NCBI GenBank assembly: GCA_023266095.1
Contig: JAHFRV010000022.1
Coordinates: 1-47,342 of the forward strand
Direction: 5' to 3'
DNA: 47,342 nucleotides
From: Gammaproteobacteria bacterium
Lineage (GTDB): Bacteria; Pseudomonadota; Gammaproteobacteria; DRLM01
Made by a program: the position numbers and the translations under genes. The notes below the pieces were generated by a model. It ran no database searches and was not told the origin of the DNA. It was given only the letters and a program-made list of their open reading frames with translations. This document shows, one piece after another, positions 1 through 47,342 of this stretch (position 1 is the stretch's first letter; every line of letters begins with the position of its first letter).

Positions 1-725
1 CTGCACCTGAGACAGAACACGTTTCTTGCTTCCTCCAGAACGTGGAAACACTGGGATTATAAGGCTGGACTTCTATGAAACCCCATTTTGGCACCCACAC
101 TAATCCGCGTAGACCCATATTTATTATCTTTATCGCCAGGCAAATTTCTTGCCGATAGTTCACATTCCTTAATGCTGGCGCTACCAACCGCGACACGCCT
201 TATCGGCCCGTCCCCGACGAACACTAAGGCTGTAGCCACAAGATTCGTCGTCGGTTCACTGCGCTGGAATGTGAATAAGGCTCATATCATTCGCGCGAAT
301 CGCGATGACATCACACGATTTTGTCCAAGACCGTCCCTGCGTAAATCGTATAACATGCCCCGCAAAACAGGTCTAGCCCATACGCCGCCAGAGGCTTTCT
401 CGCCTGTCGACTAACAAACCACGCCTAACCCGAATAGCGGGTTTTGAGCGGCATCAGTGTCGCTAGCGGACGACGTTACAGGGGTGACAAGCGGCTTATT
501 CTCGGCTTTCAGCACACGGAAAAACCTGTGAAGTACCGCATGATATCGAGAATGGCTTGCTTGTATCTTATACACGACAGGTTTCTTAACAAACGATCAT
601 GCCCGTTGTAATAAACTCTATGAACGATTAGTTTAGCCATCCGCTTGTTGATCGATCATAGTTTGCCGGTCCTTAGCTTAGCAGGCGCCATCGTAACAAA
701 AGATCGCACATAGAATAAGACGCCA
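1..725. other. Gene-poor flank upstream of the envelope cluster
   Basis: No convincing gene is seen here. The short open frames (for example 88-414 plus and 57-239 minus) have no signal peptide, no recognisable motif and overlap each other on opposite strands. The stretch looks AT-richer than the genes that follow, especially 540-725. A weak hairpin with arms AACCCG (427-432) and CGGGTT (438-443) followed by TTTT could be a terminator for something transcribed rightward from outside the window. The promoter of the downstream cluster presumably lies in 550-725, but I could not pick a convincing -35/-10 pair. Confidence 0.5.
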
Positions 726-3365
726 ATGAGAAATGACTACAAAACAAGGAACGGCATAGCTAGCCATGCCGCGCCATTATTCCGCGTCGATAGGGTTTGG
801 CCATTGCTAGGCATGGTAGCGGTCTTGCTTTGTGCCTGCGGCGGCGTCGGCGGGAGCGGCCAGGACCCGGACCCGGTGATCGTGGACTTTCCCATCGCCT
901 ACATCAAGCGTCCGATACCTGTGGACGATCAAGGTAAGCCGGTGCGCGGCGATGCGCGCCGCGCCCTCAGCTTCAACACGGGAGGCGACTTGTATCTCCG
1001 CGAACGCGCCTCACCCAGTGCGACGGATAAGAACATCACCGCGCGCATTACCGGGGGCATGGGCGACGTCAAGGATGTCGAGGTTTCCTACGACGGCAAA
1101 CGGCTGCTGTTCGCCCTGCATGCCCCCGAGCTCAAAAACGTTACTGATGCGGAACAGCCCACATGGAACATTTGGGAATACGATATCGCCGCGGATCAGC
1201 TGCGGCGGATCATCGCCTCCGACATCACGGCGGAGGCGGGAGAGGATATCGCCCCCCACTATTTACCCGACAACCGCATCGTGTTCTCCTCCACCCGCCA
1301 GCGCCAGTCGCGCGCCATTCTCCTGGATGAGGGCAAACCCCAGTTCGCCGCCTTGAATGAGGATCTGCAGGAAGCGGCCGCGGTCTTACACGTGATGAAT
1401 GCCGACGGCACCGATATCCATCAAATCTCCTTCAACCAAAGCCACGATCTCGATCCCACGGTATTGAGCAGCGGTGAGGTCTTGTTCAGCCGCTGGGACC
1501 ACATGGGCAGCCGCAATGCCATCAGCCTCTATAAGATGCACCCGGATGGCAGCGAGCTGGAGGTGGTCTACGGTACGCACAGCCACGACACCGGCACCGA
1601 AGGCGCAACGGTGCAATTTCTCCAGCCCCGCGAAACGCTTGCCGGCAAGCTCACGACTTTACTCGCACCCTTTAGCAGCGGCCAAGGCGGCGGTGACTTG
1701 GTCATGATCGACGCGACCCACTATGTAGACCACGACCAGCCGGTCTGGTCCAGCCGCGGCCTACTCAGCGGCGAGGGGCAGACGCCAGCCACGGTGAATC
1801 AAATCCGCACCGACAATCGGCCCTCGCCCGGCGGCCGCTTTAACGCCGCTTTTCCGCTGTGGGACGGCACGGCGCGCGCCTTGGTGGCGTGGAGTCCGTG
1901 CCGGCTCCTGGACCAAGACAAAGTGCTGCCCTGTACCAGCGAACGGCTGGCGGCGGCGGATGTGCAAGAGGCCCCGCCGCTCTACGGCGCGTGGATCTAC
2001 GATTTCGATCAGAACATCCAACTGCCGGTGGTGATAGCCCAGGAGGGCTCGATGATCAGCGAAGTGGTGGCGGCACAACCCCGGCCCACCCTGCCCGCCC
2101 TCCTTTACGATAAGACCGCCGGCCTCGGCTTGGAGGCGAACAGCCTCGCGGAGGGGGTCGGCATCCTCCACATTCACAGTGTCTATGATCTGGACGGGGT
2201 CGATACCGCGCCCGGCGGCATCGCCGCCCTGGCCGATCCGTTACAGACTACGTCCGATCAACGTCCGGCCCGCTTCCTACGCATCGTCAAAGGTGTCGCC
2301 ATTCCCGATCGCCGCGTCCTGCGCCTCCCTGGCACAGCCTTCGGCGCAAGCAGACAACGCCTGATGCGGGAGATCATCGGTTACGTCCCCATCGAACCGG
2401 ACGGTTCGGTGATGGTGAACGTGCCGGCCAATGTGCCGCTCACCATCGACATCCTCGATAAAGACGGCCGGCGCATCAGCGCCGAACACCAGAACTGGAT
2501 CCAACTCCTTCCCGGGGAAACCAAGGAGTGCAGCGGCTGCCACGATCATAACAGCGGCGCGCCGCACGGCACCTCGGCAGGACCGCCGTCGATCAATCCC
2601 GGCGCCATTACCACCGGCCTCCCCTTCCCCAATACCGACCCGGCCCTGTATGCCGACCTGGGCGAGACCATGGCGCGGACGCGCGCGCGCATCAGTTGTC
2701 AGAGCGACTGCGCGGCGCTCTTGCCCCGAGTCGATATCAACTATGACGATGTGTGGACCGATGTCTTACTACGTACCAAAGATCCCAGTTTCAGCTATCG
2801 TTATGCCGACCTCGACACCCCAATGCCGGCCACCACCGACTGCCAAACCCAGTGGAACAGCCAATGCCGCGTCGTCATCAACTATGAGGGGCACATCCAT
2901 CCCCTATGGGGCAAGACCCGGGTGGTACTGGATGTCGACGGCGTCACCGTGCTGGCGGACAACACCTGCAGCTCATGCCACAACCCGGTCGACAACGCCG
3001 GCGCGCCACGGATTCCCGCGGCGCAACTCGACTTGACCAACGGCCCTTCCAGCGATCAAGCCGATCACTTCAAGGCCTATCGCGAGTTATTGATCACGGA
3101 TAATGAACAGGAGATCGTCAATGGCGCACTGCAAGACAAATTGGTGCCGGGGGTGGACGCCGACGGTCAACCGATACTGGTGCCCGTCCCCGTTAGCCCG
3201 TCCATGTCGGTGGCGGGCGCTCGCGCCAGCCGCTTTTTCAATGTCTTCGCCGCGACCGGCAGCCATGCCGGACGCTTGAGCCAGGCTGAATTACGCTTGC
3301 TGTCGGAATGGCTGGACATCGGCGCTCAGTATTACAACAATCCCTTCGCCGTCCCCGTGAACTGA
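726..3365 (+). CDS. HzsA-related di-CxxCH lipoprotein
   Basis: The 879-residue product has a lipobox (LLCAC, acylated Cys about residue 38), so it is probably membrane-anchored on the periplasmic side or outer membrane. Residues about 90-480 carry TolB-like beta-propeller segments (for example HVMNADGTDIHQIS and DGKRLLFA). Two heme c motifs follow: CSGCH at 602-606 and CSSCH at 748-752. Further cysteines at about 658-705 may form disulfides. This propeller plus C-terminal heme layout matches the family of proteins related to the alpha subunit of anammox hydrazine synthase. That is a family resemblance only: no beta/gamma subunit genes are present and hydrazine synthesis is not implied. It is the first gene of a co-directional run of exported proteins, and a TlpA-like thioredoxin four genes downstream could keep its heme-binding cysteines reduced (inference). 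The Shine-Dalgarno before the start is weak. Confidence 0.8.
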   Translation: MRNDYKTRNGIASHAAPLFRVDRVWPLLGMVAVLLCACGGVGGSGQDPDPVIVDFPIAYIKRPIPVDDQGKPVRGDARRALSFNTGGDLYLRERASPSATDKNITARITGGMGDVKDVEVSYDGKRLLFALHAPELKNVTDAEQPTWNIWEYDIAADQLRRIIASDITAEAGEDIAPHYLPDNRIVFSSTRQRQSRAILLDEGKPQFAALNEDLQEAAAVLHVMNADGTDIHQISFNQSHDLDPTVLSSGEVLFSRWDHMGSRNAISLYKMHPDGSELEVVYGTHSHDTGTEGATVQFLQPRETLAGKLTTLLAPFSSGQGGGDLVMIDATHYVDHDQPVWSSRGLLSGEGQTPATVNQIRTDNRPSPGGRFNAAFPLWDGTARALVAWSPCRLLDQDKVLPCTSERLAAADVQEAPPLYGAWIYDFDQNIQLPVVIAQEGSMISEVVAAQPRPTLPALLYDKTAGLGLEANSLAEGVGILHIHSVYDLDGVDTAPGGIAALADPLQTTSDQRPARFLRIVKGVAIPDRRVLRLPGTAFGASRQRLMREIIGYVPIEPDGSVMVNVPANVPLTIDILDKDGRRISAEHQNWIQLLPGETKECSGCHDHNSGAPHGTSAGPPSINPGAITTGLPFPNTDPALYADLGETMARTRARISCQSDCAALLPRVDINYDDVWTDVLLRTKDPSFSYRYADLDTPMPATTDCQTQWNSQCRVVINYEGHIHPLWGKTRVVLDVDGVTVLADNTCSSCHNPVDNAGAPRIPAAQLDLTNGPSSDQADHFKAYRELLITDNEQEIVNGALQDKLVPGVDADGQPILVPVPVSPSMSVAGARASRFFNVFAATGSHAGRLSQAELRLLSEWLDIGAQYYNNPFAVPVN

Positions 3366-3404
3366 GCGATGAACGAAACAACATCCGGTCTTCCTTAAAG
3401 CGAC

Positions 3405-4151
3405 ATGCGCACTACAGTGTTAATCTTGATCTCACAATACTTGTTCAGCGGCCTGGCCTACGGCTCGGAACCCTATCGAGAGGTACAGATCGCCGATCCC
3501 TTCATTGAGTTGCGCACCGGCGCGGGCCGCGGCTATCCGGTGTTTCTGGTGGTCGAGCGCGGCACAACCATCACCCTGCTTAAACGCAGAACCGACTGGT
3601 TCAAAGTGCGGACCGACAGCGATCAAGAAGGCTGGGTCGATATCCAGCAACTGGAACAGACCCTGTCTCCCTCCGGTGAAAAAACCCACATCGATGAGGT
3701 CGCGATCAGTGATTTTGCCGGATATCGTTGGTTAATGGGAGTAAGCGGCGGTGATTACGGCGGTGCGCGGGCCGTCAGCCTCTTCGGCGGCTACCGGTTC
3801 GCGCAACACCTGTCCGGAGAGCTCACGCTCAGCCAGGCCCTGGGAAATTATTCCAGCAGCGTGTCGGCCAAGGCCGGGGTGCTCGCCCACCCCTTCCCCG
3901 AGTGGCGCCTATCGCCATTCTTCGCCTTAGGTACCGGCGCGGTCCGCACCAGTCCCCGCGCCACCCTGGTACAGACCCCCGATCGTACTCATCAATTCGC
4001 GAATGTCGGGATAGGCGCCCAGTCCTATCTCAGCCGCCGTTTCGTTGTTCGGGTCGAATACAACGATTATGTTGTCTTCTCCGCCACCAGCGATCACGAC
4101 GCCAATGAGGAAATACACGAGTGGAAGGCCGGTTTCGCACTATTTTTCTAG
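3405..4151 (+). CDS. SH3-domain outer-membrane beta-barrel protein
   Basis: The 248-residue protein has a signal peptide (cleavage probably after LAYG). A bacterial SH3 domain spans about residues 26-82 (IADPFIELRTGAGRGYPVF, with GWVDIQQLE closing the fold). Residues about 105-248 alternate polar and hydrophobic residues with Gly/aromatic turns and end in Phe, typical of a small outer-membrane beta-barrel. Bacterial SH3 domains often bind peptidoglycan, so the protein may tie the barrel to the cell wall (inference). It starts 39 nt after the cytochrome-like gene and overlaps the next barrel gene by 31 nt, which suggests translational coupling. No specific function can be assigned. Confidence 0.75.
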   Translation: MRTTVLILISQYLFSGLAYGSEPYREVQIADPFIELRTGAGRGYPVFLVVERGTTITLLKRRTDWFKVRTDSDQEGWVDIQQLEQTLSPSGEKTHIDEVAISDFAGYRWLMGVSGGDYGGARAVSLFGGYRFAQHLSGELTLSQALGNYSSSVSAKAGVLAHPFPEWRLSPFFALGTGAVRTSPRATLVQTPDRTHQFANVGIGAQSYLSRRFVVRVEYNDYVVFSATSDHDANEEIHEWKAGFALFF

Positions 4152-4789
4152 GTTGCCTCGCGGCGATAGCGGTCAGTCTCTGCGCTCTGTGCACGACGGC
4201 GGCGCTCGCCGCGGAGCCCATGACGGCGGACACCGAACAGGTTATCAAACCGCAAGTGGAGCGGCGCGAAATCACCGTGCCCACCATCGACACCGAGGAT
4301 TTTGAGGTCGGCGTCTTTGGCGGAATGCTGAGTGTCGAAGACTTCGGCGTCAATCCCCTGCTCGGCGTCCGTGCCGCCTACCACCTCAGCGAAGACTTTT
4401 TTGTCGAGGCCGCCGTCGCTCAAACCACCACCACCAAGACCAGCTACGAACGCCTCAGCGGCGCGGCGGAATTGCTCACCTCCGACGAAAGAAAGCTGAG
4501 CTACTACAACCTCTCGCTCGGCTATAACGTCCTGCCCGGCGAGGCTTTCATTACCGCCAAGCATGCCTTCAATTCCGCCCTGTACCTCATCGCCGGCGCC
4601 GGCAGCACCCGCTTTGCGGGCGACGACAGATTCACCGTCAACCTGGGCGCCGGCTATCGCTTCTTGGCCACCGACTGGCTGGCCATACACGGCGACGTGA
4701 GAGACCATCTCTTCGACATGGACCTGTTCGGCGAGAAACAAACAACCAACAACATCGAACTCACTCTGGGGGCAACGGTTTTTTTCTAG
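4121..4789 (+). CDS. Outer-membrane beta-barrel domain protein
   Basis: A GTG start at 4121, preceded by GAGGAAA, gives 222 residues with a signal peptide ending at about AALA-AEP. After a short linker (about 35-60) the sequence is a run of beta strands (FEVGVFGGMLSVEDFGVNP, LSYYNLSLGYNV) closing with TLGATVFF, whose terminal Phe is a BAM recognition-type signal. It resembles the outer-membrane beta-barrel family common in myxobacterial envelope and gliding clusters, where it sits beside TPR lipoproteins; that match is from memory of family features, not a search. The gene overlaps the SH3-barrel gene by 31 nt and is followed 15 nt later by the TlpA gene, so all three should be co-expressed. 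Confidence 0.75.
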   Translation: MEGRFRTIFLGCLAAIAVSLCALCTTAALAAEPMTADTEQVIKPQVERREITVPTIDTEDFEVGVFGGMLSVEDFGVNPLLGVRAAYHLSEDFFVEAAVAQTTTTKTSYERLSGAAELLTSDERKLSYYNLSLGYNVLPGEAFITAKHAFNSALYLIAGAGSTRFAGDDRFTVNLGAGYRFLATDWLAIHGDVRDHLFDMDLFGEKQTTNNIELTLGATVFF

Positions 4790-4803
4790 TTAGGATATCC
4801 GCC

Positions 4804-5316
4804 ATGAATACTATAAAGTTCGTTACCCTGACCCGATTGATTGCGGCGTTGATAATCGGCGCATGCCTGACGCCCTACGCTGCGGCGGAAGTGATTCAAG
4901 GCAAGGCGCCCGATTTCACCTTGAAGAGCCAAAGCGGCGACAATCTAAAGCTCAGCGAATTGCGCGGTAAAGTGGTATTGATTAACTTCTGGGCATCGTG
5001 GTGCGGCCCCTGCCGCCAGGAAATGCCGGCGTTGGATCAACTCTACCAGCGCTATCGCTCGCTGGATTTCACCGTCCTCGGCGTCAATGTCGAGGAAAAC
5101 GCCGACGCGGCGAAGGCGCTGCTCAAGGACATACCCGTCACCTTCCCCATCTTGTTCGATAGCGCGAACAACGTGAGCAAACTCTATAAAGTCAGTGGCA
5201 TGCCTAGCACTATATTAGTGGATCGCGACGGTAACATGCGTTACCTGTATATGGGTTACCAGCGCGGCTACGAACAGGAATACCAAAACCAAGTCAGGGC
5301 CTTGATCCGCGAATGA
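4804..5316 (+). CDS. TlpA-family thiol:disulfide oxidoreductase
   Basis: This 170-residue periplasmic thioredoxin-like protein has an N-terminal signal or anchor (about residues 1-28) followed by an AhpC/TSA-Redoxin type fold. The active site is WCGPC with redox cysteines at residues 67 and 70, and the cis-Pro loop is SGMPST at about 135-140. TlpA/ResA/CcmG-type proteins reduce periplasmic disulfides, often for cytochrome c or copper-site maturation. Likely clients in the same operon are the two CxxCH motifs of the first gene or the Cys-containing tail of the DUF4266 protein encoded next; both are inferences. The downstream gene starts inside the stop codon (ATGA overlap), so the two are tightly coupled. 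Confidence 0.9.
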   Translation: MNTIKFVTLTRLIAALIIGACLTPYAAAEVIQGKAPDFTLKSQSGDNLKLSELRGKVVLINFWASWCGPCRQEMPALDQLYQRYRSLDFTVLGVNVEENADAAKALLKDIPVTFPILFDSANNVSKLYKVSGMPSTILVDRDGNMRYLYMGYQRGYEQEYQNQVRALIRE

Positions 5317-5543
5317 ACAGGCGATTCCACAACGGCATTTTACTGATAAGCGCATGCCTCATCGTGACGGCATGCGGAATGGAACCGTGGGTCAAGCCCT
5401 ATGAACGCGCTCACCTGGCCGACCCCATCATGAGCGGCGAGAGAAATCCCGTGGCGGACGCGTATATGCGTCATGTCTACCAAGCCCGCGAAGGCGCACG
5501 CGGCGCGGAAGGCGGCGGAGGCGGCGGCTGTGGTTGCAATTAA
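5313..5543 (+). CDS. DUF4266 small lipoprotein with Gly/Cys tail
   Basis: This 76-residue protein has a lipoprotein signal (lipobox LIVTAC, Cys about residue 21). The mature part carries the conserved WVKPYERAHLADPIM block of DUF4266 and ends in the striking tail GGGGGGCGCN. The family has no established function. It starts within the TlpA stop codon and is followed by a DUF3570 barrel gene; this TlpA/DUF4266/DUF3570 order recurs in other bacteria as far as I know. The two C-terminal cysteines could bind metal, carry a modification or be kept reduced by TlpA (inference). The polyglycine codons also contain the Shine-Dalgarno of the next gene. Confidence 0.85.
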   Translation: MNRRFHNGILLISACLIVTACGMEPWVKPYERAHLADPIMSGERNPVADAYMRHVYQAREGARGAEGGGGGGCGCN

Positions 5544-6684
5544 ATCCGTCCTTGTCAAATTGACGACGCTCGGCTCGATCATCGCCCTCTGCCACCCTGT
5601 GCACGGTTCCGCCGGCACACTCCCCGAGGAACGCGCCGATGCCCTTTACCACTCCTATGACGGCGGCGGCGTCAAGGTGGACGGACCATCGGTGCTGGTG
5701 CGCAAAAACCTGGGCAACAGCACTTCCGTGTACGGCAACTATTACGTCGACCACGTCTCCAGCGCCTCCATCGACGTCGTCACCCAAGGCAGCCCTTACC
5801 AAGAGGAACGCGAGGAAAAATCCGTCGGCGTGAATTACCTCAAAGGCGATGTAACGATGAACCTGGCTTACACTCACAGCGCGGAAAGCGATTACACCGC
5901 CAACAGCGCCAATTTCAAAATCAGCCAGGACATGTTCGGCGACCTCAGCACGATCTCCCTGGGTTATGCACGCGGCTGGGATACGGTACAAAAAAACGGC
6001 CAGCCCGATTTTTCCGAATCCGTCTCACGCAATAATTACCAGCTGGAACTGTCGCAAATTCTCACCAAGAACGCATTGCTGGGCGTTTCCTTCGAGGCCG
6101 TAACCGATGAGGGCTACTTAAACAATCCCTATCGCTCGGCACGTTATCTAGACCCCAGTAAGCCGCTTGGTTACAGCTTCGAGCCCGAGATCTATCCACG
6201 AACCCACACCAGCAGCGCAGTGACCGTCCAGGCCCGATACTATTTACCGTATCGCGCCGCTTTGCACGGGGAATTTCGGGTCTATGGCGACTCATGGGGC
6301 GTCAAGGCGCACAACGCGCAAATCGACTACACCCATCCGGCCGGGAACGGCTGGACCTTCGAGCTGCGATACCGCATGTACAGCCAAACCGCCGCCGACT
6401 TTTACAGCGATCTCTTCCCGAGACTTTCTTCGCAGAACTTTTTGGCCAGGGATAAAGAGCTGAGCACCATGACCAATCATACCGCGGGCGTGGGCGTCAG
6501 TTATGAGTTCACGCAAAGGGCTTGGCGCTACATCGACAAAGGAAGTTTGAACTTGTATTACGATCATATCGAGTTCGATTACGCGGATTATCGCGACATT
6601 AGCGTTGCCGACGGCGCTGGCGACGAACCCCTCTATCAATTTTCCGCCGATGTAATCCGGCTTTATCTTTCTCTCTGGTACTGA
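5530..6684 (+). CDS. DUF3570 outer-membrane beta-barrel protein
   Basis: I chose the GTG at 5530 because GGAGG at 5517-5521 lies 8 nt upstream and the resulting N-terminus is a normal signal peptide (VVAIKSVLVKLTTLGSIIAL, cleavage near HGSAG). An ATG at 5473 would add 19 residues (403 instead of 384) but lacks a ribosome site. The mature protein is a long series of amphipathic beta strands (TSVYGNYYVDHVSSASIDVV, VGVNYLKGDVTMNLAYTH) ending in LYLSLWY, an aromatic C-terminus typical of outer-membrane proteins. It belongs to DUF3570, function unknown. It overlaps the DUF4266 gene by 14 nt. The two probably act together at the outer membrane, with the lipoprotein as partner or substrate (inference). 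Confidence 0.85.
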   Translation: MVAIKSVLVKLTTLGSIIALCHPVHGSAGTLPEERADALYHSYDGGGVKVDGPSVLVRKNLGNSTSVYGNYYVDHVSSASIDVVTQGSPYQEEREEKSVGVNYLKGDVTMNLAYTHSAESDYTANSANFKISQDMFGDLSTISLGYARGWDTVQKNGQPDFSESVSRNNYQLELSQILTKNALLGVSFEAVTDEGYLNNPYRSARYLDPSKPLGYSFEPEIYPRTHTSSAVTVQARYYLPYRAALHGEFRVYGDSWGVKAHNAQIDYTHPAGNGWTFELRYRMYSQTAADFYSDLFPRLSSQNFLARDKELSTMTNHTAGVGVSYEFTQRAWRYIDKGSLNLYYDHIEFDYADYRDISVADGAGDEPLYQFSADVIRLYLSLWY

Positions 6685-6751
6685 ACATGCCGAGCCTATT
6701 TTCTCGAATCAAGCTGCCGCCCATCCCACTACCTCATAGGAAAATAAGCTC

Positions 6752-7312
6752 ATGAGAGCCCACCGACATATTTTATTTATGGTCCTCATGGCTGTGCTCT
6801 CCCTGACATCGCTGACGCATGCCTACGCGGCTGATAATGCGCAGGAGCATGCCGCGTCGACCTCAACGCCGGTGGAAAAAGAAATACAGTCGCTCAAGGC
6901 TCAAGTCCTTAAAATAAATCGCGAGCTGTTCATGATCGAGGAAGATATTCTATATCCGCAAAGCACCCAGTTCACGGTTTTCGTGCGATTGAATGTGGGC
7001 AATTTATTTGAACTCGATTCGGTACAACTGCGGGTTGACGACCAGATCGTCGCCCACTATCTCTACACCAAGCGAGAGCTCGCCGCGCTGAAAGAAGGCG
7101 GCGTGCAACGCCTGTATCAAGGTAACCTAAAAAGCGGCAGCCACGAATTCACGGCCTATTTCATCGGCAAGGGGCCGCACGACCGCGACTACAAACGCGG
7201 TGTAACCAAAGTGATCGGCAAAGAGCTGGCGCCGCTCTTCGTCGAACTCAATATCGTTGACGACGCCGGCCGGCAGCAACCGGATTTCGAAGTTGCCGTC
7301 TGGGATCAATGA
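6752..7312 (+). CDS. Exported coiled-coil / beta-sandwich protein, unknown
   Basis: The 186-residue protein has a signal peptide (cleavage near AYA-AD) and a short coiled-coil stretch at about residues 42-66 (VEKEIQSLKAQVLKINRELF). The remaining domain is beta-rich (about 75-186; FTVFVRLNVGNLFELDSVQL, GSHEFTAYFIGKG). I do not recognise a named family. Its predicted location is the periplasm. An AGGA site lies upstream of the start, and the stop overlaps the start of the following TPR gene (ATGA). This overlap pattern argues that it is a subunit or accessory factor of the same envelope assembly as its neighbours. Confidence 0.7.
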   Translation: MRAHRHILFMVLMAVLSLTSLTHAYAADNAQEHAASTSTPVEKEIQSLKAQVLKINRELFMIEEDILYPQSTQFTVFVRLNVGNLFELDSVQLRVDDQIVAHYLYTKRELAALKEGGVQRLYQGNLKSGSHEFTAYFIGKGPHDRDYKRGVTKVIGKELAPLFVELNIVDDAGRQQPDFEVAVWDQ

Positions 7313-9207
7313 TTCCAAAAGCGGAGCGTCCTGAAGTGAGTGCGGCACGCACCTCCAAATCACTATTGATCGCCCTGGTGCTGACCTGCCTGCTCGATAC
7401 CTATTCGGCAGCCGCGGCGGCCGGCGATCCGCCGCGCCCGCAGCCGGTCCGCGACCCTCGCTACGGGCTGGCGTTGTTCGACTATTATCAGGGCCACTAC
7501 TTCGACGCCATTACCGACATCATGGTCGCGCAGGCGAGAGCGCCCATTACCCAGCAAGGCAACGACCCGCAGCTGCTCTTGGGTTCTTTGTATCTTAGCT
7601 ACGGCATGCATGAGGCCGCCGCCGCTATCTTCCAACAGCTGTTGGATGGTGCAATAAATCCTTATAACCATGACCTGGCCTGGTTCTATCTTGGGAAAAT
7701 GCGCTATCAGGACGGCCGGTTCGCGGAGGCATTGACGGCACTCGCCACGGTCGGCGACACCCTGCCCACAGACAAGGACGCAGAACGACGCCATCTCATG
7801 ATCAACGCCCAGTTGCATGAGAAAAATTACGATGCAGCCCTGAACAGCCTGGAGGGACTCGAGCACGGCGGTATCTGGAATGCTTATTCCCTGTATAACA
7901 TCGGCACGACACTGATCCGGGCCGGTCGCGCCCAGGAGGCCGTCATTCTGCTACATCGACTCGGCCAAGTTGAACCCCGCGATGAAGAGCAATACGCATT
8001 GCGTGACAAGGCGAACATGGCGATCGGCTACGCCGCGCTCAAAGAGGGTGGCTTGGTCGATCCCGCCGCCTCTTTTTCCCGGGTGAGACTAAGCGGACCC
8101 TTCTCCAATCAGGCGCTGCTCGGCATGGGGTGGGCACACTACCTGCGAGACCTGCCGCAGGAGGCACTGATACCCTGGTTCGAATTGCGGGGCAGAGCGC
8201 CGGATCTGGCTACACAGGAAGGGTTGCTGGCCATCCCCTACACTCTCGAAAAACTCGGCGCGCCCGAGATGGCCTTGACTTACTATCAAAACGCCATCGC
8301 AAGCTATGACCAAGAGCGCGCTACGCTCGCTACGGCACTGTCCGCCACTGACTATGCGCGCTTACTGCAAACCAGTGTCACCAGCCCCAGCGACCCGGCG
8401 CGGCCGACCCTTGCCGACCAACTAGCGGAACTGCCGGCGGCGAGATATATGTACGACATCGTGTCCTCCGCCGAATTTCAGCAAACCTATCGCGACTACC
8501 GCGACCTGCACTACCTGTATGCGCAAGCAAGGCAATGGCAAGAAAAGATCCCGCTACTGCAATCCATGCTGGAGGACCGCCGCCGCCACTACACCACCAA
8601 CCTTGAAAAAATCGGGACATCCGATTACGCGCGGAGGCTTGCCGACCTCAACCGGCAGCACGCGGCCTTCTCGGAGAAAATAGCGAACATTGAAAGAAAC
8701 GAAACGATTTGGGCGCTTGCCGACCACAAGGAAAGAGAAGCCGATCAACAATTGCTCGAGATAAAATCGAGTCTCGATGCGTTATCGACCCACGGTTTGG
8801 ACGTAACGGCCGAGATGAAAAAATTCGGTATCTTGCATGGGATGTTGCAATGGCGGCTCAGGACCGAATTTCCGCAACGGCTATGGCGCCTCAAGAGGGA
8901 ACAACGCGCGCTGGATTATGACTTGGAGCAAACCGCGCGTGCGCAGTCGGCGCTCGACGCGGTACTGAAACTTACTCCCCTGAACTTCGACGGCCACGCC
9001 AAACGCATCTCTGATATTGAAACGACTCTGGTCAAGTTAACCCTGCAACTGGACGCCTCCATCGCCAGGCAGGAGCAATACTGTACCGCCCTCATCACCG
9101 AGGCCCTTAGCGCAAGAAAACGCCAGATCGAGGCATACCGAAGCCGGGCGCTCTATGCGCAAGCACGGCTCTACGACCAAATCAATCACGACGCCAGCCC
9201 GCCATGA
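7309..9207 (+). CDS. Periplasmic TPR / coiled-coil protein
   Basis: The 632-residue protein starts with a signal-like hydrophobic segment at about residues 18-38. Tetratricopeptide-type helical repeats follow over about residues 50-330 (LGSLYLSYGMHEAAAAIFQQ, AWFYLGKMRYQDGRFAEALT, LYNIGTTLIRAGRAQEAVIL). The C-terminal third is long, charged and helical, probably coiled coil (about 400-632). TPR arrays form protein-protein scaffolds; no catalytic motif is visible. It overlaps both neighbouring genes by four bases, so it is co-translated with the coiled-coil protein before it and the large TPR lipoprotein after it. Confidence 0.8.
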   Translation: MIPKAERPEVSAARTSKSLLIALVLTCLLDTYSAAAAAGDPPRPQPVRDPRYGLALFDYYQGHYFDAITDIMVAQARAPITQQGNDPQLLLGSLYLSYGMHEAAAAIFQQLLDGAINPYNHDLAWFYLGKMRYQDGRFAEALTALATVGDTLPTDKDAERRHLMINAQLHEKNYDAALNSLEGLEHGGIWNAYSLYNIGTTLIRAGRAQEAVILLHRLGQVEPRDEEQYALRDKANMAIGYAALKEGGLVDPAASFSRVRLSGPFSNQALLGMGWAHYLRDLPQEALIPWFELRGRAPDLATQEGLLAIPYTLEKLGAPEMALTYYQNAIASYDQERATLATALSATDYARLLQTSVTSPSDPARPTLADQLAELPAARYMYDIVSSAEFQQTYRDYRDLHYLYAQARQWQEKIPLLQSMLEDRRRHYTTNLEKIGTSDYARRLADLNRQHAAFSEKIANIERNETIWALADHKEREADQQLLEIKSSLDALSTHGLDVTAEMKKFGILHGMLQWRLRTEFPQRLWRLKREQRALDYDLEQTARAQSALDAVLKLTPLNFDGHAKRISDIETTLVKLTLQLDASIARQEQYCTALITEALSARKRQIEAYRSRALYAQARLYDQINHDASPP

Positions 9208-11996
9208 CCAGGTCACGGCTAGTCTGCATTGTTTTATTTTCACTACTTTCCGGCTGCGTCCATACGCCGCCGCAACCGCCCCTCATCGGCGATCTCGAGC
9301 CAAGACCCTCGCTAGTCACCTCGGCAAGTAAGCCAGATATCGACGCGGATGCCGTGGTGAGCCGCTATCGTGATTTCTTAACGGAGTCGCCCGACGACCC
9401 CGCCTACCGTGAGGCGCTCAGACGTTTGGCCGATATGGAACTGGAAAGCGCCGAGAGGATGCGGGACACGGCCGTGAAGACGGCGTCAGACCATGCCGAG
9501 GCGCAAGCCGCGATTGCGCTTTACGAGAAGTATCTGAATAACTACCAGGGAGACGACAACAATGAGCGGGTTCTTTATCAACTCGCCAAGGCCTATGACT
9601 TGATCGGTCGACTGGAGTCTTCGCTCGCCGTACTGGAGCGCCTGTTGCGGCAATATCCCGACGGAACCTATACGGAAGAGGCCCTGTTCCGCAGCGGCGA
9701 AATGCATTTTTCGCTGCGCGAGACCGCGGAGGCCGAGATCGCCTTCAAGGCCATCGTCGAGCAATACCCCGCTTCGACCTTTTACGAGCGCTCTCTGTAT
9801 ATGCAGGGCTGGTCACTCTATCTCGAAAATCGCCATCAGGAAACCTTGCAGACTTTTTTCAGCTTATTGAATCGGAAGCTGGGCAAGGACGAACTGACCG
9901 GCGCCGCCCTCGGGGCAAACCTGGCCAGGGCGGATCGTGAGTTGCTGGAAGATAGCCTAAAGGTCATTTGCTTGACCTTGTCGTATCTCGGGGAAACCCT
10001 ACCCATTGATAATTTATTGGCAGCCCTCGCCGATCATCCCTATGAGGGATTGGTCTATCGCCGACTCGGCGAGCTCTATCTCGAGAAGGACCGATACGGC
10101 GACGCCGCCAATGCTTTCCTAGGCCTGGCGCGCCGCAATCCCGACCACGCGCTGGCGCCGGAATTTCACCAATATGCGATCGACGCCTACCGCGCCGGGG
10201 GATTCCGCGATTTATCCCTCACCGCCAAATCTCGATTCGTCGCCCTGTATGGCGTCGACAGCCGCTATTGGCATACCCACGACCAAGCCAGCCACGCTGT
10301 CGTACGTCCCTATCTCGATGCGAATATCAGGGAACTGGCGACGCACTTTCACGCCCTTGCGCGACACAGCAAGGCCGCCCAGGATTTCGACTCCGCGATA
10401 AGCTGGTACCGCGAATACCTGAAGACCTTTCCCTCGGGAGCCCAGGCGGCGCAGATGAACTTTCTATTGGCCGAATGCCTGCAAGACGGCCAGCGACAAC
10501 TCGAGGCCATCACCGAAAATGAAAGAACCGCCTATCAATACGGCCTGCATGAAACCGGCGCTGAAGCGGGCTATACCGCCCTGTTGCTCTATTGGCAAGT
10601 TCTCCCCGATCTCGCCGAGGAAAAAAAGCTGGCATGGCGCCGCAAGGCCATCGAAAGCGCGCTGCGCTTCAGCGAACGCTACCCTGATTATGTGCATGTG
10701 GATAGCGTGCTCGCCAAGGCCACCGAAGAGCTATTTGCCATGCATGATTATGCGGGCGCCATCGACGCCGCGCGGCGCCTGCTCGATCGACCGGTACATA
10801 ACAATGTTGAGGCACGGTCTAACGCCTGGATCATTCTCGGTCACACCCAATTCGAGACAGGCGATTATGCCCATGCCGAACAGGCCTATCAGACGGCACT
10901 CGGGCTGCTGGCCGTCGAGGATCCGCGCAAAGCCGGTCTCATCGAGAACCTGGCCGCCAGCATCTACAAGCAGGGTGAACAACGGCGCGCGGCGGGTGAT
11001 TTGAAGTCGGCGGTGGCGCTGTTTCTGAAAATAGAACAGGCCGCACCGGCCATCTGGACCACTGCGCACTACGATGCCGCGGCCGCGCTTATTGAATTGG
11101 CGGATTGGTCCAGCGCGGCAACCCTACTCGAAGACCTCCTCCGCCGCGGATCAGGCGACGCCCAACTGCAGAACGGCGTGATCGAAAAGCTGGTGTTCGT
11201 CTATCTGAAGTCCGGTCAAAAAGTACAGGCGGCTCAGAAAATGGAAGCACTCGCCGCAGCCACCGCGGACCAACACCGTCGCAAAGATATCATTTGGGAG
11301 GCCGCGGCCTTGTATCAGTCGCTGGACGAAAAAAATGACGCCATCCGTCTGTTTCAGCGTTACGTCGCCGAATTTCCAAGTCCCGAGGCAGACGCCATCG
11401 AAGCCCGCTATCAATTGAGCGTCCTTTATGAACAACAGAGAAACACCGACGCAGCGCTGCACTGGTCACAGGAAATCGTCAAGGCGGATTTGGCGGCGGG
11501 TACGGCGCGCACGGATCGCACCCGGCGCCTGGCCGGCGAGGCGACCTTGCGTATAGCCCAGCCTCAATTGAACGCCTATCAAGACGCGAAGCTGGCTTTA
11601 CCCTTGGAAGAAAGTCTAAAAGTGAAGCAGGGTTTGATGGAGCAAGTCGTCGCCACCTATGACAAGGCGCTCGAGTATCACATCGCGGAAATCACCACCG
11701 CCGCCACGTATCAACTCGGCAGCATCTATGATCAATTCGCCAAGGCCATCCTGTCTTCCGATCGACCGCGCGGTTTGTCGAAGGATGAGCTTGAACAATA
11801 TGACCTCCTTTTAGAGGAGCAGGCCTTCCTCTTCGAGGAGCAGGCCATCAAGGTTCATGAGATGAACCTCAGTCATATCAGCGACGGGATTTACGACAAA
11901 TGGGTTGAGAACAGCCTGCGGGTACTGGCGACACTGCATCCCATTCGTTATGCCAAGACCGAAGAAAGCGAGACCTTCTACGATGTCATGCAATAG
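9204..11996 (+). CDS. Large TPR-repeat lipoprotein
   Basis: The 930-residue lipoprotein has lipobox LLSGC (acylated Cys18) followed by a Pro-rich linker. Almost the whole mature protein consists of TPR-like helical hairpins, for example YQLAKAYDLIGRLESSLAVL, ALFRSGEMHFSLRETAEAEI, FETGDYAHAEQAYQTALGLL and LYQSLDEKNDAIRLFQRYV. The layout resembles the TPR lipoproteins of myxobacterial gliding and secretion complexes and, at smaller scale, BamD, and suggests a periplasmic scaffold attached to the outer membrane. That role is inferred from architecture. It starts inside the previous stop codon and is followed after a few bases by a second TPR lipoprotein. It is the largest protein of the cluster. 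Confidence 0.82.
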   Translation: MTRSRLVCIVLFSLLSGCVHTPPQPPLIGDLEPRPSLVTSASKPDIDADAVVSRYRDFLTESPDDPAYREALRRLADMELESAERMRDTAVKTASDHAEAQAAIALYEKYLNNYQGDDNNERVLYQLAKAYDLIGRLESSLAVLERLLRQYPDGTYTEEALFRSGEMHFSLRETAEAEIAFKAIVEQYPASTFYERSLYMQGWSLYLENRHQETLQTFFSLLNRKLGKDELTGAALGANLARADRELLEDSLKVICLTLSYLGETLPIDNLLAALADHPYEGLVYRRLGELYLEKDRYGDAANAFLGLARRNPDHALAPEFHQYAIDAYRAGGFRDLSLTAKSRFVALYGVDSRYWHTHDQASHAVVRPYLDANIRELATHFHALARHSKAAQDFDSAISWYREYLKTFPSGAQAAQMNFLLAECLQDGQRQLEAITENERTAYQYGLHETGAEAGYTALLLYWQVLPDLAEEKKLAWRRKAIESALRFSERYPDYVHVDSVLAKATEELFAMHDYAGAIDAARRLLDRPVHNNVEARSNAWIILGHTQFETGDYAHAEQAYQTALGLLAVEDPRKAGLIENLAASIYKQGEQRRAAGDLKSAVALFLKIEQAAPAIWTTAHYDAAAALIELADWSSAATLLEDLLRRGSGDAQLQNGVIEKLVFVYLKSGQKVQAAQKMEALAAATADQHRRKDIIWEAAALYQSLDEKNDAIRLFQRYVAEFPSPEADAIEARYQLSVLYEQQRNTDAALHWSQEIVKADLAAGTARTDRTRRLAGEATLRIAQPQLNAYQDAKLALPLEESLKVKQGLMEQVVATYDKALEYHIAEITTAATYQLGSIYDQFAKAILSSDRPRGLSKDELEQYDLLLEEQAFLFEEQAIKVHEMNLSHISDGIYDKWVENSLRVLATLHPIRYAKTEESETFYDVMQ

Positions 11997-12000
11997 CGTC

Positions 12001-12591
12001 ATGAGGATAGCAAGCATGATCTTGTGGCTCGCGGCCTTCGCCGCCTGTAGCAGCGCGCCACAAAAACCGCAGATTGCATCACCCGAACCGCCGCCGACCA
12101 TCGAACTGACACAAGCTGATTACCAGCGCGCTTTAACCGCCCTCAAGGAAGGAAATGAACAGGAGGCCTTGACCTTGCTCACGGCGCTGACCCAATCTAA
12201 TCCCGAATTAGCGGCGCCTTACATCAACCTTGGCCTGATGGCGCTTAAGAAAGGCGATCTGCCGGCGGCCGAAACGGCATTGATGCACGCCGCAACGCTC
12301 AAGCCCGAATTAGCCGTGACCCACAATGCGCTGGGCATCGTCTATCGCCGATCGGGCCGCTTCGGCGAGGCGGAAGCCGCCTATCTCAAGGCGCTGCAAT
12401 GCCAGCCCGACTATGCCAGGGCGCATTTGAATTTAGGGATCTTATATGAAATCTACCTAAGCAATCCGAGCGCCGCCTTGGCGGAGTACCAGCGCTATCA
12501 GGAATTGAGCGGCGGAAGTAATGACTTGACGAATAAATGGATCATAGACCTCAAACAGCGTCTGGCCGTCACCACGGGACCCTCGAATTGA
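12001..12591 (+). CDS. Small TPR lipoprotein
   Basis: The 196-residue protein has signal MRIASMILWLAAFAACSS (lipobox FAAC, Cys16). A slightly longer start at 11983, overlapping the previous gene, is also possible. At least three TPR units cover about residues 38-170 (YQRALTALKEGNEQEALTLL, YINLGLMALKKGDLPAAETA, HNALGIVYRRSGRFGEAEAA). It resembles PilF/NlpI-like outer-membrane TPR lipoproteins, which act as assembly factors, but no pilus genes are nearby. The stop codon overlaps the start of the last gene of the cluster. It is the third TPR protein in a row, which points to a multi-subunit scaffold. Confidence 0.8.
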   Translation: MRIASMILWLAAFAACSSAPQKPQIASPEPPPTIELTQADYQRALTALKEGNEQEALTLLTALTQSNPELAAPYINLGLMALKKGDLPAAETALMHAATLKPELAVTHNALGIVYRRSGRFGEAEAAYLKALQCQPDYARAHLNLGILYEIYLSNPSAALAEYQRYQELSGGSNDLTNKWIIDLKQRLAVTTGPSN

Positions 12592-12902
12592 TGAAACACC
12601 TATTTAGCATCTTCATACTCGGCCTAGCCTCAATGCCGAATCTAATACACGCTGAAGAACGGATCGAACTTGAGCAAACGACGGTAACGGGAAATCGTGA
12701 GCTGCCGAAGATTACACACATCATTCCTTGGCAGACCGCGCAATTGGCGGCTCCGGAACCACCCCCGCTCGATCACCTCATCGATGACGCCCTGCTGCGT
12801 CTCGACCGCGACGCCTTCCGCCGCCGCATCCTTTACTACTATGAACTATTCCCTAGCGGTACCGCCGCCGACCAGTCATCTGCAACCGGGATAAAACCCT
12901 AA
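12591..12902 (+). CDS. Small exported protein, unknown function
   Basis: The start at 12591 overlaps the upstream stop codon and gives 103 residues with a clear signal peptide (MKHLFSIFILGLASMPNLIH, cleavage near HAEE). The mature part contains ELEQTTVTGNRELPKITHII, then a Pro-rich stretch and a basic acidic/arginine helix (DDALLRLDRDAFRRRILYYY). The TVTGNRELPK segment recalls the short element seen near the start of some TonB-linked or TPR-associated envelope proteins, but I recognise no family. It is the last gene of the cluster, followed by about 130 nt and a probable terminator. Confidence 0.65.
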   Translation: MKHLFSIFILGLASMPNLIHAEERIELEQTTVTGNRELPKITHIIPWQTAQLAAPEPPPLDHLIDDALLRLDRDAFRRRILYYYELFPSGTAADQSSATGIKP

Positions 12903-13034
12903 CGGGTAACGACTTCGGGCAAGTCATACACCGTTCGCCAGGCTGATAAAAGTTTGCTCGTAATTCCTCCGCGCTCCGTCAAGCTGGAGCGGCTTGATAC
13001 TTTCGTCGTTTGAATTTGCCGGGATGTCACAGAA

Positions 13035-13066
13035 GCCGGATGAGCTCTCATGCCGGCGGTGTTTTT
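13035..13066 (+). terminator. Probable intrinsic terminator of the envelope cluster
   Basis: The arms GCCGGATGAG and CTCAT-G-CCGGC form a GC-rich hairpin with one bulged G, followed by GGTGTTTTT. It lies about 130 nt after the last gene of the envelope cluster and before the efflux promoter, as expected for an operon end. Confidence 0.5.
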
Positions 13067-13142
13067 CGGTCATGATTTACAGATCTAAATAGTGTTCTAT
13101 GTTTGGGGGGTGATGAATGCCGATCGTGCTCTCGATCCAATC

Positions 13143-13170
13143 TTTACATACAATCATGACTGTATATAAT
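13143..13170 (+). promoter_or_regulatory. Efflux promoter with AcrR-type palindromic operator
   Basis: A -35 box TTTACA (13143-13148) and a perfect -10 box TATAAT (13165-13170) are separated by 16 nt. The spacer and flanks form a palindrome. The core ATACAATCA / TGACTGTAT (13148-13165) pairs at 8 of 9 positions, and the arms extend to a 26-bp site (13144-13169) with two mismatched pairs. This resembles the operators of AcrR/TtgR-type TetR repressors, whose half-sites contain TACATACA. An AcrR-like repressor is encoded at the end of the operon, so the simplest reading is repression of the pump by steric block of RNA polymerase. Confidence 0.75.
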
Positions 13171-13202
13171 TCTCCAACCATCACCGCGATCGGACCCCTT
13201 TT

Positions 13203-14393
13203 ATGGCCTTAATTTATCTAATGAAATATCGAGGCGAAGCTAGTAATGGGCCTCGTCGCTGGCGACTCGCGATGGGCGCACTGATGTTAATGACCGGCCT
13301 GGCTGCCTGCGGCAAGAAGGAGCAGGCCGCGGGTGGTCCGCCCAGCATGCCGCCCCTGCCGGTCTCATTCGTCGAAATGCAGATTCAGAAGGTGCCTACC
13401 CTGATCGAGACGGTCGGGCAAGTGGAAGGGTCGAAAGATGTCCAGGTTCATGCGCGGGTCTCAGGTATCTTGGAGAAACGTCACTATCAGGAAGGCACCA
13501 CAGTGAAAGCAGGCGCCGTGTTGTTCACCATCGAACGCACACCCTTTGAGATAGCGCTGGAACAAGCCCGCGCCGGGCTGGTACAGGCCAAGGCCAATTT
13601 GGAACAAGCCAAGCGCGAGGCCGACCGCCTGCAACCCTTGGTCGCGGAAAAGGCGGTCAGTCAAAAAGAACTCGACGACGCCACATCCACCTTCAAAAGC
13701 GCCGAAGCGGCCGTCACCACCAGCGCCGCCGCGGTACGCAATGCCGAATTGAAACTGTCCTATACCAAGGTGACCGCGCCGATCTCGGGCGTGACCGGCC
13801 GCGCCCAATATTCGGAGGGCAATCTGATCGCCGTGGGCGGCGATGCGAGTCTGCTGACCACCCTGCAGGCCGTCGATCCGATTTGGGTCAGGTTCTCGTT
13901 TTCCGAAAGCGAGCTCGTCAAATTGCGCCAAGCCGCAGGCAAGACCCAAGTCAAATTAATCCTGCCCGATGGTTCGCTCTATGATGGGGTGGGCAAGCTG
14001 AATTTTACCGCGTCGACCATCGATCCCAAGACCGGCACGGTGGCGATGCGCGCCGAGTTTACCAATCCGAAACTCAGTTTATTGCCCGGCCAGTTCGTCC
14101 GCGTCCAGGCCGCCGTCGGCGAACGCGACGCCTATCTGGTGCCGCAGGCCGCGGTGTCGCAGACCGAGCAAGGCAAAGTGCTGTTCACCGTGTCCACCGA
14201 CAACACCGTCGCGCCTAAACCCGTCGAAACCGCCGGTTGGCTGGGACACGATTGGATCGTCACTAAGGGCCTGGCGCCCGGCGACAGAGTCATCACCAAT
14301 AATCTGATGAAGCTGCGGCCGGGCGCGCCGGTGGTGCCCATGGCGGGAGACGTCGCCGCCGGGCACGATCCCGCCAAACCCGCCGCCAAATAA
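13203..14393 (+). CDS. RND efflux membrane fusion lipoprotein (AcrA/MexA type)
   Basis: The 396-residue periplasmic adaptor links an RND pump to an outer-membrane channel. It has lipobox GLAAC (Cys36), a biotinyl-lipoyl-like half motif (VQVHARVSGILEKRHYQEGT), an alpha-helical hairpin (about residues 115-185, heptad-like QARAGLVQAKANLEQAKREA), the second lipoyl half (LSYTKVTAPISGVTGRAQYS), and beta-barrel and membrane-proximal domains to the end. These are HlyD/AcrA family features and the length is typical. The upstream promoter implies a short leader. There is no strong Shine-Dalgarno at 13203; internal ATGs at 13221 and 13272 are alternatives. It is followed by the pump and channel genes. 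Confidence 0.92.
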   Translation: MALIYLMKYRGEASNGPRRWRLAMGALMLMTGLAACGKKEQAAGGPPSMPPLPVSFVEMQIQKVPTLIETVGQVEGSKDVQVHARVSGILEKRHYQEGTTVKAGAVLFTIERTPFEIALEQARAGLVQAKANLEQAKREADRLQPLVAEKAVSQKELDDATSTFKSAEAAVTTSAAAVRNAELKLSYTKVTAPISGVTGRAQYSEGNLIAVGGDASLLTTLQAVDPIWVRFSFSESELVKLRQAAGKTQVKLILPDGSLYDGVGKLNFTASTIDPKTGTVAMRAEFTNPKLSLLPGQFVRVQAAVGERDAYLVPQAAVSQTEQGKVLFTVSTDNTVAPKPVETAGWLGHDWIVTKGLAPGDRVITNNLMKLRPGAPVVPMAGDVAAGHDPAKPAAK

Positions 14394-14451
14394 CGCGCAA
14401 TGCGCGGCGATTCGCCATTCAACGGCACGGCAAGCGAGCGGAAAGAATTCC

Positions 14452-17400
14452 ATGTCTAAGTTTTTTATCGAACGGCCCATCTTCGCGAGCGTGCTGGCGA
14501 TTATTCTGGTTTTAACCGGCCTGGTCTCCGCCGCCATCTTGCCGATCGCCCAATATCCGGAGATCTCACCGCCGACGGTCACGATCACCGCGAGTTATCC
14601 CGGCGCCTCCGCCGAGACCTTGGCGAAAACCGTCGCCGCGCCGATCGAGGAACAGCTCTCCGGGGTCGAGAACCTGCTCTATTTCAATTCGACCGCGGCC
14701 TCCAACGGCCAAATCACCATCACCGCGACCTTCGAGGTCGGCACCGATATCGATAAGGCCACCTTCAACGTCAATAACCGGGTGCAACTCGCCACGCCGC
14801 GCCTGCCGGACGAGGTCAGGCGCAACGGCGTGATGGTCGCCAAGCGCTCGCAGAACATTCTGCTGGTGGTGGCGCTCAATTCGCCCAAGAGCAGCTACGA
14901 CATGCTCTATCTGTCGAATTACGCGACCCAGAATGTCGTCGATGAATTGAAGCGGATTCCCGGCGCGGCGGACGTCATCGTCTTCGGCGCGCGCGACTAT
15001 TCGATGCGGATCTGGCTGCAGCCCGACCGCATGGCGAGGCTCGGTCTCACCACCGGCGATATCACCGCCGCCATCAACGCGCAGAACGCGCAATACGCCG
15101 CCGGTAAAATCGGCGCCGACCCGGCGCCGGCCGGCCAACAATTGGTTTATACCGTTACCGCCCGCGGCCGGATGTTGGAGGCCGAGGAGTTCGGCCAGAT
15201 CATCCTGCGCTCGGGCGGACCGGATGGCGTGCTGCGCCTTAAGGACGTGGCGCGCATCGAACTGGGCGCACAAAGTTACGATCAAGCCAACACCGTCAAC
15301 GGTCAGCCGGCCATCGCGATCGCGGTCTTCCTGCAATCGGGCGCCAACGCCCTCGACATGTCCGAGGGCGTCCGGGTGAAAATGGCGGAGCTGAAAAAAG
15401 ACCGCTTCCCCCAGGACGTGGATTACCTCATTCCCTACGACACCACCCGCTTCGTGGCGGCCTCCATCGAGGCGGTGATTCAGACCCTGGTCGAGGCGGC
15501 GATCCTGGTGTTGCTGGTGGTCTTCGTTTTCCTCCAGACCTGGCGGGCGACCTTGATTCCCATGATCGCGGTGCCGGTGTCGTTGATCGGCACCTTCGCC
15601 GGTTTGTGGCTGTTCGGTTTCTCGATCAATACCCTGACCTTGTTCGCGATGGTGCTGGCGGTCGGTATCGTGGTCGACGACGCCATCGTCGTGCTGGAAA
15701 ACGTCGAGCGCCTGATGCGCGAACAATTGATGAAGCCGTTCGAGGCCGCGCTGGAGGCGATGCGCGAGGTGCAGAACGCCATCATCGGCATCGTCTTGGC
15801 GCTGGTGGCGGTGTTCATCCCGGTGGCGTTCCTCGGCGGCATCGCCGGCCAGCTCTATCGCCAATTCGCGGTAACCGTCGCCGTCGCGGTGGTGTTGTCC
15901 GGTTTCGTCGCGCTCACCTTGACTCCGACCTTGTGTGCGGTGTTGCTCAAACCGCGCGACCGCAACCAGGGTGTCATGGGCAAGATCTTCCATCCCTTCA
16001 ATCGCGGCTTCGGGTGGGTGACCGAGCGCTTTCTCCACGCGGTCAAATTGGCCTTGAGTTGGCGCGCCACGGCACTGACGATATTCGCGGTCTTTCTCGG
16101 CATCGTCGCCTTGCTGTTCTGGCGGATTCCCGGCAGTTTCGTACCGCCCGAGGATCAAGGCTACATCATCAGCGGGGTGGCGCTGCCCGACGGCGCCACG
16201 CTGGCGCGCACCATGAAAACCACCGAGCAGTTGCGCAGCATGATGGCCGGCAACCAGGCGATAGAGAATATTTTCATCGTCAACGGCTTCGATCTGATCA
16301 GCAGTGCCAACAAGAGCAACGCGGCGACGATCTTCATGCCGATGCGGCCTTGGCACGAACGCGAGCAGACCGCCCAGCAGATGGTGGAAGAGGTCAGCGG
16401 CAAGGGCTTGAAACTCGCCGACGGCATCGCCTTCGCGTTCAATCCGCCGGCCATCCGCGGCTTGGGCGCGACCGGCGGTTTCGAAGTCTACGTGCGCGGC
16501 CGCAGTGATCCCGATCCGCAACGGCTGGCCCAAGTGACCAACGACTTCATCGCCGCCCTCGGTCAAAACCCGGCCTTGCAGGGACTGCGCACTCTTTACC
16601 GGCCGACCGTCCCCCAGCTGCGGGTCGAGGTCGACCGCGAGAAGTCCTTGGCGCTGGGCATTCCGGTCAATGATGTCTTCGCCGCCTTGCAGGCGCAGAT
16701 GGGCTCGCTGTATGTCAACGACTTCAACAAGTCGGGCCGCACTTACCGGGTGACCATTCAGGCCGATGCTCAGTACCGGGCCAAACCGGAAGACCTCGGC
16801 AATATCTACGTGCGTTCGGCGACCAGCGGTAACATGATCCCGCTGAAAGCCTTGATCAAGGTCGAAGACATCATCGGCCCGGAACAAATCGAACGCTACA
16901 ACGGTTACATCGCCGCCAAGGTGCTCGGCGGCGCCAAGCCCGGTTTCAGTTCGGGCGAGGCAATCAAGGCGGTCGAGCAGACCGCCAAACAATCATTGCC
17001 CGCCGGTTACGATATCGAGTGGACCGGCCAGGCCTTTCAGGAAAAGCGCAGCGGCGGCGCCTCGGTGTTCGCCTTCGGTTTCGCGCTGATCATGGTGTAT
17101 TTGATTCTCTCGGCGCTTTACGAACGTTGGGGCGTGCCGGTGGCGGTGGTGCTCGCCGTGCCTTTCGCCTTACTGGGCGCGCTGGGTTTCACCTTTCTGC
17201 GCGGTTTGGAAAACGATATCTACTTCCAGATCGGCTTGGTGGTGTTGATCGGCTTGGCGGCGAAGAACGCGATCCTGATCGCGGAGTTCGCCATGCAAGG
17301 CATGGAGCAGGGCAAAAGCGCGGCTGAGGCGGCGGTCGAGGCGGCACGGCTGCGCTTCCGCCCCATCGTGATGACCTCGTTGGCCTTCGTGTTCGGCGTG

Positions 17401-17604
17401 CTGCCGCTGGTGCTCGCCACCGGCGCGGGCGCGGCGGCGCGGCAGTCGATGGGCACCGGCGTGTTCGGCGGCATGATCGTCGCGACATTTATCGCGCCGA
17501 TCTTCGTGCCGTTGTTTTTCACCTTGCTGGCGCGCAAGCCGCGGCCCGCGCATCAACACGCCGCCGCTCCCCATCGCGACCCGCTGTTGGAGGACAAATC
17601 ATGA
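14452..17604 (+). CDS. RND multidrug efflux transporter (AcrB/MexB, HAE-1)
   Basis: The 1050-residue inner-membrane proton/drug antiporter starts with the canonical FFIERPIFASVLAIIL. It carries the TM4 acidic pair in GIVVDDAIVVLENVER and the TM10 lysine in GLAAKNAILIAEFA, the proton-relay residues of AcrB. Two large periplasmic loops follow TM1 and TM7, and the length equals that of AcrB homologues. The substrate is expected to be hydrophobic or amphipathic compounds (family knowledge). It lies 58 nt after the adaptor gene and its stop overlaps the start of the channel gene (ATGA), giving a complete tripartite operon. Confidence 0.96.
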   Translation: MSKFFIERPIFASVLAIILVLTGLVSAAILPIAQYPEISPPTVTITASYPGASAETLAKTVAAPIEEQLSGVENLLYFNSTAASNGQITITATFEVGTDIDKATFNVNNRVQLATPRLPDEVRRNGVMVAKRSQNILLVVALNSPKSSYDMLYLSNYATQNVVDELKRIPGAADVIVFGARDYSMRIWLQPDRMARLGLTTGDITAAINAQNAQYAAGKIGADPAPAGQQLVYTVTARGRMLEAEEFGQIILRSGGPDGVLRLKDVARIELGAQSYDQANTVNGQPAIAIAVFLQSGANALDMSEGVRVKMAELKKDRFPQDVDYLIPYDTTRFVAASIEAVIQTLVEAAILVLLVVFVFLQTWRATLIPMIAVPVSLIGTFAGLWLFGFSINTLTLFAMVLAVGIVVDDAIVVLENVERLMREQLMKPFEAALEAMREVQNAIIGIVLALVAVFIPVAFLGGIAGQLYRQFAVTVAVAVVLSGFVALTLTPTLCAVLLKPRDRNQGVMGKIFHPFNRGFGWVTERFLHAVKLALSWRATALTIFAVFLGIVALLFWRIPGSFVPPEDQGYIISGVALPDGATLARTMKTTEQLRSMMAGNQAIENIFIVNGFDLISSANKSNAATIFMPMRPWHEREQTAQQMVEEVSGKGLKLADGIAFAFNPPAIRGLGATGGFEVYVRGRSDPDPQRLAQVTNDFIAALGQNPALQGLRTLYRPTVPQLRVEVDREKSLALGIPVNDVFAALQAQMGSLYVNDFNKSGRTYRVTIQADAQYRAKPEDLGNIYVRSATSGNMIPLKALIKVEDIIGPEQIERYNGYIAAKVLGGAKPGFSSGEAIKAVEQTAKQSLPAGYDIEWTGQAFQEKRSGGASVFAFGFALIMVYLILSALYERWGVPVAVVLAVPFALLGALGFTFLRGLENDIYFQIGLVVLIGLAAKNAILIAEFAMQGMEQGKSAAEAAVEAARLRFRPIVMTSLAFVFGVLPLVLATGAGAAARQSMGTGVFGGMIVATFIAPIFVPLFFTLLARKPRPAHQHAAAPHRDPLLEDKS

Positions 17605-19043
17605 ACTCGCAAACCCTGTCCGCGTTTCGCGCGGTGCTGACCGGTTTTGGCATGCTGGCGACGCTCGCCGCGTGCGCCGTCGGTCCCGATTTCAAGCGGC
17701 CGGTCGTCGCGCTGCCGGCCGCCTATCCAGCGCAGACCGAGGACGCCGCTCAAGCCGCGTTGGCCGCTGACTGGTGGACAATTTATCAAGATCCCCGGCT
17801 CGATGAACTGGTCAAAGCGACCTTGCAAAACAACACCGAGCTCGAGCGCGTGCTCGCGCAAATCGAAGAAGCCGAAGCGGTGCTGGATGAGTCAGGCGCC
17901 AGTCTCTTTCCCCAAGTAGAGCTCGGCGCCTCCAGTGCCCGCTCGCGCAGCAGCACTTTAAACGCCCAACGTTTGCCGGCGGGCACGCCGCCGATCTCCA
18001 ATTCACACCGCTTGGCCTTGTCGGCCTCGTTCGAAGTGGATTTCTGGGGCAAATTGCAGCGCGCCACCGAGGCCGCGCGCGCCCAGGTGTGGGGTACCCG
18101 TTATGCGCGCGATGTGATCGCGCTGACCTTGGCCGGCACCACCACCCAGGCCTATTTCGCGCTGCGCGCGCTCGACGCTCAGATCGCGGTCACCCAGCAA
18201 ACCCTGACTTCGCGCGACGATACGTTGGCGGTGATGAAAAAACGCGCGGAAGGCGGGCTGGCTTCGGAACTTGAACTCAATCAGTCGCAGGGCGCGCGCG
18301 CCGACGCGGCGCTTCAACTGCGCGAATTGCAGCGGCAGCGGGCGCTGGTCGAGCATCAATTGGGGACACTCACCGGCCATCTCGACTTGAAGATCGCGGC
18401 CGGGGATTTGGCGGATCTGTCTATTCCGCCGACCCCGCCGGTGGGTCTGCCATCGACCTTGCTCGAGCGTCGTCCGGATATTCAACTGGCTGAGCAGGAA
18501 TTAATCGCGGCCAACGCCCAAATCGGTACGGCCAAGGCCGCGCAATTTCCGACTTTCTCGTTGATCGGCAATTTCGGCGGGCAGAGCGAGGAGCTCGGCA
18601 ATCTGCTGAAGGCGGGTGCCCGTATCTGGTCGATGGGTCTCGACGCGACCATGCCGATCATCGATTCAGGCCGCTATGCCGCACGGACACGGCAGGCCGA
18701 GGCCCGTCACCGCCAATCGCTGGCCGGCTACCGGAAGAGCGTGGAGACCGCTTTCCAGGAAGTCGCCGATGCCTTGAGTAATATCCAGCAGACCCGGGCC
18801 GCGGTGACCGACCAGCAGGCCAAGCTTGATGCGGCTCGTAACGGCTTGCGTCTGTCCGAGCTGCGCTATAAAGCGGGTTATTCCGGTTATCTCGAAGTAC
18901 TGGATGCGCAACGCAGCGCGTACGCCGCTGAATTGGCCTTGGTGCAGAACCGCCAGGCGCAGCTGGTCTACAGCGTCGATTTGATGAAGGCGTTGGGCGG
19001 TGGCTGGTCGCCCGCCGGGGCGGCGCCGCTGGTGCAACGATAA
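17601..19043 (+). CDS. NodT/OprM-type outer-membrane efflux channel lipoprotein
   Basis: The 480-residue TolC-superfamily lipoprotein has lipobox TLAAC (Cys25) and the typical CAVGPDFKRP start. Two structural repeats follow: helices and strands around DPRLDELVKATLQNNTELER, then FWGKLQRATEAARAQVWGTR, PSTLLERRPDIQLAEQELIA and a C-terminal helix pair ending with SGYLEVLDAQRSAYAAELAL. It forms the outer-membrane exit duct for the RND pump encoded just upstream and overlaps that gene by four bases. Confidence 0.95.
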   Translation: MNSQTLSAFRAVLTGFGMLATLAACAVGPDFKRPVVALPAAYPAQTEDAAQAALAADWWTIYQDPRLDELVKATLQNNTELERVLAQIEEAEAVLDESGASLFPQVELGASSARSRSSTLNAQRLPAGTPPISNSHRLALSASFEVDFWGKLQRATEAARAQVWGTRYARDVIALTLAGTTTQAYFALRALDAQIAVTQQTLTSRDDTLAVMKKRAEGGLASELELNQSQGARADAALQLRELQRQRALVEHQLGTLTGHLDLKIAAGDLADLSIPPTPPVGLPSTLLERRPDIQLAEQELIAANAQIGTAKAAQFPTFSLIGNFGGQSEELGNLLKAGARIWSMGLDATMPIIDSGRYAARTRQAEARHRQSLAGYRKSVETAFQEVADALSNIQQTRAAVTDQQAKLDAARNGLRLSELRYKAGYSGYLEVLDAQRSAYAAELALVQNRQAQLVYSVDLMKALGGGWSPAGAAPLVQR

Positions 19044-19207
19044 GAGTCGGCGCTGTCTGTTTTTGATCTCAGCGAGAATGACGCAACAATGAAAATGCTC
19101 AGAGCCTCCCGCAAACGACACCTCACCAACCGGATAATAAGGCTCGATAGGGGTTAAAATGTCGAGTTCAAACTATCGCAAGCCGTGACTTTATAAAATT
19201 TGGCGTT

Positions 19208-19225
19208 GCCGCCGCGTGCGGCGGC
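19208..19225 (+). other. GC-rich hairpin in the leader of the TetR gene
   Basis: The perfect inverted repeat GCCGCCGC - GT - GCGGCGGC lies 26 nt before the repressor start. It has no T-tract, so it is not a standard terminator. It may stabilise or restrict translation of the leader. Confidence 0.35.
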
Positions 19226-19250
19226 GAAGGCCTAAATATCGAGGTGTATC

Positions 19251-19880
19251 GTGGTCCGTCGTACTAAAGCAGAAGCCTTGGTCACCCGCGCCCAGTTGCT
19301 GGACTCCGCCGAGGCGGTCTTCAGTGAAAAAGGCGTTACCAACACGTCGCTGCAGGAAGTGGCCGCTGCCGCCGGCGTCAGTCGCGGCGCGCTCTACCAT
19401 CATTTCAAGAATAAAGTCGATCTCACCGACGCGTTGTTGGATCGGGTCATGCTGCCCTTGAACGAGATGCGCATGCGCGCGCCGTTGGCCGCGCCCGATG
19501 ACCCGCTGAGTCAGATACGGCTGCGTGCCATTCATGTCCTGCGGCAAGCCAGTAACGATACCCACACCCGCGCGGTGTTCACCATTCTTTTCCATAAATG
19601 TGAATACGTGGACAAAATGCTGCCCATCAAGCAGCGCCATCTTCAGACCCGCAACGAATGCGCCGAGGATGTGAGCCAAGTGTTCGCCGCGGCGCTTGCC
19701 GCCGGGCAATTGCCCGGCCATCTCGACCCCCATGACATTACCATGGGTTTGTTTAGCTTCATTGATGGCCTGGTCTACAACTGGCTGCTCGATCCTGCCG
19801 GCTTTTCCCTGGAAAACAACGCCGAGCTGTTCGTCGATATTTATTTGGAAGGTCTGCGACAGGCTAAGCCGAAGAAGTAA
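19251..19880 (+). CDS. AcrR-like TetR-family repressor
   Basis: A GTG start preceded by GAGGT gives 209 residues. The N-terminal HTH reads RAQLLDSAEAVFSEKGV, TSLQEVAAAAGVSRGALYHH, FKNKVDLTDALL, which is the AcrR/TtgR signature. The ligand domain includes VFTILFHKCEYVDKM, closely resembling the corresponding AcrR segment. Ligand binding should release it from the operator at 13144-13169. Unlike E. coli acrR, which is divergent from acrAB, this gene follows the pump operon in the same direction, about 200 nt after the channel gene, so it could be co-transcribed and give negative feedback (inference). Confidence 0.9.
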   Translation: MVRRTKAEALVTRAQLLDSAEAVFSEKGVTNTSLQEVAAAAGVSRGALYHHFKNKVDLTDALLDRVMLPLNEMRMRAPLAAPDDPLSQIRLRAIHVLRQASNDTHTRAVFTILFHKCEYVDKMLPIKQRHLQTRNECAEDVSQVFAAALAAGQLPGHLDPHDITMGLFSFIDGLVYNWLLDPAGFSLENNAELFVDIYLEGLRQAKPKK

Positions 19881-20396
19881 AAGACGCCGGACCATGCCCT
19901 ACCCTCTCCCGCAGGGGTAGACCCGCAAAACTTGCCACCCTAACATCTCACCGCTGCCGAAAGAACTGCTATGGACACACTGATCATTCAAGCCCAAGCT
20001 GCCCTTGATAACCGCATTCTACTATGCGAGATGCAGTTCATTCGGAGCTTGGCGTGGCACGCCGAGGTGTCGCCGTTTTTAATAGCGGTTAGCCAATAAA
20101 ATGAAGGGAAACAAAAATAGCATTTTTCACTTTCCGCGCTCTGAGAATTGCAGCAGGGAAGTATTCAAAGCTTGCTGAAATTTGCCTGGTTAAGAACGAA
20201 CCGAGCGAGTATGCGTATTATCTCGATAGACAGTTTACCGAATGTAAGACGGTCATAACCCGATGCAGGCACGAAGGGTGGCGGTAACAGAGCGTCTATA
20301 AAAGCCCGTCTGTTACACAACCACCACTGTGCCTGTCTTGCCTCCTGCCCATGTCAATTACTTCAAGGGTCGATCACCAGAGTCCCGAAGCTTCGC
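19881..20396. other. 516-bp intergenic stretch
   Basis: No convincing gene. A 42-residue open frame (19971-20099, plus) has a poor ribosome site and no recognisable motif. There is a hairpin CTACCC (19899-19904)/GGGTAG (19915-19920) shortly after the TetR gene without a T-tract. A second inverted repeat GTAACAGA (20284-20291)/TCTGTTAC (20309-20316) lies where transcripts from the OmpA-like gene (minus) would end. Either could help terminate the two convergent genes. Confidence 0.5.
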
Positions 20397-21800
20397 CTAG
20401 TTGTTGAGCAGGCGTAACTCCACGCGGCGATTGGCGGCCCTACCCTGCTCCGATGCATTGTCCGCCACCGGCTTATCGGGACCGTATCCCTGCGCGGTCA
20501 GATTGGCGCTCGAAATTCCTTTCGACACCAGGTAGGTTCTTACCGCTTCGGCACGCTGCTGGGACAAGCGAATATTGTGCTGACGATTGCCGCGATTGTC
20601 GGTATGTCCCGCCACCTCGACTTTGAGATCGGCATTACGTCGCAGTGTTTCGGCGGCATCGTTCAAAATGGCTTCGGAATCCTGGGTGAGCCTGGCCGAG
20701 TTCGTGGCGAATGTGACACCTTCGAGCTTGATGACGGCGGCAAGCGCACAGCCCTTGTTGTCCACCTTCACCGCCGGCTTGGTATCAGGGCACTTGTCCA
20801 AATTATCGGTGATCCCGTCACCATCGCTGTCGACCACTATCTCGCAGCCGCTGGCATCCACCTTAACGCCGGCAGGTGTATTCGGACATTTATCCTGGGC
20901 GTCGACTACGCCGTCGCGGTCACTATCGACGGCCACCTCACAGCCACTGGCATTCACCTTGACGCCGGCAGCCGTATTCGGGCATTTGTCCTGGCTATCG
21001 ACTACACCGTCGCGGTCGCCGTCTACGTCCACTTCGCAACCACTGGTGTCGACCTTGACCCCTTTGACCGTGCCGGGGCATTTGTCCTGACTATTGGGAA
21101 CCCCGTCGTTGTCGCTGTCGCTTTCGACCTCGCAACCACTGGCGTCCACTTTGGCGCCGGCGCGCGTGCCGGGACAACGGTCACGACTGTCCAGCACGCC
21201 ATCAGCGTCGCCGTCCATATCGATGGGAGCTGCGGCGATGTGTTGCGGTTTCGCGCCCAGCGGTACGGCCAGACCCAAGTTGACCATCCAGTCGCCGAAG
21301 CGGTCTTGTCCCGCAATGCTGTCATTGTCATTGTCCATGCGATACCGGGCGTCGGCCCGCAGCGCCAGACCGTAGTCCGTCAAGTGGGCCATCACGCCCG
21401 CCCCGGCATTCAACATGGGATGAGTGCCGGAATTGCCGGCCACTTTGGTACGCAGTGCACCCGCGCCTACCACCAGGTAGGGGGAAAAACGCGGGGCGCG
21501 ATCAAAAAGGTACAAGCCATCTATGCCCAAACCGAGCTGGTCGAATTTTCCGGTGCCCGTGGATATATCCAGTTTATCCGTTGTGGCACTGAGTTCCATG
21601 TTCCAGTGTTCGCTTACGGCCTTGCCTATCCCCAATTGAAAACCCATACCATCATCGGCCTGACGGTCATCATCACCGATTAGGTAACTCACGCCTGGTG
21701 CGAGATACCAGCGATTATCAAACTCGGCTGCCTGTGCACCGGCCAGCGGCAACAGGGCCGCAGCAAGCAGTACGATTCCATATTTACGAGTACTCTTCAT
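20397..21800 (-). CDS. OmpA-family protein with TSP3 repeats
   Basis: The start at 21800 follows AAGGAGAATAGC and gives 467 residues with a signal peptide ending AQA-AEF. Residues about 24-185 form an N-terminal outer-membrane beta-barrel (WYLAPGVSYLIGDDD). About 190-345 carry five thrombospondin type 3-like calcium-binding repeats (units of the form DSDNDGVPNSQDKCPGT followed by VDTSGCEV). The last 115 residues are an OmpA_C peptidoglycan-binding domain (VEVAGHTDNRGNRQHNIRLS, LSQQRAEAVRTYL). The layout matches OprF-like porin/structural proteins that anchor the outer membrane to the wall. It is divergent from the two-component operon and may be its target (inference). Confidence 0.92.
   Translation of the reverse strand: MKSTRKYGIVLLAAALLPLAGAQAAEFDNRWYLAPGVSYLIGDDDRQADDGMGFQLGIGKAVSEHWNMELSATTDKLDISTGTGKFDQLGLGIDGLYLFDRAPRFSPYLVVGAGALRTKVAGNSGTHPMLNAGAGVMAHLTDYGLALRADARYRMDNDNDSIAGQDRFGDWMVNLGLAVPLGAKPQHIAAAPIDMDGDADGVLDSRDRCPGTRAGAKVDASGCEVESDSDNDGVPNSQDKCPGTVKGVKVDTSGCEVDVDGDRDGVVDSQDKCPNTAAGVKVNASGCEVAVDSDRDGVVDAQDKCPNTPAGVKVDASGCEIVVDSDGDGITDNLDKCPDTKPAVKVDNKGCALAAVIKLEGVTFATNSARLTQDSEAILNDAAETLRRNADLKVEVAGHTDNRGNRQHNIRLSQQRAEAVRTYLVSKGISSANLTAQGYGPDKPVADNASEQGRAANRRVELRLLNN
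20775..21240 (-). repeat. Five tandem TSP3-coding repeats
   Basis: Five in-frame units of about 30 residues, each with DxDxDGVxDxxDKCPxT and xVDxSGCE cores, are also recognisable as a DNA-level tandem repeat of about 90 bp. Such repeats can expand or contract by recombination. Confidence 0.7.
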
Positions 21801-22124
21801 TGCTATTCTCCTTGACAAATAATTCGGCGCTGTACCCATAGGCTCGGCCCTACTATTAACTAGGACTGAAAAGCTACAGCTATGGGGATATCCTCAAAAT
21901 GCGAGGGTATGAGTATTATCCGCTTATGCGATGCATTGACAATCGTCTCAGCGCGGAATTAACGAAAGTTAACATAGCCGCTGCACACAAAGTGCTTGAG
22001 GGGCACGATAATGTGAACCGCCAGATAACAGATAGGGACTGAGCGTCATTGGGGCGCGAGCGAGAAATCGTGATATCGTTTATTTTTTGCTCCGTAGTAA
22101 TATCGGAGCCGCGGGAGGTTGCCA
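21801..22124. promoter_or_regulatory. Divergent promoter region, ompA-like / two-component operon
   Basis: This 324-bp region must contain the promoters of the OmpA-like gene (minus) and the response regulator operon (plus). It includes the palindrome TTAAC-GAAA-GTTAA at 21959-21972 and a TTGACA at 21936-21941. The same palindrome architecture recurs upstream of the DUF481 gene at 28247-28260. No -10 box could be assigned with confidence. Confidence 0.45.
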
Positions 22125-22820
22125 GTGCGAATTGCGTTATTGGAAGACGAGCCGGCGCAGGCCGAGTTGTTGCGAAGCTGGCTGACGGAGGCGGGATATC
22201 ACTGCTACGTTTTTACCACGGGCGAAGCGATGCTGCGTGCGTTGGGCAGCGACAGCTTCGACTTGATGATCTTCGACTGGGAACTGCCGGGCATGAATGG
22301 GATCGAGGTTACCCGTCGGGTGCGGGAGCGTTGCGGCCGAAATCCGCCGATTCTCTTTGTTACGAGCCGCCATCAGGAAAAGGACGTGGTCGAGGGCCTC
22401 GCCGCGGGCGCCGACGATTACATGACCAAGCCCGCGCGCCGTCTGGAGTTGTTTGCCCGTTTACAGGCCTTGGCCCGCCGTGCCGCGCAGGTTAACGATG
22501 ACGCCTTGGAATTTCCACCTTATCGTTTTCTGAGTGACCAGCACGCCGTCAAGATCGGTGGCGAGACCGTGCAATTGACTGCCAAGGAATACCAGCTGGC
22601 CGAGTTCCTGTTTCGCAATGCCGGCCGCTTGCTGAGCCGCGGACATATCCTCGAAAGCGTGTGGGGGTTGCGTCACGACCTCAATACCCGCACCGTCGAT
22701 ACTCACGTGAGCCTGGTGCGCCATAAACTCGCCATCGATCCTGCGCGCGGTTGGCGATTGGCCACGATTTACCGCCACGGTTACCGTTTAGAGCGCTTCG
22801 ATGCCGCGGAGCAGGCGTAA
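22125..22820 (+). CDS. OmpR-family response regulator
   Basis: The GTG at 22125 is favoured because GGGAGG ends 7 nt upstream; the product begins VRIALLEDEP (231 residues). The receiver domain shows the acidic pair E8/D9, phospho-acceptor D51 (LMIFDWELPGMNG), T80 and K102 (MTKPA). The C-terminal winged helix (about 140-225) carries QLTAKEYQLAEFLFRNAGRL and RTVDTHVSLVRHKL, typical of OmpR/PhoB. Its stop is immediately followed by the LysM/FecR gene and then the CHASE2 kinase gene, so the cognate sensor is clear. It likely controls envelope genes, possibly the divergent OmpA-like gene (inference). Confidence 0.93.
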   Translation: MRIALLEDEPAQAELLRSWLTEAGYHCYVFTTGEAMLRALGSDSFDLMIFDWELPGMNGIEVTRRVRERCGRNPPILFVTSRHQEKDVVEGLAAGADDYMTKPARRLELFARLQALARRAAQVNDDALEFPPYRFLSDQHAVKIGGETVQLTAKEYQLAEFLFRNAGRLLSRGHILESVWGLRHDLNTRTVDTHVSLVRHKLAIDPARGWRLATIYRHGYRLERFDAAEQA

Positions 22821-24479
22821 ATGACGCCGTATGCGCAACGGCCGTGCCTGTCCCGTGCGCGGGTTTGGTGGTGCGCGCTATGCTGCCTCGGCATGGTCTC
22901 CGGATCCGCCTTGGCCGAAGAGTGGCTATACACCACTCGTCCGGGCGACTCTTTGTGGAACATCAGCAAGACTTATTTACAGAGCGTGAATTATTGGGCG
23001 CGGTTACAGCGTCACAATGACCTTAAGAACCCAATCCATTTGCCACCCGGCCTGCAGTTGCACATACCCTATGCCTGGTTGAAGGTCCAGCCGCAGGCCG
23101 CCGTAGTCGTCGAGGTGGCGGGAGAGGTGACCTTGCTCACCACGCCCGGAGCCGCTCCTCTGCCCTTGCTGGTTGGCGCCGAGATCCGTACCGGCGCGGA
23201 ATTACGTACGGGCAACGGCGGTAGCGCCACGCTGCGCCTCGCCGACGGTTCGACATTCTTGCTGCATGGCGACAGCATCGTGATCTTCGACACCTTGAGT
23301 GTCTACGGATCTACCGGCATGGCCGATACGCGTCTGCGTTTGCAGCGCGGGCGCTTGGATAACCGCGTGACGCCCTTGAAAGTGCCTGGTTCTCGTTACG
23401 AGATCACCACGCCCTCCGCCATTGCCGCGGTACGCGGCACGGAGTTTCGCATCAACGCTACAACCGACGGGACAGCGACTCGCACCGAGGTCCTGGAGCA
23501 TCAGGTCGAAGTCAGTGCCGCGGGTGTGAGTCGCGGCGTGCCCGCCGATTACGGCACGGTCGCTGAAAACGGCCAGCCGCCTTCGGTTCCGCAAGCGCTC
23601 TTGCCGGCCCCGGATTTATCCGCCATGCCGCCGCTCATCCGCGCGACGCGCGTGCACTTGCAGTGGCCGTCGCTCGCGGAAGCGGCCGGTTACCGTGTGG
23701 AGATCGCGCCTGACGATGGTTTTTCCAGCCTGCTGGGCGATGCCGTGACCCGCGAGGCGTCACTGGACTTGGAGGATCTACCGATGGGCGCATTGTTTGT
23801 CCGCGTGCGCGCCATCGCCGCCAATGGCCTGGAAGGTCAAAACGCCAAGCATCGCATCGAACACCACCCGCCGCTGGCCATGCCCACTTTGTTGCAGCCT
23901 CCCGCCGATACACCGGTGGCACACGATGGTGGCTATGTCTACGCGTGGGCCGCGGTACCCGACGCCGCGGGCTATCGATTACAGATCGCGCGGAATGCCG
24001 AGTTTACCGAGACAGTCCGCGATGAGCGGGTGAAAGCTACGAAGTCAGTGCCGGCACCGGCGCTGGACAGCGGAGTATGGTATTGGCGCGTCGCGGCCTA
24101 CGATGACTACGGCAGCCTCGGGGACATTTCCCTGCCGCGGCGCCTGGAAGTGCGAGAGCCACCCGCCGCACCGGCCGCACTTAAAGTCGTCCTTGCTGAA
24201 ACCGTGCTGCACGCCGAGTGGCAAGCCGTGTCCCATGCGCAACGCTATCAGGTCGATGTGGCACGGGATGAGGCATTCAAAGATCTGGTGCAGAAGTCCG
24301 AGGTGGCCTCGACGCGATTCGAGACGCCACCGCTCGCTGACGGACATTATTGGCTGCGGGTGCGGGCGATCGACGACCTGGGCACGACGGGATCGAACAG
24401 TGAAGCCGCCCGAGTTGATGTGGCTACGGATACCCCCTGGTGGCCGTTGATGTTCATTTTTCTCGTGCCGTGGCTGTGA
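22821..24479 (+). CDS. Periplasmic LysM / FecR-domain / Fn3-like protein
   Basis: The 552-residue protein has a signal peptide (cleavage near ALA-EE). A LysM peptidoglycan-binding module follows at about 36-80 (LYTTRPGDSLWNISKTY, NPIHLPPGLQLHIP). A FecR domain lies at about 95-215 (GSATLRLADGSTFLLHGDS, ITTPSAIAAVRGTEFRI). About 270-535 contain three fibronectin-III-like repeats (LQWPSLAEAAGYRVEIA, YAWAAVPDAAGYRLQIA, AEWQAVSHAQRYQVDVA). In two-component operons with CHASE2 kinases such proteins are plausible periplasmic partners that present a cell-wall signal; this is inference. It abuts the regulator gene without a gap and overlaps the kinase gene by four bases (GTGA). Confidence 0.87.
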   Translation: MTPYAQRPCLSRARVWWCALCCLGMVSGSALAEEWLYTTRPGDSLWNISKTYLQSVNYWARLQRHNDLKNPIHLPPGLQLHIPYAWLKVQPQAAVVVEVAGEVTLLTTPGAAPLPLLVGAEIRTGAELRTGNGGSATLRLADGSTFLLHGDSIVIFDTLSVYGSTGMADTRLRLQRGRLDNRVTPLKVPGSRYEITTPSAIAAVRGTEFRINATTDGTATRTEVLEHQVEVSAAGVSRGVPADYGTVAENGQPPSVPQALLPAPDLSAMPPLIRATRVHLQWPSLAEAAGYRVEIAPDDGFSSLLGDAVTREASLDLEDLPMGALFVRVRAIAANGLEGQNAKHRIEHHPPLAMPTLLQPPADTPVAHDGGYVYAWAAVPDAAGYRLQIARNAEFTETVRDERVKATKSVPAPALDSGVWYWRVAAYDDYGSLGDISLPRRLEVREPPAAPAALKVVLAETVLHAEWQAVSHAQRYQVDVARDEAFKDLVQKSEVASTRFETPPLADGHYWLRVRAIDDLGTTGSNSEAARVDVATDTPWWPLMFIFLVPWL

Positions 24480-26839
24480 CATCGCCGCGCTATTCCACAC
24501 GCTCCTTTGAATGGTTTCGTTTCGCCCTTGCCCTGCAAGTGATAGTGGGAGCATTGGTCGTCGGCGACTGGTTATGGCGCGGCGATCAAGTGCTCTACGA
24601 CATGGGTTTGCGGCTAGCCAGCCGCCCGCCGCCGCCCGAGGTGGTGATCGCGGCCATCGATGAGGCCAGCCTGGCGCAAATCGGTCGCTGGCCCTGGCCG
24701 CGCGGTGTCGAGGCCGAGCTGGTGCGGCGGCTCAACGCCGCGGGCGCCAAGGCCATTGTCCTCGACATCCTCTTTGCCGAGCCTGATCACACCGACCCGC
24801 AGGCTGATCGACAACTCGCGGCCGCGATCAGGGACAGCGGACGGGTGATCTTGCCGGTAGTGATGGAGCAAGCGCGCCTCTCCGGACTGGCGAAGGAGAC
24901 CCTTCCGATACCCGAATTGGCAGCGGTCGCGACGCTGGGCCACGCCCATATCGAGTTGGATTACGACGGTATCGCGCGGCGGGTGTATCTGAAGGAGGGG
25001 CTGGGTACGCCCCACTGGCCGCATTTAGCCTTGGCCACGGCGCAGTTCATGGGCGCAGCGCAAGCTGACAAGCTGCAGGCGGCACATAATTCTCAGCCGC
25101 CCAGCGGCTCGCCGCTGGTGTGGGAGCGCGACGATGCAATACTGATCCCCTACTTCGGACCGCCCGGTCACTTCCCCCGCATTTCCTGTCAACAGATACT
25201 CAGCGGCGAATTCGCGCCCGACACCTTTCGCGGCAAGGTGGTGTTCGTCGGCGTCACCGCCGCCGGCCTGGGTGACGCCTTGCCCACGCCGCTATCGGGA
25301 TTCGGTCATGCCATGCCCGGCGTGGAGATACACGCCAACATCTATGCCGCCTTGCGCGAGGGGCCTGGGATAACCCAGGTTTCCGGGGCATGGTGTTATC
25401 TCGTCTCCGCGCTGCTGGTGTTGGCGCCGGCGTTGTGGCTGCCCAGATTGACACCCCGCCGCGCCTTGCTCGCCAGCGCCGGCTTGGTTCTCGGCACGCT
25501 GGTCATCAGTCTGGTGTTGATGCGTACGCAATGGCTGTGGTTTCCGCCCATCGCCGTGCTGTTTACCCTCGCGACCGCCTATCCCTTATGGAGCTGGCGC
25601 CGCCTCGAATACACCTTGCGTTATCTCGATGAAGAACTGGTCCGGCTGCGCGCCGAACCGGGCCTGGTGAAGGCACCGGAGATGAGTGAACGGCGGGTCG
25701 ATCCGCTGCATGCCCGGGTGCTGGCGGTACAGGGTGCCACCGCTCGGCTCCGCGCCATGCGCCGGTTCATCGCCGACAGTCTGGCGCAAATGCCCGATGG
25801 CGTGCTGGTAGTCGATGCCCAGGGCGCCGTGGCGCTGTCCAATCGCCAGGCGGCCCGTTATCTCGTCGCCGATCCTGCGCGTGATCTCAGCGGACTATCG
25901 TTACAGGGACTGCTGTCCGGCTTGGCGATCAACGAACCTCTCGATTGGAGCGAGCTATGCCGGCGCGCCCTGGCCGGAGATGAGGCGGCGTTGGCGGTGC
26001 AGGCGCGCCATGCGGGAGGCTGGGATATCCTGGTACACCTCGCACCGCTGCGAATGGCCGAGCAGCATGGTCAAGGCAAGATCGCCGGATTGATCGCCAA
26101 TCTTTCGGACATCAGCGAACTCAAGGCCAGCGAACGCAAGCGCGGCGAGTTGCTGGGTTTTCTATCCCACGATCTGCGCTCGCCTCTGGTATCAATCCTC
26201 GCTTTGCTGGAACTCTTGCGCAGCGGCAGCAACGCGGTCCATCTCGGCAGAGCCCTCGATAGCATTGAACAAAATGCGCGGCACACCTTGAATCTGGCGG
26301 AGGATTTCGTGCAACTTGCGCGTGCCGAGGCCCTGGGCGGCGAACAGCGACAAGAAGTCGACATGGCGGCAGTGGCCAGCGATGCCTTGGGCCAGGTGTG
26401 GGGCCGGGCCGTGGCGAAAGGCGTACGGCTCACCTCGCGCTTGCCCGAAACGCCCTTATGGGTGCGGGGTGATCCGGAGATGCTGGCACGCGCCGTGCTG
26501 AATCTACTCGATAACGCGGTGAAGTATGGACCGTCCTCCAGCGCGGTGGTAATGACCGTCGCGCAACAAGATGGTGCCGTGCGTTGCTGTGTGCGGGACC
26601 AGGGCGCGGGGATAGCGCCGCAAGACATCCCGCGGATATTCGATCGCTTCCAGCGCCTGACGCAAACGGGCGCTTCGCGGCAAACCGGCGTGGGTCTCGG
26701 ACTGGCCCTCGTCAAGACCGTCATGGATCATCACGGCGGCCGCGTCGAGGTTCACAGCAAGCCGGGACACGGCGCGGAATTTTGCCTGGTCCTGCCGCTC
26801 GTGACCGTAACCGAGCATGACGCCTCACCAGCCGTTTAG
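24476..26839 (+). CDS. CHASE2-domain sensor histidine kinase
   Basis: The GTG at 24476, overlapping the previous stop codon, is preferred (787 residues); a GTG at 24440 would add 12. After TM1 a periplasmic CHASE2 domain spans about 35-290 (VVIAAIDEASLAQIGRWPWP, FRGKVVFVGVTAAGLGDALP). Three further membrane segments (about 300-375) are followed by a PAS-like domain (about 415-530), a HisKA domain with H565 in FLSHDLRSPL, and an HATPase domain with N-box NLLDNAVKYGP, DQGAGIAP and GVGLGLALVK. CHASE2 senses extracytoplasmic cues of mostly unknown nature. It is the evident partner of the upstream response regulator and the LysM/FecR protein. Confidence 0.92.
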   Translation: MTSPRYSTRSFEWFRFALALQVIVGALVVGDWLWRGDQVLYDMGLRLASRPPPPEVVIAAIDEASLAQIGRWPWPRGVEAELVRRLNAAGAKAIVLDILFAEPDHTDPQADRQLAAAIRDSGRVILPVVMEQARLSGLAKETLPIPELAAVATLGHAHIELDYDGIARRVYLKEGLGTPHWPHLALATAQFMGAAQADKLQAAHNSQPPSGSPLVWERDDAILIPYFGPPGHFPRISCQQILSGEFAPDTFRGKVVFVGVTAAGLGDALPTPLSGFGHAMPGVEIHANIYAALREGPGITQVSGAWCYLVSALLVLAPALWLPRLTPRRALLASAGLVLGTLVISLVLMRTQWLWFPPIAVLFTLATAYPLWSWRRLEYTLRYLDEELVRLRAEPGLVKAPEMSERRVDPLHARVLAVQGATARLRAMRRFIADSLAQMPDGVLVVDAQGAVALSNRQAARYLVADPARDLSGLSLQGLLSGLAINEPLDWSELCRRALAGDEAALAVQARHAGGWDILVHLAPLRMAEQHGQGKIAGLIANLSDISELKASERKRGELLGFLSHDLRSPLVSILALLELLRSGSNAVHLGRALDSIEQNARHTLNLAEDFVQLARAEALGGEQRQEVDMAAVASDALGQVWGRAVAKGVRLTSRLPETPLWVRGDPEMLARAVLNLLDNAVKYGPSSSAVVMTVAQQDGAVRCCVRDQGAGIAPQDIPRIFDRFQRLTQTGASRQTGVGLGLALVKTVMDHHGGRVEVHSKPGHGAEFCLVLPLVTVTEHDASPAV

Positions 26840-26844
26840 AACGT

Positions 26845-26869
26845 AAAAAAAAGCCCCCGTAAAGGGGGC
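26845..26869 (-). terminator. Intrinsic terminator of mscL
   Basis: Read on the minus strand, GCCCCC-TTTAC-GGGGGC is followed by eight T residues. It lies 36-60 nt after the mscL stop and just after the convergent kinase gene. Confidence 0.85.
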
Positions 26870-26904
26870 AAAGGGGGGACCAGGGAAACTTGGGTGTAGA
26901 GAGC

Positions 26905-27303
26905 TTATCCTTTCAGGAGATCGCGAATTTCGGTGAGGAGTGTTTGCTCCGCGGAGGGCGGAGGCGGTGCGGCCGGCGCCGCTTCTTCCTTCTTCTTGAG
27001 CGAGTTCATACCCTTGATCACCATGAAGATCACGAAGGCGATGATGGTGAAATCCACTACGGTTTGGATAAATTTACCGTAATTCATGGTCACCGCCGCG
27101 GTCTCGCCAACCGCGTCCTTCAAGGTAATGGCCAGTTCACTAAAATTCACACCGCCGATCAGCAGGCCTATCGGCGGCATAATGACGTCCGCGACGAAGG
27201 ACGAGATGATCTTGCCGAAGGCGCCGCCGATGATGATGCCGACGGCCATGTCCATAACATTGCCCTTCATGGCGAAGGTTTTGAATTCTTGCATCATGCT
27301 CAT
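26905..27303 (-). CDS. mscL: Large-conductance mechanosensitive channel MscL
   Basis: The 132-residue homopentameric inner-membrane channel opens under membrane tension and releases solutes during osmotic downshock. It shows the conserved N-terminal helix and TM1 ([40 protein letters not shown]), TM2 ([19 protein letters not shown]) and a C-terminal cytoplasmic helix ([10 protein letters not shown]) after a Pro/Ala-rich linker. A GAGG site lies 8 nt before the start. It is 36 nt downstream of the DUF481 gene and probably co-transcribed with it, ending at the terminator at 26845-26869. Confidence 0.96.
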
Positions 27304-27339
27304 AGCCTTATCCTCAATAAGTGGGCAGGTTCTGCCCAG

Positions 27340-28062
27340 TTAGAATCCATACACCAACGTCAACGCGGTTTCGCTGTCGGTCTTTTTCACGCCTACAGGC
27401 ACATCGGATATGTTGCGCACCGTCAGCGATGCCTTCATGGCGAGATTGTCAGCAACCTGGGCCTTGAGCGCCGTGACGGATTTGATGATGGTGGAGTCCT
27501 GACCGATATCGGCACTCAAATCCTCGGTGAAGGTGGCGGTACTACTGACTTTCCAGGCGAACAAACCCGCAATGCGGCCGATCAACTCATTATTCGAGTC
27601 GCCGTTCAGGAACTTGGTCTGGCGTGCGCCGGGACCGGCTTCCAGATCCAAGGTTATCGTGTCTCTATTTATTACCCGCCGACCGTAACCGATTACTTCA
27701 GTCGTGCGATAATCAAAACCGGCGAAACGGTCGTTTTCATAGCCAAGGCTGCCGAAGACGTAGCTCAGTGCATCCAATTTGTAATCGCTCTTTCCAGTAA
27801 CGGTATAGCGCTCGGCGGTAGTGACATCCTCACTCGACGAATTGAGAATCTCGATCTTGCCGGCATGACGCCATTGATCCCGTTCATAGGTGATACCACC
27901 GCGACCGGTAATCGATTGGGTCGAGGTATTACCGCTGGTCTTGACGATGCCGAGTTCCGCGTCGCCCTTCCAGGGTTTGGTGACGGCCTCGTCGGCGAAA
28001 CCGGGGCCGGCCATCGCCAGCAGCATCGCGCCGCCTATTACGTACTCATTTTTTAACGCCAT
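27340..28062 (-). CDS. DUF481 outer-membrane beta-barrel protein
   Basis: The start at 28062 follows AAGGAGAGATCAG and yields 240 residues with a signal peptide (cleavage near GFA-DE). The mature protein carries the DUF481 hallmark GDAELGIVKTSGNTSTQS and then alternating beta strands (YVFGSLGYENDRFAGFDYRT, LTLVYGF at the end, with terminal Phe). DUF481 proteins are predicted salt- or stress-related outer-membrane barrels of unknown function. Its pairing with mscL suggests an osmotic response link (inference). The palindrome TTAAC-TTTT-GTTAA lies about 185 nt upstream. Confidence 0.88.
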   Translation of the reverse strand: MALKNEYVIGGAMLLAMAGPGFADEAVTKPWKGDAELGIVKTSGNTSTQSITGRGGITYERDQWRHAGKIEILNSSSEDVTTAERYTVTGKSDYKLDALSYVFGSLGYENDRFAGFDYRTTEVIGYGRRVINRDTITLDLEAGPGARQTKFLNGDSNNELIGRIAGLFAWKVSSTATFTEDLSADIGQDSTIIKSVTALKAQVADNLAMKASLTVRNISDVPVGVKKTDSETALTLVYGF

Positions 28063-28311
28063 GCTGATCTCTCCTTGTAATCGAAAATTTGCGAAATTCA
28101 TGGGGCCTGATGACGGACCCGTCAGTGTCATCCTGTTTTGTCTGATGCGTCCTGCCTACTCTCCTCAAACGTAACCTGACTAACGATGACATCCAGGCGC
28201 AATCATAGTGACTGCCAAGATGCATGAATACACCCCGAATCCACATTTAACTTTTGTTAACAATTGCTCGGCGATGCATATCAAGGATAGAGAAGCATCC
28301 AGTCAATAGGA
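28063..28311. other. Upstream region of the DUF481 gene
   Basis: Non-coding as far as I can see. It contains the palindrome TTAAC-TTTT-GTTAA at 28247-28260. It is bounded on the right by a degraded transposase fragment. Confidence 0.45.
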
Positions 28312-28437
28312 CTAGATAGGCGTGAACCGCATATGAACCTTGGCCTTGATGACCAGGCGTGCACTGACCATTTTAGTCTTGCGTACGGAGAGATTGTCGG
28401 CGATGACGTGGAATGTTTTGTCGCGCGGAAGACCGGT
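28312..28437 (-). pseudogene. IS630-family transposase remnant
   Basis: On the minus strand an open stretch of about 41 codons between stop codons reads, in part, FHVIADNLSVRKTK and, further on, VHMRFTP. This matches the DDE-domain segment of IS630-type transposases, which contains a DN-x-S-x-HKT motif followed by a HFTP motif (here HKT has become RKT). It has no start codon, and the following SWLNQVE part is missing because a stop codon comes directly after FTPI. It is therefore a decayed internal fragment left from an insertion between lpxB and the DUF481 gene. Confidence 0.7.
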
Positions 28438-28454
28438 TCATCTATCGGTCATCA

Positions 28455-28502
28455 CTCAGAAGGTCATGAGATAAACGGTGGCTTCACTCATGACCTTCTG
28501 AG
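28455..28502. repeat. Perfect 16-bp inverted repeat at the lpxB 3' end
   Basis: CTCAGAAGGTCATGAG (28455-28470) and its exact reverse complement (28487-28502) are separated by 16 nt. The right arm carries the last codons and stop of lpxB. On the minus strand this forms a strong hairpin just at the lpxB stop; no T-tract follows. It sits beside the IS630 remnant, so it may be either a terminator-like stem or a scar of the insertion. Confidence 0.75.
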
Positions 28503-29630
28503 CAATAAACCCGCCACCGCTTCGGCGGCGCGCTGATCGGCATCTTGCCGCAAATTTAGATGAATCTCGCTAAAAGTCGCCGCGAGTTGCACGCGGCCCG
28601 GTTTATCATTCAATAAATGCACAACGGCGGCGGCTACATTGGCCGGCGTCGCCGCGTCCTGTATCAATTCCGGCACCAAGGCGCGGCCCGCCAACAAATT
28701 GGGCAACGAATAATGCGGCACCTTCACCAGCCGTTGCGCCAGCCAATAGGTGAACGGCGACAAACGGTAGGCCATCACCAGCGGACATTTGAGCAGCAAG
28801 GCTTCCAAGGTGGCGGTACCCGAGGCCACCATCACCGCGTCGGCGGCGGTGAGCACCCGGTGAGCCTTGCCCTGCACGATAGTCACCGGCAAGCGCGGCG
28901 CCAATGTCTGTAAGCGGGCAGCGAATAATTCCTGCGTGGCGGCTGTCGCCAACGGTGCGACGAAACGCAGTCCCGGCCGCCGCTCGGCGCACAAGCGCGC
29001 CGCTTCGATAAAGATTTCGCCCAAGGCCCGCACTTCACTCATGCGGCTGCCAGGCATGATCGCGACCACCTCGCCGTCCTGCGGCAAATGCAGTTCGGCG
29101 CGCGCGGCATGACGATCGGGAATTAGCGGCAAGGTATCGGCCAGCGGATGGCCGACATAACACACCGGGATGTGATGGGTCTCGTAAAAAACCGCCTCGA
29201 AGGGAAACAGGGTCAGCATCAAATCCACCGAGCGGGCGATTTTGGGCAAACGATATTGTCGCCACGCCCATACCGACGGACTGACGTAATGCACGGTGGG
29301 AATACCCGCCATTTTCAATTGGCGCTCCAGGCCCAGATTGAAATCCGGCGCATCGATACCAATGAACACGTCGGGTGGCTCGGCGAGAAAATGCCGCACC
29401 ACCGCCTTGCGGATGGCGAACAATTCGCGTAAATGCCCCAGTACTTCGGTAAGGCCCATGACCGCGAGTTTTTCCGAGGGAAACAGCGCCTCGCAACCGG
29501 CGGCGATCATGCGCGGGCCGGCGATGCCGGTGAATACAGCGGCGGGATAGCGTTGTTTGAGCGCGGCGATCAGACCGGCGCCGAGCAAATCGCCCGAGGC
29601 CTCGCCTGCGACTATGCCGATACGAATCAT
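28488..29630 (-). CDS. lpxB: Lipid-A-disaccharide synthase LpxB
   Basis: The 380-residue GT19 glycosyltransferase joins UDP-2,3-diacylglucosamine and lipid X to form the lipid A disaccharide at the inner face of the inner membrane. The N-terminal IGIVAGEASGDLLGAGLIAA motif, the central CYVGHPLADTLP and IMPGSR, and the C-terminal SGTATLEALL and NLLAGRALVPELIQ blocks are diagnostic, and the length matches E. coli LpxB. It is the last gene of the lipid A run, separated from lpxA by a 177-nt gap that holds a MITE-like repeat. Its final codons lie in a perfect inverted repeat. Confidence 0.96.
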   Translation of the reverse strand: MIRIGIVAGEASGDLLGAGLIAALKQRYPAAVFTGIAGPRMIAAGCEALFPSEKLAVMGLTEVLGHLRELFAIRKAVVRHFLAEPPDVFIGIDAPDFNLGLERQLKMAGIPTVHYVSPSVWAWRQYRLPKIARSVDLMLTLFPFEAVFYETHHIPVCYVGHPLADTLPLIPDRHAARAELHLPQDGEVVAIMPGSRMSEVRALGEIFIEAARLCAERRPGLRFVAPLATAATQELFAARLQTLAPRLPVTIVQGKAHRVLTAADAVMVASGTATLEALLLKCPLVMAYRLSPFTYWLAQRLVKVPHYSLPNLLAGRALVPELIQDAATPANVAAAVVHLLNDKPGRVQLAATFSEIHLNLRQDADQRAAEAVAGLLLRRS

Positions 29631-29647
29631 CCTAAAAGCCGCGGATG

Positions 29648-29783
29648 CAAACCACGGAGTTCACCGTGGACACGGAGAATCAGGATATTGTGGCATTGGG
29701 CAAGCTCACCTGTTGAGTAACTTCGGCAAGGGCGCGCAGCCGTTGATTTTCCTCCGTGATCTCTGTGGCCTCTATGGTCAACT
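29648..29783. repeat. MITE-like element between lpxA and lpxB
   Basis: The left end AACCACGGAGTTCACCG...GACACGGAGAATC (29649-29681) and the right end (29745-29783, reverse complement beginning GACCATAGAGGCCACAGAG) form an imperfect terminal inverted repeat. The CCACNGAGNNCAC...CACGGAG wording is like a dispersed intergenic repeat I recall from many environmental proteobacteria. It carries no gene. It interrupts what is usually a tight lpxA-lpxB junction. Confidence 0.6.
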
Positions 29784-29807
29784 GCTTTTTCAGGATCATG
29801 AACGGCT

Positions 29808-30578
29808 TTAACGGATGATGCCGCGGCTGGATTTTTCCAGAAAGCGGATCATCTCGCCTACCTCGGGCGTCTCCTCGGCCAAGATGCGCATCTGTTCCAT
29901 CGCATCTTTCAAAATGAGATTGGAGCGATAGAGAAATTTATAGGCGCGGCGCAACTGGGCGATGGTCTCGCTGCTGAAACCGCGGCGACGCAGGCCTTCG
30001 ACGTTGAGGCCGTGCGGCGCGGCGGGATGACCGGCGACCATCACATAAGGCGGTACGTCCTTGGTGATGCCGCTACCGAAGGCGGTGAAACTGTGAGCGC
30101 CCAGGGTGCAGAATTGGTGCACTTGAGTGAAGCCGCCGAGTATCACCTGGTCTTCCACCACCACGTGACCGGCCAACGAGGCATTGTTGGCGAAGATGGT
30201 CTGATTGCCGATCAGGCAATCGTGCGCGAGATGAACGTAGGCCATGATCCAGTTGTCGTGACCGAGACGGGTGACGCCGCCGCCTTGAACGGTACCGCGA
30301 TTGAAAGTGCAGAATTCACGGATGACGTTGCGGTCGCCGATCTCCAGCAAAGTGGGCTCGCCTAGATATTTCTTATCCTGCGGCATCTCGCCCAATGACG
30401 AGAACTGGAAAATTTTATTGTCGCGGCCGATGCGGGTGGGACCGTTGATGACCACGTGTGGACCCACCCAGGTACCCGCGCCGATGACCACCTCGGGACC
30501 GATGATGGAATACGGCCCGATGTGCACATCCCCCGCCAACTCGGCCTTGGGATCGATAATCGCGCGCGGATCGATCAA
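29808..30578 (-). CDS. lpxA: UDP-N-acetylglucosamine acyltransferase LpxA
   Basis: LpxA performs the first acylation of lipid A synthesis, from hydroxyacyl-ACP to UDP-GlcNAc. It is a left-handed beta-helix of hexapeptide repeats ([18 protein letters not shown]) with the catalytic His in [10 protein letters not shown] and the RGTVQGGG and QVHQF motifs; the C-terminal helical part ends SSRGIIR as in E. coli. The TTG at 30578, overlapping the fabZ stop (TTGA), gives a 256-residue protein whose [10 protein letters not shown] start aligns with the E. coli N-terminus. An upstream GTG at 30602 would add eight residues. Translation is presumably coupled to fabZ. Confidence 0.95.
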
Positions 30579-31099
30579 ACTGCCACTTCCCGGTGGGCGC
30601 ACATCAAATCGGCGCTGGCCGCGATCCGGCCGTCCACTTTCACTTCGCCGCTGAATTTCCAGACACCGCGCATGGCCCGCGTCAGCTTGACCTCGAGGAT
30701 CATTTGATCGCCGGGTTCGACCGGTTGCTTGAAGCGGGCATTGTCGATGGCAGCGAGATAATAGGTTGAACCGCTGGCGGGCGTGGTCTGCGCGGTTTTA
30801 AATGCCAGAATCCCGGTGGCCTGCGCCAAGGCTTCGAGGATCAATACACCGGGCATCACCGGTCGGCGCGGAAAATGGCCGGTGAAGTAGTGTTCGTTGA
30901 AGGTAACATTTTTCAGCGCCACCAGTGATTCACCCGGTGTATAGCTCAACACCCGGTCGATCAGCAAAAACGGATAGCGGTGGGGCAGGTATTTCAACAC
31001 CTCGTGAATATCCATCGCACAGCCCGCGCCCGCGACGCCTTTCGCTTCCCCGGCCCCGCATTCCGCTTCGCCGTTTTTCAGCGGTACTTCATCTGTCAT
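30575..31099 (-). CDS. fabZ: 3-hydroxyacyl-ACP dehydratase FabZ
   Basis: FabZ dehydrates 3-hydroxyacyl-ACP in type II fatty acid synthesis and competes with LpxA/LpxD for hydroxymyristoyl-ACP. The hot-dog core contains the catalytic His in [13 protein letters not shown] and the catalytic Glu in [20 protein letters not shown]. At 174 residues it is longer than E. coli FabZ (151): an unusual N-terminal extension rich in Gly, Ala, Glu and Cys precedes [15 protein letters not shown]. The first ATG has an AAGGA site, so the extension looks translated; the internal ATG at 31015 is the conventional start. It lies between lpxD and lpxA. Confidence 0.94.
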
Positions 31100-31123
31100 G
31101 GTAATGATCCTTGAACTGAAATC

Positions 31124-32149
31124 TCATTCGCCATCGCGCTCTTTGGAAATTTTTTCCAAACGCCGCAGACGACGCGCCATATCATCGAGCTGATGAAACC
31201 GCGCATAATTTTTCCGCCAGTCACGATTGGGCTCCAGCGGTGTGCCCGAGGAATACAAGCCGGGTTCGCGGATGGAATGCGCGACGAAGGACATGCCGGT
31301 GATATGCACGTCATCCGCGATCTCGGTGTGTCCGACGATGCCCACGCCACCGCCGATGGTGCAGCGTGCGCCGATCCTGGCGCTGCCGGCGATCCCCGTG
31401 CAACCGGCAATCGCGGTGTGCGCACCAATGTGCACATTGTGAGCCACTTGAATCTGATTATCCAGCTTGACCCCGTCCTCGATGACGGTATCGTCCAGGC
31501 TGCCCCGGTCGATAGTGGTATTGGCGCCGATCTCCACATCGTCGCCGATGGTGACGGCGCCCAGCTGCGGCACCTTCACCCATAGCCCACCGGCGTTAGC
31601 GAAACCGAAACCGTCGCTGCCGATGACCACTCCCGGATGAATCACCGCGCGTTTACCGATACGGGTGCGCTCACCGACCGAGACATTGGCCAGCAAACGG
31701 CTGCCTTCACCGATGACGCTGCCGCGCGCGACCACGCAACCGGGACCGATGGTCGCCCCGGCGGCGATCTGCACCTGTTCTTCGATCACTGCATTGGCAT
31801 CGATCCAGGCGCTGGGATGCACATCGCTGGCAGGGTGGATCACCGCGCGCGGATGACGGCCCTCGGCGCGCGGACGGACCGGCACCAGTAAGGCGGCGAT
31901 CCGGGCATAGGCTAGGTAGGGATCGCTCGCCACCAAAGCATGGGTGGCACAACCGTCCAAGTAATCTTCGGAGAGTATCACCGCCGACGCCGCGGTCGCG
32001 GGGAGATGTTTGGCATAACGCGGATTGGATAAAAAGGAAATGTCGCCGGCCCGGGCGTTTTGCAGGGTAGCCACTCCGCTGATGACGCAGCCTGTATCGC
32101 CGCGGACACGACCGTCGACGTATTCGGCCAGCTGACCCAAGGTCGACAT
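31124..32149 (-). CDS. lpxD: UDP-3-O-acylglucosamine N-acyltransferase LpxD
   Basis: LpxD transfers the N-linked hydroxyacyl chain in the third step of lipid A synthesis. ATG 32149 (after GGGG) gives 341 residues, the same length as E. coli LpxD; a TTG at 32155 is possible. An N-terminal uridine-binding domain (about 1-100) precedes hexapeptide repeats (RIGKRAVIHPGVVIGSDGFG, NVHIGAHTAIAGCTGIAG) containing the catalytic His region, and a C-terminal helix (HQLDDMARRLRRLEKI). It lies between skp and fabZ, the standard order. Confidence 0.96.
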   Translation of the reverse strand: MSTLGQLAEYVDGRVRGDTGCVISGVATLQNARAGDISFLSNPRYAKHLPATAASAVILSEDYLDGCATHALVASDPYLAYARIAALLVPVRPRAEGRHPRAVIHPASDVHPSAWIDANAVIEEQVQIAAGATIGPGCVVARGSVIGEGSRLLANVSVGERTRIGKRAVIHPGVVIGSDGFGFANAGGLWVKVPQLGAVTIGDDVEIGANTTIDRGSLDDTVIEDGVKLDNQIQVAHNVHIGAHTAIAGCTGIAGSARIGARCTIGGGVGIVGHTEIADDVHITGMSFVAHSIREPGLYSSGTPLEPNRDWRKNYARFHQLDDMARRLRRLEKISKERDGE

Positions 32150-32166
32150 CGGCAATCCCCGGCCTG

Positions 32167-32691
32167 TTATTTGTTCTTAACCGCCGCGCCACCCGCGGAA
32201 GCACGCAGTTTCTCCAACACCTTTTCGGTGAGGTCGATGGTAGTGCTGGCGTAGGCGATCCCTTCGTAAACGATCAGATCGTAACCCTGTTCTTTACCGA
32301 TTTTCTCGATGGCCTGCTGCACGAATTCCAACAGCTTGCCGATCTCCTCGTTACGGCGCAGATTGAGATCCTCGCGAAACTCGCCGGCGGTGCGGCGCAA
32401 ATCGCGCTTCAGAACATCGACATCCCGTTCCACCCGGCGCCGTTCGCTTTCGCTCATCACCGCACCGTCGCGGGTCAGTTGATCTTCCATCTGCTTAAGT
32501 TTTTTCTGGCCGCTCTGCAATTCGACTTCTTTGGCTGAAAATTCTTCCTTAAGCCGTTTGGAAACCTCGTTGGCTTGCGGTGATTCCTCCAGCAGACGCG
32601 CCGCATTGACGTAGCCGATTTTCAGGTCGGCGCCCAACGCCGGCGCCATCGCCGCCAGCATCCCCATTAACAACCAAATCCGTTTCACCAT
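32167..32691 (-). CDS. skp: OmpH/Skp-family periplasmic chaperone
   Basis: Skp binds unfolded outer-membrane proteins after secretion. ATG 32691 yields 174 residues with a signal peptide (cleavage near LGA-DL). The mature protein opens with KIGYVNAARLLEESPQANEV and continues as long charged coiled-coil helices (KEVELQSGQKKLKQMEDQLT) that form the tentacles, closing with DLIVYEGIAYASTTIDLTEK. It sits between bamA, whose product it feeds, and lpxD, as in most gammaproteobacteria. Alternative non-ATG starts up to 32703 are possible. Confidence 0.93.
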   Translation of the reverse strand: MVKRIWLLMGMLAAMAPALGADLKIGYVNAARLLEESPQANEVSKRLKEEFSAKEVELQSGQKKLKQMEDQLTRDGAVMSESERRRVERDVDVLKRDLRRTAGEFREDLNLRRNEEIGKLLEFVQQAIEKIGKEQGYDLIVYEGIAYASTTIDLTEKVLEKLRASAGGAAVKNK

Positions 32692-32717
32692 CACGATCAA
32701 CACTCTCTCTTGAATGA

Positions 32718-35015
32718 TTAAAATCCGGCGCCCAAGGAAAATTGGAATATTTCCGTCTCGTCGCCGACCTGGTCATTTAACGCTTTCGCCAAACTAAAAG
32801 TCAACGGCCCGATCGGCGACAACCACACCGCGGACACACCCACGGCGTAGCGCAATTCACCGGCATCGAAGTGGTCGAAATCATCGTAGACATTGCCGCC
32901 GTCTAAGAAGGCACCCATCCGGAACGATTTATTATTCTCGCCGGCGAAGGGCGGCGTGAATAACAGCTCCAAACTTCCCATCACTCGGAAGGCGCCACCC
33001 AAGGAATTGTTGTTTTCTTTGGGTCCCAGCGAATTGGAACGGAAGCCGCGCACCGATCGAATGCCGCCGGCGTAATAGTTTTCGAGGAAGGGAAAACCGG
33101 TGGTATCGCCGTAGGCATCGCCGTAAGCGATCTCGCCGTCGGCCGAGAAGGTGAAACGCCGCGACAGTTGCTTATACCAAGTGCTGCGGTTGGTGGCCTT
33201 GTAATAGGTCAGGCCGCTGCCCGGCAAGGCGGTTTCCAGCGACAGACTTTCCAGCAGGCCAGCGGTGGGGAAAAAGGCCTCGTTACGGGTATCGTAAGAC
33301 CAACCCATGGTCAGTTTGAAGACGTCGAATTGATCGCTATTGGCGTTGAGATAATCGAGATAACGTTGCGGTGTCTGCGACGTGGTGTTGATCGCCGTAT
33401 GTTCGTAGCCCAGCGCAAACCGCAGGCTGTCGAATTCACTCAACGGATAACCGTAATTCACGCTGGCGCCGAAGGCATCGGCGGTGAAATCGGCCACGTC
33501 GGCTTGACCCGCGTCAGTGGTGCGGGAAAATATCCGGAACCCGCGGCTCAAACCATCCAAGTTGTAATAAGGGTTGGTATAGGAAAAACTGTAGATCGTA
33601 TTCACCTGGCTATTGTTGATCTGCGCGCTGACCCGTTTGCCGGTGCCGAGAAAATTGTCCTGAGTGACGCTGGCGTTGAGCAATACGCCCTGTGATTGCG
33701 AAAAACCGATACCCGCCATCAAGCTGCCGAAGGACGAACGTTCCTTGACGTTGTAATTCACATCCACCTGATCGTCGATACCGGGCACCGCCGGTGTTTC
33801 GACATTCACCTCGTCGAAATAACCGAGACGCTGCAAGCGGACCCGCGACCGGTTCACTTGTTCGGTGGATATCCAGCCGCCTTCCATTTGCCGCAGCTCG
33901 CGCCGCAGCACGTCGTCACGGGTGCGGGCGTTGCCGCTGACATTCATGCGCCGCACATAAACCCGCTTATTCGGTTCGACGAAGAAGGTCAACTTGACGG
34001 TGCGCTGCTCGCGATCCACGTCCGGCACGGGATTGATATTGGCGAAGGCATAACCCTCTTTACCCAGACGCTCATTGATGTGGGTGGCGCTTTCGGTCAC
34101 TTCGCGTCGTGAAAACAGCTCGCCGGGCGCGATACTGATCAAGGCCTTTAATTCAGGCTCCGGCACCTTCAATTCACCGGCGAGTTTCACTTCCTTGACA
34201 GTGAACTGTTCGCCTTCGACCAGAGTGATGGTGATATAAACGTTTTTCTTGTCCGGACTGATCGCCACCTGGGTGGAATCGACGCTGAAATCGATATAGC
34301 CGCGGTCCAAATAAAAGGAACGCAGGGTTTCCAAATCCGCCGCCAGCTTCTGTTTGGAATACTGATCGTTTTGATTGAGCAGCGACATCAACGTCGAGGG
34401 GCCGAGCTGCAAGATACGCAGTAATTCAGCGGCGGTGAACCGGCGGTTGCCCACTAGATTGATTTCCTGGATCTTGGCGACCTGGCCCTCGTCGATAAGC
34501 AAGCCGATCTCCACCCGGTTACGGTCCAGCGCGGTCACCGTGTTGGTGATCTTGATCCCATATTTACCGCGCGCGAAATATTGCCGCTCCAGTTCGCGTT
34601 CTACCTGATCGAGCGTCGAGCGGTCGAATATCCGCCCTTCGGCCAAACCGATCCGCTTCAAAGCCTCGGTCAATTCGTCGCTGCTGATGTCTTTATTGCC
34701 GCTGAGATTGACCTTGGCGATCGACGGCCGCTCCTCGACCACCACGATCAAACTGCCGCCGTCCCGCTGCAATTTCACGTCGGCGAAAAACCCGGTTTTG
34801 GACAAAGCGCGCACCGCCTCCGCGGCGCGGGAGTCGTCGATGGTGTCACCGACGCTGACCGGCAGATAATTGAACACTGTGCCAACTTCGATACGCTGTA
34901 GACCTTCGACGCGGATATCCTCGATACGGAACGCGGTGAAAGCCTGCGCCGTGGTGGAGACGAGACAGGCCAGGCCTAGCATCAAGGCGATGATTTTTCT
35001 TTTTAACAACGGCAC
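32718..35015 (-). CDS. bamA: Outer-membrane assembly factor BamA
   Basis: BamA is the core subunit of the beta-barrel assembly machinery. GTG 35015 gives 765 residues with signal peptide ending TTAQA-F; the longer frame to 35060 lacks a ribosome site. Five POTRA domains cover about 24-420 (FRIEDIRVEGLQRIEVGTVF, NLVGNRRFTAAELLR, VYVRRMNVSGNARTRDDVL), followed by the Omp85 barrel with the conserved GIRSVRGFRSNSLGP loop-6 region (RGF, corresponding to the VRGF motif), ending in Phe. It lies between rseP and skp. Confidence 0.97.
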   Translation of the reverse strand: MPLLKRKIIALMLGLACLVSTTAQAFTAFRIEDIRVEGLQRIEVGTVFNYLPVSVGDTIDDSRAAEAVRALSKTGFFADVKLQRDGGSLIVVVEERPSIAKVNLSGNKDISSDELTEALKRIGLAEGRIFDRSTLDQVERELERQYFARGKYGIKITNTVTALDRNRVEIGLLIDEGQVAKIQEINLVGNRRFTAAELLRILQLGPSTLMSLLNQNDQYSKQKLAADLETLRSFYLDRGYIDFSVDSTQVAISPDKKNVYITITLVEGEQFTVKEVKLAGELKVPEPELKALISIAPGELFSRREVTESATHINERLGKEGYAFANINPVPDVDREQRTVKLTFFVEPNKRVYVRRMNVSGNARTRDDVLRRELRQMEGGWISTEQVNRSRVRLQRLGYFDEVNVETPAVPGIDDQVDVNYNVKERSSFGSLMAGIGFSQSQGVLLNASVTQDNFLGTGKRVSAQINNSQVNTIYSFSYTNPYYNLDGLSRGFRIFSRTTDAGQADVADFTADAFGASVNYGYPLSEFDSLRFALGYEHTAINTTSQTPQRYLDYLNANSDQFDVFKLTMGWSYDTRNEAFFPTAGLLESLSLETALPGSGLTYYKATNRSTWYKQLSRRFTFSADGEIAYGDAYGDTTGFPFLENYYAGGIRSVRGFRSNSLGPKENNNSLGGAFRVMGSLELLFTPPFAGENNKSFRMGAFLDGGNVYDDFDHFDAGELRYAVGVSAVWLSPIGPLTFSLAKALNDQVGDETEIFQFSLGAGF

Positions 35016-35022
35016 GGAACAC

Positions 35023-36387
35023 TCACTTGAATAATTGGACGACGTCGTTATATATGGCAACGGCCATCAGCATCAGCAACAGCGGCACACCCACCCGCTG
35101 CCCCATAGCCTGTGCGGCATCGGATACCGGACTCCCCTTCATCATTTCGATGAGGTAATACAGCAAATGACCGCCGTCCAGCAGCGGGATGGGCAGCAGG
35201 TTCAAAACCCCCAAACTAATGCTGACGATGGCGAGAAACGTCAGGAAGGCCACCAGTCCCACCTGCGCGGAATAACCGGCGTACTTGGCGATACTGATCG
35301 GGCCGCTGATATTGGACACCGACACATCGCCCGCCACCATGCCCCACAACATGCGGAGGGTCAACACCGACATGTCCCAGGTTTTTTCCACGGCGATGCT
35401 CATGGCATCCAGCGGCGAATAACGCACCAGAGTCACGTATTCCTTGCCTAAGTCCTCGGGCACCGCCACCGCCGCGCCGACATAACCGATGTCACCCTCC
35501 TTGGCCGTGCGCCGGCCGGGCTGTAAATCCACCACCAAACGCGCGCCGGCGCGGTCGATTTCGGTACGAATCAATTGATCCGGGCGGGCGCGGACATATT
35601 CCACCCAATTATCCCAATCGGACACCGGCCGTCCATCGCTGGAAACGATGCGGTCGCCCGCCTGCAAACCGGCCTGCTCGGCCGCGCCGCCGGGTTCGAG
35701 ATGACTGATCACCGGCGGAATACTGGGACGCGCCGGCTGTATGCCGAGGGCATCGAGCAGATTACCCTGTTGCAGATCTTTTTGGATCGAACGCAACTGC
35801 AACTGATGCACGCGCGCCACGCCCTGTTCATCGCGGGTATGCACGTCGATTTGTTCGTCGCTCATGGTGTTTTCGAGCAGGGACATCACCGCATTCTGCC
35901 AGCTGTCCACCGCTACACCATCCACCGCGGTAATCGTTTCGCCGGGAATGAAGCCAGCCTCGGCGGCCAGCGATCGCGGCGCTACGCTGCCGACGACGGG
36001 TTTGACGCCGTCCACTCCCAACACGAACACCAGCCAATACACGGCGATGGCCAGCATGAAATTGAAGAGTGGCCCGGCCAGCACGATGGCGAAGCGTTTG
36101 CCGACCGCTTGACGGTTGAAAGCGCGATGCGCTTCATGCTCGGCCACCTCGCCTTCACGTTCGTCGAGCATGCGCACATAACCGCCGAGCGGAATCGCCG
36201 CCAACACGTATTCGGTTTGATCCGGGCCGCGGGTAATGCGCCAGATCGGTTTGCCGAAGCCGATGGAAAACCGCAGCACCTTGACGCCCAGCCGGCGCGC
36301 CACCCAAAAATGACCGAACTCGTGCACCGCGATCAACAGCGCCAGCGCCAGCAGAAAAAAGAAGAGTGAGGTGAATATGCTGCCCAT
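35023..36387 (-). CDS. rseP: Site-2 protease RseP
   Basis: RseP is an inner-membrane zinc metalloprotease that performs intramembrane cleavage of anti-sigma factors such as RseA in the envelope stress response. The 454-residue protein has the HEFGH zinc site in TM1 (LIAVHEFGHFWVARRLGVKV), two PDZ domains (VVGSVAPRSLAAEAGFIPGE and PPVISHLEPGGAAEQAGLQA) and the LDGGHLLYY motif in the third membrane segment. It lies immediately upstream of bamA, matching its role in monitoring barrel assembly. Confidence 0.96.
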   Translation of the reverse strand: MGSIFTSLFFFLLALALLIAVHEFGHFWVARRLGVKVLRFSIGFGKPIWRITRGPDQTEYVLAAIPLGGYVRMLDEREGEVAEHEAHRAFNRQAVGKRFAIVLAGPLFNFMLAIAVYWLVFVLGVDGVKPVVGSVAPRSLAAEAGFIPGETITAVDGVAVDSWQNAVMSLLENTMSDEQIDVHTRDEQGVARVHQLQLRSIQKDLQQGNLLDALGIQPARPSIPPVISHLEPGGAAEQAGLQAGDRIVSSDGRPVSDWDNWVEYVRARPDQLIRTEIDRAGARLVVDLQPGRRTAKEGDIGYVGAAVAVPEDLGKEYVTLVRYSPLDAMSIAVEKTWDMSVLTLRMLWGMVAGDVSVSNISGPISIAKYAGYSAQVGLVAFLTFLAIVSISLGVLNLLPIPLLDGGHLLYYLIEMMKGSPVSDAAQAMGQRVGVPLLLMLMAVAIYNDVVQLFK

Positions 36388-36392
36388 GAGTC

Positions 36393-37574
36393 CTACCTGC
36401 TTATCCGCGCCACGCTTTCGCGCGCCACGGCGCGGGCATGGGCATCGTCTTCGAATATCCGCTCCAGCGAAATCGCCTCACGGGCCGGGACATCGCTCAA
36501 GGCGGCTTCCACCACGGCGGCGATGGAGGTAAAAGTTATCCGCTCGTCCAGGAATGCCTGCACCGCCACTTCATTGGCGGCATTCAATACCGCGGTCGCG
36601 GTACCGCCCCGCTCCATCGCCTGGTAAGCCAGATCCAGACACGGGAAACGCGCGCGATCCGGCGCGGCGAAATGCAGAGTCGCGATATCGAACAGATTCA
36701 AACGCCGCACCCCGGACTCGATACGTTCCGGCCAGGCCAGGGCATGGGCGATGGGGGTACGCATGTCCGGGCTGCCGAGTTGGGCGAGTATCGAGCCGTC
36801 AATATATTCCACCATGGAGTGGATGACGCTTTCGGCATGCAATACCACTTGCACCTGCTCCGGCGTGGTGTCGAACAGCCAACAGGCCTCGATCACTTCC
36901 AACCCTTTGTTCATCATGGTCGCTGAGTCCACCGAGATTTTGCGGCCCATCACCCAATTGGGATGCGCGCAGGCCTGGGCCGGAGTGACATTGGTCAACT
37001 CGGCGAGCGGGGTGTCGCGGAACGGACCGCCGGACGCGGTGAGCAGGATCTTGCTCACTCCCAGCGCGGCCAACCCGCCGTGGCATTGCGCGGGTAGACA
37101 TTGAAAAATCGCGTTGTGTTCACTGTCCACCGGCAACAACTGCGCGCCGTGGGCGCGCACCTCGTCCATGAACAAGCGGCCCGACATCACCAGCGCTTCT
37201 TTATTGGCCAGCAAGATCCGTTTGCCGGCCCGCGCCGCCGCCAGGATCGGCAACAAGCCCGCCGCGCCGACGATGGCGGCCATCACGATATGAGCGACGG
37301 GATGGGCGGCGGCGTGAGCTACCGCTTCCGCGCCGGCCAACACTTCGATCGCCGCATCGATGCCGCGCAAACGCGCGCGCAATTGTTCGGCGGCGGCGGC
37401 GTCAGCCAGCACCGCCAGCTCGGGATGAAACACCCGGCATTGCTCGGCGAGCCGCTCGACGTCGCTGTGCGCGGCGAGTGCCACCACCCGGTAACGGTCG
37501 CGGTGGCGCGCCAGCACATCCAGCGTATTCACGCCGATGGAACCGGTGGCGCCCAATACCGTCACGCCGATCAT
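36393..37574 (-). CDS. dxr: 1-deoxy-D-xylulose 5-phosphate reductoisomerase
   Basis: Dxr converts DXP to MEP with NADPH, the committed step of the non-mevalonate isoprenoid pathway. ATG 37574 overlaps the cdsA stop (ATGA), giving 393 residues. The NADPH-binding [29 protein letters not shown], metal/substrate-binding [13 protein letters not shown], and the [20 protein letters not shown] block are all present. It supplies isoprenoid precursors for undecaprenyl diphosphate made by UppS two genes upstream. Confidence 0.97.
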
Positions 37575-38395
37575 GTCAACCACGCTATCAATGCCATACC
37601 TACATAAAATACCGGCGCCGCCGCCGTGATGCTGTCGATGCGATCCAAGGCCCCGCCGTGCCCCGGTAAAAATCGGCCGCTATCCTTCACACCCGCCTCG
37701 CGCTTAAAGAGGCTCTCCAGCAAATCGCCCACCACGGAGATCACCACCACCGCCACGCACAAGGCCACGAACAAGATCGCCACCACAAACGGGATATTAA
37801 AGATGAATGCGCCAGCCACCGCCACCAGCAAAGAGGCGGCCGCACCACCCAACACCCCTTCCCAGGTCTTGCCCGGACTCACCCGCGGCGCCACCTTGCG
37901 CCGGCCGAAACGGCGACCGGCGAAATAGGCCCCGCTGTCGGCGGCCCACACCAGTACGAAGAGAAACAAGACGTAGGCGGGGCCGGTGGCCGGGTCGCGA
38001 TGCAAAGCGGTCAAGGCCAGCCAGGGCGGCAACAAAACCGCCAATCCGGCTAATGCGCCGCCCAAGCGGGTTTTGGGCAACCCCTGCGCGCCAATTTGAT
38101 AACGGTAGATCCACGCCGTCGCGCAGGCCCACCATATCACAGCGGTCGCGGCGATCCCACGGATGACATCGGCCGGCGGCGGCGCGTACATGGCGAACAG
38201 CAGACCGCTACCGATCAGCAGTACGAAAACGAGGCGCGCCGTCGTCGGCAAGGCCACCAGCCGCGACCATTCCAGCGCGGCCACCACCACCACCGCGGCG
38301 AGCAGCATGGCGAAATACATCGAGGGCAGGGCGAGCACGCCCCATACGAACAAGGGAATCAGGACGGCGGCGGTCAGCAGGCGCTGTTTAAGCAC
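37571..38395 (-). CDS. cdsA: Phosphatidate cytidylyltransferase CdsA
   Basis: CdsA makes CDP-diacylglycerol, precursor of all major phospholipids, in the inner membrane. The GTG at 38395, overlapping the uppS stop by 8 bp, gives 274 residues starting [20 protein letters not shown]; the longer frame upstream is just uppS read out of frame. Around eight membrane segments are visible, and the C-terminal signature [20 protein letters not shown] plus GALDRID matches the CdsA pattern at every key residue. It overlaps dxr by four bases. Confidence 0.95.
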
Positions 38396-39149
38396 CTTTA
38401 CTCTGCTCCACCTGTTCTCCGGTGCGACCGAAACGACGCTGGCGACCAGCGTAGGACAACAAGGCTTCGTCGAAGGCGCGGCTGTCGAAATCCGGCCACA
38501 GCACGTCGGTGAAATACAGTTCCGAATAGGCGAGATGCCATAACAAAAAATTACTGATGCGCTGCTCACCGCCGGTACGAATGAATAAATCCGGCTCGGG
38601 CAGACCGTGCAGCGCCAGATACGTCTCCAGCAATTCAGGGGTGATGTCCGTCGCACGCAACTCACCCGCTTCGACCTTCGCGGCAATACGCCGGGTGGCT
38701 TGAACCACGTCCCACCGCCCGCCGTAATTGGCGGCGACCACCAGGGTGAGGCCGGTATTGTTTTTTGAAAGCGCCTCCACGGCGGCGATTTCTTCCTGCA
38801 AACGCGGCGCGAAGGCACTGCATTCGCCGATCACTTTCAGGCGCACATTGTTTTCATGGAGTTTTTTGCTTTCGCGTTGCAGCGCGGTGATGAACAGCTC
38901 CATCAACAGGCTCACCTCTTTTTCCGGGCGCCGCCAGTTTTCGCTGCTGAAGGCGAACAAGGTGAGTACCTCGATACCCTTTTCACCGCAGGCGCGCACC
39001 AGCTGCCGCACGGTCTCGACCCCGGCCTTGTGGCCGGCGACCCGCGGCAGAAAACGCTTTTTGGCCCAACGGCCGTTGCCATCCATGATGATGGCCACAT
39101 GGCGGGGCAGGCCGTTGCCGGCGGGGATTGTTTGCGGCTTTTTAGACAT
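38388..39149 (-). CDS. uppS: Undecaprenyl diphosphate synthase UppS
   Basis: This cis-prenyltransferase makes the C55 carrier lipid for peptidoglycan and O-antigen. ATG 39149 gives 253 residues, the same length as E. coli UppS; an upstream start at 39197 would add 16 unconserved residues. The catalytic Asp lies in HVAIIMDGNGRWAKKR, with further signatures HKAGVETVRQ, FAFSSENWRRP and DLFIRTGGEQRISNFLLWHL. Its stop overlaps the cdsA start. Confidence 0.96.
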   Translation of the reverse strand: MSKKPQTIPAGNGLPRHVAIIMDGNGRWAKKRFLPRVAGHKAGVETVRQLVRACGEKGIEVLTLFAFSSENWRRPEKEVSLLMELFITALQRESKKLHENNVRLKVIGECSAFAPRLQEEIAAVEALSKNNTGLTLVVAANYGGRWDVVQATRRIAAKVEAGELRATDITPELLETYLALHGLPEPDLFIRTGGEQRISNFLLWHLAYSELYFTDVLWPDFDSRAFDEALLSYAGRQRRFGRTGEQVEQSKGA

Positions 39150-39254
39150 AAGTAATTTAGAAGGAACTCGTACGCCTTCGCCCTCGGGGACCGCCACGCG
39201 GCATACACCGCGAGAGCTTGCAGTTGACGCAGGCCCTCCCGCCGCGCTGTGCCG

Positions 39255-39812
39255 TTAAATCTCCATCAACTCTGATTCCTTGGCGGCCAACATCTTGTCC
39301 ACCTCGGCGATGTACTTGTCGGTGAGTTTTTGAATCTCGTCCTGGGCACGGCGGTCGTCGTCCTCGGAGATCTGCTTGTCCTTGAGCAACTTCTTCAAGT
39401 CGCCGTTGGCGTCACGGCGGATGTTGCGGATCGCCACCCGCGCGCCTTCCGCTTCGCCGCGCACCACTTTGATTAAATCGCGGCGCCGCTCCTCGGTGAG
39501 CGACGGCAGGGGAATCCGGATCACCCCGCCCGAGGTATTGGGGGTCAATCCGAGATCGGAGGTCATGATCGCCTTTTCGATCGGCTGGACCATGCTCTTG
39601 TCCCAGGGCGTCAGCGTCAAGGTGCGGCTGTCCGCCACCGCCACGTTTGCAGCTTGGCTGAGCGGCACTTCGCTGCCGTAGAACGACACGGTGATGTGAT
39701 CGAGCAAACTGGTCTGGGCGCGGCCGGTGCGGATCTTCACCAGTTCATCCCGCAGCGCGGCGATGCTCTTACGCATACGCGCGTCGGCCTGATTCTTGAC
39801 GTCGCTGATCAT
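39255..39812 (-). CDS. frr: Ribosome recycling factor
   Basis: Frr splits post-termination ribosomes together with EF-G. ATG 39812 follows GGGGAG and overlaps the pyrH stop (ATGA); the product is 185 residues, the normal size, starting [20 protein letters not shown]. The conserved [36 protein letters not shown] and C-terminal helix [18 protein letters not shown] are present. An internal charged segment ([20 protein letters not shown]) matches domain I helices. Confidence 0.96.
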
Positions 39813-40555
39813 GCACTTACTCCCCGTTGTACCAGAGTGCCCTCGTCGGCACCGTAGATGATGCGGCGCAGCGCGCCGGGCCGGTTGATATCGAACACCC
39901 GCAAGGGCATGTTGTAATCGCGGCACAACACAATGGCGGTGGCGTCCATCACCCCCAGTTTACGTTCCAGGGCCTCATCGTAAGTCAGTGTCGTGTAACG
40001 CTCGGCGGTGGGGTCTTTCACCGGGTCGGCGGTATATACGCCATCCACCTTGGTGCCTTTCAACAGCAGCTCGGCGCCGATCTCGATGGCGCGCAGACTG
40101 GCCGCCGAATCGGTGGTGAAAAAGGGGTTGCCGGTACCGGCGGCGAACACCACTACCCGGCCTTTTTCCAGATGACGGATCGCGCGCCTGCGGATGTAAT
40201 CTTCGCAGATCTGATTGATCTTGATCGCCGACATCACCCGCGCCTGGGCGCCGCGCGCCTCCAGCGCATCCTGCATGCCGAGGGCGTTGATCACGGTGGC
40301 CAGCATGCCCATGTGGTCGCCGGTGACCCGGTCCACGCCGGACGCGGCGAGGCTGGCGCCGCGGAAGATGTTGCCGCCGCCGATCACCACCCCCACCTGC
40401 ACGCCGTCCTCGATCAATTGGCACAACTCATCGGCGATGCGGCCCATCACCGCGGGGCTGATGGTGTCTTCACCATCGCCCATCAAAGCCTCGCCGCTGA
40501 GTTTCAGCAATATCCGTCGAAAATGGGGCGCACTCTCCGTGGCTGGCACTGACAT
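39809..40555 (-). CDS. pyrH: Uridylate kinase PyrH
   Basis: PyrH phosphorylates UMP to UDP and belongs to the amino-acid kinase family. The 248-residue protein shows [13 protein letters not shown], the phosphate-binding [32 protein letters not shown], and the nucleotide region [20 protein letters not shown]. Its start overlaps the tsf stop by one base (TAATG) and its stop overlaps the frr start, so tsf-pyrH-frr are translationally coupled. Confidence 0.97.
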
Positions 40556-41433
40556 TAACCTCCGCGAACCTGGGCCATCACTTCTTCGGCGAAGTTTTCC
40601 GATTTCTTCTCGATGCCTTCACCCACTTCGAAGCGCGCGAAGCCGGTGATGATGGCGTTGTGCTGTTTGGCCAGCTGTTCCACGGTCTGATCGGGATTTT
40701 TGACGAAGGGTTGACCGAGCAGGGTGATCTCACGCAGGAACTTGCTGACCCGGCCCATCACCATCTTCTCGACGATGTCGGCCGGCTTGCCGCTCTCGGC
40801 GGCCTGCGCCGTATAAATCTCTTTTTCCTTGGCGATCAGGTCGGCGGACACGTCGTTGGGGCCGAGCGCCACCGGTTTGCTCGCCGCCACATGCATGGCG
40901 ATATCCTTGGCCAAGGCGACGTCGCCGCCCTTGACGCCCACCAGCACGCCGATGCGGCTGCCGTGCAGATACATGCCGACCTTGCCGCCCTCGTTACTCA
41001 TCAAGTGGAAGCGGCGCACGGCAATGTTCTCGCCGAGCTTGGCGATCAGTGCGCGGCGCACCTCGTCCACGCTGCCGCCGCTGAGAGGCAAGCTCATCAC
41101 GTCATCAACCGTGGCGGGCGATTTGGCCAACGCCACCTGGGCCAGTTCACCGGCGAATTTGATGAAGTCGTCGGCCTTGGCCACGAAGTCGGTCTCACAG
41201 TTCACTTCGATGATCACGCCGCGCGCGCCGTCCGCGCTCACCGCCGCCACGACGGTTCCTTCCGCCGCCACGCGGCCGGCTTTTTTGTCGGCCTTGGCCA
41301 TGCCGGACTTGCGCATCGCCTCCACCGCGGCCTCGATGTCGCCGCCGGTTTCAGTCAAGGCCTTTTTGCATTCCATCATGCCGGACCCGGTGCGCTCACG
41401 CAGTTCTTTCACCAGCGCCGCAGTAATTTCCAT
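40555..41433 (-). CDS. tsf: Elongation factor Ts
   Basis: EF-Ts is the guanine nucleotide exchange factor for EF-Tu. The 292-residue protein begins with the UBA-like [20 protein letters not shown], followed by the conserved [20 protein letters not shown], the EF-Tu contact region [13 protein letters not shown], and a C-terminal module with VFKNP-type region [14 protein letters not shown]. It lies 170 nt downstream of rpsB with a GC-rich hairpin in the gap, a place where differential expression of the two is often set. Confidence 0.97.
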
Positions 41434-41559
41434 AGTCCTAACCTCTCTTAACTTTAAAGGGTAATCGACGGTACGGCAGCCGTAAGCCCCGCCCGCATCA
41501 TGCAGACCCGCCCGGCGCTATCGCCCAGACGGGAGGTTATTTGTATTATCGAAATCAAA

Positions 41560-41596
41560 CGCGGTGCCGGAAAAAACCGAGCCTCCCGGCACCGCG
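41560..41596 (-). promoter_or_regulatory. rpsB-tsf intergenic hairpin
   Basis: A perfect 11-bp inverted repeat CGCGGTGCCGG (41560-41570)/CCGGCACCGCG (41586-41596) has a 15-nt loop. On the minus strand it lies between the rpsB stop and tsf, with the T-run in the loop rather than after the stem. It is more likely a processing or attenuation element than a full terminator. Confidence 0.5.
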
Positions 41597-41603
41597 GAAT
41601 GAT

Positions 41604-42446
41604 TTATCCCACGTCTTCCGGATCGATGGCACCGACTTGTTGCAGCGCGCTGGCCACCCGCTTCGGTTTCTTGATGGTTTGCTTCACGCCGGGTTCGGCG
41701 GGGCCTTTGCTGGCGACGGTGTCATCCATTTCGACGAATTCATCGCCGGGGGAGGTTTGCAACGCCACCGCCTTGCCATTCACCACGGCGTCAGCCACGC
41801 CGCGCACATAGAGTTGCACCGCGCGCACCGCGTCGTCGTTGCCGGGGATGATGTAATCGATGTTCTCGGGACTGTTGTTGGTGTCCACCACGCCGATGAC
41901 CGGGATGCCCAACTTCTTGGCCTCGGCCACCGCGATGTTCTCATTACCGACGTCGATCACGAACAAGGCGTCGGGCAGACCGGGCATGTCCTTGATGCCG
42001 CCCAAGCTGCGCTCCAGCTTCTCCAGCTCACGGCTGAGGCCCAAGGCCTCTTTCTTGCTGAATCGCTCCAGACTGCCGTCTTGGCGCATGGCGTCCAGCT
42101 CTTTCAAGCGGCGGATCGACTGGCGGATGGTCTTGAAATTGGTGAGCATGCCGCCCAGCCAGCGTTGATTGACGTAAGGCATGCCGCAGCGCTTGGCTTC
42201 TTCCTCGATGGCCTGCTGCGCGGAACGCTTGGTGCCGACGAACAGGATGGTGCCCTTCTTGGAGGCAAGACCGCTGATGAAATTGGTGGCCTCGTCGAAC
42301 AGAGGCAGGGTCTTTTCCAGATTGATGATGTGAATCTTATTGCGGTCCCCGAAAATATACTGGGCCATTTTGGGATGCCAGTAACGGGTCTGATGACCGA
42401 AGTGCACGCCGGCCTCAAGCATCTGGCGCATGGAAACAGTAGCCAT
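41604..42446 (-). CDS. rpsB: 30S ribosomal protein S2
   Basis: S2 is a late-assembling small-subunit protein that S1 needs for binding. The 280-residue product contains [80 protein letters not shown] and [27 protein letters not shown] site lies just upstream. The C-terminus (after [11 protein letters not shown]) extends about 35 residues beyond the core, ending GAIDPEDVG. It heads the minus-strand cluster and is preceded by a long leader, which fits S2 autoregulation. Confidence 0.97.
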
Positions 42447-42709
42447 GTAAAACTCCTCTTATATAGGGTTAAACCTCCATACATCCCATACACCAACCCG
42501 ACTAGCGGGCACCCTGATGTATGTGCCGATGTATGTGTGAAGTACACTGTGAGTGTCGGCCTAAGCGGCGCGCCCCGCGCCGTCGCCGGTATGAATACCG
42601 TCTCGGAAGGGGACCGCCTCGGCCATCCGGCCCACAGCAGGTATCGTTACGTTTTCGTAGCGCCGGCGGGGTGAAAACACACCACCACATCCCCAGCGAT
42701 CCGGCGCGC
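42447..42709 (-). promoter_or_regulatory. rpsB mRNA leader, probable autoregulatory region
   Basis: About 255 nt lie between the predicted transcription start and rpsB. The leader contains a CCCG-CTAGT-CGGG stem (42497-42509) and GU-rich repeats (TACATC, GTATGG). Long structured leaders mediate S2 feedback control in gammaproteobacteria; this equivalence is inferred from position. Confidence 0.4.
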
Positions 42710-42739
42710 TTTATACCATAAACCCGCCCACCAGCTCAA
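42710..42739 (-). promoter_or_regulatory. Probable sigma70 promoter of rpsB
   Basis: On the minus strand TTGAGC (42739-42734) and TATAAA (42715-42710) are 18 nt apart, with an extended TGG before the -10 box. The discriminator that follows is GCGCGCC, a GC-rich type usual for stringently controlled ribosomal promoters. Confidence 0.55.
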
Positions 42740-42800
42740 TAAAATAATCTCGGGATTTCCCGCCACTGGTGGCAAGGTCGAGGCGATCAGTGGACTTATC

Positions 42801-42834
42801 AAAACAAAAAACGCGCTCCTGCCTGCAGGATCGC
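42801..42834 (-). terminator. Orphan intrinsic terminator, minus strand
   Basis: On the minus strand GCGATCCTGC-AG-GCAGGAGCGC (9 of 10 pairs) is followed by GTTTTTTGTTTT. No minus-strand gene precedes it, because map on the right is on the plus strand. It may end a small RNA (42835-42994) or insulate rpsB. Confidence 0.65.
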
Positions 42835-42990
42835 CCAGGGGATTCAGCCTATGTGCAGCCGTCCCCGCTGCCGTTATAGCTGACACTGGCGGACGGATAA
42901 CGGTAAGATCACGCCTCCGGCATGCCGGTCCAGGGTAGTGAGACCAGTTATCCGACTCGCTTGAATCAACTTACACAATAAGCAGTTATT
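42835..42990 (-). ncRNA. Candidate small RNA between map and rpsB
   Basis: The minus-strand sequence ahead of the orphan terminator is rich in complementary segments. These are an 8-bp stem CGGATAAC/GTTATCCG (42894-42901 with 42947-42954), the palindrome CCGGCATGCCGG (42917-42928) inside it, GCAGC/GCTGC and GGGGA/TCCCC pairings nearer the terminator. A promoter could not be pinned down. I recognise no known RNA family. The structure could instead belong to the map leader on the plus strand. Confidence 0.35.
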
Positions 42991-42994
42991 CCTA

Positions 42995-43762
42995 ATGAGC
43001 GTAAGCATTAAAACAACGGACGAGATCGCCAAGATGCGGGTGGCGGGACGCTTGGCGGCGGAAGTGCTGCACATGATCCGCCCCTACGTGCAGGCCGGCG
43101 TCACTACCGAGGAGCTGGACCAGCGCTGCCACGACTACATCGTCAACGTCCAGCAGGCCATCCCCGCGCCGCTCAACTACCACGGTTTTCCCAAATCCAT
43201 CTGCACCTCGGTCAATCACCAGGTCTGCCATGGCATACCCGGCAAAAAGCGCCTCAAGCACGGCGATATCGTCAATATCGACGTCACTGTCATCAAAGAC
43301 GGTTTTCATGGCGACACCAGTAAGATGTTCTTCGTCGGCGAAGCCAGCCCCCTCGCCCGCCGTCTGGTGCAAGTCACCTATGAGTGTATGCGGATAGGCA
43401 TAGAAATGGTGAAGCCGGGGGTGCGGCTGGGCGACATCGGCCACGCCATTCAACAACACGCCGAGTCCTATAACTACTCCGTGGTGCGCGAGTATTGCGG
43501 CCACGGCATCGGCCGCCAGTTTCATGAAGACCCCCAGGTACTGCACTACGGCAAACCGGCTACCGGCCTGTCGCTGGAGCCGGGCATGACCTTCACCATC
43601 GAGCCGATGATCAACGCCGGCAAGCGAAACGTGAAATTGTTGCCGGACAATTGGACGGTGGTCACCAAGGACCACAGCCTCTCGGCCCAATGGGAGCACA
43701 CCCTGTTGGTGACCGACAGCGGCTTCGAGGTGTTCACCAAATGCCCGGACGACGACATTTGA
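42995..43762 (+). CDS. map: Type I methionine aminopeptidase
   Basis: Map removes N-terminal Met from nascent proteins. The 255-residue di-metal enzyme contains DEIAKMRVAGRLAAEVLHMI, the catalytic His region CTSVNHQVCHGIPG, metal ligands in NIDVTVIKDGFHGDTSKMFF, EYCGHGIGRQFHEDP, MTFTIEPMINAGKR, and the C-terminal QWEHTLLVTDSGFEV. It is divergent from rpsB, and its stop codon overlaps the likely TTG start of glnD. This map/rpsB divergence is an old proteobacterial arrangement. Confidence 0.97.
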   Translation: MSVSIKTTDEIAKMRVAGRLAAEVLHMIRPYVQAGVTTEELDQRCHDYIVNVQQAIPAPLNYHGFPKSICTSVNHQVCHGIPGKKRLKHGDIVNIDVTVIKDGFHGDTSKMFFVGEASPLARRLVQVTYECMRIGIEMVKPGVRLGDIGHAIQQHAESYNYSVVREYCGHGIGRQFHEDPQVLHYGKPATGLSLEPGMTFTIEPMINAGKRNVKLLPDNWTVVTKDHSLSAQWEHTLLVTDSGFEVFTKCPDDDI

Positions 43763-46452
43763 TCGGTTCCGCCCCCCCCGCCGCGGCCAGCGCGCCCGTC
43801 ACCGCCTTTGACGATCCCGCCCTGGCGGCGGCCCTCGCCGGCGCCGGCCCGACGGCGATCAAACTCTTCCGCGACGCCCTCAAACTCGCCAATCAGCAAC
43901 TCAAGAATGATTTTCTCGGCGGCACGCCCGCACACCCACTGGTGACGCGCCGCGCCCGCCTCGTCGACCAGCTGCTGCAAAAAATCTGGCCCCATTGGTT
44001 CGCGGCCCACACTGACGACGTGGCCCTGGTGGCGGTGGGCGGCTACGGCCGCGGCGAACTGCACCCCGGCTCGGACATCGACTTGCAGATCCTCATTGAG
44101 CCGGACCGCCGCGAAGCGCTGCGCGGCCAATTGGAAGAGTTCCTCACCTTTCTGTGGGACATCGGCCTGGAAGTGGGCCACAGCGTACGCAGCGTGGCCG
44201 AGTGCGCCGAAGAGGCGGCGAAAGACATCACCGTCGCCACCAATCTGATGGAAGCGCGCCATCTGGCGGGAACCCTCAGTTTGTACGAAGCCATGCGCGA
44301 AGCGGTGAGCCCGCCGCGCATCTGGTCCAGCCTGGCCTTCTTTCAGGCCAAGCTACTGGAACAGATCAACCGCCACCATAAATATCACGACACCGCCTAC
44401 AACCTCGAACCCAACATCAAGGAAGGACCCGGTGGCCTGCGCGATATTCAAGTGATCGGCTGGGTGGCCAAACGCCATTTCGGCGCGACCACCCTGCACG
44501 ATCTGGTCGATCACCGTTTTCTCACCGAGGCCGAATACCAGACGCTGATCGAAGGCCAGGATTTCCTGTGGCAGATCCGCTTCGCCCTGCACACCCTCAC
44601 CTGCCGACGCGAAGACCGTCTGTTGTTCGATTATCAGCGCAGCCTGGCCGATCAATTCGGCTACCGTGACGGCGGCCCCAGCCTGGCGGTCGAGCAATTC
44701 ATGAAGCAGTACTACCGCACGGTGATGGAGCTGAGCCGCCTCAACGAGATGTTGTTGCAGCTGTTCGAAGAAGCGATCCTCTACGCTGCCGAACCCGGCG
44801 CACCCACCCCCATCAACAAACGCTTCCAGAGCCGCAAAGGTTTCATCGAAGTGGTCAACGAGGGCGTGTTCAAGCGTTACCCGTTCGCGCTATTGGAAAT
44901 ATTTCTGCTGCTGGAACAACATCAGGAATTAAAGGGCGTGCGCGCCGCCACCATCCGGCTGATCCGCAACCACGGCCACCTCATCGACGACAAATTCCGC
45001 AACGACCTGCGCCACCGCGCCCTGTTCATGGAGATCCTCCGCCAGCCGCGCGGGGTGAGCGAACAACTGCGGCGCATGAACCGTTACGGCGTGCTGGCCG
45101 CCTACCTGCCGGCCTTCGGCAAAATCGTCGGTCTGATGCAGTACGATCTGTTTCACGTCTATACCGTGGACGAGCACACCCTCACCGTGATCCGCAATCT
45201 GCGCCGTTTCACGCGGCTCGAATACGCCAAGGAATTTCCGCTGTGCAGCGAGATCATGCAACAGCATATTCCCAAGCAGGAGCTGTTGTATCTCGCCGCG
45301 CTGTTTCACGACATCGCCAAGGGCCGCGGCGGCGATCACTCCGAGCTCGGCGAACAAGAGGCGCTGCACTTCTGTCTGCATCACGGTTTGAGCCAATACG
45401 ATGCGCGCTTGGTGGCTTGGCTGGTACGCCGTCATCTCATCATGTCGATGACCTCGCAGCGCAAGGACATCAGCGACCCGGACGTCATCAACGAATTCGC
45501 CCTCACCGTACGCAGCCCGGTGCATTTGAATTATCTGTATCTGCTCACCATCGCCGACATCCGCAGCACCAATCCCTCACTATGGAATAGCTGGAAAGAC
45601 ACGTTGCTGCTGGGTCTCTATACCGCCACCATGCGCGTCATCCGCCGCGGCCTGGACAATCATCTCGATCAGGCGGAACACATCGCCGCGATGCGCGCCG
45701 AGGCGCGCCAGCTGCTGCAAACCTATGGTAATGATGAGGAGATCATCGAGCGGGTGTGGCGGGATTTTCCGGACGACTACTTCGTGCGTTATAACGCCGA
45801 TGAAATCGCCTGGCATACCCAGGGCATCATTCAGAGCGCCCCCGCCGAACGGCCGCTGATCCTGGTGCGCCATCAAACCAAACGCGGCGGCACCGAGATA
45901 TTCATTCATACCCCGATCGACGACCGACTGTTCGCGCGCACCACCCACGCCCTCGATCAAATGGGTCTCAATATCGTCGATGCACGTATCATCGGCTCGC
46001 GTGACGGCCTGACCCTCGACACTTACATCGTGCTCGAAGACACCGGCCAACCGATCAGCAATCCCTATCGCATCGAAGACATCTTCAGCAAACTGCGCGC
46101 AAGCCTGACCGGTCTCGACCACGAACCGTCCATAACCCGCCGCCAGCCGCGCCAGTTCAAACACTTCGCCATCACCACCCAAGTCTCGTTCAGCGTCGAC
46201 GAGCGCAACCAAAAAACCGTGATGGAACTCATGACCATCGACCGTCCCGGCCTGCTGTCGCGGGTAGGACAGGCGCTGATGGAATGCGACGTGCGCCTGC
46301 ACAATGCCAAGATCGCCACCTTCGGCGCGCGGGTCGAAGACATCTTCCACATCACCGACCACCAGAACAAACCGCTGGCGCGCGACGAACAATTCCAGTG
46401 TCTGCGCGAGACCATCGTCCGCTACCTCGACACGCCGACACAGAATCGCTGA
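43759..46452 (+). CDS. glnD: [Protein-PII] uridylyltransferase GlnD
   Basis: GlnD uridylylates and deuridylylates PII according to the glutamine level, controlling nitrogen metabolism. A TTG at 43759, overlapping the map stop (TTGA), gives 897 residues, near E. coli length; the open frame extending upstream is map read out of frame. The nucleotidyltransferase domain has VGGYGRGELHPGSDIDLQIL. The central region includes EGPGGLRDIQVIGWVAKRHF. The HD hydrolase has ALFHDIAKGRGGDHSELGEQ. Two C-terminal ACT domains follow, the last with TIDRPGLLSRVGQALMECDV. Confidence 0.95.
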   Translation: MIGSAPPAAASAPVTAFDDPALAAALAGAGPTAIKLFRDALKLANQQLKNDFLGGTPAHPLVTRRARLVDQLLQKIWPHWFAAHTDDVALVAVGGYGRGELHPGSDIDLQILIEPDRREALRGQLEEFLTFLWDIGLEVGHSVRSVAECAEEAAKDITVATNLMEARHLAGTLSLYEAMREAVSPPRIWSSLAFFQAKLLEQINRHHKYHDTAYNLEPNIKEGPGGLRDIQVIGWVAKRHFGATTLHDLVDHRFLTEAEYQTLIEGQDFLWQIRFALHTLTCRREDRLLFDYQRSLADQFGYRDGGPSLAVEQFMKQYYRTVMELSRLNEMLLQLFEEAILYAAEPGAPTPINKRFQSRKGFIEVVNEGVFKRYPFALLEIFLLLEQHQELKGVRAATIRLIRNHGHLIDDKFRNDLRHRALFMEILRQPRGVSEQLRRMNRYGVLAAYLPAFGKIVGLMQYDLFHVYTVDEHTLTVIRNLRRFTRLEYAKEFPLCSEIMQQHIPKQELLYLAALFHDIAKGRGGDHSELGEQEALHFCLHHGLSQYDARLVAWLVRRHLIMSMTSQRKDISDPDVINEFALTVRSPVHLNYLYLLTIADIRSTNPSLWNSWKDTLLLGLYTATMRVIRRGLDNHLDQAEHIAAMRAEARQLLQTYGNDEEIIERVWRDFPDDYFVRYNADEIAWHTQGIIQSAPAERPLILVRHQTKRGGTEIFIHTPIDDRLFARTTHALDQMGLNIVDARIIGSRDGLTLDTYIVLEDTGQPISNPYRIEDIFSKLRASLTGLDHEPSITRRQPRQFKHFAITTQVSFSVDERNQKTVMELMTIDRPGLLSRVGQALMECDVRLHNAKIATFGARVEDIFHITDHQNKPLARDEQFQCLRETIVRYLDTPTQNR

Positions 46453-46460
46453 CCGCCGCC

Positions 46461-47072
46461 ATGCCCCCTCCCGCCCCGCTACGTTCGCTGCAACGCCACG
46501 GCCTGCCCGCCCTGTTGGCGCTGAGCTCGTTGCTGATCGCCCTACTCGGTGACAGCGCCGCCGAGGCGCTGCGCTACCAACGCGAGCCGATACTCGCCGG
46601 CGAGGTCTGGCGTCTCTTCACCGGCCACATCGTGCACCTCAGTTGGTCGCATTTGTGGCTCAACCTCGGCGGACTGGCATTGATCTGGTTTTTATTTCAC
46701 CACCAACTCAGCGCCGGGTTGTGGTGGCTGGCATTGCTGGTGAGCAGCCTGGTGGTGAGCGGTGGTTTTTTATTATTCGATCCCGCACTCGAATGGTACG
46801 TGGGTTTATCCGGCATCCTGCACGGCCTCTTCATGGCGGGCTTGATCGCCGGTTTGCGCGCGGGCGCATGGGCTGATTGGCTGTTGCTCAGCGCGGTGGC
46901 GGCCAAACTGATCTGGGAACAACTCTACGGCGCCCTGCCCGGCAGCGCCGAAGCCGCGGGCGGCAACGTCATCGTGGCTGCGCATTTGTACGGCGCGATC
47001 GGCGGCGCGGCGGTCGCGCTGGCACTGCGGTTTTATCAGCGGCGCAAAAGCGGTGAACGCGTCAGCAGTTGA
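46461..47072 (+). CDS. rrtA: Rhombosortase (RrtA-type rhomboid protease)
   Basis: The 203-residue rhomboid-like membrane serine protease starts at ATG 46461, 8 nt after glnD. The TM2 region carries HIVHLSWSHLWLNLGGLALI, the catalytic Ser117 is in YVGLSGILHGLF (GxSxxxH), and the catalytic His175 in VVAAHLYGAIGG. The short size and SGxLHG pattern fit rhombosortases, which cleave and anchor proteins with GlyGly-CTERM tails, rather than GlpG. No GlyGly-CTERM protein is encoded in this window, so substrates must lie elsewhere. Confidence 0.85.
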   Translation: MPPPAPLRSLQRHGLPALLALSSLLIALLGDSAAEALRYQREPILAGEVWRLFTGHIVHLSWSHLWLNLGGLALIWFLFHHQLSAGLWWLALLVSSLVVSGGFLLFDPALEWYVGLSGILHGLFMAGLIAGLRAGAWADWLLLSAVAAKLIWEQLYGALPGSAEAAGGNVIVAAHLYGAIGGAAVALALRFYQRRKSGERVSS

Positions 47073-47248
47073 AATAGGGGGCTAGTCCGCCCCAGCTTCC
47101 TCATTCAACCGATACCCCCTATTCAGCTGGTAAGCTACGGCGAGCATCGCGACCCGAATCGATCGCGAACGAAGCGGTTCATTCCATAGCGCATTCTACC
47201 CGCACTACTTAATAAGTTTTTTCAATGTAGATACCATCTCTCCCCTAC
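47073..47248. other. Intergenic region before the IS110 end
   Basis: No gene is visible. It separates the rhombosortase gene from an insertion sequence that runs off the window, so part of it may belong to the IS right flank. Confidence 0.5.
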
Positions 47249-47280
47249 CGCTACAAGCGGCATTTATGCCGCTTGTAGCG
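47249..47280. repeat. 15-bp perfect hairpin at the IS110 transposase 3' end
   Basis: CGCTACAAGCGGCAT (47249-47263) and its exact reverse complement (47266-47280) are separated by two bases. The right arm encodes the last codons and stop of the transposase gene. No T-tract follows on either strand. It may be a structural element of the IS end. Confidence 0.75.
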
Positions 47281-47341
47281 AATAAGCCTGTTGATGTTTC
47301 AGCACGCCAAAGCAGACGTGCACGATTTTTCGCATGACGGC
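47264..47341 (-). mobile_element. IS110-family transposase, 3' fragment (cut by window edge)
   Basis: The minus strand encodes a 25-residue C-terminus beginning AVMRKIVHVCFGVLKHQQ and ending QAA before TAA (47264-47266). The MRKIVHxCFGVLK block is the characteristic C-terminal end of IS110/IS116/IS902 serine-recombinase-like transposases. The rest of the gene lies beyond the window, so completeness cannot be judged. Confidence 0.75.
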
Positions 47342-47342
47342 A

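Follow-up and report, generated by a model that had tools for sequence, protein, structure and literature searches.

A gammaproteobacterial envelope gene cluster that may join the outer half of a Glt/Agl-type machine to a flavin/thiol redox set

The eleven-gene cluster at positions 726-12902 of the window, by which we mean the whole 47,342-nucleotide stretch of gammaproteobacterial DNA that was analysed, probably combines a flavin/thiol redox set with the half of a Glt/Agl-type envelope machine that lies in the periplasm and outer membrane, the motor being supplied in trans. We derive this reading from sequence comparison and give it a probability of about 0.6. Both halves are known separately, while their union appears to be undescribed. 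A previous sequence-only reading of this DNA had found no described system with such content, which holds for the combination but not for its parts, since these are covered by PMC3169522 and PMC8238504. A literature search, with subscription journals outside its reach, found no account of the redox set and the Glt-type core as one system.

The cluster is real, as had been claimed: its eleven open reading frames are all on the forward strand, tightly packed and exported-looking. It opens with a gene for an HzsA-like di-haem propeller-type lipoprotein with two CxxCH motifs (726-3365; PF18582, 64.4 bits), followed by genes for an SH3 domain joined to a small outer-membrane beta-barrel (3405-4151; PF08239, PF13505), an OMP_myx_plus outer-membrane barrel (4121-4789; TIGR04565, 174.6 bits against a curated cut-off of 60), a TlpA/ResA-like thioredoxin with a CGPC motif (4804-5316; PF00578, PF08534; NCBIfam ResA, 117.6 bits against a cut-off of 170), a DUF4266 lipoprotein ending in GGGCGCN (5313-5543; PF14086, 78.5 bits) and a DUF3570 barrel that is a predicted ApbE substrate (5473-6684; PF12094, 127 bits). 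The remaining genes encode an exported protein with a coiled coil and a transthyretin/Ig-like beta-sandwich that belongs to no Pfam family (6752-7312), three proteins matching TPR Pfams, namely a GltC-like protein (7309-9207), a GltD-like lipoprotein with the lipobox LSGC (9204-11996) and a GltE-like lipoprotein (11983-12591; NCBIfam GltE, 38 bits, below the cut-off of 225), and a small exported protein (12591-12902) with homologs at the same place in the core on contig C79 and in relatives.

Signal peptides or lipoboxes had been assigned to every product. By eye, a lipobox is seen in four of them (the HzsA-like, DUF4266, second TPR and third TPR products), and the rest have N-termini that look Sec-like. 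The ATGA overlaps are exact at 5313, 7309 and 9204, but the junction at 12591 is TGATG, an overlap of 1 base. Both longer overlaps hold, with 31 bases at 4121 and 71 bases between the DUF4266 and DUF3570 genes if the latter starts at 5473 (an alternative start lies at 5530), and the GltE-like gene, starting at about 11983, overlaps the preceding gene by 14 bases. All eleven genes are under purifying selection, with low pN/pS values of 0.19-0.40 against the same-genus copy, and a relative carries the same gene set, its proteins 62-83% identical.

That the genes form one conserved unit is borne out by the recurrence of the same gene order across genomes, which excludes a one-off arrangement. The gammaproteobacterial locus comprises about 20 genes in conserved order and is shared by dozens of genomes, those compared being drafts. 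Its 5' part reads (PSD2-like, LamG-cytochrome, DUF1501-like), HzsA-like, two small barrels, TlpA, DUF4266, DUF3570, (ApbE), and its 3' part consists of the coiled-coil gene, the GltC/D/E-like TPR genes and the small gene, usually followed by ExbB-ExbD-ExbD and a GltG-type transducer. The coiled-coil and small genes are constant members of the core in the orthologous loci, and within a sample of phyla the former was found only in Gammaproteobacteria. Co-occurrence is far from rare: DUF4266 is present in 46 of the 59 genomes with the coiled-coil gene, as against 20 of 215 without it (p = 1e-24). In a fold search the coiled-coil protein matched no more than a widespread type of beta-sandwich (97 residues at rmsd 2.7, best Z 9.1), which indicates no function, and a PDB sequence search with the GltC-like protein returned consensus TPRs only.

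The true locus reaches past the start of the window. An insertion sequence end lies at 94-124 (unstranded), with an inverted repeat (the reverse complement of GGGTCTACGCGGATTAGTGTGGG) at 94-116 followed by the target duplication ATATTTAT, in the intergenic region upstream of the cluster. The repeat is present at 26 places, and the 8-bp target duplication beside it matches only between the cluster's contig, C33, and contig C91, which carries ApbE, DUF1501-like, LamG-cytochrome and PSD2-like genes. The order obtained by joining the two contigs agrees with that in the same-genus locus L128, and we infer that the insertion sequence split them in the assembly. Since the contig ends at this element, ApbE was outside the view of the sequence-only reading. 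Once the element is bridged, the only ApbE gene of the genome adjoins the cluster; in L128 and many relatives ApbE is linked to DUF3570 directly, its gene being placed in many relatives between those for DUF3570 and the coiled-coil protein, or close by.

ApbE is the enzyme that accounts for DUF3570, and its presence alongside acceptor serines that are conserved suggests a functional redox cofactor. The acceptor motif DHVSSASIDVVTQGS occupies residues 93-107 of DUF3570, with the sites SSAS and TQGS; the two [S/T]GA[S/T] motifs of the published form are absent from this protein. A looser motif, D.[VI][ST].A[ST].D, occurs in 49 of 52 relatives, and S107 is invariant. Taking the degenerate motif as proof that flavinylation was lost was considered and dropped, as relatives adjacent to ApbE show the same variant. 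The AlphaFold model is a 16-strand barrel (pLDDT 83) in which the acceptor serines lie in a long loop that probably faces outward. The CGC tail of DUF4266 is kept in all relatives listed. A flavin/thiol system of DUF3570, DUF4266, ApbE and thioredoxin, its electron-transfer purpose left uncertain, has been described, with 316 clusters that lack a linked DsbD (Meheust 2021, PMC8238504). Our locus shares with it ApbE, a paired-site DUF3570, a thioredoxin-like protein and a DUF4266 with a CxC tail, but differs in the SSAS/TQGS motif, in a thioredoxin of TlpA/ResA type, in its linkage to HzsA-like and LamG cytochromes, barrels, a TPR scaffold and a motor, and with respect to the membrane donor, as no match to the DsbD family (PF02683) was found in the 96% complete genome.

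The HzsA-like protein, with CxxCH at residues 602 and 748, aligns to HzsA (5c2v, 502-561) and shares with it the middle domain and the two haem sites. At the position of Tyr591, the haem-ligand, active-site tyrosine of HzsA, it has a serine, and the relatives never have a tyrosine. This absence, together with a score of 54.9 bits against a cut-off of 800 for the hydrazine synthase alpha equivalog model, led us to reject hydrazine synthase activity.

The likeness to the Glt machinery noted earlier was correctly seen. The TPR architecture, gene order and lipoboxes fit GltC, GltD and GltE, an assignment that rests on architecture rather than on direct comparison with Myxococcus. Vibrio TonB2/TtpC-type and Tol-Pal systems also combine ExbB/ExbD-type motors with TPR partners, but the present locus has no TonB-dependent receptor and the transducer end is an AgmX/PglI C-terminal domain. 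Passages of Luciano 2011 (PMC3169522) describe a gammaproteobacterial Glt/Agl core complex, its function left unassigned, and an extra gene in the gammaproteobacterial loci that is absent from myxobacteria, for which the constant coiled-coil and small genes are candidates here. In common with that core would be TPR proteins of putative GltC, GltD and GltE type in one region, whereas the ExbB/ExbD/ExbD genes and GltG-type transducer are shared by most orthologs and by C79 but not by the cluster, which adds a haem/flavin/thiol outer-membrane set not mentioned in those passages. A link to biocathode electron uptake in Tenderia, prompted by the name of a relative (Biocath_Gamma_008), was rejected, the Tenderia paper having a TPR gene with triheme cytochromes and none of these families.

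The earlier statement that ExbB, ExbD and TonB are missing is true of the locus but false for the genome, in which contig C79 has a motor. Past 12902 comes an RND pump operon and no AglRQS-type ExbB/ExbD/ExbD genes, and the cluster contains no GltG-type transducer (AgmX/PglI C-terminal domain), the single genome copy being on C79. In most orthologous loci the ExbB-ExbD-ExbD-GltG-type genes stand directly 3' of the small gene; the locus of the same-genus relative is likewise without them. A contig edge behind their absence is ruled out, since the contig continues past the 3' side of the cluster and the same-genus relative shows the same absence. The motor genes have been lost here, and their absence is not the ancestral design. 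The C79 locus, a paralogous and nearly bare core with its motor intact, runs TlpA-like, coiled-coil, fused TPR, TPR lipoprotein, small protein, ExbB, ExbD, ExbD and transducer, the fused protein consisting of GltC-like and GltD-like proteins joined in one. Its transducer scores 63.9 bits with the AgmX/PglI C-terminal model (cut-off 40), its end matches GltG, and it is the only one above the cut-off in G000, G002 and G003.

A second core locus was present in 12 of 13 genomes with motorless redox loci as against 2 of 16 with motor-bearing ones (p = 2e-5). Counted by family, the split was 6/1 for motorless and 2/11 for motor-bearing loci (p = 0.004), and of the 12 motorless two-locus genomes, 10 showed the motor in their second locus. 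In a quick GltC tree with many weak inner branches, the window falls in a supported clade of 34 entries, 30 of them not motorless, and at least five gains or losses are implied. Motor loss arose several times and was retained within families.

The redox-linked outer-membrane assembly suggested earlier agrees with the function predicted here, in which two modules would work together. The coiled-coil protein, the GltC/D/E-like TPR proteins and the small protein would form a Glt-core-like scaffold, and the other module would be the outer-membrane redox set. ApbE would attach FMN to the DUF3570 barrel at Ser99 and Ser107, thiol electrons would pass between TlpA and the DUF4266 CGC tail, and the haem lipoproteins (HzsA-like, LamG-cytochrome) would carry electrons at the outer membrane. 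The single motor/transducer set of C79 would most likely drive the scaffold in trans, presumably through direct contact, and the force would help to assemble or run a redox conduit at the surface. Six other MotA/TolQ/ExbB proteins are present in the genome and could serve in place of that of C79; alternatively, the scaffold may need no motor to function. More tentatively, a machine of Glt/Agl ancestry driven by the proton motive force might directly operate an outer-membrane electron conduit, with flavins bound covalently in the outward loop of the 16-strand barrel and fed by thiol and haem carriers, and one motor locus might be able to drive two different outer-membrane halves in the same cell.

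It is also conceivable, though we consider it unlikely, that the redox set (DUF3570/DUF4266/TlpA/ApbE) and the TPR core are separate units sharing an operon, the former acting as the published flavin/thiol system, for example in metal reduction, and the latter having another role. In many loci the core is found on its own, without the redox set (neither module lies within the stretch fetched for 36 motor loci), C79 itself is nearly bare, and DUF4266 occurs without the core in 20 sampled genomes; against this stand the strong co-occurrence given above, the same-strand packing of redox and core genes, which often overlap, and two alternative architectures that hold the whole set together. We doubt rather more that this is an outer-membrane assembly or maturation cluster, in which folding and insertion of the barrels and haem lipoproteins would fall to the thioredoxin and the BamD/CpoB-like TPR lipoproteins, with neither electron transport nor motor. 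The TPR matches to YbgF, BamD and CpoB models would fit such a role, and a TlpA-type thioredoxin suits cysteine management of CxxCH proteins, but ApbE with its conserved acceptor serines and the motor genes directly 3' in most orthologs argue otherwise.

A machine for gliding or surface motility like the Glt system of Myxococcus, to which the OMP_myx_plus barrel and the AgmX/PglI C-terminal transducer on C79 could point, is very improbable for a locus without a motor. Hardest to credit is that a duplicated locus is decaying here after losing its motor: absent motor genes and an upstream insertion sequence would fit such a relic, but the eleven frames are intact, the relative's set is conserved under the constraint described above, and motor loss is repeated and retained within families.

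With the Glt core and the DUF3570/DUF4266 redox set sharing a locus in many Gammaproteobacteria, each offers a hint to what the other does, and their union suggests a cell-surface machine in which proton-driven force and redox chemistry are coupled. Surface flavins are predicted from the barrel model, whose long-loop side carries the acceptor serines. Repeated motor loss, almost only in the company of a second core locus, offers a testable case of shared motors.

The unit recognised in the sequence-only reading is real. Its eleven genes, at 726-12902 on the plus strand of contig C33 in a 3.3 Mb draft gammaproteobacterial genome, were confirmed as described, and two of the relations guessed for it were correct. 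By Pfam and NCBIfam they encode an HzsA-like di-CxxCH protein, an SH3-barrel, an OMP_myx_plus barrel, a TlpA/ResA-like thioredoxin, DUF4266, DUF3570, a protein without family (the coiled-coil protein), three TPR proteins and a small protein without family. The genes are closely packed: four overlaps measure 1-4 bases, two others 14 and 31 bases, and one more either 71 or 14 bases, according to which DUF3570 start is used. Compared with the same-genus copy, each of the eleven shows purifying selection. Consensus scans gave no convincing terminator inside the cluster and a promoter-like site (11/12) at 13143-13170, upstream of an unrelated RND pump operon. Elsewhere in the window, an OmpA-like protein (20397-21839, minus strand) carries repeated calcium-binding-like D-x-D-x-D-G-V-x-D-x-x-D-K-C-P repeats, and genes for a response regulator, a LysM/FecR-type protein and a CHASE2-like histidine kinase lie in a row at 22119-26839, by eye a possible envelope-sensing unit.

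The cluster derives from a Glt-core-like locus, has no motor, and carries in addition an ApbE/DUF3570/DUF4266 redox set. It falls outside the strict definitions of both the Glt core complex and the ApbE/DUF3570/DUF4266 system, and among the papers searched none joined the two parts. The coiled-coil gene was present in 59 of 274 genomes of the class, and a phylum-wide sample gave no matches outside the class. Locus L194, a core locus that also has motor and cytochrome genes, lies on a contig binned as Verrucomicrobiaceae, which could reflect transfer or mis-binning. We fetched 69 neighbourhoods and then 80 more with names, sets that share some genomes so that counts over both are not independent, and annotated them by profiles built in this analysis. 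This comparison, proposed earlier as a check, recovered a recurring order: HzsA-like, (small cytochrome), SH3-barrel, OMP_myx_plus, TlpA, DUF4266, DUF3570, (ApbE), coiled-coil, GltC, GltD, GltE, small protein, ExbB, ExbD, ExbD, transducer. In a second arrangement, PSD2-like, LamG-cytochrome, DUF1501-like and ApbE genes stand directly 5' of the coiled-coil gene; there the HzsA-like gene is transcribed divergently and DUF4266 lies at a distance of 10-13 kb. Both DUF4266 and the coiled-coil gene were present in 46 of the 274 genomes (singly 66 and 59; Fisher p = 1e-24), and the two lay within 15 kb of each other in 29/56 coiled-coil loci.

The coiled-coil protein has a paralog (41% identity) on contig C79 of the same genome, at a locus (L003) encoding, in order, a TlpA-like protein, the coiled-coil protein, a 1535-aa TPR protein, a TPR lipoprotein, a small protein, ExbB, ExbD, ExbD and a TonB-like protein. 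The 1535-aa protein (L003 5226-9833) is a fusion of the two large GltC- and GltD-like TPR proteins of the window; these are fused in the paralog of this genome's family and separate in most other loci. Against the AgmX/PglI C-terminal domain model the TonB-like protein scores 63.9 bits, above the cut-off of 40, and its end matches the GltG model; it is the only such protein above cut-off in this genome, and two relatives likewise have one each. This layout is that of the Glt core complex of Gammaproteobacteria, which Luciano et al. 2011 (PMC3169522) described as the TPR proteins GltC, GltD and GltE, the transducer GltG, the motor AglRQS and one extra gene. Sulfite-reductase-like, CysH-like, LysR/CysB-like, TauE-like and phosphoribulokinase-like genes, named from reading the sequences, form a conserved block beside the motor-bearing paralog (L003, L014-L017, L092) in this genome's family and one other.

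Genomes of the sample having a redox- or cytochrome-bearing locus with enough flanking sequence comprised 13 loci without and 16 with the motor. A second coiled-coil locus accompanied 12/13 motorless and 2/16 motor-bearing loci (p = 2e-5), the latter including a broken copy in G267 without which p = 3e-6; with one count per family, the numbers with and without a second locus were 6/1 and 2/11 (p = 0.004). The motor was seen in the second locus in 10 of the 12 motorless cases, and the other two second loci run into a contig end. The GltC tree is a quick one in which many inner branches are weak; it puts the window together with its relative inside a supported clade of 34 rows, 30 of them not motorless, and calls for at least five switches of motor state on supported branches. 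Together with the purifying selection, the association and the tree argue that the second locus supplies the motor for the window cluster. The genome encodes seven MotA/TolQ/ExbB proteins in all, and one of the others may drive the cluster instead.

The window starts at a contig end. Ahead of the HzsA-like gene in G002, a genome of the same genus, lie divergent PSD2-like, LamG-cytochrome and DUF1501-like genes, followed by ApbE. Contig C91 of the window's genome ends in the same four genes, and the ApbE among them is the only one found in that genome. One insertion sequence has its opposite ends at the end of C91 and the start of C33 (window 94-124). Its repeat (inverted repeat GGGTCTACGCGGATTAGTGTGGG) occurs at 26 places, nearly all less than about 120 bases from a contig end; this high-copy element has 8-bp AT-rich target duplications and accounts for breaks in the assembly at about 26 contig ends. 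The 8-mer ATATTTAT next to the repeat joins C91 to C33 and to no other contig end, and seven other end pairs were matched likewise, giving eight contig pairs. We conclude that the insertion sequence probably separates the PSD2-like gene from the HzsA-like gene and that the locus includes ApbE, the join being deduced rather than sequenced. In the G002 locus (L128), the neighbour of ApbE encodes a protein whose sequence includes a long (AREQA)n repeat (14442-16412).

In the flavinylation system of Meheust et al. 2021 (PMC8238504), DUF3570 has two [S/T]GA[S/T] acceptor motifs. The DUF3570 acceptor sites in the window are DHVSSASIDVVTQGS. D.[VI][ST].A[ST].D is kept in 49/52 relatives, whether or not ApbE falls in the fetched stretch, and all 34 rows of an alignment have S107, so that the motif has its glycine relaxed and its acceptors conserved. 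The AlphaFold model has 16 long strands (pLDDT 83, pTM 0.75) and resembles outer-membrane barrels, the best match being 6wim CdiB (Z 18.9, rmsd 3.9, 284 residues), with OmpF and others also matched. The acceptors are modelled at or in the loop joining strands 3 and 4, on the long-loop side (residues 104-107, pLDDT <50), which with normal porin topology would be the outer face. The HzsA-like product aligns with hydrazine synthase alpha around the first CxxCH. Eight residues beyond the first cysteine, where hydrazine synthase alpha carries a haem-ligand tyrosine, the window protein has Ser and none of its relatives has Tyr. The product is a di-haem relative and not a hydrazine synthase. The DsbD_TM/CcdA family (PF02683) had no match in the genome, although several CxxCH proteins and TlpA-type thioredoxins are encoded.

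Taking gene content, linkage, conservation, motor loss and the single transducer at another locus as established, we propose that FMN would be carried on DUF3570, and that electrons would pass, at the outer membrane or across it, among TlpA, DUF4266, the DUF3570 flavins and the haem lipoproteins. The TPR proteins would act as a scaffold in the periplasm, which the C79 transducer would reach. The predicted fold of the coiled-coil protein, a helix and a transthyretin/Ig-like sandwich (pLDDT 83), fits a role as adaptor. The force would serve to assemble or operate a surface complex.
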